A stretch of DNA of 64,000 nt. Origin: Tachypleus tridentatus (Eukaryota; Arthropoda; Merostomata; Xiphosura; Limulidae). The stretch's first letter is position 1. Every line of letters starts with the position of its first letter. Location: contig NC_134834.1 of NCBI RefSeq assembly GCF_004210375.1, positions 95,422,170 through 95,486,169 on the forward strand. The letters run 5' to 3'. Made by a program: the position numbers and the translations under genes. Below are positions 1-64,000 of this stretch, one piece after another. The notes beneath the pieces are model-generated. The model was not told the origin of the DNA. It searched no databases and saw only the letters and a program-made list of their open reading frames with translations.

Positions 1-1831
1 AAATTATGATGTTAATCAGTTGCTGAGGTTTATCCACATGCAAGTTGTATTTGTCACAGTACATTAAGTTTAAAATCTAAAAAGCTATAGAAATAAAAAT
101 AATTAATTTCATTATATATGCACATGTATCACAACATATGAAAATGTAAAACCCAATGAGTTGGTAAAAGTAAGTTGAGACTCTAATAATGACAGGAATA
201 TTTATTGAACATAACTTTTTATACTTTCACTTGGTTTCCAGAGCTTCCTTAGCAAATATAGAGCAAGACTGTATGAAAAATGTTTAACACAAAACTGTTT
301 GTTTGTAAGAATATACATAAAATTGCTTCTTCACATGAAAGATAAAATTTTCCTATAATGAAAATATATTTCTGATAAGTACTTATTTCCCCTCACATGA
401 ATAGCTATTCTCATTCAGTGCTGCCCTCTATAAGCAATAAAACTTTTCATACATGCCACAAGTTCTTCTGTCTTCCCTGAGTTGGTAAAGACTCATTTCA
501 GTATGTTTCTCATGCAAATCATCACGAGACAACCTTTTACCAATAAGAGCACAACACATTCTTGTTATGCATGTGACTTCCACAACTGAACATTACCAGA
601 CGATCACTTTGAGTTGTGGCAGAAATATGGAAGCACTTGTCTTCAGTGGGGGTGGAGGAAAGGTGGGAAGTATGAGGGAAGGTACGTACCTATTGGAAAT
701 AAATTTTCAGTATAACAAAATTATAGCTAGAATCCCACAACGAATAGGTGGAGGGACCAGTGCAAGGAACCAAAAAAACATCCAAAGGACACGCCATGAG
801 ATGAGAGAGTTAAAGTCAAAGATCTGTTGTGGAAGACCACACTATGTCTGAACCAGGTATACTCTTCACCTATCTTATAAAGATAGAGGAGTTCATCCAA
901 AAGATACGGGAAAAACAATGGAAGTGTCTCCATGTGTACGGTGGTTAGGGCATGATGGACCTCACTCTTCAAGTCAACCACATCCAAAACCAACACTGGG
1001 AACCAACACCCACATGAGGGTTGAAACAGGAACTCCAATAAATGGAGTGAACTATCATTTGACATCTAATTCCTTTGGTTTTCATATGGTTTATAATCAA
1101 GGACATCATGTCATCTACACCAGCAGAACACCACTACATCATACTGCACTAAAAGGTATTTCAGTATTAATTTTCAGTATCAGCTTGGAACTGGAAACTG
1201 CACGAGGAGAAAAGAAGGGTGAAACTTTGAAGAGTTTGAAAGAACATCAACACCTGAAACAGTGCATATGGTGACCACAAAACACTCTTTTTAAAAGTAG
1301 ACCAAACCAACACAAGGCATGGCAAGATGGGCAGCTAGTCCCTTCTGATTTACCCATGTAGTCCACGGGTGGTACTGTGTGGTATGAGCATATTTATGAA
1401 TTAATTCCTTTGAGACGATAACCTTCAAGCGATCTTTTGAAACACCACCATCTCAACAGTGTGCACTGAATAGGAATGGAATATAATAAGCAAGTCGACA
1501 TGGTCAAACAGTGTGGATATTATAGGTTGAACAATGCCCAATCAGGCACCACGTGCCACAGACGGGTATCCAGTAAGAAAATGAGGGTCATGTCCCTGAA
1601 AAAGAAGAGGCATATACATCAGAAAAGTACATGTCACAGTCACATGAAAGAGTGAATGATGGAAACAGGTGAGTGACAGTATTTCAACAGAGAAAAAACA
1701 GCTACCCAAAACAGAAAATGGGAGATGAATGTATGAGATGTAGTCCCAATGCTTGACAGATGAATTATCTCCAACTGATGGCAAGGAATACATGCATGAA
1801 AAAAAAATTGAAAGTGCATAATAGTAGTAAA
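1..1831. other. Unrecognised region, no supported gene
   Basis: AT-rich DNA with several overlapping open frames on both strands (the longest about 118 codons), none showing a family motif I recognise. The part from about 540 to 1830 is less AT-rich than the first 540 bases and resembles old repeat-derived DNA, but I could not assign it. NRBP is transcribed right to left and its remaining kinase-like exons should lie at lower coordinates than 13751. I did not find them here, so they are probably beyond the left edge. Confidence 0.4.
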
Positions 1832-4800
1832 ATTTGATTGATTAGTTGTTTGGCATTTAATGGAGCAAAGCAACTAGGCTATCTGTGCCAAAAAAAGCAG
1901 TAAAAATTTAAAAGTAAAATTATTAAAAAAGGACTCGTGTTAAACAAAAGAATGTTTAATTTTTGAATTGAAAACTAAACTAGCATTAAAAAGGCCAATT
2001 GCCCCTCAAAAATTAAAAACACTCGTAAGGTGGACAATGTCATCATTGGCAATGCCATTGAGTCATAACAATGGCATGACAGTAAAATGTGGATTATTGT
2101 GACCTGAGTGTCATATAGACAATATATCAGTACATCAGTCCCAGACAAAAGAAAATGATGAGTTAGGACAATTTCTTCTTCCCACTCCTTAAGGAAACAA
2201 GGCAGCAAAGTCCAATAGAGGGTTTTATCTGGAAAAGCTTGTTTTCATGTTGTTCAAGTCTATTGCAAACTGGCATAGAGCCAAGCCTTGAATACAGGAC
2301 CATAGTTCATGTATGAAACAGGCACAGCAGTGATAATTTCAGAACAGACAGACTTAGCTCCAGTGTTGGCGAGTTCGTTCCCATGAATACCAACGTGGTC
2401 TGGTATCCAGAAGAACTGGATAGAAGTAAATGTTAAAGAGAAATTGGCCAGTTGGTTTTGAATATTAGTAAGAACAGAGTGAAAACTAATGTGAAGCGAT
2501 TCCAGGGACCGTAGAGAACTAAGCGAGTGGTCAACTAGTACAATTCGAGTACTGCTTAGCTTCTATGTGATCCAGGACAAGATAAATGGTGTACGGTTTG
2601 GCAGTGAACACAGAAACTATAGAGGGGATTCTGTGCACAACCACCAAACCACAATAAACCATGGCAGAGCCCACAGAGTTGCCTGATTTCGACTCTGTCT
2701 GTATACGTGGGAATGAAAGGATGGTTCAAAGAATGTTCAGCAAATAAAAAATGGTACTTCCAATCGGGAGTATCCACTTTTCTCAGATGACTGAAAGATA
2801 GGTCACATTAGGGGATGGTAATAAGTCATGGTTTGACCAAGTAGATACAGCAATGTTATCCAAGGACAGGCTAACTTCATCCAACTTCGCCTTGATACGA
2901 AGGCCAAAAGGAACAATGGCAGATTGTCTAATCTGATAAAGCATAGCCCACTGAAAAAAGAATAAATGGGAATAAAAGGATTGTTTAAAAGATGTTCAGT
3001 AAATAAAAGATGGTACTTTCAATCATGATTATTTGCTTTTCTGAGATGACTCAAAGTAAGATCACACTTGGAGATGGTAATGTCATCCAAGGAATGAATT
3101 GGGTCTTTTTCAGAAAAGCATGGCCCACTGAAGAAGGAAAACACAACTTCAGGTGGAATGTTGTGGTAAGGATCAAAGTTTTGAAGCATACAGTAAAGAC
3201 AGTTGCAAAGAGCAGAGGTGTAGAAGAGGTCCATAAAACTTTGTGTACAAACTCTGGACTGGGGAAGTGCAGAAAGCCTCCGTGCAGAACCAAAGCCCTC
3301 GATGATGAACAGGATCCAGCATCTTCAAGGCTGAGATCCTAACAGAGCCATAGATCAGAAACCCATAGTCCAGCTTCGATCAAATGAGAGCACAATATAT
3401 CTTAAGCATAGAACATCAATCTGCTACACAAGAGATGGAAGAGAGAAAACAGAGGATGTTTAGTGCCCTTGTACACTTGATGTGTGTTATAAAGGTCAGC
3501 TAACAGTCAAATATAAACCCCAAGCACTAGGCCTCAGAGACCATGGGAAGCAGAACTTCACTGATACAGATTTCAGGATTGGGTTGGATATCCTATTGGT
3601 GGCAAAAGTGCATGCACAGGGTTTTAGAGAGAGAAAAGATAAAACTATCTGGTGTGATCCACTTCAGTAAATGACTGAGGACAGTCTGTAGCTACCACTC
3701 AACAAACCTTATGTTCAATGACTGACACAAGATATGGAAGTCATCAATGAACAACCATTTGCAACAGTAAGAAGGAGTTGTCCAGTGATGGTATTAAGCT
3801 ATACATAAAAAGTGTGACACTCGAGACACAGCCCTGAGAGACTCCAAGTTCCTGTATGAAAGAAATGGAAAGAGTCAAACCTACATGAACTTGGAATTGT
3901 CTGCCCATTAAACTATTTTCAATAAAAATGGGCAAATGACCATGCAACCCCAATAAATAGAGGCCTCACAAAATGCCATACCTCTACGTTGTACCATAAG
4001 CCTTCTCAAGGTCAAAGAATACTGACACAAGATGCCACTTCCGAAAGGTTTTTCTGATTGACAATAAATCGAATCAGGTGGTTCATGGTAGAGTGCTGTG
4101 ATCAAAACCTACACTGAGTGGGCAAAAGGAGATTGTTTAATTCAAGGAACCAAACAAGATTAGCCTTAACCATCCTCTCTAAAATCTTACAGAGACAGCT
4201 CACCAAGGGATTTAGATAGTAGTTTGAAAAAATCTTAGGATCCTTCCCAGATAAATGTAGGACAACAGCCTGGTGCCACACATCAGAAAAACATTCTTTT
4301 GCCAGATTCTATTAAAAACAACCAGAAGAATAGCAAGAGAAGCAGGAGAGAGACAGCACAGCATCTCATAATGTATATCATAAGGTCCGACTGATGTACT
4401 GCCAGACCGATGAGGAGCCAAATTGAGTTCCACTAGTATAAAGGGATGTTGAAAGTCATAGAGAGAATCAGCCCAAAAGAAAAAAAGAGGCAATTGTCCT
4501 GCCTAAGTCTTGATGCCTAAGAATGTGGAAGATGAAACAGAAGTGCTAGATACCTGGAAAAAGCTCTCACAGAGAGTATCAGCAATGCTCTGGGCATCAG
4601 CAACTTCCTGGCTATCAGAAAGCAAGATCTAAAGGAAAACAGAATTATACTGCCCACTGACCTTCAAATCTTGTCCCATATGACTTTGGAACTGGTGATA
4701 GAAGAGATGCTGGTTGTGAATTTAATCTAAGATTTCTTCCCTGTGGATTACTATCAACTCTCATGAAAAGTGAGAGAATAGTGAAATGGAGCAGACTGAG

Positions 4801-6251
4801 AGATCAATGACAGTAAAAAACTAAGTAGGTGCATGAAAATAAGTATAAGAACCAGTACCAAAGAAAGGTAGTGATCTGAAAACATATGCTCCATGGAGTG
4901 ACCCCCTCCCATCAATATCAGCATCTCCCCAGAGGAGATTATGTCCATTAAAGTCCCCTCGGATTAAAAATGGAAATGGCAACTGTTCATCGAGAGCATC
5001 AAGGCCTGATGATTGGTCTTTTGAGGAGACAGGTAGAGAGAACAATCATTGATTGTATAACCCAAGGAAACATGGATGGCTACGGCCTCTAAGGGTGTGT
5101 CGAGTAGCAAAGACAGGGTGGGTACATGCTGATCGACCAGCAATGCCACCCCTCCATGTAATTTTCCATCACACAATCTGTCATTTCTGTATAAAGAAAT
5201 GTGCCAAAGGGTGACTGTAGTGGCAGGTTTCAGAAACGTTTCTTATAAGGAAAGATGCACAAGATGACAGGGATCAATCAGCACCTTGATATCATCTATA
5301 TTAGAGTGGAAACCTCGACAGTTCCACTGTATCAATGTGGCCATTTTTATTTATGTTTAGGAGAAATGGGCAGAGAGGCCTTCTGTTTTTCACCATGTTT
5401 TTCTTCTTTATTTTCTTCATTCGAAGGAGGTCAACCGAGTTCCATGGATCCTCCCCTGGATCAACTGGGCAGGTCTCTGGCACTGGAAGAAGATTCCAGT
5501 GACTGAAGGCATGAATGAATTATCACCCTGCATATTGGGACCAGAGAAGATGGACCTGAGGAAACACCTGAACCCAGAACTAAAGGAAGTGGATCCAGGA
5601 ATCTGCTGGAAGGAGTGGTAGGGTTAGAGATGGAGGTTGATATTGATTCATGAACTTCCTTAACCATAGAGGGCAAAATAATTTTTCACATGGTTTGAGA
5701 CATATGCTACTACAATAAGAGTGTAGACAGATCTCTCTGTGGTGAAATAGTGGACAGTAACTTGCAAGCCTTGGGGTAAGAAATGTTGTGAACTGTTTTT
5801 AAATGCTGTACCTCTTTTTCCTTCACCCATGTAGAGCATGAATGAAAGGAAGATGGGTAAAAGCCAGTACAATTAGCACAATGAGGGTCTATTTCACATT
5901 AATAGGCATTGTGATCCTTTGCCAATGCAATGAGCACATATCAAAAAACCACAACATGATGTCTTTGAGTGACTGAACTGCTGATATTGGAAACATCTGT
6001 GAGGATTTAGAATATATGGCCATACATTGCAATTTAGATAAGCTTCTTTGATAGTGGGCAGGTGGGTATGGTAATGTAAACATTCAAATTAGAGCACTGA
6101 TCAACATCATAATTCTATCTTTGCGAGTGGAGATATGCCTAACTGCAGAAACTCCTTGGGTGGAGAAACCAGTGAGGATCTCTGACTTGGGGGTGTTTTT
6201 TAAACATCTCTCAACAATAATTTCTCATGATGAATTAATAATAGCAAAGAG
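1832..6251 (-). mobile_element. I-clade LINE copy C, 3' part (split by copy B)
   Basis: Old minus-strand non-LTR retrotransposon with an RNase H-type ORF2. Its 3' end at 1832 carries the ATCA-type tail next to the family's terminal motif (reverse complement of ggctatctgtgcc). Reading from high to low coordinates, it keeps the end of ORF1 (about 5500-6240, zinc-knuckle region), endonuclease remnants (about 4750-5340; GDFN is visible as GDFNGHN on the minus strand), reverse transcriptase remnants (about 3000-4500) and the C-terminal CxxC-H-C region (about 2050-2210). All frames are broken many times, so it is not autonomous. Its 5' part is at 11821-12546. The two halves meet exactly at the duplication tagcaaagag, which marks the insertion of copy B. 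Copy C is therefore older than copy B. Confidence 0.85.
6242..6251. repeat. Target-site duplication of LINE copy B, left copy
   Basis: tagcaaagag, repeated at 11821-11830. In copy A the same ORF1 position is uninterrupted, so the duplication is of copy C sequence and records the insertion of copy B. Confidence 0.8.
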
Positions 6252-9200
6252 GTAAGTTGGTAGATATTCAATGTTTATTGGCACAAAGCTATCTGTGCCA
6301 GACAAGATGTGGTACAATATAGGTATAGGGTAATTAAGGTAAAAAGTAAAATATGTAAAATTAGGAACTGCCAGGAAGACTGAAGTAGGAAGTATACTCT
6401 TGATGTCAGCCCCTTTGAAGTTGGCTTTTCCAGTCCTGGGTTCAGTTCAAAAGGAAAAGAAAAACTAAAATGTGTAAAATTAAGACATGCCTGGAAGACT
6501 GAAGTATCAAGATCGAATTTGCAGTCAGTCACCTGAAGTTGGCCTTTCCAGTCTTGGGTTCAAGTCAAAATAAAAATTGAAATGTGTAAAAGAAATCATG
6601 CTAAAACACAATATAGTCCAATAAAAAACCTCAAATTAAGTGTAAAAGACAAATGGCTCTTAAAAATGTAAAAACATGAGTGAGATAGGCAGTATCACCT
6701 ATAACATGGGCCAAAGTCAAGGGCAAACCTGCCTTACAAATATCTTAAAATGGTGTCATCGTTTTAGGTTGTAATGATGGCATGATAATAAAATGTGGAT
6801 GATTGTGATCTAGGTGCCACATAGACCACACATTGGTACAGCAATACCAGATAAAAGGAAGTGGTGGGTTAAAAACTGTGGCCAATGTGTAGCCTTGCCA
6901 AAACAACTTCCTCACTTCGATCTTTACAGAAGCAAGAGGGCCAAAGACCAAGAGAAGGTTTGATTTGAAAGAGCTTGTTATGGTGTTGCTCATTCCAGGT
7001 TGCCTGCCATCTGGTGTACAGTCTGGATTTGATAACTGGATGTATGCTATGGGTACTGGGATGTTATATCCAGAACAGAAAGACTTTGCTGCTCTGTTGG
7101 CCAGTTCATTTCCACAAATACCAACATGACCTGGTATCCAAAAGAATTGGATGAAGACAGATGAGAGAGAAAGATGGGCCAGTTTGATGACTATCATGGA
7201 ATGATTCCAGGGCCAGTAGACAGCTGAGTGAGTCCACATATATTGTACAATATGTATAATGCATCAGTTAAATATGATGTAGGGCAAGAGAGATGGCATA
7301 TAATTTGGCAATGAAAACAGAAACTGTGGGGGAGAGTTTGTGTGCCACAATTAAACTGTCACAAACCATGGCTGAGCCCACTGATTTGGAACCATCTGTA
7401 TATATAGGAATGGATGGATCATATGAAAAATGTTCAGCAAGGAATAAGCGATATTTCCAATCGGGTGTATCTGCTTTCCTCAGATGACTCAAAGATAGGT
7501 TACAACTGGGGACAGTAATTTGCCATGGTGGAATAGGCTGATTTGAAGAAACTGCAATGTTATTCAAGGAGAAATCCAAATCTTCTAATTGTGCCTGGAT
7601 ACAGAGACTAAAAGGAACAATGGAAAATTTTCTGTTATTAAAAAGTATGGTCCATTATGGTTGGGAAACACAACTCCAGGTAGGATGCTGTAGTAAGGAT
7701 CGAAGTTTAGAAGCATACATTAGAGACAGTTGCAAATGGCAAATATATAGAGGGGGTTCATGAGATTCCACATACTGACATTGCAAGCTCCAATGCAAAG
7801 CCAAAGCCTCTGGTGATGGACAGGATACAACATTTTCAGTGCTGAGGTTCTGGAAGAACTATAAACTACAGACCCATAGTCGAGTTTGGATCGGACAAGG
7901 TCACGATAAATTTTGAGTATGAGTACCTGCTTCCCAAGAAGTAGAAGAGAGGACATGGAGAATGTTCAATGTTCTTAGACATTTGATGTAAAGTTGCTTG
8001 ATATGGGATATAAATTTAATTTACAATCAAATATAAGACCTAAGAACTTTGCCTCAGGGACAATAGAAAGTACATCATCATCAAGATGGAGTTCTGGATG
8101 TGGGTGGATTCCCTGTTTGCAGCAGAAATATATACAAATGGTTTTAGAGAGTGAAAGTTTAAAACCATTTGCTGTGGTCCACTTCAGTATCTGATTGACT
8201 GTGGTTTGTAGCAGCCGTTCAATAAACCTCATGTTTGATGACTGACATGAGATGTGAAAGTCATCAACAAAAAGACCATTTGCAAGTGTAGGGGGTAGCT
8301 GTTCACAGATGGCATTAATCTTTATAATGAAAAGTGTGACACTCAGAATACAACCCTGAGGTACTCATAGTTCCTGTGGGAAAAAAATGAGAAAGTGTTG
8401 AGACAACACAAACTTGGAATTGGCACTTCATTAAGAATTGCTTGATAAAAAGGGGTAAGTTGCCACACAAACCACACAAGTGAAGGTCTCGTAAGATGCC
8501 ATATCTCCATGTTGTATCATAAGCTTTTTCTAAATAAAAAAAAACTGTAACAAGATGTTGTCACCTTAAAAAGGTTTCTCTGATTGATGTTTCAAGGCAA
8601 ATTTAGTGGTCTATCGTAAAGTATTGTCTTTCGGAACACACACTGAGTAGGTGAGAGTAGGTTGTTTGATTCAATAAACCAAACAAGGCAGGCATTGATT
8701 ATCCTCTCTAAGATCTTACTGAGACAACTTGTCAAAGCAATTGGACGGTAATTCGAAGGAATCGTTGGATCCTTCCCAAGTTTCAGAATATGGAGTATGA
8801 TAGCTTGTCGTCAAACATCTGGATAGACATCTTCCTGTCACATCTGATTAAAGACAGCTAGGAGAATAGTAAGAGAGTTCTGGGAAAGGTGATGTAACAT
8901 CTCATAATGTATATTATCAGGTCTGACTGATGTATTGCCAGACTGATGAATTGCAAATTTGAGTTCCATCAGTGTAAGAGGGCGATTGTAGTCACAGGAA
9001 TGGTCAGTTGAAAAGGAAAGAGGCAGATACTCTATCCGTGTTTTAATGGCTAAAAAGGAAGGGGATAAGTTCGAAGAGTTAGATACACGAGAGAAGAAGT
9101 CCCCAAGAGTATTGGCAATGCTCTATGCATCTGCAACTTTGTGGCCATCAGATATTAAGATAGAGAGGGGGACAGAAGTATATCTTCCACTCACCTTCTG

Positions 9201-11820
9201 GATCTTATCCCATATAACTTTTGTGCTGGTAGTTGGAGAAATGCTGGAGGTGTATTTAATCCAACATTCCTTCTGGTTTTGACATCTAACTTGCCAAGCG
9301 TGTGCACGTGCTTGCTGAAATGTAATGCGGTTTGAGAGCGTGGGGTATCTTCGAAATTTATCCCAAGCATGCTTCTGAGTTTTTTGTGTTATAGAACAAG
9401 CAAAATTCCACCAAGGGTGGAGGTTCCATGGGGAACATGTCAAGGTTATAGGGATGCATCGAGTAGTAGCTTGTAAAAAACTATTGGTTACTGCTGCTAT
9501 ACAATCATCTATGGCAGGATCAAGTTCCAGAGAGTAGTGAAAGAAGGAAGTGGGTGGGTGGTACTGATCATGGCCAATCTCTCACAAGATGATAAGAAAA
9601 TGATCACTACCTCGTGGATTGATGTCAACCTCCAGGAAAAGTGAGTGAGTAGCAAAGGGGAACAGACAGAAAGATCTATAGCTGTAAATGACTGACTGGG
9701 TGCATGAAAATGTGTGTAAGAGCCAGTATTAAATAGAACCAGGTTGTGGTTCAGGAGCATGTGCTCTATGGTATGCCCTCTCATATCAATACAGGAGCCA
9801 CCTTAGAGGAGATTATGCTCATTGAAATGTCCCAAGATTAACAAAGGGGTTGGCAGTTGCTCAATGAGGGTATCGAGGTCTGATTGATTATAATGCGTTT
9901 CAGGTGTAAGGTATAGAGAGGTACAACTCTGGGAGACACGGATAGCTACAGCCTCCAAGGGTGTGGTCAATGACAGAGACCAGGTGGGCACATGCTTATC
10001 AACCAGCAATGCAACTTCCCCATGTCCACGTCCTACACATAGCCTGTCTTTCCGGTATAATGAATAGTGTCAGATAGTAACTGTATTTGTAGGCTGTAGA
10101 AATGTTTACTGCAAAGAAAGACATATTGGATGATAAAAGTCAATCAGATCTTTGATGTCAGTCACATTTGATTGGAAACTTTGACAGTTCCATTGGATTA
10201 ATGTGGCTATGTGTAATTATTTCAGAGAAGAAGACGGTAAAAAGTCCTTCTGCTTACGACTGCATTTTTTTTCTTTATTGGATATGGGTCTATCACACTC
10301 TATGGATTCTGCTCTTGCTCAAATGGTCAGGTCTGTATTTATCGGTACACATACTAATGATTGAAGGTGCAGATGAGTGGTTTAATTTTTGGGGTACCAA
10401 GAGAGGAAGACCCCAAGGAAACATCTCGACTTGAAGATGAAGTTCGGCAATGACTGGAAGGTGTGGTCATGACAGAGATGGAAGGAGACACTGATTTGTG
10501 AACTTTGTTGATTTTGGGAAGTGTTTCATTAAGATTTGCTGGTAAAGATTGTGTAGGGGATAGGGTAAGGTCTGTTTGGACTCCTACTGTAGTAGTAGTA
10601 GAACTAGTGATAGCAGCATAAGTTCTGGATGGAATAGGTAATAATAATTTTTGAGCCTCTATGTAAGTGATATTGTACTTATTTTTCTTCTACCCATTTA
10701 GGGCAAGAGGTAAAATAAGAAGGATGCATACCATTATAGTTTATTCAATGTGGTTCCAGTTGGCATTTGATGGCATCACGGTCTTTACCACCACAACGGG
10801 CACAGGTCAAAGAACCATGGCATGATTGTTTTGAATGACCAAATCGTTGACAATGGAAACATCGTACAGGATTTGGAATATAAGGTAGCACCTTACAATT
10901 CAGATATCCTGCTTTTATTGTGGTGGTAGAACGTGGTATTGTAAATGGTAGTATTAGAACATTTGTTGGTTTCAGAATTCCATCTTTTCCAGTGAAGATT
11001 CGGGATACTGCTGTGACACCTTTGCTGATAAGAGCTGTATTTAAAGTGGAATGAGGAGTAACTTCAATGAGTATGTCCTCCAAGGCTTTTGATGTCAGGA
11101 GGAGTTTGGAATGCTGTGATGAAGATGTTTCCTCAAGATGTCTCACGAATGTAGCTTTTTTACTGATTTAGGGGAACCAGCAAGCCCTTCTGAATAAAAA
11201 ATGGGGACATCCATCCTAGAGGTTTGTCACTTAAGGAATGCAAAATTAGGAATCGTGGGACAGATTCAAGTGGTGAGTTAGGCTGCAGAGATTCATCAAT
11301 GTGTAGTCATCTTCTAGTAGTCGGGTTTTTCACAATGGTTTCAAGTTGTGTTATTTGTTTTGTTTTTGGAGTATCCATAATAAATAGAAAATTTTTCTGT
11401 GCCCACTGCTGACCCTACCAACCATGGAGCCCTACAAGTGGATGCACTACAGTGTCTTAAGGGCACTGCAGTGATGCCAGGGTTTCGCGAGCACTATACC
11501 CGAACACCAGTGTGAAACACAATGTCCACAACACAGTTGTGGATGTCCTATGCTGGCACTCAGTTGACCGTGGCCCACATGGACTAGCAGATTGATCCTG
11601 GGGGGCCACCACGAAAATGTCCATTTACAGGAATTCAAGGACAAAGTGGTGTGTTGGGTTGAGGGGTCCAACTCACCAGGATTCTCTCCTCCCCTTCACA
11701 GGTTACCACGCACAGCAAACACGCAGGTGGATGTTTAGATCCCAGAGGAGGTAAACTGTAAGAACTGAACCTTCTCTGTGAGGTCCCCTCATGATGTACA
11801 GGAGTAGACATTGAGGGGAG
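6252..11820 (-). mobile_element. I-clade LINE copy B, inserted into copy C
   Basis: Near full-length minus-strand LINE, same family as copies A and C, flanked by the 10-bp direct repeat tagcaaagag (6242-6251 and 11821-11830). ORF1 remnant at 10745-11146 has the zinc knuckle CFHCQRFGHSKQSC. Endonuclease remnants lie at 9509-10200 and RT remnants at 7700-8950. RNase H remnants lie at 6745-7579, with IYTDGSKSVGSAM and FFWIPGHVGICGNELA visible. The 3' untranslated part holds two copies of a repeat of about 120 bp. The 5' end (about 11400-11820) matches copy A's 5' leader. Several frameshifts and stops; non-autonomous. The RNase H domain and the ORF1 zinc knuckles place the family in or near the I clade. 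Confidence 0.87.
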
Positions 11821-12546
11821 TAGCAAAGAGAGCAACCTCAATGGGTATATCCCAAATGGCTTTGAATACAATACAAGGAGTTCACTATGTTTAGGAATGG
11901 ATGTTTCCACCAATATGTCACCAGAACAAAGCTTTCTGATTGACTTAGGAGAGCCAGCAAGTCCCTCTTGTCCCTTTTGAATAAAAAAGAAAGACATTTG
12001 CCCTAAAATTTTTTTGTCTGATAAAGAATGTAATATCAGAAAATAAGGTACAGGTGTTGAAAAAGTTGTAGATTGCTGCTCAGAATCTTCAAGATGTAGT
12101 TGTTTACCTATGGTCTGTTTTCTCACTATTTTATTTTTATTTGGGAGATCCATAAGGAAGAAAGAATATTTCAGTGCCCACCCACCATGAAGCCCTACAA
12201 GGGGACACAGTACAATGCCAAACAAGGACACTGCAGCAATGCCAAGGTTTCATGAGAACTATACCTAAACAGCAGCATCAGATACAATGTCCACAACAAT
12301 CACGGAGAACATCCAAAACTGGTATTTAGTTGACTCTAGCTCAAGTGGACCAGTCTACAGTAATTCAAGGCCAAAGTGGTGTGTTAGGGTTGGACCCCTC
12401 AATCAAAGGAACATCTTGCCCCCTTCATAGGTTGCCATGCACAGCAAACATGTGTGTGGATGTTTAGATCCCAAAGAAGGAAAAATGAAAGAACAGAACC
12501 TTCTCTGGGAGGTCCCCTCACCACTTACAGGAATCCAAACCAAGGG
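11821..12546 (-). mobile_element. I-clade LINE copy C, 5' part
   Basis: This is the 5' leader and ORF1 start of copy C, displaced from the rest of that element by copy B. On the minus strand an open frame (12231 down to 11635) starts MDLPNKNKIV and contains FIQKGQEGLAGSPKSI, a stretch I associate with the ORF1 N-terminus of this arthropod LINE type, followed by LCSGDILVET. The frame then runs on into copy B leader sequence, so the end of that open frame is chimeric. The 5' border near 12546 is set by alignment to the leader of copy A; no target-site duplication for copy C was found. Confidence 0.8.
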
Positions 12547-13750
12547 TTGTATGAAGGATACAAGGAAGAAGCCAATTGAATCACAATGGGTGAGAGTGAA
12601 GGGAATGCACTTCAGGGAAATGTGGAGGAAAACTGACAAAATTTAGGTAATCTGAAGACAAGTTCTGCCACTACAGGAGGAAGAGTAGATAAGACGGGCC
12701 TCTTGCCCTCTCACAAATGAAACTAATGATAAAAAGTAGAAATTACAAGTTAAATAAAATTAACTGCAAATAGTTTAATGTATAAAATAAACAAAATTAA
12801 CGATAAAAAAGCATGTAGTAAAATATGAAGTTCTGTGTTGAAGAAAATACACATAACTAAAGTATCAATAAATCCATAAAGAACTAAAGGGAAACCAAAT
12901 ATAACATACACGTATTAAGCCTACCTGTACAAACACTAAACCTAATTAACAATTAATTCTAAAGTAGAACTTCCAATAAACTGAAAATAAACATTTATAA
13001 AATGTAATTTAATGATATATAATGCAGAATACCTTCAAGTCCTAAGTGCAATACTTAACTGCACAAAAGTATGTACAGTATTGGAACAATTTTGTGTGGA
13101 CATCAGATCAAGAGTTCCACACAAATCAAATGAACAGGAAGAAAAACAAAGTGAAATCAGTGATAGATACAACAGTAAGATGAATGAGAAGTAATTTTAA
13201 ACTAACAAAGACCAAGGTAAGCTAAGCAAATGGAATAGTAGAAAAATATAACTAAGACTAATGGCTTTCCAAACCTTGAGTATAAGTAAGAACCAACCTA
13301 ATGAAACTTATGGAAAGGTATGCAACACAATCAAAAAGAATCTCATCTCTGGGAAACTTTCACAAGTCATGTGTAAACAAGTTACTTTTATGACACACTT
13401 ATTTAACCGTAATATACATCAAGCAACTGTGAGAATGATATGAATGAGCAAGTCATAAAGTGTAACCAGCCAACACGATTTCAATTCTGTGTGATGTATT
13501 TATAAAACAATAATGGAAACATAAGCACACAAAATAGCACGTACTTACAATTTGTTTACGTTATTAAAAAGAGTGTATAGAAATACATACGCACACTATG
13601 CAAGTTCAGTAAAATTACAGCAATGAAATAGAAAACACAAGTACTTTAGAGGGAGAAGAACCAGTTATGTCTATGGAAAGGTAAATATGTTCAAACAATC
13701 CTTTAAAACATCTTGTGCAAAATCTATTATATAAAAAAAAAAGCATTTAC
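12547..13750. other. AT-rich intron 3 / flank, no gene seen
   Basis: On the NRBP strand this follows the splice donor at 13750-13749, so it should be intron 3. No conserved kinase-like exon, SINE or tandem array was recognised. Two 60-codon plus-strand frames show no motif. Confidence 0.5.
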
Positions 13751-13943
13751 TTGCAAAGGTAACTTAATCACATTCCGTTTTGTTTTCTTCAGTAACTGTT
13801 TCAACGATCCACTGGACATATACTCTGTAATGAAAATTACTCGTGGTTTGTCTACATCTTTATCCACCCAGTAACGGTGAAACTTCACAATATTTGGGTG
13901 TTCTAATTGAGTAAGATTGTCAAAAACCTGGCGAACTTTTTTC
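13751..13943 (-). CDS. NRBP1: NRBP-family pseudokinase, exon 3 (N-lobe)
   Basis: Internal exon encoding the N-lobe of a nuclear receptor binding protein, a catalytically dead kinase-like adaptor (vertebrate NRBP1/2, Drosophila Madm) linked to trafficking and growth signalling. The minus-strand frame reads KKVRQVFDNLTQLEHPNIVK, then the FHRYW region and VIFITEYMSSGSLKQLLKK, nearly identical to what I recall of vertebrate NRBP1. It ends KRNVIKLPLQ, which I recall as nearer the invertebrate form. The acceptor is a pyrimidine tract plus GCAG (13945-13944 on the minus strand) and the donor is GTAAAT from 13750. The first codons contain six A's (13937-13942); homology (LQE-EKVR) and phase predict five. 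As written, joining to exon 2 shifts the frame and stops within about eight codons. A homopolymer error is the likeliest reason because the rest of the exon is pristine. Confidence 0.92.
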
Positions 13944-15253
13944 CTGCACAAAAAGAAAAGGATATATAAAACAGTTTCATCTTTTAACCAAACATATAAA
14001 ACATGAATACCATTTTGAACTGATTCTCATAAATACTCTGAATCTAAATCCTATCAATGATTTTATAAGATTATATGCACAGAAGTTTTTAAGTTTAGAA
14101 AACAAAATTAATTTCACAGATTTATGTATGTAACTACAATCTTTAAAATAATCCACTTTATAAGAAAATTCTTCAGATATGAAATGCCTAAATGTATTTG
14201 TGTGTATATTAGAGTGATACTTATTTACAATAGACTTACTCTCTTATTTAGTTCCAATATATAAATAAGTAATTAATACCAAATTTTATCTATATGAATA
14301 ATATTTAGGGAGTTGTTTTTACATTTCTGTTTACATTGTTTTTGCATACTTTGTAACATTACAGAATACTTAACATAATTCTAAATAATTTTAGAATTTT
14401 CTAGCATACTATCATGGAACAGTCCAGAGTATTTCACATGATTCAGAATTCTCAAGAATATTCCACATACAAATAATCCATGATAGCAGTATTTATTTCT
14501 AGAATATTCTGTATCACATGGCAAAAGTTTCTGGAATTTTTTAGTGTATTTTAGCAACTAAGGAGATTTTGTGTACCATTTCAAATATATAGTGCAACAA
14601 GAGAAAAGGCTACACTTTGGCTACTTTGTTCAGAAGAAAATAACTGGAAGCAAATTCCCTCAAATAGTCAAATGCTGTGTCTGTTTTTCAACCATTACAA
14701 AACATTAAAGAAAACACTTTGTGAACAAGAAGACTGCAGTATCTTGGAGTAATGCTCAAACACTACAATTCATGTAGAACACCATGTCATTCTCAAACTG
14801 GAAAAGTCTTTTTAAAATGGGTGAAGCTAAAGAAAAGTTTATAAAGGAAAACTGAAACACAGAGACAGTGAAGTAGAGTTTGTCAATAATCTGGATTACT
14901 TTTTCTTTGTGTTTCTCATGGGAATTCTCTGACCCTGTTCAAGACCCCAGAAGACAAACTTTCTTCTCACACAGAGAGAAAGAGGATGTAATGGGTTCAT
15001 AAGCCAGATAGTTAAAGTTCTTTGTTTAAAGTAATCAATGGCTGAGAAACAGTGCAGAAAGTAAGATAGGAAATGGTGTACAGGGTAGGAACACCAAATG
15101 TTGAATGAAACTGTGACTTGTTAAAAATCATCCCACAACAATAACAATGAAGTTGGTGGATAGAGTACCAATAAAAGTGAAAATTAATTGGATAATCAAC
15201 TTCTAAACCTAAAAAGAAGGCCATATGATAGCAGCAGCTTCAGACAAAACTAA
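13944..15253. other. NRBP intron 2, AT-rich segment without a gene
   Basis: Intronic DNA between exon 3 and LINE copy A. It holds a cluster of AGAA/TTCT-rich words around 14390-14540, including a perfect three-block nTTCnnGAAnnTTCn array at 14497-14509 and a 10-bp inverted repeat (ctatcatgga / tccatgatag). No exon was recognised. Confidence 0.45.
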
Positions 15254-15264
15254 GATGTTGAAAG
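15254..15264. repeat. Target-site duplication of LINE copy A, left copy
   Basis: gatgttgaaag, repeated perfectly at 21494-21504 just outside the element's 5' end. Confidence 0.88.
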
Positions 15265-15469
15265 TTGATTGATTGATTGATTTAGTGTTTTATGGCACAA
15301 AGCAGCGAGGCTATCTGCGCCAAACGTCCGGTAAAAAGGTAAAAATAAAGTAAATGTAGTGAAATACATAAAAGGAAATGAAGGTAAAACAAAACATCAT
15401 TGAAAAACAGAAAAAGCATAAAACCAATGTTGACACCTAGTCTACAATGTTAAGAGAGAAAGCAGAGTA

Positions 15470-16090
15470 AAAGAAGTTGTAAAGTACTTACTCTAGCAAA
15501 ATGGTAATGATCATAACCCACCAGGAAGACTAACAGGTAAGTTCAAGAAGTTTATAAAGTTGGCCTTTCCAGTCCTGGTTCTGGGTTATGTGTCATAGCA
15601 GCCATTATCAAAATATAAAATAATAGAAATTTTAAAAGACATATAGCAAAATCGTAATAATGAGTAGCTAAATGTCTGGTGAAAAGGTAAAAGTAAATGG
15701 AGTAAAATTTGTAAAAGTAAATGAAGGTAAAAACAAAAAAGCAATTAAAACATAAAATGGCATAAAACCAATGTTGGCATCCAGTCTACAAAGTTGTAAA
15801 GGACTTCCTGTAGCAGAATGGTAATGATCATAACCCGCCAGGAAGACTAACAGGTAAGTATAAGAACCACCATCAGTCACCTGAAGTTGGTCTTTCCAGT
15901 CCTGGTTCCGGGTTATGTGTCATTATGGCCAGTACTAAAAGGTAAAGTAATAAAAGTGTTAAATGACATGCAGCAAAAGTGTAATAACAACTCGCCAGGA
16001 CGACTAATGAGTAGTTCAAACGGATAGTTCAAACAGCAACGTTAGTCACCTGAAGTTGGCCTTTCCAGTCCTGGTGTTGAGTTATTTAAT
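15470..16090 (-). repeat. 3' UTR repeats inside LINE copy A
   Basis: Three imperfect blocks share the pattern (plus strand) ccaggaagactaacaggta ... tcacctgaagttgg, then cctttccagtcctgg. They occur near 15530-15605, 15838-15925 and 15995-16085. Copy B has two comparable blocks at 6367-6450 and 6487-6570. These are probably repeated 3' UTR modules of the LINE family. Confidence 0.7.
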
Positions 16091-16187
16091 GTTCTGGCCA
16101 TTTGCCAATGTCAAATTTAACTAGAGAAAATGAAACTGTAAAAATGGAACCACAATTAAAAAGGTGTAATAAATAAATATGCAACAC

Positions 16188-17128
16188 TTAAATGAGATTA
16201 AAAAGATTAATGGCCATTAAAAAACTAAAAACTTTATCAAGGTGGACAGTGTCACCATCACCAATAACACTGTCCAATGTTACACATAAACCCTGGGAAA
16301 AAACATGTTTAAAATAGTGCCGTCGTTGAGAATTGTAACGATGGCAAGAAAGTAAAATGTGGCTTATAGTGATTTGAGTGTTACACAAACTACACACTGG
16401 TGCATCAGTTTCAGATAAAAGAAGACGATGAGTTAAAAAACTGTGACCAATGCGTAGTCTAGTTAGAACAACTTCCTCCTCCTGAACCTTACGGAAGCTA
16501 GATGGCCAAAGCCCAATAAAAGGTTTTATGTGAAATAGCTTGTTGTCGTGTTGCTCACTCCAAGTGGACTGCTAGCTAGCACAGAGCTGAGCCTTGAATA
16601 CAAGACCATAGTCCATGTACGGAATAGGCACAGTGTTGATTGTTCCGGAGCAGATAGATTTAGCTGTCGTGTCTGCAAGCTCGTTCCCTCAAATACCAAC
16701 GTGGCCTGGTATCCAGAAAAACTGGATAGAAGTAGCAGTTAATGAGAAATGGGCCAGTTGGTTTCGAATATCAGTGAGAACAGGATGTGAGCCAACGTGT
16801 AGAGATTCTAGGACCAGTATAGAACTAAGCAAGTCAGTATAAATAGTGCAGATGGAGTACTGTTCAGCTTCAATATGATCCAGGGCAAGAGATATGGCAT
16901 AGCAGAGCCCACTGAATTACCTGATTTGGAACCATCTGTATAAATGGGAACGGAATGATCATTTGAAAGATATTCATTAAATAAAAGACGGTACTTCCAA
17001 TCTGGAGTATCTGCCCTTTTCAGATGACTGAAAGAAAGGTCACATTTGGGGGATGTAATAAGCCATGGTGGGATGGGCTGACCTGTGGAATCTGCAATGT
17101 TATCCAAGGACAGACCCAATTCATCCAA
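16188..17128 (-). pseudogene. LINE copy A ORF2, RNase H and C-terminal part
   Basis: Broken minus-strand frames. The piece 16808-17128 encodes IYTDGSKSGNSVGSAM, the TDGS start of a retroelement RNase H domain. The piece 16188-16397 encodes CSLCNTQITISHILLSCHRY, the terminal CxxC-x-H-x-C zinc-like motif of I-type ORF2 proteins. The two are in different frames and the RNase H centre between them is damaged. In a live LINE, RNase H removes the RNA template after first-strand synthesis. Confidence 0.8.
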
Positions 17129-17194
17129 TTGCGCTTGGATGCGAAGACCAAACGGAGCAATGGCAGATCGTCTGTTCTGAAAAAGTATGGCCCA

Positions 17195-18297
17195 CTAAGG
17201 AAGGAAAACACATCCCCAGGTGGAATGCTTTGGTAAGGAACGAAGTTTCGAAGAATATAATAAAGATAGTTGCAAACAGTGAAGGTGCAGAGAAGGTTCA
17301 TGAGATTCAACGTATAAACTTTGAACTGGAGAGGTGCAGAAAACCCCAGTGCAGAGTCGAAGTCCTTGGTGATGAATGGGGTCCAGCATCTTTAAGGCCG
17401 AGGGTCTGGCAGAGCCATAGACCATTGATCCATAGTAGAGTTTTGTTTGAATAAGAGCACAATATACCTTTAACATAGAACATCGATTTGCTCCCCAACT
17501 GGTAGTAGAGAGGACACGGAGGATGTTCAGTGCTCTTGTGCATTTGACCTGAAGCTGCTTTAAATGTGGTATAAAGGTCAGCTTACGGTCAAAGATAAGT
17601 CCCAATAACTTGGTCTCAAGGACCACTGGCAGCAAAACTTCATCAATATGAAGTTCAGGATCAAGGTGAATACCCCGTTGGTGGCAAAAGTGCATGCAAA
17701 CGATTTTAGAGAGAGAGAGAAATTAAAGCCGTTCGCCTTTGTCCACTTCAGTGCACTATTGAAGGCAGTTTGTAGTTGCCGCTCAATATATCTCATGTTC
17801 GATGACTGACATGAGATGTGAAAGTCGTCGACATACAGCCCATTCGCAATAGTGAGAGGGAGTTGTTCAGTGATGGCATTTATCTTTATACTGAAAAGTG
17901 CGACACTCAAAACACAGCCCTGAGGTTCTCCAACTTCCTGTACAAGAGAACGGGAAAGTGTCGAACCCACACGAACTTGGAATCTCCTGTCCGTTAAAAT
18001 TTTTTTAATAAACATGGGTAAATGGCCACATAACCCATATGTATGGAGGTCTCGCAAAATGCCATACCTCCATGTGGTGTTGTAAGCTTTCTCAATGTTA
18101 AAGAATATTGACACAAGATGTTGGCATTTGAGAAAGGCTTCTCTGATTGATGTTTCAAGTCGAATTAGGTGGTCTGTGGTGGAGTGCTGTCGTCGGAACC
18201 CACACTGGGTGGGCGAGAGAAGGTTGTTTGATTCGAGGAACCAAACAAGACGAGCATTAACCATCCTTTCTAAGGTCTTACAGAGACAGCTCGTCAA
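17195..18297 (-). pseudogene. LINE copy A ORF2, reverse transcriptase domain
   Basis: Two overlapping minus-strand frames (18297-17578 and 17695-17195) cover most of the reverse transcriptase. Visible motifs are FLESNNLLSPTQCGFRRQHS (fingers), GEPQGCVLSVALF (the conserved PQG block) and ANGLYVDDFHI, the active-site box with YVDD where most LINEs have YADD. The 17695-17195 piece carries the thumb region (ALIQTKLYYGSMVYGSA). Frame changes between pieces mean no complete ORF2 survives. The upstream part of RT is at 18373-18699. Confidence 0.85.
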
Positions 18298-18372
18298 AAC
18301 AATTGGACCATAGTTTGAAGGAATCTTGGGATCTTTCCCTGGCTTGGAGAAAGGTAAAATAACAGCCTGGCA

Positions 18373-19179
18373 TCAGGCATCAAGAAAAACATTCTCCTGC
18401 CAGATACGGTTAAAGATAATTAGAAGGACATCAAGAGAAGCAGGAGATAGATGGTGCAGCATGTCATAGTGTACATCATTAGGTCCAACAAATGTACTGC
18501 CAGACCGATGAAGGGTCATTTTCAGTTCCACCAGTGTAAAGGGACAATTATAGTCAAAGAGACAGTCAGTTTGAAAGGAAAGAGGTGAACGCTCTGCCAG
18601 AGTCTTGATGGCCAAGAAGGTGGAGGAACAAGCAGAAGTGCTAGATACCCAGTAAAAGCATTCACCTAGAGTATGAGCGATGCTCCAGACATCAGCCACC
18701 TCCTGACCATCGAGTCAGAGTAAGATCGAGAGGGGGGCAGAATTGTAGTGCCCACTGACCTTTTGAATCCTGTCCCATATGACCTTGGAACTGGTGGTAG
18801 AAGATATGCTAGTTGTGAACTTAATCCAAGATTCCTTCTGGCTTTGATGTCTTACCCACCTAGCATGTGCAAGGGCCCATTGGAATGTGACGTGGTTTGA
18901 AAATGTGGGATATCTACGAAAAGCATCCCAGGCCCATTTTTGAGCCTTCCGTGCTAAGTGGCAAGCAGGATTCCACCACGGACGAGGATATCGTGGAAAA
19001 TGTGTCGAGGTTTTAGGAATACACTGAGCAGCTGCTTGTATAATACAGCCAGTTACTGCTGCCACACAGTCATATATTGATGGCTGATTCACCATGGTAG
19101 GATCAAGTACTGCAAGAGGAGTAAAAGTGGACCAGTCTGCCTGATCCAGCTTCACCGGGGCACATGGGTAGGGTGGCAT
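18373..19179 (-). pseudogene. LINE copy A ORF2, linker between EN and RT
   Basis: Two minus-strand open pieces (19179-18715 and 18699-18373) bridge endonuclease and RT. The first contains RYPRPWWNPACHLARKAQK and KVIWDRIQKVSGHYNSAPLS, typical of the region after the endonuclease in I and Jockey-like ORF2 proteins. The second contains PFTLVELKMTLHRSGSTFVG, matching the start of the RT domain (LVELK...SPGPD in intact relatives). Confidence 0.75.
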
Positions 19180-19838
19180 CGACTATGGCCAGTCTCTCTC
19201 AAAAGTATAGGAAAATGATCACTGCCTGGTGAAGTACTGTCAACCCTCCACGAAAAATGAGAGAATAATGAAGGGGAGCAAGCTGAGAGATCAATAGCGG
19301 TAAAGGACTGACTAGGTGCATGAAAATAAGTGGAAGAACCAGTATTGAAAAAAGAAAGATTGTGATCAGAGAGCATATGCTCTACAGAGTGACCCCTCCC
19401 ATCAATAATAGCACTTCCCCAGAGGGGATGATGTCTATTAAAGTCCCCCAGGAGTAGAAAGGGAGACAGCAACTGTTCAACGAGAGCATCAAGGTCTGAT
19501 TGATCACATGTCTCACCAGGGGACAGGTAGAGAGAACAAACAGTGATGGTATGACCCAAGAAAACACGAATGGCTACGGCCTCCAAGGGTGTGTTGAGTG
19601 ACAAAGATAGGGTGGGAACATGCTGATCAACCAATAGTGCCACCCCTCCATGTACTCGTCCATCACACAGCCTGTCATTTCTGTACAGAGAAAACTGCCG
19701 AATGGTGACTGTATCAGCAGGTTTTAGAAATGTTTCTTGTAAGGAAAGACATACAGGATGGTAGGAAGCAATAAGTGTTTTGATGTCATCCAGATTAGAA
19801 CATAAACTTCGACAGTTCCATTGTATCAAGGTGGCCAT
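19152..19838 (-). pseudogene. LINE copy A ORF2, AP endonuclease domain
   Basis: A 228-codon open frame begins MATLIQWNCRSLCSN and shows the apurinic-endonuclease signatures: LSLQETFL (catalytic E), LLLGDFNRHHPLWG (GDFN) and GSDHFPILL (SDH). This domain nicks the target DNA for target-primed reverse transcription. It is intact as an open frame, but the following frame is shifted. It starts a few bases from the end of the ORF1 region, consistent with the compact two-ORF layout of the family. Confidence 0.9.
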
Positions 19839-19840
19839 TT

Positions 19841-20714
19841 TTATTGATGAGTAGGTGAAGTGGTTGGAGAACCCTTCTGTTTACAACCATGTCTTTTTTT
19901 CCTTATTGTCCTTAGTCGGAGGAGATCTATCAACCATGGATCTTGCCCTGGGTCAATTGGGTAGGGATTCCAGTGACTGAGGAAGCGAATGAATGATTGT
20001 TTTGCCTCTTGGGGTGAGAAAAAAAGATGTATCAGAAGAAATGCCTGTATTTGAAACTGAAGGATGTGGATCTTGAGGTTTGTTGGAATGTATGGGAGGA
20101 ACAGAGATGGGTGTGGAAGTCGATTCAACCTTTTTAACCATGGAGGTCAAAAGGCTTTTCATTTGTTTTGAAAACAATTCTCTTGGAGGCACAGAGAGAT
20201 CTATCTGCACTCCCACTGTAGTTGTAGAATGAAGTGCAGCAGCATATGTCCGAGATGGAGTGGCAGGCAGCAATTTCCAAGCCTCAGGATAACTAATGTT
20301 ACGAGTCGTTTTCAAACGCTGCACCTCTTTTTCCTCCAACCATTTTGGGCAAGAACGAAAGTAGGAAGGGTGAGAACCATTGGAGTTGACACAATGTGGG
20401 TCCATGTCGCATTCATAGGCATCATGGTCCTTGCCACCACAATGAGCACATGTCAGGGAACCATGACATGATGTCTTTGAGTGGCTGAACCTCTGACATT
20501 GGAAACATTGGAGAGGGTTTGGAATGTATGGCCATACCCTGCAAATTAGATAACCTGCCTTGATGGTGGCAGGTGCACGTGATGATATAAATGTCAAAAC
20601 GAAGGTATTTGTTGGCAGTGTAACTCCATCTTTGCGAGTGAAAATGCACCTCACTGCAGAAACTCCTTGAGTGGAGAGACCAGCAAGAATCTCTGACTCG
20701 GGGACATTCTTCAA
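19841..20714 (-). pseudogene. LINE copy A ORF1, zinc-knuckle nucleic-acid binding protein
   Basis: A 253-codon open piece (20714-19953) encodes the C-terminal two thirds of ORF1. It reads GVSAVRCIFTRKDGVTLPTN, then PYIPNPLQCFQCQRFSHSKT, then two further knuckles (CAHCGGKDHDAYEC; C-x9-YFRSC). ORF1 proteins of this type coat the LINE RNA. The N-terminal third (about 20715-21090) is recognisable on the minus strand but broken, and the expected start codon reads TTG at the position where copy C has ATG. Confidence 0.85.
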
Positions 20715-21493
20715 ATTCCTCTCAACAATAACTCCTCATGATGAATTCAAGGTAGCATGAGGGGTAACCTCAATAGGTATATCCCCAATTGCTGTTGAAT
20801 TAAAGAGGAGTTCACTGTGGTGGGTTGTGGATGTTTCAACTAATATGTCTCCAGATCGAAGCTTCTTTATTGACTTTGGAGAGCCAGCAAGACCCTCTAG
20901 TCCCTTCTGAATAAAAAAGGGGACAATTGCCCTAAAGGTTTTTCTGAAAGAGAATGTAATATAAGAAAATGAGGTACGTGTGTTACAGATGTTGAAGATT
21001 GCTACTCAGAGTTTTCAAGACATGGTCACTTACCTTTTGACTGTGTTTTCACTATTTTATTTACATTTTGTGAAGGTGGATCCAAAGGAAAAAAGAAATA
21101 TTTCGGTATCCACTGACCTCACCCACCATGGAGCCCTACGAGGGGATGCACTACAATGTCATGCAAGGGTTTTGTGAGCACTATACCCAAACACCAGCAT
21201 CAGGCACAATGTCCACAACACCCATTGAGAACTTCCAACATTGGTACTTGGTTAACTCTAGCCCAAGTGGACCAGCCGATTGACCCAAAGGCTGCCCATC
21301 TACAGGAATTCAAGGCCAAAGTGGTGTGTTAGGGTTGGACCCCTCAACCACCAGGATCCTCTCCTCCCCTTCACAGGTCGCTATGCACAGCAAATACGTG
21401 GGTGGATGTTTAGATCCCAGAGAAGGTATCCAGACAGAACAGAACCTTCCCTAGGAGGTCCCCTCACCACGTACAGGAATCCACACCGAGGGG

Positions 21494-21504
21494 GATGTTG
21501 AAAG
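21494..21504. repeat. Target-site duplication of LINE copy A, right copy
   Basis: gatgttgaaag, matching 15254-15264. It fixes the LINE 5' end at 21493 and shows that the 5' end is not truncated relative to the target. Confidence 0.88.
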
Positions 21505-23630
21505 AAAGGCAACATTTGTCCTTACTGCCAAAACTCACACACAGCCTTGATCATGATGTGCAGGAACAAACTATCAACAGTTCTTCAATTATTGGTTTCA
21601 TTTCTGCATAAATAACTTAAAGAACAATTCCAGCCAACACTCTCACTTGTAGTTCACAAGGATAGCAAGCTACTTATAATGATACTTATGGTATCATTAT
21701 ACCATATAGAAAGGAAAAGTGAATAATCTGCTGGTAATCCTGTCTAAAACCACCTCCAATGTGTTCTAAAATTGACTTCTGGCACTGAACATGTTCAAGC
21801 TTTCTTTGCAGTAAGATTGGCAAGTCATAGATCATGTAAAGGCAGTTACTTTTCACAGAACAGTAAACAATACTGGTTGCAGAAATAGAGCAGCATATGT
21901 GCTGTTAAGACAAAGTTTAACCCTTTCGAAATGGGTTCAGTATAATATATACAAGTTTACACATTTTCACATGCTAACTATTTGTACTATAACTTTTGAA
22001 AGAGCATGTGCATCTTCACAAACTTTGGTAGACTTTTAGTGAAGATTACAAGTACTTTATATGAGAAAATTCTGATTTATTTAATTAAATCTACTAAAGA
22101 TTTGTTTATAAAAATAGAGTCAGTTTTGTTACTCATCTGAGTGCAAAGTGATTTTATGTTATAATTAAAAAACTATTCTTCATCCCAAAAATCTCAAATA
22201 TTATTTGTGTAGTCTTTAACACCTCCAAAATATATTTAATATGTTTGTTTTCAAGAAAAGTTTATATTTTATGTTATTTTCTACACTCTAACTATGTGTA
22301 ATCTGTCACTTTACCAACCTTGTAACCATCATAAAGAAATTAAAAAATGAATATAAATTTTTTTTTCTGCTACAATGATTACATAGCATAACACAAAAAT
22401 AGCTGAAGTCTCATGACACTATATATTACATATATATTTATTATTTTTTTATTATATTGACCTTCCAGTCACGCCTAGCTAACATTAGATAACTTACTAT
22501 GATGCGATGCACATGCAATCAGGTCACACATCCAGTAACATAAAACTGACCTTTAGTCTTCCCTGTATTGGCTATTTTTTTAGTGAAGTAGTATTTTGTA
22601 ATATACAGTCATATTATAGTAATTATACATATATGTATATAGATTATTACTATTTAGAAATTATTAAACTTACTTTAAATATATAGAGCAATAAATCAAC
22701 AGATAAAGGAAACAATTATCTCTTCCTGCTATAACCTCTGTACTCTGTTGCTAAGTCTTTTACAATTTTGCACTTGGAGGATATCAAACACTTTTTTTTT
22801 AAGGTTGTATATACATATAAAATTGAATAACCAAAAAATCATAAATAACTACATGGATAACAAAGAATTCCACTATAATTTATTACCCTTAGTAAATGAG
22901 AAGATCTATCTATATTTTAAAAAATATGAAACTTCGAGCAAATTAAAAACAACCATATCTCACTGAGCCCTTGGATTGAAAAAAATGTTGTTGTTTTTAG
23001 ACTAAAATGGTGGAAAAACTACTCTGGGGATATTCGACATTCTGAGCTGTTGATTCACATGCCATTTTTTTAAGTAAATGTATATATATGGGACTGTTTT
23101 ATAAATGGAAAGATTTGAATGGGGCCACAATGTATGATTTAGTACATAAGCAATGTCTAAGCAAAATAAAAGGATACGAGGTTCTACTTTTATAATCTAG
23201 CTTGATAATAACAGTAATATGAGTTCCTAATTTGTACAAAATTATAGACTTAGTATTTTGACATCATAAACATCTAGTTTCAAACAATACTGCATTCAAC
23301 ATACCATGTTACACACTAAAATGTATGTTTAAATATGCCCTTTTAATATTTATTTTAATTTAATAAATTAACTCATATATAACATTAAACTTTGAATTAT
23401 AATCTATAATTTGATTTCAAACTTATTAACACAAATTCATAAATATTAGTTACTTATAAAATTTTGAATGCAAGTTAACAAATGCAGTGACATGGCCTTT
23501 GACCAGTTACCCAATGTGAAAGGGTTAAACAACAAGTTTCTGTAATTGGAATGCTAGCATCATATCTTTGAACACATCTTGGCATATGATCAAAGACTTT
23601 ATGAGTCCAGATATTTCTATTTTAAACCGA
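21505..23630. other. NRBP intron 2, AT-rich, no gene seen
   Basis: Very AT-rich DNA with runs of TA and no coding signature, SINE or tandem array recognised. Confidence 0.5.
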
Positions 23631-23639
23631 TTCCATTAA

Positions 23640-24440
23640 TCTTCAACATACACAGATCAGTCCAGTTATGAAACTAAAGCTGACAAAGATGAAGTACCAG
23701 AAATTTTAGAGAAAGTTAAGGAGAGTATCACAAAACAACTTCAGGCCATCCAACCCAAAGACAATTATCAAGAATTTCTTGAACTTGTCATACCTTTTCT
23801 TGGTAGCATCTATCTTTGTGGAGTATTTATAGCATCTGAAGCAACAAATAATATACAATGGATGGTAAATACATATGTTTCAAGATCTAGATGTTTCTGG
23901 TACTTTTTATGTTTACAGGATATGAGGAAAGATGACTTCACGAAATCTGCATCTTTCTTGGTTGAGTCTATCCTAAGTCTTAGTTCACTACTCCTGATGC
24001 CACTTCTGCACCTTTCAGTTATCTTAATATTCCACAATGCTTTGGTATGCCTACTCAGTGGGCATCCGTGGTATTTTAACGAAGAACGCATTAGTTTTGG
24101 TTTTTTTTCAACTGTATCCACAAAGACAAAATGAGTAATGGTAAAGACAAAGTGAATCTTGGCTGTTTATTGGTAACTTTGAGGATATACTATTTGAAGC
24201 TTTTGTCACAAAGAATACAGACTTCTTTAGTTGCCTCAAAATTCAACCTGGATTTCTGATTTCTGACCACTAGCTGTGGGAATTTACCAAGGACTACATG
24301 GAGGTGCTACAGACACTTCAACAATTGAATGTGATAAATGACAATGTTAAAAACGATGTGGCTCTTATTGAAGGGTATATAATGCCACTATAACAAAGAA
24401 AAAATAACAGAAATAATTTCTCCTTCAAGTTTCGTAGGAT
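23640..24440 (+). pseudogene. Decayed transposon-type ORF
   Basis: Plus-strand remnants spread over several frames. An early piece reads QLQAIQPKDNYQEFLELVIP. A late piece reads NDNVKNDVALIEGY (near 24330-24380). A middle piece contains YFNEERISFGFF. I associate this combination (..DYxEFLEL.. / ..LSEELVxLAFF.. / ..NDxAERGVALI..) with an unnamed repetitive protein family common in arthropod genomes. The superfamily is unknown to me. Multiple stops and frameshifts make it non-functional. It lies in NRBP intron 2 on the strand opposite to the host gene. Confidence 0.5.
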
Positions 24441-25176
24441 TATAAAAGCTATCCAAACAGAAACAATAACAATGCAAAATTAACTAACCCCACCACCTTT
24501 GAATAAACATTATCTAATTATGTAATTATACTATTGTAGATGCAATAAAATAGTTTCCCCAGAAGAAGGGCCAAAGGCTGCCTGGAAAGGTCAGTTGTTT
24601 AATCACAATCATCATTACACTGTAGTATGATGTTTGTTAGTAAGACAAACACTAAAATAATATCACATAGGGAGCACTTAAAATTGGAATTTGTACTTTC
24701 ATGATTTAATGAAACATGCACACACCATTATACACTCTGTAGGCATAATGCAGCACAACATACTGACTGCAAAAGCAAGAAATAAAAATATTTATTAGCC
24801 TTAATTTTGGTTTTACTTACTCTTGAAACCTAAAATTTTCACGGACCCTGTAAAAGTACATCTAGTAATAACTTTACATTAATCATTTATAATACATAAC
24901 AAATATGTTTCTATATAACATAATACATAAGGTAGCAAAGCAATGCAATCTAGAATTTCATAACAATTACACTCTTACAGTAGTTAAAGCCCATAGCTAG
25001 TGTTTCCATGTCAACTCTGTACGTTATATTGCATTATTCATTTATCCTTACTTTCATAAACAGTACTGGTTATACTATTTAATGTACTGAATGTCATGAA
25101 GTTTTATATTGATTTAGTGTTTATTAATTTTATATTATTGCAAAGATTGATTTGCTTTGTTAACTTAGTACATGCA
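24441..25176. other. NRBP intron 2, no gene seen
   Basis: AT-rich DNA; nothing recognised. Confidence 0.5.
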
Positions 25177-25184
25177 TTTAGGAC

Positions 25185-25348
25185 CAGTGGTGGGATTCAA
25201 AAATTTTAAGGGGTTCTCTCAAGGAGATGTTTCCACGACATCAACAATTCGACGGTATAATTGAAGCCATCAACGGGTTCGCTAAGCTCAAAAATTTTTA
25301 AGAACGGGTTCGCGCGAACCCCTGCGAACCCCCTGAATCCCACCACTG
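25185..25348. mobile_element. hAT-type MITE, 164 bp, with 8-bp TSD
   Basis: Perfect 15-bp terminal inverted repeats (cagtggtgggattca at 25185-25199 and its reverse complement at 25334-25348) are flanked by the perfect 8-bp direct repeat tttaggac (25177-25184 and 25349-25356). An 8-bp duplication with CAG..CTG termini is the signature of hAT transposons. The element is far too short to code, so it is a miniature non-autonomous derivative. Its interior is rich in ggggttcg/cgaacccc words that form internal inverted repeats. Confidence 0.9.
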
Positions 25349-25356
25349 TTTAGGAC

Positions 25357-25870
25357 TAACCTAAATCTCCTAAGTTAATCAAACATTACAAGATATTATT
25401 CATAGTACAGCCAAAGATACCATTAACAAGAAAAAGTACTAAACTAGTGACACAAGGCAAGTATATTTTATAATATACACTGACCATCACATTGATCTTT
25501 AGATTCAATCTAATTTAACACTTTGCTTTTATTAGAAGTAAATTTTAAAGTTTTTAATTAAAAATATACTTACTTAATTTAATAAATTTTAAAAAAATAT
25601 ATACTTACGAATATTCTTTCTTGATAGGATGATAATTTAATAAACTTTAAAAATAAGCATTTTATTTTGTATCTTAATTTCACCACACAAAAGAAAACCA
25701 ATATCCACTGTCAATTAATTTTGCATTATTTTCTTTAATTTCAAGAACACATACATAGAAGTGATGTTAAGTAACTGGGACCTTCACTGCACATTTACAG
25801 ACTTGGGTAGTACAAGAAATTTTCTAATTAATTAATTACAGGGCTCATTATTATATTCATCTAACACTGT
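25357..25870. other. NRBP intron 2, no gene seen
   Basis: AT-rich DNA; nothing recognised. Confidence 0.5.
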
Positions 25871-25883
25871 TCTTAGACGAGAT

Positions 25884-26159
25884 GTTTGTTTGTTTTTGAA
25901 TTTCGCACAAAGCTACTTGAGGGCTATCTGTGCTAGCCGTCCCTAATTTAGCAGTGTAAGACTAGAGGGAAGGCAGCTAGTCTTCACCACCCACAGCCAA
26001 CTCTTGGGCTACTCTTTTACCGACGAATAGTGGGATTGACCGGCACATTATAACACCCCCACAGCTGAAAAGGCAAGCATGTTTGGCGCGACCGGGATGC
26101 GAACCCACGACCCTCAGATTACAAGTCGCAAGCCATAACACGCTGGGCCATGCCAGGCC
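25884..26159 (-). mobile_element. tRNA-Thr-like SINE with 13-bp TSD
   Basis: Minus-strand copy of the window's main SINE. The tRNA-like head (B box ggttcgnatcc on the minus strand) is at the right and the (AAAC)n tail at the left. Flanks tcttagacgagat (25871-25883) and tcttagatgagat (26160-26172) match at 12 of 13 bases. Confidence 0.9.
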
Positions 26160-26172
26160 TCTTAGATGAGAT

Positions 26173-26790
26173 AGCTAAAAACAACGTATAATACTAAAAA
26201 TCAGGTTTCAGTATCTGAGATGAGAAGAGCACAGATAGTTCATTAGGTAACTTTGGGCTTATCAACAAATAAAGTGGCAACATTTTGATCACTTGGACAA
26301 TTTGAATTTTTCAAAATAGCAATAATTAGAAACCCTACTTTCAATTAAGTTTATTATTTTTAGAAACTTAAACTGATGAAAAAATAATAATGAAAAAAAC
26401 ACAATGACAATATTTTGATAACTGAAGAGATGAAATAAACAGAAACAGTAATAATTAGAAATGCTAATTTTGATTTATTTATTGTTTTCATAATTAATAG
26501 CTTTAAGCTTAATTTTGATTAGTGGTTGGTAATAACGAGAAAACGTAATTGGTTATTTTTAGGACATTAAATTCATTTTACCTTTTATTATTTCTACATG
26601 ACACTAATTAATACGTACAGGTAATTAGAATTATTTGTTAATCATCTGTTTACAATTAATATGTTTTGCGGGCTTGATTATCAGAAAGGTCAATAGCCTC
26701 ATATATATCAGTGGCTACAAACGTGTATACACATTTCTGGCAAATTTGATGTGTTTATTAAGTTAAAAATGGAAAACAAACTTTAAATAT
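26173..26790. other. NRBP intron 2, no gene seen
   Basis: AT-rich intronic DNA between the SINE and the minisatellite; nothing recognised. Confidence 0.5.
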
Positions 26791-27796
26791 ACATTCACAG
26801 TGCTTATAACACCTCTTGACATTCACAGTGTTTATAACACCTCTTGACATTCACAGTGTTTATAACACCTCTTGACATTCACAGTGTTTATAATACCTCT
26901 TGACATTCACAGTGTTTATAATACCTCTTGACATTCACAGTGTTTATAACACCTCTTGACATTCACAGTGTTTATAACACCTCTTGACATTCACAGTGTT
27001 TATAACACCTCTTGACATTCACAGTGTTTATAACACCTCTTGACATTCACAGTGTTTATAGTACCTCTTGACATTCACAGTGTTTATAGTACCTCTTGAC
27101 ATTCACAGTGTTTATAGTACCTCTTGACATTCACAGTGTTTATAGTACCTCTTGACATTCACAGTGTTTATAGTACCTCTTGACATTCACAGTGTTTATA
27201 GTACCTCTTGACATTCACAGTGTTTATAGTACCTCTTGACATTCACAGTGTTTATAGTACCTCTTGACATTCACAGTGTTTATAATACCTCTTGACATTC
27301 ACAGTGTTTATAGTACCTCTTGACATTCACAGTGTTTATAATACCTCTTGACATTCACAGTGTTTATAACACCTCTTGACATTCACAGTGTTTATAGTAC
27401 CTCTTGACATTCACAGTGTTTATAGTACCTCTTGACATTCACAGTGTTTATAACACCTCTTGACATTCACAGTGTTTATAACACCTCTTGACATTCAGTG
27501 TTTATAATACCTCTTGACATTCACAGTGTTTATAATACCTCTTGACATTCACAGTGTTTATAGTACCTCTTGACATTCACAGTGTTTATAATACCTCTTG
27601 ACATTCACAGTGTTTATAGTACCTCTTGACATTCACAGTGTTTATAATACCTCTTGACATTCACAGTGTTTATAACACCTCTTGACATTCACAGTGTTTA
27701 TAGTACCTCTTGACATTCACAGTGTTTATAGTACCTCTTGACATTCACAGTGTTTATAGTACCTCTTGACATTCACAGTGTTTATAGTACCTCTTG
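26791..27796. repeat. Minisatellite, 28 bp x 36, abutting the NRBP exon 2 donor
   Basis: Thirty-six head-to-tail units of acattcacagtg-tttata-nnn-cctcttg (28 bp; one unit near 27481 is 26 bp). The three-base variable spot reads aca, gta or ata. Total 1,006 bp. On the NRBP strand each unit carries CAAGAG followed by GTACTA, GTATTA or GTGTTA. The rightmost unit overlaps the last six bases of exon 2 (CAAGAG at 27796-27791) and supplies its GT donor (27790-27789). Little divergence between units suggests recent expansion and homogenisation. Confidence 0.97.
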
Positions 27797-27913
27797 TAAT
27801 CTAAAATGTTTCCTTTCCGAGAATTTCACTTCATTCCATACAACTTCTACACCTTCTTCAGTGTCCATAGCTAGGTAAGAAACATCAATCCCTGGAATAT
27901 CTCTCTGCTGAAC
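27791..27913 (-). CDS. NRBP1: NRBP-family pseudokinase, exon 2
   Basis: A 123-nt exon, phase 0 at both ends, encoding 41 residues: VQQRDIPGIDVSYLAMDTEE, then GVEVVWNEVKFSERKHFRLQE. This matches the vertebrate NRBP1 segment after KRREEV (as I recall it, QRNVPGIDSAYLAMDTEEGVEVVWNEV...). It forms the first strands of the pseudokinase N-lobe, and no standard glycine-rich loop is seen. The acceptor is TTAG just upstream (27915-27914 on the minus strand) and the donor GAG|GTACTA sits in the first unit of the 28-bp minisatellite. Reading past the donor meets a stop two codons later (GTA CTA TAA), so this is the only usable GT. It joins in frame to exon 1 (EE|VQQ). The join to exon 3 is discussed there. 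Confidence 0.94.
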
Positions 27914-27960
27914 CTAATTAAACAGAAAAAAAGAAAAGAGAGAAAGAAAGAATTTGAAAT

Positions 27961-28232
27961 TGTTTGTTTGTTTGTTTTTTAATTTTGCGTATAGCTACTC
28001 GAGGGCTATCTGCACTATCTTGTCACTTATTTAGCAGTATAAGACTATAGAGAAGGCAGCTAGTCATCACCACCCACTGCCAACTCTTGGGCTTCTCTTT
28101 TACCAACAACCAGTGGGAGTGACTGTCACATTATAACGCCCCCACAGCTGAAAGGGCGAGCATGTTTGGTGTGATAGGGATTCAAACCCACGACCCTCAA
28201 ATTATGAGTTGAACACCTTAACCCACTTGGCC
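27961..28232 (-). mobile_element. tRNA-Thr-like SINE with perfect 13-bp TSD
   Basis: In NRBP intron 1, 48 bp from exon 2. Target-site duplication aagaatttgaaat at 27948-27960 and 28233-28245. (AAAC)n tail at the left, tRNA-like head at the right. Confidence 0.92.
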
Positions 28233-28245
28233 AAGAATTTGAAAT

Positions 28246-31200
28246 ATAGTAATGCATAATAATTTCCAATGGGAATTTGCAGACCATGAGATCCACACCA
28301 CATTTCAAAATTAGCTTTGAGACCAGTGTAAGTTTTATGCATAACCTTAAAAAAAACAACAAAAAAAAACAGAGTAAATATATGAAATATCCTTTAGAGA
28401 TTTAATACTGAAATAGGTTGAGGTCTGTAAAGCTTGAAATAATAAAAACCACCAGAGTACTGGTATAGTAGATGTGAAACTCTGTGGGAAAAAAAAAAAA
28501 GCATAGATCCTTAATAAAGAAGTAAAGGTAGAAAATAACAGACACAAATATGTGTAACAACTGCTGTAACACTTGTGAGTATATAAAAAAAGAAAAATAT
28601 GAAGTAGTAATTATCCAAGTTACAGAATCTACAGGGCTTTTCATCAGCTGGTTTTAAAATATGCCTACTCTGAATGCATTGGTGACCAAAAATTACATAT
28701 CTTCTGATTAAAGGCAACAAACAAAGACAATAGAAACCATACACACAGGATGCACACTTGTTCTAATTCATACAGCTTTGTTGTACTTATGGTTTGTATG
28801 TGACTGGTCTTGCCAATATTCAGCTGACGGTCCTCAGATATTAGAGATTACATGGAGGTTTAGCAAAATGATTTTTATAAGCAGAATTTGTTGTGTGAAC
28901 ATTCAGGATTTTGCACTGACAGTACCTCTGCTTTATCATGTTTAAAGGAAAATTCCTACAGAAAGACAAATAAATTAAATTATATAAATAGAGGTTGAAT
29001 ACATTACAAGAATTTTAAAACCTCAATTATAGGATTATGGTTAACGTTACGACATCCAGTCATGTTCTACCTAATGACACTTCATTTTTAAAGACTTGTA
29101 GCAGAATTTTTAACTATTACAAAAGGTTGGCATGGTCAAAGCATATTTTCCATATTTAGTCTACTGTAAGAGATGATAGTTTTTCAGCACAAATGTACAG
29201 AAATCCACATGAGCTTATCTGGCATGCCTTGACAAGTGTTTCCACATGGAAGAGCATAAACACTCTTCAGTTTTTCAGCCCTTGAGGCATCGAAAGCTTT
29301 AATGAAATTTTCATGGAACCAGGTTGTATACATGTGATCCATCTTACTCTTCCAGACAAAAATGGTGCTTGATCACTTTGCATGTTGTTGCATGGGTCAG
29401 TGGGTGTTTTTAGTTACTGACCTTTGTCCATTCTTAGATTCTCACTCATACCCACTAAGAATGATATTATTAAACTATTTACTTATTCTTACTTGAATGT
29501 AACAAACTGATAATTCTTATACATAAATTATTGGAAAACAATAAAGGATGCTGGATTAGGGTTCAGTTCTTCATGAACATTTGTGGCAGACATCATTAGA
29601 TGTAACAGGTGTAGCTTTGATAGCTTAAATATATTAAAACTTTTTGTCAATTTATTTTCATTTGTAGGTATAAACAAAATATACAACTTATCATCTGATA
29701 TTTAAAAAAACATATGTTGTTTTTCAATGACAAACTGTACAAAGGACAATTTGTGGCTGATATAATTTCATACAATGTTCTTAGTATAAGTTCCAAAGAA
29801 ATAAAATATATTTACTCAAATTGTTAATAAAATGTGATTGTTTTTATATACATCATGGGTACAGCCTTGAGTAATTATTGTTTGTTTTACTAACATTTAT
29901 ACAAGAAATAACGTGTGTTGTATATTAGCAAAAACTTTAAATGTAGACCTTTTTACTAACATTATTTCTGTTAACTTCTGACAATATTAGGATACAGATC
30001 AAAAAGGTATTTTCAGACTTTTACATTTGATGGGCACCAGTCAAATGTTTTTTTTTTGAGTGCTTATTAGAGCTTCTGTAAAGTCTGTCATAAGTTCCCT
30101 GTTCACACAATTAGCTGCTGCTTGTTTATACAGGATTAAGCACAGAGATAAATTGGTAAAACCCTGTTGGCTGTTACAACTCAAGAACTTTAATTTTAAT
30201 AAGATGAAACTAGTTATGTTGCATGCACACTTTCAATGTATGTTGTTGTCTTATATTGACATCCAATATTTGTAGCTGAAAAACTAATTGAATATGTTAA
30301 AGTTTAAATTACCAATTTAATTATTAGCAAATTCAGAGTGGCAAGAAGGGTATTAAAAATTTGATTGTGACCTAAAAATGCAATTGATGAAATACTTTAA
30401 TTTTCAGCATGATACAAAGCCAGGAAGAGAAGGTTGTCATTGGATCAGATGTAGTCACAATTCAGTTTCTGTTCCATTTCACTTTCAATTGTAAGCTTGT
30501 CTTAATTTAGCCAGCAGTTTGATATTAGTGAACAAACTGGATTTTTACTTTCTAAAGACAGCTGAAGAAAAGAAATTGCAATAAAAGTCTAGAGCAAGCT
30601 TTTGCTAAATATCGTAAGATTTGAAAAGAAGTGAAATGGTGCAGTCAGCAAGAGGTGGACAATTATATAGATGGCAACGAATTCACAAAGAAGTGTAGTC
30701 ATGCTCTATTTGAATTTAGAGACACACTGTACTGCATGCACCAACATAAAATGGAAAAATGGTTGTTACTGAAACAGTTGTTAGAATATTAAGCAAATTC
30801 AGTAATTTAATGAGGCTCATTTTGCATTGAAATTGTCATAGACTCTGTACACAGTTGTAAATTATTGGCCAAGAATTGGCTATTTATTAATATTTTTTCA
30901 CGTGAGCACATACTGATTTTGTCTTTTACCATTTAAGTACCAATTTTCTTAACACTAAATTTTTCACGTTTTTTTATAAATCATTAGCCCTATACAATTT
31001 TTGTAACTTTCTATATTATTAGTCACTAGGATTATCTTTTACATACAGTCTAGTGTCCATTAAGTTTATTAATTCAGGCTTTGCTGTTTTTATTACACTG
31101 TTTTACTACAATATATTATGCAAAATCTATACATTTGGGTGATTCTATGGCAACTCATCCAGAAAAAAGAACTTTTACCAGTTCAGGTCAAATTTAAGTA

Positions 31201-32190
31201 AAAACTTCATTTTGATTAATTCAGCATGAATAATCCTAAAGCTGTACTACATGACTGAATAAATCAAAAGGAACTTTTTGTTTAAGTTTTTTCAAGGAAA
31301 TCTATGACATGAACTGGAAAGCTCTAGGTGACTTGGCATGGAATGACCCATGTGTGATTTCAAGGCTTTAAAAAGATAAGTCTTCCTGGTACCGGTACTG
31401 ACAACCTGGACCAGTAATGGTATAAAATGTATATAAACACATATTATACTTGATTGTCCATAATTCCAATAACTGAGTATATGACATTGTTCTAAGTTGT
31501 ATTAAAAATCAGGGCAGTTGTCTTCATAAAATTAAATAAGTTACACTGACAATTTAAGTTTTCAATACAAATATATTGTTTTCTCTATTGTTACACATTC
31601 TACCAGGTACATACATGTAAAATGATCTTCCATTGTACTAAGTAAATTCTTAGAACTATCATATGGTTCTGAAGACATCAAATAATTTCACAATTGTTTA
31701 AATGTTCAAAGTATTTTCTATATTTGATGCTACTAAAGGAGACACATCAAATGCTTTCTGAGGTTCAAAGAAACAAGCTATAATTTCTGAATACCAGGCA
31801 GGATTAGTCGTGGCTCAAAGTGATTTTGGGTTCTAGTTACGTATTGCACAAGCCCATTTAACTGCAAACACTATTTTACAACGTTGCATATCCTACTAAG
31901 CATTTCCTTTTTGTGTTCTTTTTTTAATGAGGTTACTCACTTTCTTCTAAATTCAAATACACACTATAAAAATTATAAATTCATACATATAACATTTAAG
32001 GGCAGCAAAAAACCTGTTTTTCTGTACCCGCTGTCTTATCTACTAAACTAAAACTCAATGTCATCCCTTATGATTCAAACCTTTACTACTCTTCCCTTAC
32101 ACTCCCTTAAATTTACTGTTTCAACCATATCCTAATAAGGCAATCCTATCTAAAGGCTAACACTTTTGTTAGGAAAATAACTGATGTAGC
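28246..32190. other. NRBP intron 1, mostly unrecognised
   Basis: AT-rich intronic DNA. A minus-strand stretch near 29240-29400 reads TTWFHENFIKAFDASRAEKL, weakly reminiscent of Tigger/pogo transposases, but the catalytic LDN block is not seen, so it is not called. No exon recognised. Confidence 0.4.
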
Positions 32191-32199
32191 TGAAGATGA

Positions 32200-33520
32200 T
32201 TCCTACCCTGCTAAATTTTAACTGTGAAAAATGATAGTACATAGAATCAATTCCTTTAACAATATCAAACATCTCAATCAGAATCCTTTTAACTCTCCTT
32301 TCTTCAAAAGAAAACAACTTGAAATCTTACCCTGAACAGTTTCCATCAATTCATTGTCCTATCTAAAGCGAAGAGCTCAAAACTGAACACAGTAATCTCA
32401 ATGTGGCCTAACCAAAGATCTGTACAACAACATTATAAGATAATGTTTAGGCACAGCACTGGACTTGTTGGGGCAGCCAAAATGGACCAACTAACCTAAA
32501 CTATTATGTTTTTTTAATTTAAACTTAGAGCCAGCCTTTATAAATACTTTTGATGATACAATCCAAAACTCTATTTGCCCTTTTTAAATGACTTAAGAGA
32601 TTGATCAACCAGAACACCACGATGGTTTTATTCCATAACACTGTTGAGGTTACTCCAATTAAAATTATACAAATAAATCACATTGTGATATTTCACATGC
32701 ATTACCTTGCATTTATTACAATTAGAAATCATCTGCCATTTATTTGCAAAACTTGCCAAATAATCCAAATCTTTTTGTAATACAATACCAGCTGCATTAC
32801 AGCCAGTAACACTTAAAAATTAACTTTTTTCTTCATGTGTTATTTGTGTGAATAAAAAAGCTTAAAGGTTATAACCTCTGAGAAACCTCATGGCATCAAT
32901 CTGGTATGACTGAAATCCATTTATAACAACCCTCAGCCTTCTTTCATCTTGCCAGTTTTTGTTATTCAATCTATTCCCTCCACACATATCTGCTGTCCAA
33001 TTTGTTAACATATCCCTCACACCTATGAAGATAATTTGGTTACAAGCCTTTTATGTGGCACCTTACCTTGTCAAATGCTCTCTGACAATCGAGATGCATC
33101 AAATCCACAGTCTTAACTTCATGTACATTGGTAGTAACACCTTAGATTTTCAAAAGATTTTGTAAGATAAGATTTTTTCCTAAGTGAAACCATGTTGAAC
33201 ACCCAATAAAATTATAAACTTTGTTAAATGACTTTGCAAAGCATTTTTATCAAGAACTCCAAAATTTTTCCACAACTGATCCAAGACTAACAGGTTTATA
33301 AATACTGGGCAATTTGTATCACCAACCTTGAAATGAGGAGTCATATTAGCTAACTTCCAATCCTCTAGTACCTGTCCAGTATTCAACTTGAAGATCTTAC
33401 AAAAAAAAAAAAAAATAGAAGCAAGTGATTCAAATATCCATACTTTAACCTTTTACATACCCTTGGATAAACATCATCTGGTGCAGGAACTTATCATTCT
33501 TGAAATTTTCCATTTATTCT
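32200..33520 (-). mobile_element. CR1/Daphne-type LINE relic (RT domain)
   Basis: Decayed minus-strand reverse transcriptase in NRBP intron 1. In element order it shows TGQVLEDWKLANMTPHFKVGD (33180-33386 frame; intact relatives read EDWKxANVTPIFKKGD), then LDCQRAFDKVRCH (about 33050-33100; LDFxKAFDKVPH in relatives), RRLRVVING near 32920, and RPHxxYCVQFWALRFR near 32350-32430. It lacks ORF1 and endonuclease and is broken by many stops. The motif wording fits the CR1/L2/Daphne group better than the I-clade family elsewhere in the window. Confidence 0.8.
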
Positions 33521-33859
33521 TAACAATTTCATATTCAAGTGATAAGATCTTCCATGTTGTTTCCATCTAGCAATTGTTCAGAATAATTAATGCTGTTTAA
33601 ACCTCTAATAAACACTGAAAAAAAGTAGAATTTAAGACCCAATCATCACATGTTTATCAAATATTATATTTTCAGTGTAAGTGTAACAATAAAATAAACT
33701 TAATGAGAAGTAAACAAAATGATACTGTTATTTATTTCAGTTTCAATGTTGAACTTCTTTAGATTACGAATGTATTATAGTTTTCACTGTCTACTTTGAG
33801 TTAAAACTGCCCCATTAACGTAGGATTTTTAGCAACTGATAAAAAACAAATACACCTAC

Positions 33860-34051
33860 TTCTTCTCGTCGCTTCAGCCAACGTCCGCAAGGGCTTTCCT
33901 CTAATATTTCGCTGTCATCTTCAGAATCATCATTACTCTCTCTCTCTTCTTCATCTTGTTTTGGAACAGAATTATTTTGGTTCGAGTCCGACATGTTATC
34001 TTCATCTGTTGGTGGCTTACCACCAACTGAATCTTTCAAAATATCTTGCAT
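33860..34051 (-). CDS. NRBP1: NRBP-family pseudokinase, first coding exon
   Basis: A 192-nt coding part (64 codons, phase 0 end) with start ATG at 34051, chosen because an in-frame TGA lies two codons upstream. A second in-frame ATG (MSDSNQNNSV) aligns with the human start (MSEGES...) and could also be used. The N-terminus is acidic and low-complexity (EEERESNDDSEDDSEILEE) and ends in the family hallmark SPCGRWLKRREE, immediately before the pseudokinase domain. The donor is GAA|GTAGGT at 33859. The first intron is 5.95 kb (27914-33859). The protein is a cytoplasmic scaffold without catalysis in characterised relatives. Exons downstream of exon 3 are not in the window, so about 169 residues of an expected 500 or more are seen. 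Confidence 0.93.
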
Positions 34052-34275
34052 TTTTCAATTAAATACGGCTTTAATATTTTTAATTGGAAAATAATAAGTA
34101 AGTCACTGTTTTTCTTATGAAAAGCATAATATTAATAACATTAATTGCATTTCACCAACACCTTTCCACCTCAACGTCTACTGTTTCAATATTTCCTTCC
34201 GTTGAACACACCATAAAAAACCAAAAAAACATTTGAATACGATGGCGTCCTCTATGAAGAAATAATTAAATGTGA

Positions 34276-34276
<1 letters not shown>

Positions 34277-34308
<32 letters not shown>
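34277..34308. repeat. (TA)n microsatellite upstream of NRBP
   Basis: About 16 TA dinucleotides, roughly 225 bp upstream of the NRBP start codon, in the likely promoter or 5' UTR region. No clear core promoter motif was otherwise seen between 34052 and 34276. Confidence 0.85.
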
Positions 34309-34309
<1 letters not shown>

Positions 34310-34430
34310 CATTTTGTTAGCTGTATAACTTTCGAACTAAACTCTTTGTTTGAATTCTGAAATAAAAAAAAATGACATTAGAAACCCGTAGTCATCAGTT
34401 TTACTCTTCGTAAATTTCATTTTCTAATGG

Positions 34431-34701
34431 TTTGTTTGTTTTAAATTTCGCGCAAAGCTACTCGAGGGCTATATTTAGCCGTCCCTAATTTAGTAGTGTA
34501 AGACTAGAGGGAAGGCAGCTAGTCGTCACCACCCACTGCCAAATCTTAGGCCACTCTTTTACCAACGAATAGTGGGATTGACCTTCACATTATGACCCCC
34601 CTACGGCTGAAAGGGCGAGCATGTTTGGTGCGACCGGGATTCGAACCCACGATCCTCGGATTACGAGTCGAATGCCTTAACACGCTTGGCTATGCTGGGC
34701 C
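34431..34701 (-). mobile_element. tRNA-Thr-like SINE
   Basis: Minus-strand copy upstream of NRBP. Head at the right (ggttcgaatcccggtcgcac read on the minus strand). The flanks ttctaatgg and ttctataatgg suggest an imperfect target-site duplication. Confidence 0.88.
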
Positions 34702-34728
34702 TTCTATAATGGTATATTAACATTGTCC

Positions 34729-34850
34729 AGCAGTGGCACAACGGCATGTTTACTGAGTTACAAGGCCAGAAACCGGGTCTTCATACTCGTGACGAACAGA
34801 GCACCACTAGCCAGTTATGTAGTTTCGTGCTTAATTCCAAACAAGCTTTT
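34729..34850 (+). mobile_element. Second tRNA-derived SINE family, degenerate copy
   Basis: Starts cagtggcacaacggcatg and has a B-box-like aaaccgggtcttcatac and the family's gtagtttcgtgctta end (gtggctttgcta... in better copies). Distinct from the tRNA-Thr-like SINE. Confidence 0.55.
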
Positions 34851-35257
34851 AATGTTTATGTTTAAAAATTAGTAGTCTATAAAAAAATTGATATTATATA
34901 TACATCTTTCTAAAAATGTTAACGGTTTGATATTAGTTAAACTAATCTGCTTGTGAAACATATAAACGCTGCCTAAGAAACTTCTTTGACACATTTTTAC
35001 TTGAAGGTTTGGAAGACGTTGAAACAAGTTTAATACTAATACCAGTACCTGAGTGTAAATATTCGACAGTCGCATAATTCTAAAATGAAATATATGATAA
35101 ATTTGGAATGTTTTTACATTTATACGACTAAAATATTTTTCTTTATGTCGGTAGCAGCTTCCATTTAAAAACTGCCTATGGTTTTACAGTTCTACTTCAA
35201 CTTCGGAAGTTATTTACATGACATTTTAATACCTATATTCTTGATACAAGTCGTATG

Positions 35258-35450
35258 GGCCCGACATGGTCAGATGATTAAGGCACTCGACTCGACTCCT
35301 TATCTGAGGGTCGTGGGTTTGAATCCCCATCACACCAAACATACTCGCCCTTTCAACCGTGGGAGCTTTATAATGTTGTTGGTGGATGATTTCAACTTCC
35401 CTCTAGTCTTTCAATGCTAAATAATGAATGCAGACGAATGGGCCCAAGAT
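35258..35450 (+). mobile_element. tRNA-Thr-like SINE, internally deleted
   Basis: Complete tRNA-like head (gacatggtcagatgattaag ... gtttgaatccccatcacacc). The body is then shortened: the central Ser/Gly-like block of full copies is missing before ttcaacttccctctagtc. Confidence 0.8.
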
Positions 35451-35665
35451 AAAAGCTGTCCGAGAATGTAAGTATTTAAGGTGGAAAATATTTATAAGTA
35501 GTATAAGTACTTAAACAACTAAAAAAAAAAGAAAGAAAAATAGACAAGCTTAAATGCTGTGGTACTTTAAAGCCACTTATACAAGTGACTCTAACTGCTC
35601 TGTAATAACATAAAAAATAATTAACTTATAAATATAAGTCAGCATATGCAACAACTAACACAGCT

Positions 35666-35800
35666 ACACATATTTGACGAAAACACCATGGCTGAATTAC
35701 TTTACTACTTACACATATTTGACGAAATCATCCTGGCTGAATGTCTTTACTATTTACACATATTTGACAAAAACACCCTGGATGAATATCTTTAGTAATT
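35666..35800. repeat. Short tandem repeat, 45 bp x 3
   Basis: Three exact-length 45-bp units start at 35666, 35711 and 35756 (acacatatttgacgaaa ... ctggctgaat ... ctttact). Because 45 is a multiple of three, the plus-strand frame shows a repeated YLTKTPWLN-like peptide, but nothing else suggests it is a gene. Confidence 0.85.
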
Positions 35801-35949
35801 TCTTAACTACATTACCACTAAAATTCACGATTGTTTGCTTAACTAGGTATTTATAACATACAATCAAAAGTACCAGAAAATCCGACATTAAATTCCTTAG
35901 GATTTTAACACACCCCCTTACGAATTTAAACGCCATATATCTTCTGCCT

Positions 35950-38740
35950 AACACATAAATTAAAACATTAAAAAATGTGCCATACAACACTTTTGGATTG
36001 TGAAATCATTCGAACTACCCTAATACGAAAAATAAAACAATGCCCTAAACTATCCGTTCACTAAATATTTTGTAAGGGTTTTCTTTTTCGACACCTGTGA
36101 TATGCAAATGGGACAGCATCATTTTCCTTGTTGTCACTGGAAGTCCTGTCATTTAAGATGTTCTTCTTGAATAGATGACCAAGTGAATACACCAGCGTAT
36201 CCATTTCTGATTATTTATTGGTCTCGAAATTCCTCTGTAAGTTGAGTTTCCACGGTCAAGTTATTCTCTGTAGTAGTCTAACTGGTTATTCTTTCATTGA
36301 CGTACTTCTAATGACCTCTTGGATTGTCTATCCTTCTAAATCCTGTATACCACATCATTGATTCTTTTTAGCCGAGCATCTGCCACTTCCAACAGCTGAA
36401 TAACTTCGGAGTTTGCCTTTTTTATAATGGGGATTGTACAACAATGGTATTTCACATTGAAATCCAGTTTTGTTCGCATTTACATATAAACTACCTTTTG
36501 TTATAGCTTATAATTTATTCCATATCTACATTTCTTTTTATCACAAGTTGAATTGAGTCTTCCCTGAACAAAGTCAGGTATGGTATTGCTATTGTTAATA
36601 TCCGCGAGAGTTTTCACACTACCAGTTCCACAGAACATCGATGAGTATTTGGTTCCATTCCTATCCAGTAACTAGATGAAGAATTATTTCTGATGATTTC
36701 AGGTATGAGTATTTCCATACTTAGTGGTACAATGACCACTGTCCCTATTTTTAGTGGAAATGCACCTCCAGTGCAGTAGCTGCTATGTATTGCCCGTGGA
36801 TTTTCTGGTCATAGACTATAAAGATATATTGAACTAGTCTAATCTCATATTTCTATTCTTAAATGGAATAAGCTCTCATTACGTACTCTTATTCAATATT
36901 AATTATTCTAACATCAATATACGCAGTGAAGCTTCCTATAGTAATGGTGATTTCCTATTTTACCTTTACTGAAATTTTATATTCGCCTACCATTCGTATC
37001 AGTCCACCTTCTTTCTTCATCTGTGAAGATAATACCTAACCTTTCTTTGATAAATGGAGTCGGACAATTGTAGAGGAAGGACCAATGTCAGTAAGCTTAC
37101 ATTAAGGATTTCTATCAAGTAGTTCCTGAGATTGTGAACAATTTTCCTTGAGTAATGAACTTCTTTTCTCATTTAAGATATATTATTTGTTTGTAGTTAA
37201 GCACAAAGGGTTACTTGTGCGCTGCTCATCACGAGTATCGAAAACTGGTTTCTAGCATTGCACAGACATTCCGCTGTACCACTGGAAGGCCAGGATATAT
37301 TGAATATTCCCAGTTGAATATTGCCTCATAAATCCACCCTAATCTCATTTTCTTGATATTTCATTGGTTCTGTGCTGTTTTTAACTGATTGGGGGCAATC
37401 TTAAAAATAAATGTTGATTTTACTTGCAGTCCCGGTTGTGATGAATAGAGTTTCCAAACCTATAACAGTTACCTCATTTAGGTATCTTTTGAAAGAAATG
37501 TTATTCTCTAGAGGCCTTTATCTGCAGTTACTGGCCATATGTTCCTTGAAGATAGACGAGAAACATCTATTTGTTTTGCAGTATATTTCCACTTGTCTGT
37601 ATAACTAGTTGTTTAACTAATGCTTCCAGTTTTCCTACAATATCGCTATAGATAACTGATGTTTATGGTAGTTATGACAGGATCTAAACTGCAGTAACTT
37701 CTAGATGGCACCATCAAATTCAGTCTAATACTCATATTTTCATTTGCTGAAGACGCGTCTATAAATTAGTCACATGCTAACGAATTTATCAATTCTCTGA
37801 GAAGTATGTGAGTAAGATAAATATTCTGAACGTTCAGCTAAGGTATGTTTTTTCATCTTTACCCTGTACCCTGTTAGTTCGTTTTGGTGTGACACTTCAA
37901 ACCTGTTGGATGAAGAAATTACCAATGATTGGTAGTCGTTACTTATTTCGGCTGGTAAATTACTTAATGTAGTCAACGATATTTTTTTTTCGAATGGGCA
38001 GAAAGACAAATTGATTGTTGTCTGTTACTCTATGTATCCATTCTGGAAATGACTACAAACTAAATTTGGAATGAACCCCACGTTACTTTCCCATCATAAA
38101 TCATTGGCTTCTTGATTAGGCACTGCTAAATTGGCCAGCTATGTTCTGGAACTTAATCTGGTAATTTAATGGATGGAGTAGTCTGGAAAGAACCTTCAGT
38201 AACAAATGTTACAGCAGTAGTTGTAATAGGTGAAGACCAGAAGAAAAGAGGTATAGCTGGTTTAATCTTTACGTGTAATAATTCGTTCTCCAGATGATTT
38301 ATTCTGTCATTAATGTCTTTTCTATCTCAATGATTTACTTTTATATCTTGCTTATATCTTTTTTACTTTTGACAATTGTCAACACAATTTTGTATTTCTT
38401 CAATGATTTAGATACAACCTTTCTATACTTTTTGTGTCTTTCTGCATTTCTTCAAACTTGTTGTTGTAATTCGTCTGCATGTTCTCTACAGGTTTATCGA
38501 TCTTTTCTAAATTAGATTTATTTTTTATTTTAATTATTTTCGAAATATTATACTTTTATCTTTTCTTTTAATTTCTTGTCATATTTTTCTTTCTTCTTTT
38601 AAATGTTTATTTTTTTCTTGTTCTTTCTAAACAGCCCGTTTCGTCACATTTATTCGTTTTTCATTATTCATCATGTCTGAAAGGTTTCCTAACTCTGTGC
38701 TTTCATGGTCATCTTGAAAGAAAGTTGAAGTTTAGTCGAA
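35950..38740 (-). mobile_element. Fossil Gypsy-type LTR retrotransposon (Gag and protease remnants)
   Basis: A minus-strand stretch at 37770-38009 resembles a Gypsy-type Gag capsid segment (TTLSNLPAEISNDYQSLV ... RFEVSHQNE). Further along, near 36900-37100, lies a retropepsin-like stretch (IDTGPSSTIV-like start followed by a beta-strand pattern). No RT, integrase or LTR pair was recognised. The element is clearly broken, with many interruptions, and looks old. The family call rests on the Gag likeness and motif order only. Borders are approximate. Confidence 0.5.
37188..37292 (-). mobile_element. Second-family SINE inside the LTR-element fossil
   Basis: gtagttaagcacaaagggtt ... gtaccactggaaggcc, the reverse complement of the cagtggtacagcgg... 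head type. It lies within the fossil region, so it inserted after that element. Confidence 0.5.
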
Positions 38741-38743
38741 ATT

Positions 38744-38865
38744 GATTTCTAATAGGACAGAGGTAAGACGATGGACTTACAACTTTAAAATCTATGGTTA
38801 AATTAGTTGAAGTAAACACAGAAGATAGTCCAATATGGCTTTGCTCTGAAACTTACAAATTAGTC
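38744..38865 (+). mobile_element. Second tRNA-derived SINE family, degenerate copy
   Basis: Contains gacagaggtaagacgatgga, a weak B box and the family-specific ending caatatggctttgctctga. Confidence 0.4.
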
Positions 38866-39477
38866 AACATACTAACTCATATTTGTCGGAACAATTACAC
38901 TTATGACACCAGTACTGATATCAAATAATTCAACTTTCTGTCCATATAACGATAACAAATTACTATATTTCCTTCTTTAGCACTTATACAAGATTATACA
39001 TCGCCGTCCTTGTACGACACGTTATAGATTACGTCGATTGTCCCATACTGGCATAAAAAATGAACTTATTTATTCAAATAACTCGGTAAGCACGACAGCT
39101 AAAACACAGGTCAAAATATTAATACATCACGAAAACACAGTGAGTGATTTGCTCCACTATCTTCTTAACTATCTGTTCGACGCATCCATGAAATTTGTAT
39201 TCGTCATCTATCCTCAAATTTACTAAAAAAATCTAACGTTGAAGCTTCTACAATTTTCTAATCTTATTTATTTTGGAAGTCATGCATCCTTTGCTTAACA
39301 TCCAAGGTAAAACAAATAATGTAGCATACAACAATAGGATCAGATAATTCACGAATACAGACGAAGTAAAATGTACAAAGATGATTTATTTCACATACTT
39401 TCTCTCTCTGTCTGTATGGGTAGTTGGGTATTGATGTTTATCTATCCAGGAGGTTTCAATAACCTCTTCCTCTTTCT
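38866..39477. other. Intergenic, no gene seen
   Basis: AT-rich DNA; nothing recognised. Confidence 0.5.
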
Positions 39478-39672
39478 TTTGGGCCTGGCATGGCCGAACG
39501 TGTTAAGGCGCGCGACTCGTAATCTTAGAGTCGCGGGTTTGCATCCCCGTCACGTCAAACATACTTGTCATTTCAGCCGTGTGAACGTTATAATGTCACG
39601 GTCAATCTCATTATTCGTTGGTAAAAGAGTAGCCCAAGAGTTGGCGGTAGGTGGTACTGCAGTAGTATTTTA
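39478..39672 (+). mobile_element. tRNA-Thr-like SINE, 3' truncated
   Basis: Good head (ggcctggcatggccgaacgt ... gcgggtttgcatccccgtca); ends in the body at about 39670. Confidence 0.85.
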
Positions 39673-39732
39673 CAACTGTATTTCTATGTAATATTTTTAA
39701 TACCTTGATAATACTTTTGTATTTGTTACACG

Positions 39733-39996
39733 CTATTAGGTATTTGTTTGTTTCTGAACTTCTGAACATCCACCAGCCGTACCTAATTTGGCACCGTAAG
39801 ACTAGAGGGAAGGCAGCTAGTCATCACCACCCACTGCCAACTCTTGGGCTACTCTTTTACCAACGAATAGTGGGAGTGACCGTGACATAAACGCCCCCAC
39901 AGCTGAAAGGGCGAGTATGTTTAATGTGACGGAGATTCGAAACCGCGACCCTCAGATTAAGAGTTGAGTGCCTTAACCATTTGTCCATGCCGGGTC
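39733..39996 (-). mobile_element. tRNA-Thr-like SINE at the left border of astacin unit 1
   Basis: Shares diagnostic changes with the SINE at 51568-51858 (gagtatgtttaatgtgacgg, gattcgaaaccgcgaccct), so both descend from one insertion copied by the segmental duplication. Left of this SINE the two units are no longer alignable. Confidence 0.85.
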
Positions 39997-40052
39997 TGTT
40001 ATTAAATTAATTCAAAATTATTGTTTTTAGCTCAAAGGTCTTTTACTTATGT

Positions 40053-40318
40053 CACCCGCTGGTATAGCGGTAAGCCATTAAATCACAGACACTTACCACA
40101 AATAATCCAAGCCCGTATACATAAAACTCTGACAAATTTCGGCAATAAACATTTTATATTGTTGGTTAACTGTAGACATTGCAAAATTAAATACGTAGGG
40201 GAAACTAGGTAATGATTAAAAGGCATAATGAATTACAACGCTAAAATCAAAGGTTCGATTTCCTTCGGTGAACTCAGCAGAGAGCCCTATGTGGCTTTGC
40301 TATAAGAAAACACACACT
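40053..40318 (+). mobile_element. Second-family SINE interrupted by a 161-bp segment
   Basis: Head cacccgctggtatagcggta (40053-40073) and remainder acaacgctaaaatca ... gctttgctataagaaaacac (40235-40318) are separated by 161 bp (40074-40234) that nearly duplicates 41002-41162. The uninterrupted counterpart in unit 2 is at 51907-52024. Confidence 0.8.
40074..40234 (+). repeat. 161-bp repeat with Penelope-like endonuclease similarity, copy 1
   Basis: Encodes ...NFGNKHFILLVNCRHCKIKY, ending YVGETR. The CxxCxxxYVGET pattern is what I associate with the GIY-YIG endonuclease of Penelope-like retroelements. Near-identical segments lie at 41002-41162 and 53267-53427. Confidence 0.5.
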
Positions 40319-41001
40319 TTTATTTACATTATAACAAAGCAATAATGAAATAATTATCAACCGTTTTACAAACTAAAAGTAGTTAAAAAATGAATTTTTT
40401 GATTATTTTATTGAAAAAAAAGTTAAAGCTTCAAAATACAGTCGTGCTTTGCAATGATATTCAAACATTAGTATATCTGAAGTCCTAAAATGTCTGGATT
40501 CTGGGGTGAAACAAAATCCTGCATCTATGTTCATAGTATTTCTGTTAGGAAATGCAATTCTACTTTGTGTTATTTGTCGACGTGTGCAGAAAATTCAACG
40601 GTTATAAAACGAGAATTATTCGGTTTGTTTGTTTGTTTGTTTGGAAAATTCTAGTCCGAGTAAATATAATATCTGCAACTTATGGACTGAAATTAATACG
40701 TACTAAAATTCCCTGAATCTGTTTGAGTGACTGACCTTACCGAGTAATTCCTGCACTGCGTTACACAGCTGTATCGTAACAACAGAGACAGGATAAATAA
40801 CACATCTAGTAAATTGAATTCTATAGCTATTGGATCAGCCTATTTGAACTTTTAATGGGAAAAGAGAAGTATTTAGAGTTATAGACACAACTGTGATATC
40901 CAATAAAGTAACGAGTTTTTCCACATACGCTTGACTTGTTTTGAATATATTATTTTAAAATAGTTGGATTGTGTATTGTACGCTTATTGCTCGAATTCAT
41001 C

Positions 41002-41162
41002 GCCATTAAATCACAGACACTTACTACAAATAATCCAAGCCCGTATACATAAAACTCTGACAAATTTCGGCAATAAATATTTTATATTTTTGGTTAACTG
41101 TAGACATTGCAAAATTAAATATGTAGGGGAAACTAGGTGATGATTAAAAGGCATAATGAATT
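41002..41162 (+). repeat. 161-bp repeat, copy 2
   Basis: Nearly the same as 40074-40234; orthologous position in unit 2 is 53267-53427. Likely the ancestral location, since it is the only one shared by both units. Confidence 0.7.
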
Positions 41163-41605
41163 GATATAAGTCTTCTAATAAAAATAAATATTAAAGTTTC
41201 CTCTACAAGCACATCCGCATTCTTTTGAAAATTTTCACACTCAACCCGTAGAATTAATACAACATAATGAATTCTAAAGTTTACGCAATAATCCTTTGAA
41301 ACAGAAGGCTACTAAATAAAATCTTTAAATGTAATTTCTCCTGCAGAATTAACGACCATGTTAGAAATGTTTCCAAATTAAAGCTTTTAATTTGAAAATA
41401 ATTCATATCTTTCTCAGAGATTACACGTTAATCCAATTAGTTCACGGACGTAAATACAGGACAAGCAATATTCATTCACTTAAAGATTCACTTACGAACT
41501 CTAAACTTCATATTGTCTGACATTTATATAAAATAACCTAAAAACAAATGATCATTACGTTTGATGAGCAATTTAAATCAGTTGTTATTTGTTTCTTGTC
41601 ATCAG

Positions 41606-41670
41606 TTTTATTTTACGAACGTAAAGATGAAGTTTATCCTATAAATCCAGTTGTTGGCAGACGTATTGAA
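41606..41670 (+). other. Exon-like segment between splice-like signals (unproven)
   Basis: A 65-bp stretch preceded by ttgtttcttgtcatcag and followed by gtaagtaatag. One frame is open and reads FYERKDEVYPINPVVGRRIE. The unit 2 counterpart (53871-53935) is identical inside, but its following sequence reads gtaattaatag. No neighbouring exon was found. It could be a stray exon of an old gene fragment or chance. Confidence 0.3.
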
Positions 41671-41988
41671 GTAAGTAATAGAGTTAAATTTATAGCTACA
41701 GACTTATTTACGAAAGTGGTTAAATAACACTTGTAAAACTTGATACCTATGATTAGCTATTCTAGTATAAATGGCATTAATAATAGAACGACTTATTATA
41801 ATAACGTGGCAGATAACATAAAGAAACAGGAGGGGTACTCAGGAGAGCACATATATCCGGTGACATACGTAAACACAGAAATGAAAATATAACTTCTGTC
41901 AACTTCTGGGGCGGAGAGAATGAGAAACTGCATGATATTTCATCATCTTGTTTCTAATTTAATTTATTTCTGAACGATTATTTTTCAG

Positions 41989-42236
41989 GCCCGGCATGGC
42001 CAAGTGGGTTAAGTTTCGAATCCCGGTCGCAGTAAACATGCCCAACCTTTCAGCCGAGGAGGGCGTTATAATGTGATGTTCAATCCAATTATTCGTTGGT
42101 AAGAGAGTAGTCCAAGAGTTGGCGGTGGGTGGTGATGACTAGCTGCCTTCCATCTCAGTCTTACACTGCTAAATTAGGGACGGCTAGCGCAGATAGCCCC
42201 CCGAGTAGCTTTGCGCGAAATTTAAAACAAACAAAC
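41989..42236 (+). mobile_element. tRNA-Thr-like SINE with shortened head (unit 1)
   Basis: Head lacks the anticodon-arm region (aagtgggttaagtttcgaat), then a standard body and an aaacaaacaaacaa tail. Counterparts are at 54254-54501 and, interrupted, at 61268-61713. It lies just downstream of the astacin poly(A) signal. Confidence 0.9.
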
Positions 42237-42470
42237 AATTACTGTCGCTTAATCTATCGGTAAATTATTTAAAGCAATGTACTAATGTATGTGTTCCTTT
42301 TTGGTCCATACATACTTGGTTATCAAGGATGTTGGAAAAATATACTACGTGATTTTGACTTAATTTGTTGCACATCAAACAATCTATAGATTGCTTACGA
42401 ATGTTCATAAAGAAGTGAAAATACGCTCAAGGTGATGAAAGTACAATGTTTTCAAGGAAAATAAGACAGT

Positions 42471-42476
42471 TTTATT
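42471..42476 (-). terminator. Poly(A) signal of astacin copy 1
   Basis: AATAAA on the minus strand, about 217 bp past the stop codon, the first canonical hexamer seen. The same context occurs at 54736-54741 downstream of copy 2. Confidence 0.6.
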
Positions 42477-42692
42477 TAATCAAAAATAAGTACAAGAAAT
42501 GAACTTAGAATAACTTGTAATTTCAGTGAAGTTTCGACGCTTCAGTTGTAACTTTGTACTTGTTACTAACACAGTACATATAATTTAAATAGTATACTTT
42601 TAGCTTATTAGATCACTTGTGAAACAGTAGTAAAATTCATGCGTTTCTTCCAATTATTAAACACATCTTTGTTTAGAAGTCAGTATTTCATT

Positions 42693-42913
42693 TTAACACT
42701 TATAGAGCATCTTGATACGCTTTATGTCGTTTTGACTGAAACCTGGCTTATCATAAACTTCTTTCAGAAATTTTCCACTTTTGGCTATCATTGTTTTCGA
42801 GACATTGTCCTTTGAGAATGACTTTTCACCGTACAACATAATTGAATCGTAATCGAAGTTAGTTAATAATCTGTTTTGATCTTCTCTGAGTTTTACAAAC
42901 TGACTATCCATAC
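42693..42913 (-). CDS. Astacin copy 1, exon 6 (Met-turn, C-terminus)
   Basis: Begins [20 protein letters not shown], then [17 protein letters not shown], ending [12 protein letters not shown] before the stop. SIMLY is the Met-turn with the fifth zinc ligand Tyr194; C239 closes the fold. Confidence 0.95.
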
Positions 42914-45900
42914 CTAGAAAAAGTAGAGAAAACAATAAAGTTCAGTTTTATTGTACAGCTGTCACGCTAAAAATTAGAGCTTTTTCAATTTTGAGTACAT
43001 TTCAGATATTTGTTGTCATAAATTAGGATAACATGTGTTTTACAAGTACATGATCTGAATTATAGCTATTACGGTCTGGCGTAGCAAAAATAAACTCGCG
43101 TTATTTATATTTAAATTTTACCAATATTATTATATATTTTGATAAAACATGTGAAATACCAGTACGAGGTTTGTTTGGTTACTGTTAAGCACAGAGGCAC
43201 ACAACGAGTTGTCTGTACTTTGGCCACCACGCACATTGAAACCCATATTTTTGTTGTTGTAAATCTGCAGACACGCTGTTGACCAGTGGGATAGTATAAA
43301 ATTCGTAAAAAAGTTACTTACATGAGGAAAGTTAATTCAATTTCATTAAAATTGGGTCCTTGCATGGATAAGTGGACAAGGCACTTAACTGAGAGTCGCG
43401 GGTTCGAATCCCAGTCACACCAAACATGCTCTCCCTTTCATATGTGGGGGGCGTTATAATGTTATAGTCAATCACACTATTCGTTGGTGGAGTAGTAGCT
43501 CAAGAGGTGGCAGTTGGTGGTGACGACTAGCTGCCTTATCTTTTTGCTGACTGTAGCTAACACACCGATTTTTTACACGTTTACCAAAGGAAATATTCAA
43601 ACTCACCAGCCTGAATATTATTCCACATGATAATTAAGTAGTCATCACGGTCAGATCTGTTCTGTTCATGCCAGAAACCTACAGCGTGACCCAACTCATG
43701 AACAATGGTTCCAATATATTCACATCCTGTTCCCAGCGACAGCTCCTGCGCTCCTATGTGGGCATTTCCAAGATAGGAGTAACACCTGCAGTAAATAAAA
43801 ATATTGCTAAGGTTTGTGTTTGACGTTCTCTAAAGTCTTTCTAAAACAAAGCGAAATTCAGAGAGGAATAAGTTACAAAAATGTAGACACGAAGGAAGAA
43901 TAATAGATAATAACTAAACACCTTTTTAACACACTTTTGACAGATACGTATATAATATTTGTTCCCTTTGGTTTCACTGAATAACACCTTTAAAATATAA
44001 AGTACACATAGAATATCAATATCTGTTTCTGAATCACCGTAATGTTATAAAAATAAATCATTCACTACCGTTTTAAGAATACTTAAAAAATTGATCAAAA
44101 TGCTCGGTTAACAGTAATGAATTATAACTAATTAGTTTAAACTCTTTCACAGGGTAATACGAGGGTCGTGAGTTCGAATCCCGATCGCACCAAAACGTGC
44201 TCGCCCTTTCAGCCGTGGGGACGTTATATGTGACGGTCAATCCCACTATTCATTGGTAAAGGAGTAGCCCAAAAGTTGGCGGTGGGTGGTGATGACTAGC
44301 TGCCTTCCCTCTTGTCTTACACTGCTAAATTAGGGACGGCTAGCGCAGATAGCCCTGGTGTAGCTTTGAGCGAAATTCAAAACAAAAATCATATTTCACG
44401 GGATAACTATTGTAATGAAACAAAGATAGTTGTGGTAAGGCACAAACAACTTCTTTCTTCTTTCAGCTGATGAATGAAAACATTTCAGTTAGTTTGTTAA
44501 TAGTTGTTGTTGTAATGTGCTACTGTTGCTTTTTAAAATGGTTAAAACTGTTTAAAGTTTGTTGGTCAAGGTGTAGTCTGTTTAAGTCTTGTCCTAGGAG
44601 CTCGTATGGCTTATTTTTGTTTCGAAATCAAGCAGCTCTGTTTGTAAATATTAAAACAAGTAGTCGTTGTTAAGAAATGTAAGTTATTTAATGAGTTTAA
44701 ACAGTTTATTTGCAGAAACTAACATATTTTAAAGTACTTAAGTTGCCATTTCTCTGAAACTAATTGTGTTTTGTGCACACTTTATCGTATACGCAATGTC
44801 TCAAGCGACTATTTTAGTTCAGAAAGATTTGGTTATTATATTTTACCATTAGTTTTCAACAAATCAATATCTTGGCTGCAAATTTAAACATGTTTTAATG
44901 TTTTTTATTAACGATGCAGCCCCAGTGGCACAGCAATTTGTCTGCTGACTTGCCACGTTAGAAACCGAGTTTTGATACCTGTTATGGGCAGAGCACGTAT
45001 AGCCCGTTGTGTAGATTTGTGCTTACTTACAAAAAAATAGAATTAATAATGGAGAACAAGTCCTGGTATTGTTTCGATACATTTTCTAACATAACAAAAA
45101 ACATTAGATATAATACCAACTTTCGAATTGCATTATTTACTATTTCTTTGTTTATATTTTAGAGTAGAGCGACAGTACGAGTTCTTTTATTCTGTCTTAG
45201 AGAATCGTAACCAAGATTTTATGAAGGGACGACCCCCAAAGTTGGTGACAACCAATCGTTAAGCCTCCCCCTATTCTAAATTATATACTTCACGTTTACA
45301 CTCGTACATCTGTGTGAAGTGAGCCATTTCTATATTGCCTTATTACTTAATATTGTTTGGTATTCGATTGTATCCTAACATAAGTCCTAAGGTGTTGGTG
45401 TTACGAACAAAATCAAATTTGTAAGTTATGAATTAATCGATTTCTTACCCAGATTCATTTATGAGCCCTAATTTGCAATTTTTATGTTTTAATACATCTA
45501 TCACATTAAACTGTCTCATGATATCAGTACCAAGTAATTCAGTAATAGAAATTATTTTGAATTTCTGTTATTATTGAAAAACTGAAATGTATATATTTTT
45601 TTATTCATATAAACTGAAACCATAGTTTACAATTCTAACCTTACCCTTGGCCTTGAAAGATTCGAACGTAGTTTCTCTCAGTGGTTCTCAACTTAAATCT
45701 CAAACAAGTGAAGGTGTGATATTGAGCTATGGCACTGCGTATCTTTCCTTGGAGACCAGCTATTAGGAGAACCAACTAAATGTAATAGTACTGTTTTCAA
45801 CTCATCTTGGAGAATAAAATCAACTTAAAAACAAGTAAAACAACTGCTTTTTACTTAAAATTAAAATCTACTATGAAGACAAAAAGAGTTAAAAATATGA

Positions 45901-48856
45901 CGCCCAATATGGATAATTAGGACTTCAACATCTCACATGTAGTAACAGGTTGACTTAATAAAATTTTCCACATAGATTTGAAAAAAAGTTCTTTGAAAGC
46001 TCTCCTCTGTACAGATGTTAACAATGAACATCAAGAACTATAACAGTAAAATAGATTAATTTCAAGGAAACATAATAATTTAAAATAGGAACGAATATTC
46101 ACGTGGGAACGTATATTCTGTAGCATCCAAAGCTTAATTGTCATGTACTATTGCAGCAAAATTAATATTAACTTTGACCAAAGCAAACTCTCTACTGTAG
46201 CTAATATTAAATAATGTAATAATAAATTACTGCAATAATAAATATTATTCTCACGTCCTAGTACAAATTATTATATGCAAACAGCAAAATGAAATGGAGT
46301 CTTTGTTTTTACTGTGATTCCTAATGATCATTTCTCCACAACAAGCGTACTCAGGTGTACCAAAAAATGGTTGATCCGGTGATCAAAACGTTGTACTTGT
46401 TCTAAAAACAAATCTAGTTTGCTGTAAAAACTGTAAAATGTAACGTAATATAATTAAATCAGTTATGTATACAACAATAGTTTTCTTGTTGAAGGGATTT
46501 TCGCAATATTATTGTATGTAATTATTCGTATGTTCATAATTATAATATAATATGGAACAAGTCTGTTGAGTTAACTAATACGTATAACAATGAGTATCTT
46601 ACTTGGTAAATTATCGAAAACGTATGGAATGACACCTCCTGCCCAGAGCTGGTTATCATTAACAAGGGCACCTCTTTCCTATTGTAAAAAAAAATGCGAC
46701 GTATTATAAGAACATTCAAACAAAAGATGTTCTGACATAAAGAATTTCGTTCGTTGTTTCAATGTTATAGAAACGCTTGTTGACCCATAACTATTATTTC
46801 AATTTTATTAAATGTTTGTTTTTAACCCATGTTAAACTTCTGCAACGTTAATAACTTGTAAAAGTTGATAAAGTATCACTGAAGTAAAAAGTAATATATC
46901 CTGAAAAAGGATATATATATGATAAACTAATTCAGAGGTGTACTTAAATCAGAGGTAATACACTTGGCGATAATTATTTACACTGGTTCGATTTGAGAAT
47001 CTAACCACAACAACAACAACATCTAATCGTTATAGTTAAAATCAGATGAATAAAAGAACTAACACTAACTAAAGTAAGAAGTTGGTTGCGGTAACAACTT
47101 ACAACAAAATTCAAACTTAAGCAAAGGATAATGACACAGTTCGAACACAAAGTACGGACTAAAAACACTAGTCATTTGCAATTATTTTTCTTGCCTATAT
47201 GTCGTGACAAAAGACTCGACATCAGATACGAATAAATTACCAGCAAAAAAAAAAAAAAATGTTTATTTCCTTAGAAGGAGGATTTTCAAAATATATGTGA
47301 ATATAATCAAGCAATATTTAAAGGCGTTAACCAATGAGTATAATTGTTTTTTTTTTGGTTTTTTTTTTAATTCGCGCAAAGCTATACAAGAGCTATCTAC
47401 GCTAGCCGTCCCAAATTTAGGAGTGTAAGACTAGACTCACTAGAGGGAAGATAGCTAATCATCATCGCCCATCGTCAACTCTTGGGCTACTCTTTTACTA
47501 ACGAATAGGTTGACCGCTCATTGTAGCTCCCCACGGCTGAAAGAGCGAGCATGTTTGGTGTGACGGGGATTAGAACCCGTGACCCTCAGATTAGGAGTCG
47601 AGTGCCTTAACCATCTGGCCAGGGTATAACTAACCTGCCCGAATTGACGAAGATACTGTTTGAAGTAAATATAATTTTTATTCGCTCATTGATATGCTAA
47701 TGAGTTTATTTAATAAACAATTGAAGAATGTGACTTCTGCTGTTATTAAATGTAACAGCTGTTTCATAAAATTGAAAAGCTAAATTTCAGTCATGATGAA
47801 TTGAAAGTTTTATCGTAATTTATAATCGTTTAGTTCTATGAGGCATCTTCAGTTATGTGCGATCAGATCATAGCGTTAGAAACACAAAAATTGTAATATG
47901 TGAATCGTTATTTATAATGAACAGGAGAAATAATTTGAGGGTCCAGCATGGCCACGTGGATTAAGGCGTTCGACGCGTAATCCGAGGTTCGAAGGTTCGA
48001 ATCCCCGTCGCACTAAAATAGCTCGCCCTTTCAGCCTTGGGGGCGTCATAATGTAACGGTCAATCTCGCTATTCGTTGGTAAAAAAGTAGCTCAAGAATT
48101 GGCCTTGGATGGTGATGACTAGCTGACTTCCCTCTAGTCTTACACTGCAAAATTAGGGACGGCTAGCACAGATAGCTGTCGAGTAGCTTTGCGCGAAATT
48201 CAAAAAATCAAATCAAACTATTTGAGAATGTTGTTACACATCATTGAAGATTCTAAAGAAATATAATTTTCACATATTCATAACTTAGAGAGTATAAAAT
48301 GTATTATTCCAAAATAAACCGTTCGTGTTTTACGCAGGTATTTCAAGGTATTGTTAGAACAACATGACTAAGTTTAGTACTGTTAAAAATGACTCTGAAT
48401 ATCTGTAACTTAATTATAAACATAAGTAACTTTAAAACTTTATCGAATTTCTTGATATTGTAGTTGATCATATAAAATAAATGTTTATTAATTACTAATG
48501 AGATAAGTTCGAAATTTTATCGAGATAACTTGAGAGCTTGGTAAGTTTTTGAAAAGGTAACCTTACTTCTGCATTTTTGACCCCCATAATGTCACCTTCA
48601 AAAAGGTCAGGATTTTGCATGGGTAGGTCTCCGAGGTTAATGACTCCTAAAAGAATACAAAACAGAATAATAATTCTATATAGTTTAATGAGAATGTTCA
48701 CATTAAATTAAAGGCCTGTGATGTTAGAACTGACAAAAAATTGTTTCACAATGACTAGCTGTGCTGAAGAAAAATGTTTGAATAACAAAACAATGATAAA
48801 AAATTACCTGCCGAGGCCGTGACGACGACCGTGAGAGTAAGGAATAAGGCATTCAT
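42693..48856 (-). CDS. Astacin-like zinc metallopeptidase, copy 1 (6 exons)
   Basis: Secreted M12A endopeptidase of 239 residues; all six exons join in frame (720 nt). Exons: 48808-48856, 48567-48646, 46603-46678, 45645-45759, 43607-43785, 42693-42913. Residues 1-16 are a signal peptide ([16 protein letters not shown]). The short propeptide carries the aspartate-switch motif FEGD (32-35), whose Asp caps the zinc in zymogens. The mature chain probably starts after R45 ([12 protein letters not shown]). The zinc site is [13 protein letters not shown] (136-148; E137 catalytic) and the Met-turn SIMLY (190-194) supplies the Tyr ligand. Cys 87, 108, 128 and 239 fit the family pairs 87-239 and 108-128. 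There is no EGF, CUB or MAM tail, so it is a minimal astacin, typical of digestive or secreted arthropod enzymes; its exact substrate is unknown. It looks intact. Confidence 0.95.
43170..43292 (-). mobile_element. Second-family SINE, degenerate (unit 1)
   Basis: Minus-strand copy in astacin copy 1 intron 5 (ttaagcacagaggcacacaa ... accagtggg). Counterparts at 55442-55558 and 62645-62765. Confidence 0.55.
43350..43546 (+). mobile_element. tRNA-Thr-like SINE in astacin copy 1 intron 5
   Basis: Head ggtccttgcatggataagtg and B box ggttcgaatcc; body shortened after ctagctgcctta. Counterparts at 55617-55806 and 62822-63010. Confidence 0.85.
43607..43785 (-). CDS. Astacin copy 1, exon 5 (zinc site)
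   Basis: Begins [19 protein letters not shown], then [20 protein letters not shown], then [20 protein letters not shown]. Holds C108, C128, all three zinc-binding histidines and the catalytic glutamate. Donor G|GTGAGT. Confidence 0.95.
44150..44386 (+). mobile_element. tRNA-Thr-like SINE in astacin copy 1 intron 4, 5' truncated
   Basis: Begins within the tRNA-like head (gagggtcgtgagttcgaatc) and runs to gcgaaattcaaaac. Counterparts at 56415-56651 and 63617-63855. Confidence 0.88.
44918..45035 (+). mobile_element. Second-family SINE in astacin copy 1 intron 4
   Basis: Starts ccccagtggcacagcaattt, B-box-like region aaccgagttttgatacc, ends tagatttgtgcttac. Counterpart at 57180-57298. Confidence 0.6.
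45645..45759 (-). CDS. Astacin copy 1, exon 4
   Basis: [20 protein letters not shown], then [18 protein letters not shown]. Carries the first structural cysteine (C87 in TCLRF). Acceptor AATAG, donor GG|GTAAGG. Confidence 0.92.
46603..46678 (-). CDS. Astacin copy 1, exon 3 (mature N-terminus)
   Basis: [20 protein letters not shown], then FDNLP. The W-x-GGVIPYV stretch is the conserved start of astacin catalytic domains. Donor A|GTAAGA, phase 1 out. Confidence 0.92.
47346..47622 (-). mobile_element. tRNA-Thr-like SINE in astacin copy 1 intron 2 (minus)
   Basis: Poly-T side at the left, head (ccttaaccatctggcc on plus) at the right. Counterpart at 59611-59893. Confidence 0.88.
47938..48212 (+). 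mobile_element. tRNA-Thr-like SINE in astacin copy 1 intron 2 (plus)
   Basis: Full-length, head ggtccagcatggccacgtgg and tail caaaaaatcaaatcaaac. Counterpart at 60204-60479. Opposite in orientation to the SINE about 300 bp away. Confidence 0.9.
48567..48646 (-). CDS. Astacin copy 1, exon 2 (propeptide)
   Basis: [20 protein letters not shown], then MGVKNAE. FEGD is the astacin aspartate-switch motif. Acceptor TTTTAG, donor GAA|GTAAGG; phase 1 in, phase 0 out. Confidence 0.92.
48808..48856 (-). CDS. Astacin copy 1, exon 1 (signal peptide)
   Basis: Start ATG at 48856; encodes a 16-residue hydrophobic leader and the first base of codon 17. Donor GCAG|GTAATT. Preceded by a TATA-like box at 48929-48936. 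Confidence 0.9.
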
Positions 48857-48928
48857 TTTTTAAAATTTACTAGCCTCGACACCAGTGTCCAGAACAAAAG
48901 AAAATGAGACTCCTCAGCGCTGTTAGCG

Positions 48929-48936
48929 TATTTAAA
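48929..48936 (-). promoter_or_regulatory. TATA-like box of astacin copy 1
   Basis: TTTAAATA on the minus strand, 73-80 bp upstream of the ATG, with an initiator-like CTCATTT about 25-30 bp downstream. The same sequence and spacing precede copy 2 (61194-61201). Confidence 0.6.
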
Positions 48937-49002
48937 GACCCCAGAGCCTGACTTTTGTCTTCTATGGGAACCTTACATCAGGTCAGGCGGATATTTCTTT
49001 TC

Positions 49003-49478
49003 TTATCATGAAGATAAAAAAAAAAGATTATAACATATCCGTGTTTGCTTTCACGTGAAGTTTATCTGATAAGAAGTTGATAGAAAAGAAAGTCACATTT
49101 CTTGCAGATGTCAGGTTTTCAAAGACAAAAAAATGGCAGAATTCCTTAGTCGAAATATCAATTTCATATAATAAAATATACCATAAGGTTCCGTGCTATT
49201 TGTAATGAAGTTAAATATACAGACAGCTACACCAAACCACAATAAGCTGTTTTGCATACATATCAGCTTGTACATGTCTTTATTGTAAATGTTACTTTTA
49301 ATGTCAATAAATGAACAACACTCATATTTTGGAGTCCACTCTTACAGTGGTAAAATTTAAAACTATTAAATGTTTTTAACATGACTTATGAATAACAGTT
49401 ACGTCAAATAATAACTCCAGAATTATCACAAACATGTAATTTTAACTGCAAAATAACTGAAAGAGGAAGTAAAAGTGT
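49003..49478. other. Upstream flank of astacin copy 1, not present in copy 2
   Basis: The two units align up to about 49002/61267; from here unit 1 is unique. No gene seen. Confidence 0.6.
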
Positions 49479-49759
49479 TGGTCCGGCATGGCCAAGCGTG
49501 TTGAGGCATTCGACTCGTAATCCGAGGGTCGCGGGTTCGAATTCCCATCACACCAAACATGCTCGCTCTTTCAGCCGTGTGGACGTTATAATGTGACAGT
49601 CAATCCCACTATTCGTTAGTAAAAGAGTAGCCCAAGAGTTGGCGATGGGTAGTGATGACTAGCTGCTTTCCCTCTAGTCTTACACTGCTAAATTAGAGAC
49701 GGCTAGCGCAGATAGCCCTCGAGTAGCTTTGCTCGAAATAAAAAAAACAAACAAACAAA
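49479..49759 (+). mobile_element. tRNA-Thr-like SINE, full-length, perfect 12-bp TSD
   Basis: Target-site duplication aagtaaaagtgt at 49467-49478 and 49760-49771. Head ggtccggcatggccaagcgt, tail aaaaaacaaacaaacaaa. A good type copy for the family. Confidence 0.94.
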
Positions 49760-50279
49760 TAAGTAAAAGTGTAATAATCTGATGCTTCATAGTAAACTGT
49801 AAATCCAGTGTCTGTAGATTAACTGTGTATTTGTTTTAAATTTGTTTGAATAATGAGAGTCTGTCTTCGTTTAGATGTAACTAACGACATATTAGTTGCA
49901 ATATCAGTAATATACATTACCAACGTGAAGTTTCACTATATTTCTAAGAGTCTTAATCGATTATTTGTATCAGCATCGTTTATTCATTTAGAATCTGTTA
50001 GCAAAAGTACCCATGCCTAGATTGATGATTCTTTCGTTGGCTTCACGTGGATAGCGGGACAGTGAGCGTGTGCTTCGTTCGCTGTTACTAACAAGAAATG
50101 TTTGCGAAATTGTACAAATGAAAGGTAATGGTTAAAGTAATGGCTTGAGAATCCCTTTGAGGCACACGCAAGAAGTCGCCAGATACTTCTGAAATAATTA
50201 AATGGAGAAAAAAACTGAAAATTTATTGCTACGGCCAAAGATCCAGAAATACAGATGGCGCTAACCTTCCCTAATGTAA

Positions 50280-50478
50280 AACTTGAGGAAGGATAGCTTC
50301 TCATCACTATCCGCCGTCAGCTATTGGGCTACTTATTTATCAAGCGAATAGTGAGATTGACCATAAATTATAACACCGCCTCTGTTGAAAGATAGAGAAT
50401 GTTTGATATAAGGAGGGTTAGAACCCGCAAACCTCCGAGTATGAGTCAAGCGCCTTCACCCTCTGGCCATGACTGGGT
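50280..50478 (-). mobile_element. tRNA-Thr-like SINE, diverged and truncated
   Basis: Body and head recognisable (tattgggctacttatttatc ... ggttagaacccgcaaacctc); more diverged than the other copies, so probably older. Confidence 0.75.
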
Positions 50479-50689
50479 CAGTAGAGTTAGACGAAAGGCG
50501 TTGTATTATAATCTAGATTTCCTTGCCAGACAGAGTCAGTATTTTCCTGAATGTAAAGTAAGATTTTACAAATATTTCGTAATCTAGAAGTATACTATAC
50601 TCAATCCTCTTAAAACAAATAATTCCAAAATTAAATGTATTTTCATACCTTCTTCGAAACAGAAAATACGTTTTCGGACTAACAACACT

Positions 50690-50937
50690 AAATTCTGGAG
50701 TTCGATTCCCCGTGATGAACAAAGCAAATAACTCAATGTGGTTTTGCTCCACAGTAAATAATGTCATGCATATTATCGGTTATATGAATTAATATAAAAC
50801 AAATTTATTTTTCAAAGAAAACTCCCATGACTGGTACTGCGGTAAGTCTACGGATTTACAAAGATCAGAGGCTCGATTTTCCTTGGTGGACTCGGCAAAT
50901 AGCCAGATGCGGCTTTGCTATAAGAAAAACACAAAAA
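50690..50937 (+). mobile_element. Two second-family SINE fragments
   Basis: A 3' fragment at 50690-50757 (gttcgattccccgtgatgaa ... ggttttgctccacag) and a fuller copy at 50826-50937 (gactggtactgcggtaagtc ... ggctttgctataagaaaaac). Confidence 0.65.
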
Positions 50938-50954
50938 TACAAAAATCACAATGA

Positions 50955-51158
50955 ACACAAACATGCTCTCCCTTTCAGCCCTGGGGGCTTTATAAAGTGA
51001 CGATCAATCCCACTGTTCGTTGGTAAAAGAGCTGCCCAAGAGTTGGCGGTGGGTGATGATGACTAACTGCCTTCCCTCTAATCTTACACTGCTAAATTAG
51101 GGACGGCTAGCACAGATAGCCCACGTATAGCTTTGAGCGAAATTCAAACAAACCTTCC
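50955..51158 (+). mobile_element. tRNA-Thr-like SINE, head missing
   Basis: Starts at acaaacatgctctcc just after the tRNA-like part and ends gagcgaaattcaaacaaac. Confidence 0.85.
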
Positions 51159-51567
51159 TTCAGATTTTGTTTTTATTATTATTATATATATATATATATT
51201 TTTTTTCAATTGTCAAGCGTACATATATATTGTACACGAGGGTCACAGTAACCCGCACTTACTCAGGGTCCTTTCAGGGTAATGTCCATGCATGATCTGT
51301 ACATACACTTGGTGCAAATAAAAATTTCTCTTACAGTTCCATAGATTATTTGCACTTTCATCAGTTAGACATTAACTAGAAAACGTTTACATAAAAATTT
51401 CTTAACTAATGTGGAGTCTAGTTGATAGGTGGCCTTTTGTTATTATTTTTTACATATTTATTTGTACTTAGAAATTATATATTCACTGGTAAAAGGTGCT
51501 TAGGTCTATCATCATAATGTAAACAATACCTGTCAAGTTCGAGCACTAGTCATTTTTTCTCCAATTT

Positions 51568-51858
51568 TTGTCTGTTTTGTTTGTTTGTTTTGGAATTTCG
51601 CACAAAGCTACTCGAGGGCTATCTGTGCTAGCCGTCCCTAATTTAGTAGTGTAAGACTAAAGGGAAGGCAGCTAGTTATCACCACCCACCGCCATCTCTT
51701 GGGCTACTCTTTTACCAACGAACAGTGGGATTGACCGTCACATTATAACGCCCCCACAGCTGAAAGGGCGAGTATGTTTAATGTGACGGAGATTCGAAAC
51801 CGCGACCCTTAGATTATGAGTCGTGTGCATTAACCATTTATTCATGCCAGGTCTATTA
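51568..51858 (-). mobile_element. tRNA-Thr-like SINE at the left border of astacin unit 2
   Basis: Counterpart of 39733-39996. The two astacin units are alignable to the right of this SINE but not to its left. Confidence 0.87.
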
Positions 51859-51906
51859 TTAATTAATTCAAAATTATTGTTTTTAACTCAGAGGTCTTTT
51901 ACTTAT

Positions 51907-52024
51907 GTCACCCGCTGGTATAGCGGTAAGTCTACGGGCTTACAACGCTAAAATCATGGGTTCGATTTCCTTCGGTGAACTCAGCAGAGAGCCCTATGTG
52001 GCTTTGCTATAAGAAAACACACAC
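51907..52024 (+). mobile_element. Second-family SINE, uninterrupted reference copy
   Basis: cacccgctggtatagcggta ... gggttcgatttccttcggtg ... gtggctttgctataagaaaa. A tRNA-like head with B box and a characteristic tail; the cleanest copy in the window. Confidence 0.75.
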
Positions 52025-52331
52025 TTCTATTTACATTATAACAAAGCAATAATGAAATAATTATCAACCGTTTTACAAACTAAAAGTAGTTAAAAATGAA
52101 ATTTTTGATTATTTTATTTAAAAAAAAAATTAAATCTTGAAAATACAGTTGCGCTTTGCAATGATATTCAAACATTACTATATCTGAAGTTCTAAAATGT
52201 CTGGATTCTGGGGTGAAACAAAATCCTGCATCTATGTTCATAGTATTTCTGTTAGGAAATGCAATTCTACTTTGTGTTATTTGTCGACGTGTGCAGAAAA
52301 TTCAACGGTTATAAAACGAGAATTATTCGGT

Positions 52332-52911
52332 GTAGGTATGTTTTATCATATCTTAATATACTTATTATTAACAGGAGTTAAATCAACTTTACTGTTAATG
52401 TGTGTGTTTTAATAGCAAAGCCACATTGGGGTATCTGATGAGCCCATCGAGAGGAATCGAACTCCTGATTTTAGTGTTGTAAATCCGAAGACATACTACT
52501 GTACTAGCGGAATGCGTTTCTGTTAATCTACAGAAAAATTAAGAGATGTAGTTATCATTATCCACTGTCCATATTAAATAGTTCTGGTCGTAACAATCAT
52601 TAGTGAGGCCAACCCGGATGAAAATCAAAGACAGGCAAGAAAACTACAATCAAAATAGGCGCATCTTAGTGGCAGAGCGGTGCGATTGCGAACCTACAAC
52701 GCAAGAAACCGGGATTCGATACCCGTGGTGGGAAGAGAATTGCGCTTTGTTTTCAGTTTAGGCCTTATAGCGAGCTCTTGTGGGTATATTTGTTCGACTG
52801 CGTCTAGGAAACTTTATAATTAGGTATAAGATGCACTATATGTACATCTTCAAGCGTGAATGAAATGCAAAATTGTATTTTGTAGTTTTCGCTATGATTT
52901 GTTATGTATTA
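52332..52911. other. 580-bp segment present in unit 2, replaced by (TTTG)n in unit 1
   Basis: Unit 1 has a 22-bp TTTG-rich stretch (40625-40646) at this place. The segment contains second-family SINE pieces (minus, 52402-52513; plus, 52659-52800) and no gene. Confidence 0.75.
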
Positions 52912-53266
52912 AATTCTAGTCCGAGTAAATATAATATCTGCAACTTATGGACTGAAATTAATACGTACTAAAATTCCCTGAATCTGTTTGAGTGACTGAC
53001 CTTACCGCGTAATTCCTGCACTGCGTTACACAGCTGTATCGTAACAACAGAGACAGGATAAATAACACATCTTGTAAATTGAATTCTATAGCTATTGGAT
53101 CAGCCTATTTGAACTTTTAATGGGAAAAGAGAAGTATTTAGAGTTATAGACACAACTGTGATATCCAATAAAGTAACGAGTTTTTCCACATACGCTTGAC
53201 TTGTTTTGAATATATTATTTTAAAATAGTTGGATTGTGTATTGTACGCTTATTGCTCGAATTCATC

Positions 53267-53427
53267 GCCATTAAATCACAGACACTTACTACAAATAATC
53301 CAAGCCCGTATACATAAAACTCTGACAAATTTCGGCAATAAATATTTTATATTATTGGTTAACTGTAGACATTGCAAAATTAAATATGTGGGGGAAACTA
53401 GGTGATGATTAAAAGGCATCATGAATT
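53267..53427 (+). repeat. 161-bp Penelope-like repeat, unit 2
   Basis: Counterpart of 41002-41162; the only copy in unit 2. Confidence 0.65.
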
Positions 53428-54253
53428 GATATAAGTCTTCTAATAAAAATAAATATTAAAGTTTCCTCTACAAGCACATCCGCATTCTTTTGAAAATTTT
53501 CACACTCAACCCGTAGAATTAATACAACATAATGAATTCTAAAGTTTACGCAATAATCCTTTGAAACAGAAGGCTACTAAATAAAATCTTTAAATGTAAT
53601 TTCTCCTGCAGAATTAACGACCATGTTAGAAATGTTTCCAAATTAAAGCTTTTAATTTGAAAATAATTCATATCTTTCTCAGAGATTACACGTTAATCCA
53701 ATTAGTTCACGGACGTAAATACAGGACAAGCAATATTCATTCACTTAAAGATTCACTTACGAACTCTAAACTTCATATTGTCTGACATTTATATAAAATA
53801 ACCTAAAAACAAATGATCATTACGTTTGATGAGCAATTTAAATCAGTTGTTATTTGTTTCTTGTCATCAGTTTTATTTTACGAACGTAAAGATGAAGTTT
53901 ATCCTATAAATCCAGTTGTTGGCAGACGTATTGAAGTAATTAATAGAGTTAAATTTATAGCTACAGACTTATTTACGAAAGTGGTTAAATAACACTTGTA
54001 AAACTTGATACCTATGATTAGCTATTCTAGTATAAATGGCATTAATAATAGAACGACTTATTATAATAACGTGGCAGATAACATAAAGAAACAGGAGGGG
54101 TACTCAGGAGAGCACATATATCCGGTGACATACGTAAACACAGAAATGAAAATATAACTTCTGTCAACTTCTGGGGCGGAGAGAATGAGAAACTGCATGA
54201 TATTTCATCATCTTGTTTCTAATTTAATTTATTTCTGAACGATTATTTTTCAG

Positions 54254-54501
54254 GCCCGGCATGGCCAAGTGGGTTAAGTTTCGAATCCCGGTCGCAGTAA
54301 ACATGCCCAACCTTTCAGCCGGGGAGGGCGTTATAATGTGATGTTCAATCCCATTATTCGTTGGTAAGAGAGTAGTCCAAGAGTTGGCGGTGGGTGGTGA
54401 TGACTAGCTGCCTTCCATCTCAGTCTTACACTGCTAAATTAGGGACGGCTAGCGCAGATAGCCCCCCGAGTAGCTTTGCGCGAAATTTAAAACAAACAAA
54501 C
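54254..54501 (+). mobile_element. tRNA-Thr-like SINE with shortened head (unit 2)
   Basis: Counterpart of 41989-42236, nearly identical. Confidence 0.9.
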
Positions 54502-54735
54502 AATTACTGTCGCTTAATCTATCGGTAAATTATTTAAAGCAATGTACTAATGTATGTGTTCCTTTTTGGTCCATACATACTTGGTTATCAAGGATGTTGG
54601 AAAAATATACTACGTGATTTTGACTTAATTTGTTGCTCATCAAACAATCTATACATTGCTTACGAATGTTCATAAAGAAGTGAAAATACGCTCAAGGTGA
54701 TGAAAGTACAATGTTTTCAAGGAAAATAAGACAGT

Positions 54736-54741
54736 TTTATT
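54736..54741 (-). terminator. Poly(A) signal of astacin copy 2
   Basis: AATAAA on the minus strand, same position relative to the stop codon as in copy 1. Confidence 0.6.
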
Positions 54742-54957
54742 TAATCAAAAATAAGTACAAGAAATGAACTTAGAATAACTTGTAATTTCAGTGAAGTTTC
54801 GACGCTTCAGTTGTAACTTTGTACTTGTTACTAACACAGTACATATAATTTAAATAGTATACTTTTAGCTTATTAGATCACTTGTGAAACAGTAGTAAAA
54901 TTCATGCGTTTCTTCCAATTATTAAACACATCTTTGTTTAGAAGTCAGTATTTCATT

Positions 54958-57900
54958 TTAACACTTATAGAGCATCTTGATACGCTTTATGTCGTTTTGA
55001 CTGAAACCTGGCTTATCATAAACTTCTTTCAGAAATTTTCCACTTTTGGCTATCATTGTTTTCGAGATTTTGTCCTTTGAGAATGACTTTTCACCGTACA
55101 ACATAATTGAATCGTAATCGAAGTCAGTTAATAATCTGTTTTGATCTTCTCTGAGTTTTACAAACTGACTATCCATACCTAGAAAAAAGTAGAGAAAACA
55201 ATAAAGTTCAGTTTTATTGTACAGCTGCCACGCTAAAAATTAGAGCTTTTTCAATTTTGAGTACATTTCAGATATTTGTTGTCATAAATTAGGATAACAT
55301 GTGTTTTACAAGTACATGATCTGAATTATAGCTATTACGGTCTGGCGTAGCAAAAATAAACTCGCGTTATTTATATTTAAATTTTACCAATATTATTCTA
55401 TATTTTGATAAAACATGTGAAATACCAGTACGAGGTTTGCTTGGTTACTGTTAAGCACAAAGGCACACAACGAGTTGTCTGTACTTTGGCCACCACGCAT
55501 ATTGAAACCCATATTTTTGTTGTTGTAAATCTGCAGACACGCTGTTGACCAGTGGGATAGTATAAAATTCGTAAAAAAAAGTTACTTACATGAGGAAAGT
55601 TAATTCAATTTCATTAAAATTGGGTCCTTGCATGGATAAGTGGACAAGGCACTTAACTGAGAGTCGCGGGTTCGAATCCCAGTCACACCAAACATGCTCT
55701 CCCTTTCATATGTGGGGGCGTTATAATGTTATAGTCAATCACACTATTCGTTGGTGGAGTAGTAGCTCAAGAGGTGGCAGTTGGTGGTGACGACTAGCTG
55801 CCTTATCTTTTTGCTGACTGTAGCTAACACACCGATTTTTACACGTTTACCAAAGGAAATATTCAAACTCACCAGCCTGAATATTATTCCACATGATAAT
55901 TAAGTAGTCATCACGGTCAGATCTGTTCTGTTCATGCCAGAAACCTACAGCGTGACCCAACTCATGAACAATGGTTCCAATATATTCACATCCTGTTCCC
56001 AGCGACAGCTCCTGCGCTCCTATGTGGGCATTTCCAAGATAGGAGTAACACCTGCAGTAAATAAAAATATTGCTAAGGTTTGTGTTTGACGTTCTCTAAA
56101 GTCTTTCTAAAACAAAGCGAAATTCAGAGAGGAATAAGTTACAAAAATGTAGACACGAAGGAAGAATAATAGATAATAACTAAACACCTTTTAACACACT
56201 TTTGACAGATACGTATATAATATTTGTTCCCTTTGGTTTCACTGAATAACACCTTTAAAATATAAAGTACACATAGAATATCAATATCTGTTTCTGAATC
56301 ACCGTAATGTTATAAAAATAAATCATTCACTACCGTTTTAAGAATACTTAAAAATTGATCAAAATGCTCGGTTAACAGTAATGAATTATAACTAATTAGT
56401 TTAAACTCTTTCACAGGGTAATACAAGGGTCGTGAGTTCGAATCCCGATCGCACCAAAACGTGCTCGCCCTTTCAGCCGTGGGGACGTTATATGTGACGG
56501 TCAATCCCACTATTCATTGGTAAAAGAGTAGCCCAAAAGTTGGCGGTGGGTGGTGATGACTAGCTGCCTTCCCTCTTGTCTTACACTGCTAAATTAGGGA
56601 CGGCTAGCGCAGATAGCCCTGGTGTAGCTTTGAGCGAAATTCAAAACAAAAATCATATTTCACGGGATAACTATTGTAATGAAACAAAGATAGTTGTGGT
56701 AAGGCACAAACAACTTCTTTCTTCTTTCAGCTGATGAATGAAAACATTTCAGTTAGTTTGTTAATAGTTGTTGTTGTAATGTGCTACTGTTGCTTTTAAA
56801 ATGGTTAAAACTGTTTAAAGTTTGTTGGTCAAGGTGTAGTCTGTTTAAGTCTTGTCCTAGGAGCTCGTATGGCTTATTTTTGTTTCGAAATCAAGCAGCT
56901 CTGTTTGTAAATATTAAAACAAGTAGTCGTTGTCAAGAAATGTAAGTTATTTAATGAGTTTAAACAGTTTATTTGCAGAAACTAACATATTTTAAAGTAC
57001 TTAAGTTGCCATTTCTCTGAAACTAATTGTGTTTTGTGCACACTTTATCGTATACGCAATGTCTCAAGCGACTATTTTAGTTCAGAAAGATTTGGTTATT
57101 ATATTTTACCATTAGTTTTCAACAAATCAATATCTTGGCTGCAAATTTAAACATGTTTTAATGTTTTTTATTAACGATGCAGCCCCAGTGGCACAGCAAT
57201 TTGTCTGCTGACTTGCCACGTTAGAAACCGAGTTTTGATACCTGTTATGGGCAGAGCACGTATAGCCCTTTGTGTAGCTTTGTGGTTACTTACAAAAAAA
57301 CAGAATTAATAATGGATAAGAAGTCCTGGTATTGTTTCGATACATTTTCTAACATAACAAAAAACATTAGATATAATACCAACTTTCGAATTGCATTATT
57401 TACTATTTCTTTGTTTATATTTTAGAGTAGAGCGACAGTACGAGTTCTTTTATTCTGTCTTAGAGAATCGTAACCAAGATTTTATGAAGGCAAGACCCCC
57501 AAAGTTGGTGACAACCAATCGTTAAGCCTCCCCTATTCTAAATTATATACTTCACGTTTACACTCGTACATCTGTGTGAAGTGAGCCATTTCTATATTGC
57601 CTTATTACTTAATATTGTTTGGTATTCGATTGTATCCTAACATAAGTCCTAAGGTGTTGGTGTTACGAACAAAAATCAAATTTGTAAGTTATGAATTAAT
57701 CGATTTCTTACCCAGATTCATTTATGAGCCCTAATTTGCAATTTTTATGTTTTAATACATCTATCACATTAAACTGTCTCATGATATCAGTACCAAGTAA
57801 TTCAGTAATAGAAATTATTTTGAATTTCTGTTATTATTGAAAAACTGAAATGTATATATTTTTTTATTCATATAAACTGAAACCATAGTTTACAATTCTA

Positions 57901-60900
57901 ACCTTACCCTTGGCCTTGAAAGATTCGAACGTAGTTTCTCTCAGTAGTTCTCAACTTAAATCTCAAACAAGTGAAGGTGTGATATTGAGCTATGGCACTG
58001 CGTATCTTTCCTTGGAGACCAGCTATTAAAAGAATCAACTAAATGTAATAGTACTGTTTTCAACTCATCTTGGAGAATAAAATCAACTTAAAAACAAGTA
58101 AAACAACTGCTTTTTACTTAAAATTAAAATCTACTATGAAGACAAAAAGAGTTAAAAATATGACGCCCAATATGGATAATTAGGACTTCAACATCTCACG
58201 TGTAGTAACAGGTTGACTTAATAAAATTTTCCACATAGATTTGAAAAAAAAGTTCTTTGAAAGCTCTCCTCTGTACAGATGTTAACAATGAACATCAAGA
58301 ACTATAACAGTAAAATAGATTAATTTCAAGGAAACATAATAATTTAAAATAGGAACGAATATTCACGTGGGAACGTATATTCTGTAGCATCCAAAGCTTA
58401 ATTGTCATGTACTATTGCAGCAAAATTAATATTAACTTTGACCAAAGCAAACTCTCTACTGTAGCTAATATTAAATAATGTAATAATAAATTACTGCAAT
58501 AATAAATATTATTCTCACGTCCTAGTACAAATTATTATATGCAAACAGCAAAATGAAATGGAGTCTTTGTTTTTACTGTGATTCCTAATGATCATTTCTA
58601 CACAACAAGCGTACTCAGGTGTACCAAAAAATGGTTGATCCGGTGATCAAAACGTTGTACTTGTTCTAAAAACAAATCTAGTTTGCTGTAAAAACTGTAA
58701 AATGTAACGTAATATAATTAAATCAGTTATGTATACAACAATAGTTTTCTTGTTGAAGGGATTTTCGCAATATTATTGTATGTAATTATTCGTATGTTCA
58801 TAATTATAATATAATATGGAACAAGTCTGTTGAGTTAACTAATACGTATAACAATGAGTATCTTACTTGGTATATTATCGATAACGTATGGAATGACACC
58901 TCCTGCCCAGAGCTGGTTATCATTAACAAGGGCACCTCTTTCCTATTGTAAAAAAAAATGCGACGTATTATAAGAACATTCAAACAAAAGATGTTCTGAC
59001 ATAAAGAATTTCGTTCGTTGTTTCAATGTTATAGAAACGCTTGTTGACCCATAACTATTATTTCAATTTTATTAAATGTTTGTTTTTAACCCATGTTAAA
59101 CTTCCGCAACGTTAATAACTTGTAAAAGTTGATAAAGTATCACTGAAGTAAAAAGTAATATATCCTGAAAAAGGATATATATATGATAAACTAATTCAGA
59201 GGTGTACTTAAATCAGAGGTAATACACTTGGCGATAATTATTTACACTGGTTCGATTTGAGAATCTAACCACAACAACAACAACATCTAATCGTTATGGT
59301 TAAAATCAGATGAATAAAAGAACTAACACTAACTAAAGTAAGAAGTTGGTTGCGGTAACAACTTACAACAAAATTCAAACTTAAGCAAAGGATAATGACA
59401 CAGTTCGAACACAAAGTACGGACTAAAAAACACTAGTCATTTGCAATTATTTTTCTTGCCTATATGTCGTGACTAAAGACTCGACATCAGATACGAATAA
59501 ATTACCAGCAAAAAAAAAAAAAAATGTTTATTTCCTTAGAAGGAGGATTTTCAAAATATATGTGAATATAATCAAGCAATATTTAAAGGCGTTAACCAAT
59601 GAGTATAATTGTTTTTTTTTGTTTTGTTTTTTTAATTCGCGCAAAGCTATACAAGGGCTATCTACGCTAGCCGTCCCAAATTTAGGAGTGTAAGACTAGA
59701 CTCACTAGAGGGAAGATAGCTAATCATCATCGCCCATCGTCAACTCTTGGGCTACTCTTTTACTAACGAATAGGTTGACCGCTCATTGTAGCTCCCCACG
59801 GCTGAAAGAGCGAGCATGTTTGGTGTGACGGGGATTAGAACCCGTGACCCTCAGATTAGGGAGTCGAGTGCCTTAACCATCTGGCCAGGGTATAATTAAC
59901 CTGCCCGAATTGACGAAGATACTGTTTGAAGTAAATATAATTTTTATTCGCTCATTGATATGCTAATGAGTTTATTTAATAAACAATTGAAGAATGTGAC
60001 TTCTGCTGTTATTAAATGTAACAGCTGTTTCATAAAATTGAAAAGCTAAATTTCAGTCATGATGAATTGAAAGTTTTATCGTAATTTATAATCGTTTAGT
60101 TCTATGAGGCATCTTCAGTTATGTGCGATCAGATCATAGCGTTAGAAACACAAAATTGTAATATGTGAATCGTTATTTATAATGAACAGGAGAAATAATT
60201 TGAGGGTCCAGCATGGCCACGTGGATTAAGGCGTTCGACGCGTAATCCGAGGTTCGAAGGTTCGAATCCCCGTCGCACTAAAATAGCTCGCCCTTTCAGC
60301 CTTGGGGGCGTCATAATGTAACGGTCAATCTCGCTATTCGTTGGTAAAAAAAGTAGCTCAAGAATTGGCCTTGGATGGTGATGACTAGCTGACTTCCCTC
60401 TAGTCTTACACTGCAAAATTAGGGACGGCTAGCACAGATAGCTGTCGAGTAGCTTTGCGCGAAATTCAAAAAATCAAATCAAACTATTTGAGAATGTTGT
60501 TACACATCATTGAAGATTCTAAAGAAATATAATTTTCACATATTCATAACTTAGAGAGTATAAAATGTATTATTCCAAAATAAACCGTTCGTGTTTTACG
60601 CAGGTATTTCAAGGTATTGTTAGAACAACATGACTAAGTTTAGTACTGTTAAAATGACTCTGAATATCTGTAACTTAATTATAAACATAAGTAACTTTAA
60701 AACTTTATCGAATTTCTTGATATTGTAGTTGATCATATAAAATAAATGTTTATTAATTACTAATGAGATAAGTTCGAAATTTTATCGAGATAACTTGAGA
60801 GCTTGGTAAGTTTTTGAAAAGGTAACCTTACTTCTGCATTTTTGACCCCCATAATGTCACCTTCAAAAAGGTCAGGATTTTGCATGGGTAGGTCTCCGAG

Positions 60901-61121
60901 GTTAATGACTCCTAAAAGAATACAAAACAGAATAATAATTCTATATAGTTTAATGAGAATGTTCACATTAAATTAAAGGCCTGTGATGTTAGAACTGACA
61001 AAAAATTGTTTCACAATGACTAGCTGTGCTGAAGAAAAATGTTTGAATAACAAAACAATGATAAAAAATTACCTGCCGAGGCCGTGACGACGACCGTGAG
61101 AGTAAGGAATAAGGCATTCAT
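54958..61121 (-). CDS. Astacin-like zinc metallopeptidase, copy 2 (6 exons)
   Basis: Recent tandem duplicate of copy 1 with the same six exons, all splice signals kept: 61073-61121, 60832-60911, 58867-58942, 57908-58022, 55873-56051, 54958-55178; 239 residues. [22 protein letters not shown] and all four cysteines are present, so it should be active. I count six coding differences from copy 1: five change a residue (F64I, L67I, N185D, N203K, V204I) and one in exon 4 is silent. Exons 1, 2 and 5 are identical. Introns differ by scattered small indels. Only about 66 bp of shared sequence remains upstream of its TATA-like box before the break at 61267/61268, so its expression may differ from copy 1. 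Loss of function is not suggested by the sequence. Confidence 0.94.
55442..55558 (-). mobile_element. Second-family SINE, degenerate (unit 2)
   Basis: Counterpart of 43170-43292. Confidence 0.55.
55617..55806 (+). mobile_element. tRNA-Thr-like SINE in astacin copy 2 intron 5
   Basis: Counterpart of 43350-43546. Confidence 0.85.
56415..56651 (+). mobile_element. tRNA-Thr-like SINE in astacin copy 2 intron 4
   Basis: Counterpart of 44150-44386. Confidence 0.88.
57180..57298 (+). mobile_element. Second-family SINE in astacin copy 2 intron 4
   Basis: Counterpart of 44918-45035; its ending (tgtgtagctttgtggttact) is closer to the family form than in unit 1. Confidence 0.6.
59611..59893 (-). mobile_element. 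tRNA-Thr-like SINE in astacin copy 2 intron 2 (minus)
   Basis: Counterpart of 47346-47622. Confidence 0.88.
60204..60479 (+). mobile_element. tRNA-Thr-like SINE in astacin copy 2 intron 2 (plus)
   Basis: Counterpart of 47938-48212. Confidence 0.9.
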
Positions 61122-61193
61122 TTTTTAAAATTTACTAGCCTCGACACCAGTGTCCAGAACAAAAGAAAATGAGACTCCTCAGCGCTGTTAGCG

Positions 61194-61201
61194 TATTTAA
61201 A
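61194..61201 (-). promoter_or_regulatory. TATA-like box of astacin copy 2
   Basis: TTTAAATA on the minus strand at the same distance from the ATG as in copy 1. Confidence 0.6.
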
Positions 61202-61267
61202 GACCCCAGAGCCTGACTTTTGTCTTCTATGGGAACCTTACATCAGGTCAGGCGGATATTTCTTTTC

Positions 61268-61713
61268 GGGTTAAGTTTCGAATCCCGGTCGCAGTAAACA
61301 TGCCCAACCTTTAAGCCGGGGAAGCGTTATAATGTGACGTTGAATTCCATTATTCGTTGGTAAGAGTTCCTTTTAGGTCCATAGATACTGGGTTATCAAA
61401 GATGTTGGAAAAATATACTACGTGATTTTGACTCAATTTGTTGCTCATCAAACAATCTTTACATTGCCTACGAATGTTCATAAAGAAGTGAGCTCAAGGT
61501 GATGAAAGTACAATGTTTCAAGGAAAATAAGACAGTTTTATTTAATCAAAATAAGTACAAGAAATGAACTTACACCAACTAACAGGGATTGACCGTCAGA
61601 GTTGGCGGTGGGTGGTGATGACTCTCTGCCTTCCATCTCAGTCTTACACTGCTAAATTAGGGACGGCTAGTGCAGATAGCCCCCCGAGTAGCTTTGCGCG
61701 AAATTCAAAACAA
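61268..61713 (+). mobile_element. tRNA-Thr-like SINE at the unit 2/3 junction, split by 3' flank DNA
   Basis: Begins abruptly inside the shortened head (gggttaagtttcgaatcccg) and runs to ttcgttggtaagag (about 61366). It is then interrupted by about 206 bp of astacin 3' flank plus filler and resumes at gagttggcggtgggtggtg (about 61598) to the aaacaaacaaacaa tail. Counterparts at 41989 and 54254 are uninterrupted. Confidence 0.85.
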
Positions 61714-61980
61714 ACAAACAATTATTGTCGCTTAATCTATCGGTAAATTGTTTAAATCAATGTACTAATATATATGTTCCTTTTAGGTCCATAGATACTG
61801 GGTTATCAAAGATGTTGGAAAAATATACTACGTGATTTTGACTCAATTTGTTGCTCATCAAACAATCTTTACATTGCCTACGAATGTTCATAAAGAAGTG
61901 AAAATACGCTCAAGGTGATGAAAGTACAATGTTTCAAGGAAAATAAGACAGTTTTATTTAATCAAAATAAGTAAAGTAAC
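61367..61980. repeat. Direct repeat of astacin 3' flank (about 205 bp x 2)
   Basis: gttccttttaggtccataga ... aaaataagt occurs at about 61367-61570 and again at about 61775-61975. The first copy sits inside the SINE. It differs from the second by a small deletion (aaatacg). Confidence 0.85.
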
Positions 61981-62644
61981 AAATAACTTGTAATTTCAGT
62001 GAAGTTTCGACGCTTCAGTTGTAACTTTGTACTTGTTACTAACACAGTACATATAATTTAAATAGTATACTTTTAGCTTATTAGATCACTTGTGAAACAG
62101 TAGTAAAATTCATGCGTTTCTTCCAATTATTAAACACATCTTTGTTTAGAAGTCAGTATTTCATTTTAATACTTATAGAGCATCTTGATACGCTTTATGT
62201 CGTTTTGACTGAAACCTGGCTTATCATAAACTTCTTTCAGAAATTTTCCACTTTTGGCTATCATTGTTTTCGAGACATTGTCCTTTGAGAATGACTTTCC
62301 ATCGTACAACATAATTGAATCGTAATCGAAGTCAGTTAATAATCTGTTTTGATCTTCTCTGAGTTTTTCAAACTGAGTTTCCATACCTAGAAAAAGTAGA
62401 GAAAACAATAAAGTTCAGTTTTATTGTACAGCTGCCACGCTAAAAATTAGAGCTTTTTCAATTTTGAGTACATTTCAGATATTTGTTGTCATAAGTTAGA
62501 ATAACATGTGTTTTACAAGTACATGACCTGAATTATAGTTATTACGGTCTGGCGTAGCAAAAATAAACTCGCGTTATTTATATTTAAAGTTTACCAATAT
62601 TATTATATCTTTTGATAAAACATGTGATATACCAGTGCGAGGTT

Positions 62645-62765
62645 TGCTTGGTTACTGTTAAGCACAGAGGCACACAACGAGTTGTCTGTACTTTGGCCAC
62701 CACGCATATTGAAACCCATATTTTTGTTGTTGTAAATCTGCAGACACGCTGTTGACCAGTGGGAT
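62645..62765 (-). mobile_element. Second-family SINE, degenerate (unit 3)
   Basis: Counterpart of 43170-43292 and 55442-55558, in intron 5 of astacin copy 3. Confidence 0.55.
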
Positions 62766-62821
62766 AGTATAAAATTCGTAAAAAAAGTTACTTACATGAG
62801 GAAAGTTAATTCAATTTCATT

Positions 62822-63010
62822 AAAATTGGGTCCTTGCATGGATAAGTGGACAAGGCACTTAACTGAGAGTCGCGGGTTCTAATCCCAGTCACACCAAACA
62901 TGCTCTCCCTTTCATATGTGGGGGCGTTATAATGTTATAGTCAATCACACTATTCGTTGGTAGAGTAGTAGCTCAAGAGGTGGCAGTTGGTGGTGACGAC
63001 TAGCTGCCTT
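62822..63010 (+). mobile_element. tRNA-Thr-like SINE in astacin copy 3 intron 5
   Basis: Counterpart of 43350-43546 and 55617-55806; the B box reads ggttctaatcc. Confidence 0.85.
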
Positions 63011-63616
63011 ATCTTTTTGCTGACTGTAGCTAACACACCGATTTTTACACGTTTACCAAAGGAAATATTCAAACTCACCAGCCTGAATATTATTCTACAT
63101 GATAATTAAGTAATCATCACGGTGAGATCTGCTGTGTTCATGCCAGAAACCTACAGCGTGACCCAACTCATGAACAGCGGTTTCAACATATTCACATCCG
63201 CCTCCCAGCGACAGGTCCTTCGCTCCTATGTGGATATTTCCAATATAGGAGTAACACCTGCAGTAAATAAAAATGTTGCTAAGGTTTGTGTTTGACGTTC
63301 TCTAAAGTCTTTCTAAAACAAAGCGAAATTCAGAGAGAAATAAGTTACAAAAATGTAGACACGAAGGAAGAATAATAGATAATAAGACATTTTTAACACA
63401 TTTTTGACACATACGTATATAATATTTGTTCCCTTTGGTTTCACTGAATAACACCTTTAAAATATAAAGTACACATACTATATCAATATCTGTTTCTGAA
63501 TCACCGTAATGTTATAAATATAAGACATTCACTACCGTTTTCAGAAGACTTAATAATTGATCAAAATGCTCGGTTAACAGTAATGAATTATAACTAATTA
63601 GTTTAAACTATTTCAC

Positions 63617-63855
63617 AGGGCAATCTGAGGGTCGCATGTTCGAATCCCGATCGCACCAAAACGTTCTCGCCCTTTCAGCCGTGGGGGCGTTATATGTGAC
63701 GGTCAATCCCACTATTCATTGATAAAAGAGTAGCCCAAAAGTTGGCGGTGGGTGGTGATGACTAGCTGCCTTCCCTCTTCTCTTACACTGCTAAATTAGG
63801 GACGGCTAGCGCAGATAACCCTCGAGTAGCTTTGAGCGAAATTCAAAACAAAAAT
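63617..63855 (+). mobile_element. tRNA-Thr-like SINE in astacin copy 3 intron 4
   Basis: Counterpart of 44150-44386 and 56415-56651, so this insertion predates all duplications in the cluster. Confidence 0.87.
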
Positions 63856-64000
63856 CATATTTCACGGGATAACTATTGTAATGAAACAAAGATAGTTGTG
63901 GTAAGGCACAAACAATGTTTTTCTTCTTTCAGCTGATGAATGAAAATATTTCAGTTGGTTTGTTAATAGTTGTTGTTGTAATGTGCAACTGTAGCTTCTT

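Follow-up and report, generated by a model that had tools for sequence, protein, structure and literature searches.

The window analyzed here, a stretch of 64,000 nucleotides from the horseshoe crab Tachypleus tridentatus, contains part of an NRBP-like gene on its minus strand. The genome itself points to a horseshoe crab, probably Tachypleus: it has 19 matches to Coagulin, a family known from horseshoe crabs only, and a joined two-exon piece agrees with coagulogen 1aoc at 94 of 95 residues. Pfam identifies a kinase domain in the NRBP-like sequence, and the closest solved structures are those of WNK kinases. The kinase sequence has HGN instead of HRD (IIHGNLTCDTIF), which we take to be a mark of NRBP; the gene name, which is likewise our assumption, agrees with the one given in an earlier interpretation of this DNA (the original prediction). 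Coding exon 1, with a putative start codon, lies at 33860 to 34051, and its end, at CGRWLKRREE before GTAGGT, was placed by eye. Coding exon 2 (27791 to 27913, 123 nt) translates to the 41 residues VQQRDIPGIDVSYLAMDTEEGVEVVWNEVKFSERKHFRLQE, with RLQE at the C-terminal end, and its final six bases, CAAGAG, are part of the first unit of a minisatellite array. Intron 2 starts inside that array and spans 13,847 nt (13944 to 27790), and exon 3 follows at 13751 to 13943 with 193 nt as assembled, compared with 192 nt in each paralogue. Beyond the window lie pieces of four more exons, and for the 3' part of this gene copy there was no convincing match in the neighbouring stretch examined.

Several other repeats occur around these exons. 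Upstream of exon 1 there is a direct duplication of approximately 8.4 kb, with 99.3% identity between window positions 40646-49002 and 52911-61267. A SINE-like element of approximately 270 bp is present in many copies at about 75-89% identity (among them 25882-26160, 27963-28233 and 34430-34702), with one copy some 50 bp upstream of exon 2. Between about 2600 and 21500, introns 2 and 3 hold several decayed copies of putative non-LTR retrotransposons, mostly on the minus strand, a call made by eye from reverse-transcriptase-like and zinc-knuckle-like frames.

TRF reports a single array at 26791 to 27796, with a period of 28, 36.0 copies, 97% matches and a score of 1795. When the minus strand is cut at CAAGAG, 36 units result, every one of which opens with CAAGAGGT. 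The unit has the form CAAGAG/GT (the slash marks the exon-intron boundary), then ACT, ATT or GTT, then ATAAACACTGTGAATGT, and comprises six exonic and 22 intronic bases across the exon 2/intron 2 junction. Two units depart from this form: unit 11 (27491 to 27516), an ATT type shortened to 26 bp by a two-base deletion, and unit 36 (26791 to 26818), a GTT type that ends the array and has an A-to-G change found in no other unit. The rest are 17 ACT, 10 GTT and 7 ATT units, the ATT unit differing by one change from ACT and by one from GTT. Units 3-9 are identical in order to units 14-20, a correspondence found by a criterion picked post hoc and equalled in 794 of 20,000 shuffles, and units of the same type are neighbours more often than shuffling produces (19 runs, p = 0.02). 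These patterns of unit order are weak evidence for higher-order growth of the array.

Every unit carries a sequence resembling a 5' splice site, CAAGAG/GT being present in 36 of 36. Judged from the exon 2 frame and from the same exon end in array-free paralogues, the predicted exon 2/intron 2 junction sits within the array; the exon-adjacent donor, GAG/GTACTA (27789 to 27790), is the first of the 36. The original prediction was right that the CAAGAG of exon 2 and its GT donor are the end of a 28-bp unit in 36 copies, on which TRF and unit splitting agree, and that 35 further donors of the same form follow in register. It had also assigned the variable spot in the donor to positions +3 to +5. 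This holds for +3 (A or G) and +4 (C or T), the only variable positions if units 11 and 36 are set aside, but not for +5, which is T throughout. After the last exon 2 codon the frame reads GTA CTA TAA, or valine, leucine and stop. As had been foreseen, use of a later donor would add a premature stop to the extended isoform: the in-frame TAA, 6 nt past the exon end (27782 to 27784), would be read if the donor of unit 2 or any later unit were used.

The unit appears to be confined to this locus. With the ACT unit and up to three mismatches, we obtained 35 matches in the 2.17-Gb genome, all inside the array, and no copies elsewhere within that threshold; the only array unit outside the match set is the 26-bp unit 11. 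A DNA similarity search pointed to five other genomic places at 65-81% identity, and TRF run on four of the five found arrays of different units. A query of two CACAGTGTTTATA copies separated by 10-24 bases had 57 matches (46 forward, 11 reverse), and the reversed control had one. The 57 fall in the window array, in an array on C14 (twice, in opposite orientation), in a 3-copy array on C5 and in one pair on C2; on its other strand the C5 repeat, of which 501 bases were read, has CAG/GTAATATAAACACTGTG. We do not take these matches as evidence of a minisatellite family sharing a core, as the query itself selects for likeness.

Searching the genome with exon 2 identified three places: the window, a copy on C7 and a second C10 copy approximately 11 Mb away. 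Exon 3 returned the same three places together with five weak kinase-like matches. In all three copies exon 2 is closed by CAAGAG and a GT donor, and intron 2 starts with gtactataaac in the window, gtaaaaacact on C7 and gtattataatt in the second C10 copy. The last of these, GAG/GTATTATAA, equals the ATT unit over nine intron bases, whereas the C7 intron start departs from the unit after GTA. The arrangement is not conserved between the gene copies: TRF found no array at exon 2 of either paralogue in the 10-kb stretches searched, and the arrays that it does find there lie kilobases from exon 2.

From this comparison it is very likely that the exon 2 end and its donor are older than the array, and that the array has grown from the local junction. 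The repeat most likely derives from the gene's own junction because both paralogues end exon 2 alike without an array and one of them matches the ATT unit. The proposal that the array arose by capture and amplification of a native 5' splice site is thereby supported, through the shared CAAGAG/GT and the identity of GTATTATAA with the ATT unit in one paralogue. The nine-base match is only suggestive of a local origin. At the base composition of the window, the background chance of seven matching bases after GT is approximately 3.5e-4, before the three variants and two paralogues are counted. As a measure of divergence we compared 194 codons, from pieces of exons 2-7 only, for which dN is 0.084 and 0.098 and dS 2.56 and 2.03 between the window copy and the two paralogues, and dN is 0.028 and dS 1.14 between the C7 and second C10 paralogues. 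These values indicate constraint on the coding sequence compared and saturation at silent sites between the window copy and its paralogues. Because of this saturation, because the match is short and because the C7 paralogue is without it, the nine bases may also reflect chance or splice constraint.

The comparison of paralogues also brings out a frameshift that the original prediction missed. Exon 3 begins as cag/GAAAAAAGTTCGC in the window, where the paralogues have tag/GAAAAAATTCGT and tag/GAAAAGATTTGC; the extra A, in the A-run at the exon start (13937 to 13943), is a +1 frameshift relative to both. Joined to exon 2, GAG/GAAAAAAGTT (GAG followed by GAA AAA AGT) is out of frame. The extra A could be polymorphic, could stem from a mistake in the assembly or the homopolymer, or could reflect a genuine loss of frame; its presence weakens arguments from selection. 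Rescue of the frame by use of the unit 3 donor was considered and rejected: by arithmetic the added length restores the frame, but the stop in unit 1 precedes it.

We scored 17 donors of the three NRBP genes with an approximate vertebrate-like matrix, assigning positions from conserved reading frames; the donors left unscored were those of exon 7 and of exon 1 of the C7 copy, an exon that was not found. On this matrix the window exon 2 donor scores lowest of the 17 (-1.44) and the exon 2 donor of the second C10 copy second-lowest (-0.92), while the remaining 15 range from 1.0 to 8.46. The three donor types of the array have nearly equal scores on the same matrix, all of them below those other 15. 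Predicted pairing with U1 is -5.3 to -5.8 kcal/mol for the three unit types and -3.0 to -11.1 for the other 15 donors, three of which pair more weakly than the window exon 2 donor at -5.7 (window exon 3, -3.0; exon 6 of both paralogues, -5.6). The weakness of the donor rests mainly on the matrix, and as a measure of weakness the U1 energy is mixed. Standard U1 pairing was assumed because both U1 loci inspected (2 of 42 matches) contain the standard ATACTTACCTG. The genome has at least 42 matches to U1 snRNA, among them tandem clusters with a spacing of approximately 4.5 kb on C11 (~78.82-78.91 Mb) and C19 (~68.56-68.60 Mb).

We also considered, and rejected, a special RNA structure that hides the donors. 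The minimum free energy is -49.0 for 10 units preceded by 60 nt of exon 2, and 88% of 150 period-keeping shuffles were equally or more stable; in 63% of 150 shuffles the donors were no more accessible than in the real array. Both folding and accessibility are unremarkable by this standard. An artificial array made entirely of GTT units folds more stably (-80.1) than one of ACT (-49.7) or ATT units (-51.1).

The reading that we favour, with a probability of roughly 0.6, is that of a passively expanded junction minisatellite that grew from the native junction, with splicing mainly via the exon-adjacent donor. A 28-bp stretch across the exon 2/intron 2 junction would have been duplicated in tandem and would then have grown to 36 copies by ordinary minisatellite turnover. 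Whichever unit adjoins the exon should re-create the correct exon end. Because the unit holds the last two codons of the exon together with the donor, a gain or loss of copies would scarcely affect the protein or be seen by selection. Most splicing would likely use the donor next to the exon or a few others close to it; a later donor would append valine, leucine and a stop, and the resulting transcript should be either degraded or truncated.

How surprising such an overlap should be depends on how dense minisatellites are locally. In 182 kb around the three genes we counted 25 arrays with a period of at least 10, of which 7 have at least five copies (window array included), and arrays cover 3.55% of the sequence. 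At this density approximately 0.08% of junctions would be expected to lie no more than 10 bp inside an array edge. Without selection that corresponds to about 150 such junctions per 200,000 donors, or about 130 if the window array is subtracted, an expectation to be read as an order of magnitude, since the number of donors is assumed and the 182 kb form a small sample taken around a single gene family. A single junction-overlapping array is therefore unsurprising, because local minisatellite density makes overlaps likely by chance. Two considerations may nevertheless weigh against passive growth. If intron-proximal donors were preferred, most transcripts would contain the stop and the array could hardly be neutral; and the exon 3 frameshift could mean that this gene copy is perhaps not under selection now.

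If the frame at exon 3 has really been lost, the array could be a relic in a failing copy, one that grew since splicing no longer mattered. The out-of-frame exon 3, one base longer than the 192 nt of either paralogue, fits such a history, and two other NRBP copies could cover the function, yet the extra base, one of a run of As, may be polymorphic or a product of misassembly, and the other compared exon pieces are open, with splice sites (by eye) and low dN; we consider this history unlikely. Quite unlikely, in our judgement, is a regulatory role in which weak donors compete for the pre-mRNA, part of it ends up in stop-containing transcripts, and the output of NRBP is tuned by the length of the array. 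None of the 36 donors is broken, the three types score near-equally, and the in-frame TAA 6 nt past exon 2 awaits every donor after the first. AS-NMD, alternative splicing with a stop-containing exon extension, is a natural comparison, since an extended NRBP exon 2 would carry an early stop. The NRBP array differs in that it is missing from both paralogues found and that the extended transcripts here are only predicted; furthermore, identity of the donors is expected from recent homogenisation, and nearly the whole remaining unit is identical too. A stronger form of the idea, in which a self-renewing, length-variable array sets the stop-containing fraction of NRBP through the number of downstream donors and its length becomes a heritable dosage dial for this gene copy, strikes us as improbable.

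Very little probability attaches to copy number or register being partly an assembly artefact: this is a single assembly and long arrays are error-prone, but the unit types are mixed along the array, unlike copies of a single unit, and the array runs straight into unique exon 2 sequence. That multiple donors secure the splicing of a weak site is very hard to credit, even though none of the 17 donors scores lower on the matrix than that of window exon 2. Splicing from a backup donor would bring in the stop and could not rescue the protein, which is our argument against buffering; the second C10 paralogue, moreover, has no array and makes do with one donor almost as weak. Sequestration of U1 snRNP by the array can practically be dismissed. 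The 36 sites do have some complementarity to U1, with the standard ATACTTACCTG in both inspected loci, but their predicted pairing is weak (-5.3 to -5.8 kcal/mol compared with -11.1 for the best NRBP donors), and U1 is multicopy, with at least 42 matches, such that a single locus should be unable to deplete it. The original prediction had offered buffering, titration of U1 or tuning of output as possible roles, none of which is upheld in view of the stop on backup donors, the weak matrix scores, the multiplicity of U1, the unremarkable accessibility and the likelihood of chance overlap. Functional readings of the array are open but unsupported.

The human IFI6 gene offers the closest parallel to a junction minisatellite of this kind, with a repeat of 12 bp, much shorter than the 28-bp NRBP unit. 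Turri, Cuin and Porter in 1995 reportedly described the IFI6 (G1P3, 6-16) minisatellite as providing multiple splice donors. Excerpts of papers citing that work run counter to the original prediction, which knew of no described case. According to one of them, two downstream repeat units of IFI6 are used as donors, giving three mRNA species (PMC4526556); in another, Turri et al. 1995 is cited for minisatellites that interfere with splicing (PMC3618361), and it appears in the reference lists of PMC2572611 and PMC2915984. IFI6 resembles NRBP in that the repeat units of a minisatellite carry splice donors at the end of an exon. It differs in that its transcripts encode different isoforms (PMC4526556), where later NRBP donors would add a stop, and in that use of several donors is reported for IFI6 and hypothetical for NRBP. 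By analogy, the NRBP array is probably a further case beside IFI6-type donor minisatellites.

According to Ma et al. 2016 (PMC4974935), introns can be gained when an AGGT segment, or a stretch across an exon-intron boundary, is duplicated in tandem, and the NRBP array, with AGGT in its unit, likewise would represent a tandem duplication across such a boundary. Here, however, there is no sign of a new intron; judged by reading frame, the three copies share the same exon 2 end, and the duplicated units sit in an existing 13.8-kb intron. In the portion of the earthworm metallothionein report available, minisatellites lie inside intron 1 and not at the donor. A literature search on VNTRs, exon-intron boundaries and splice sites gave no like case by title or start of abstract, and one on horseshoe crab, minisatellites and NRBP1 matched only work on mammalian karyotypes and centromeres.

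The locus shows how a minisatellite can lie across a predicted coding boundary and leave it intact. Should several units be in use, the array would be a natural series of 36 near-identical competing donors, with three variants at +3/+4, in which positional splice-site choice could be measured with the context almost constant. The second C10 NRBP copy has a minisatellite of its own, 62 copies of a 32-bp unit at C10:106305155-106307146, starting approximately 105 bp past exon 5.
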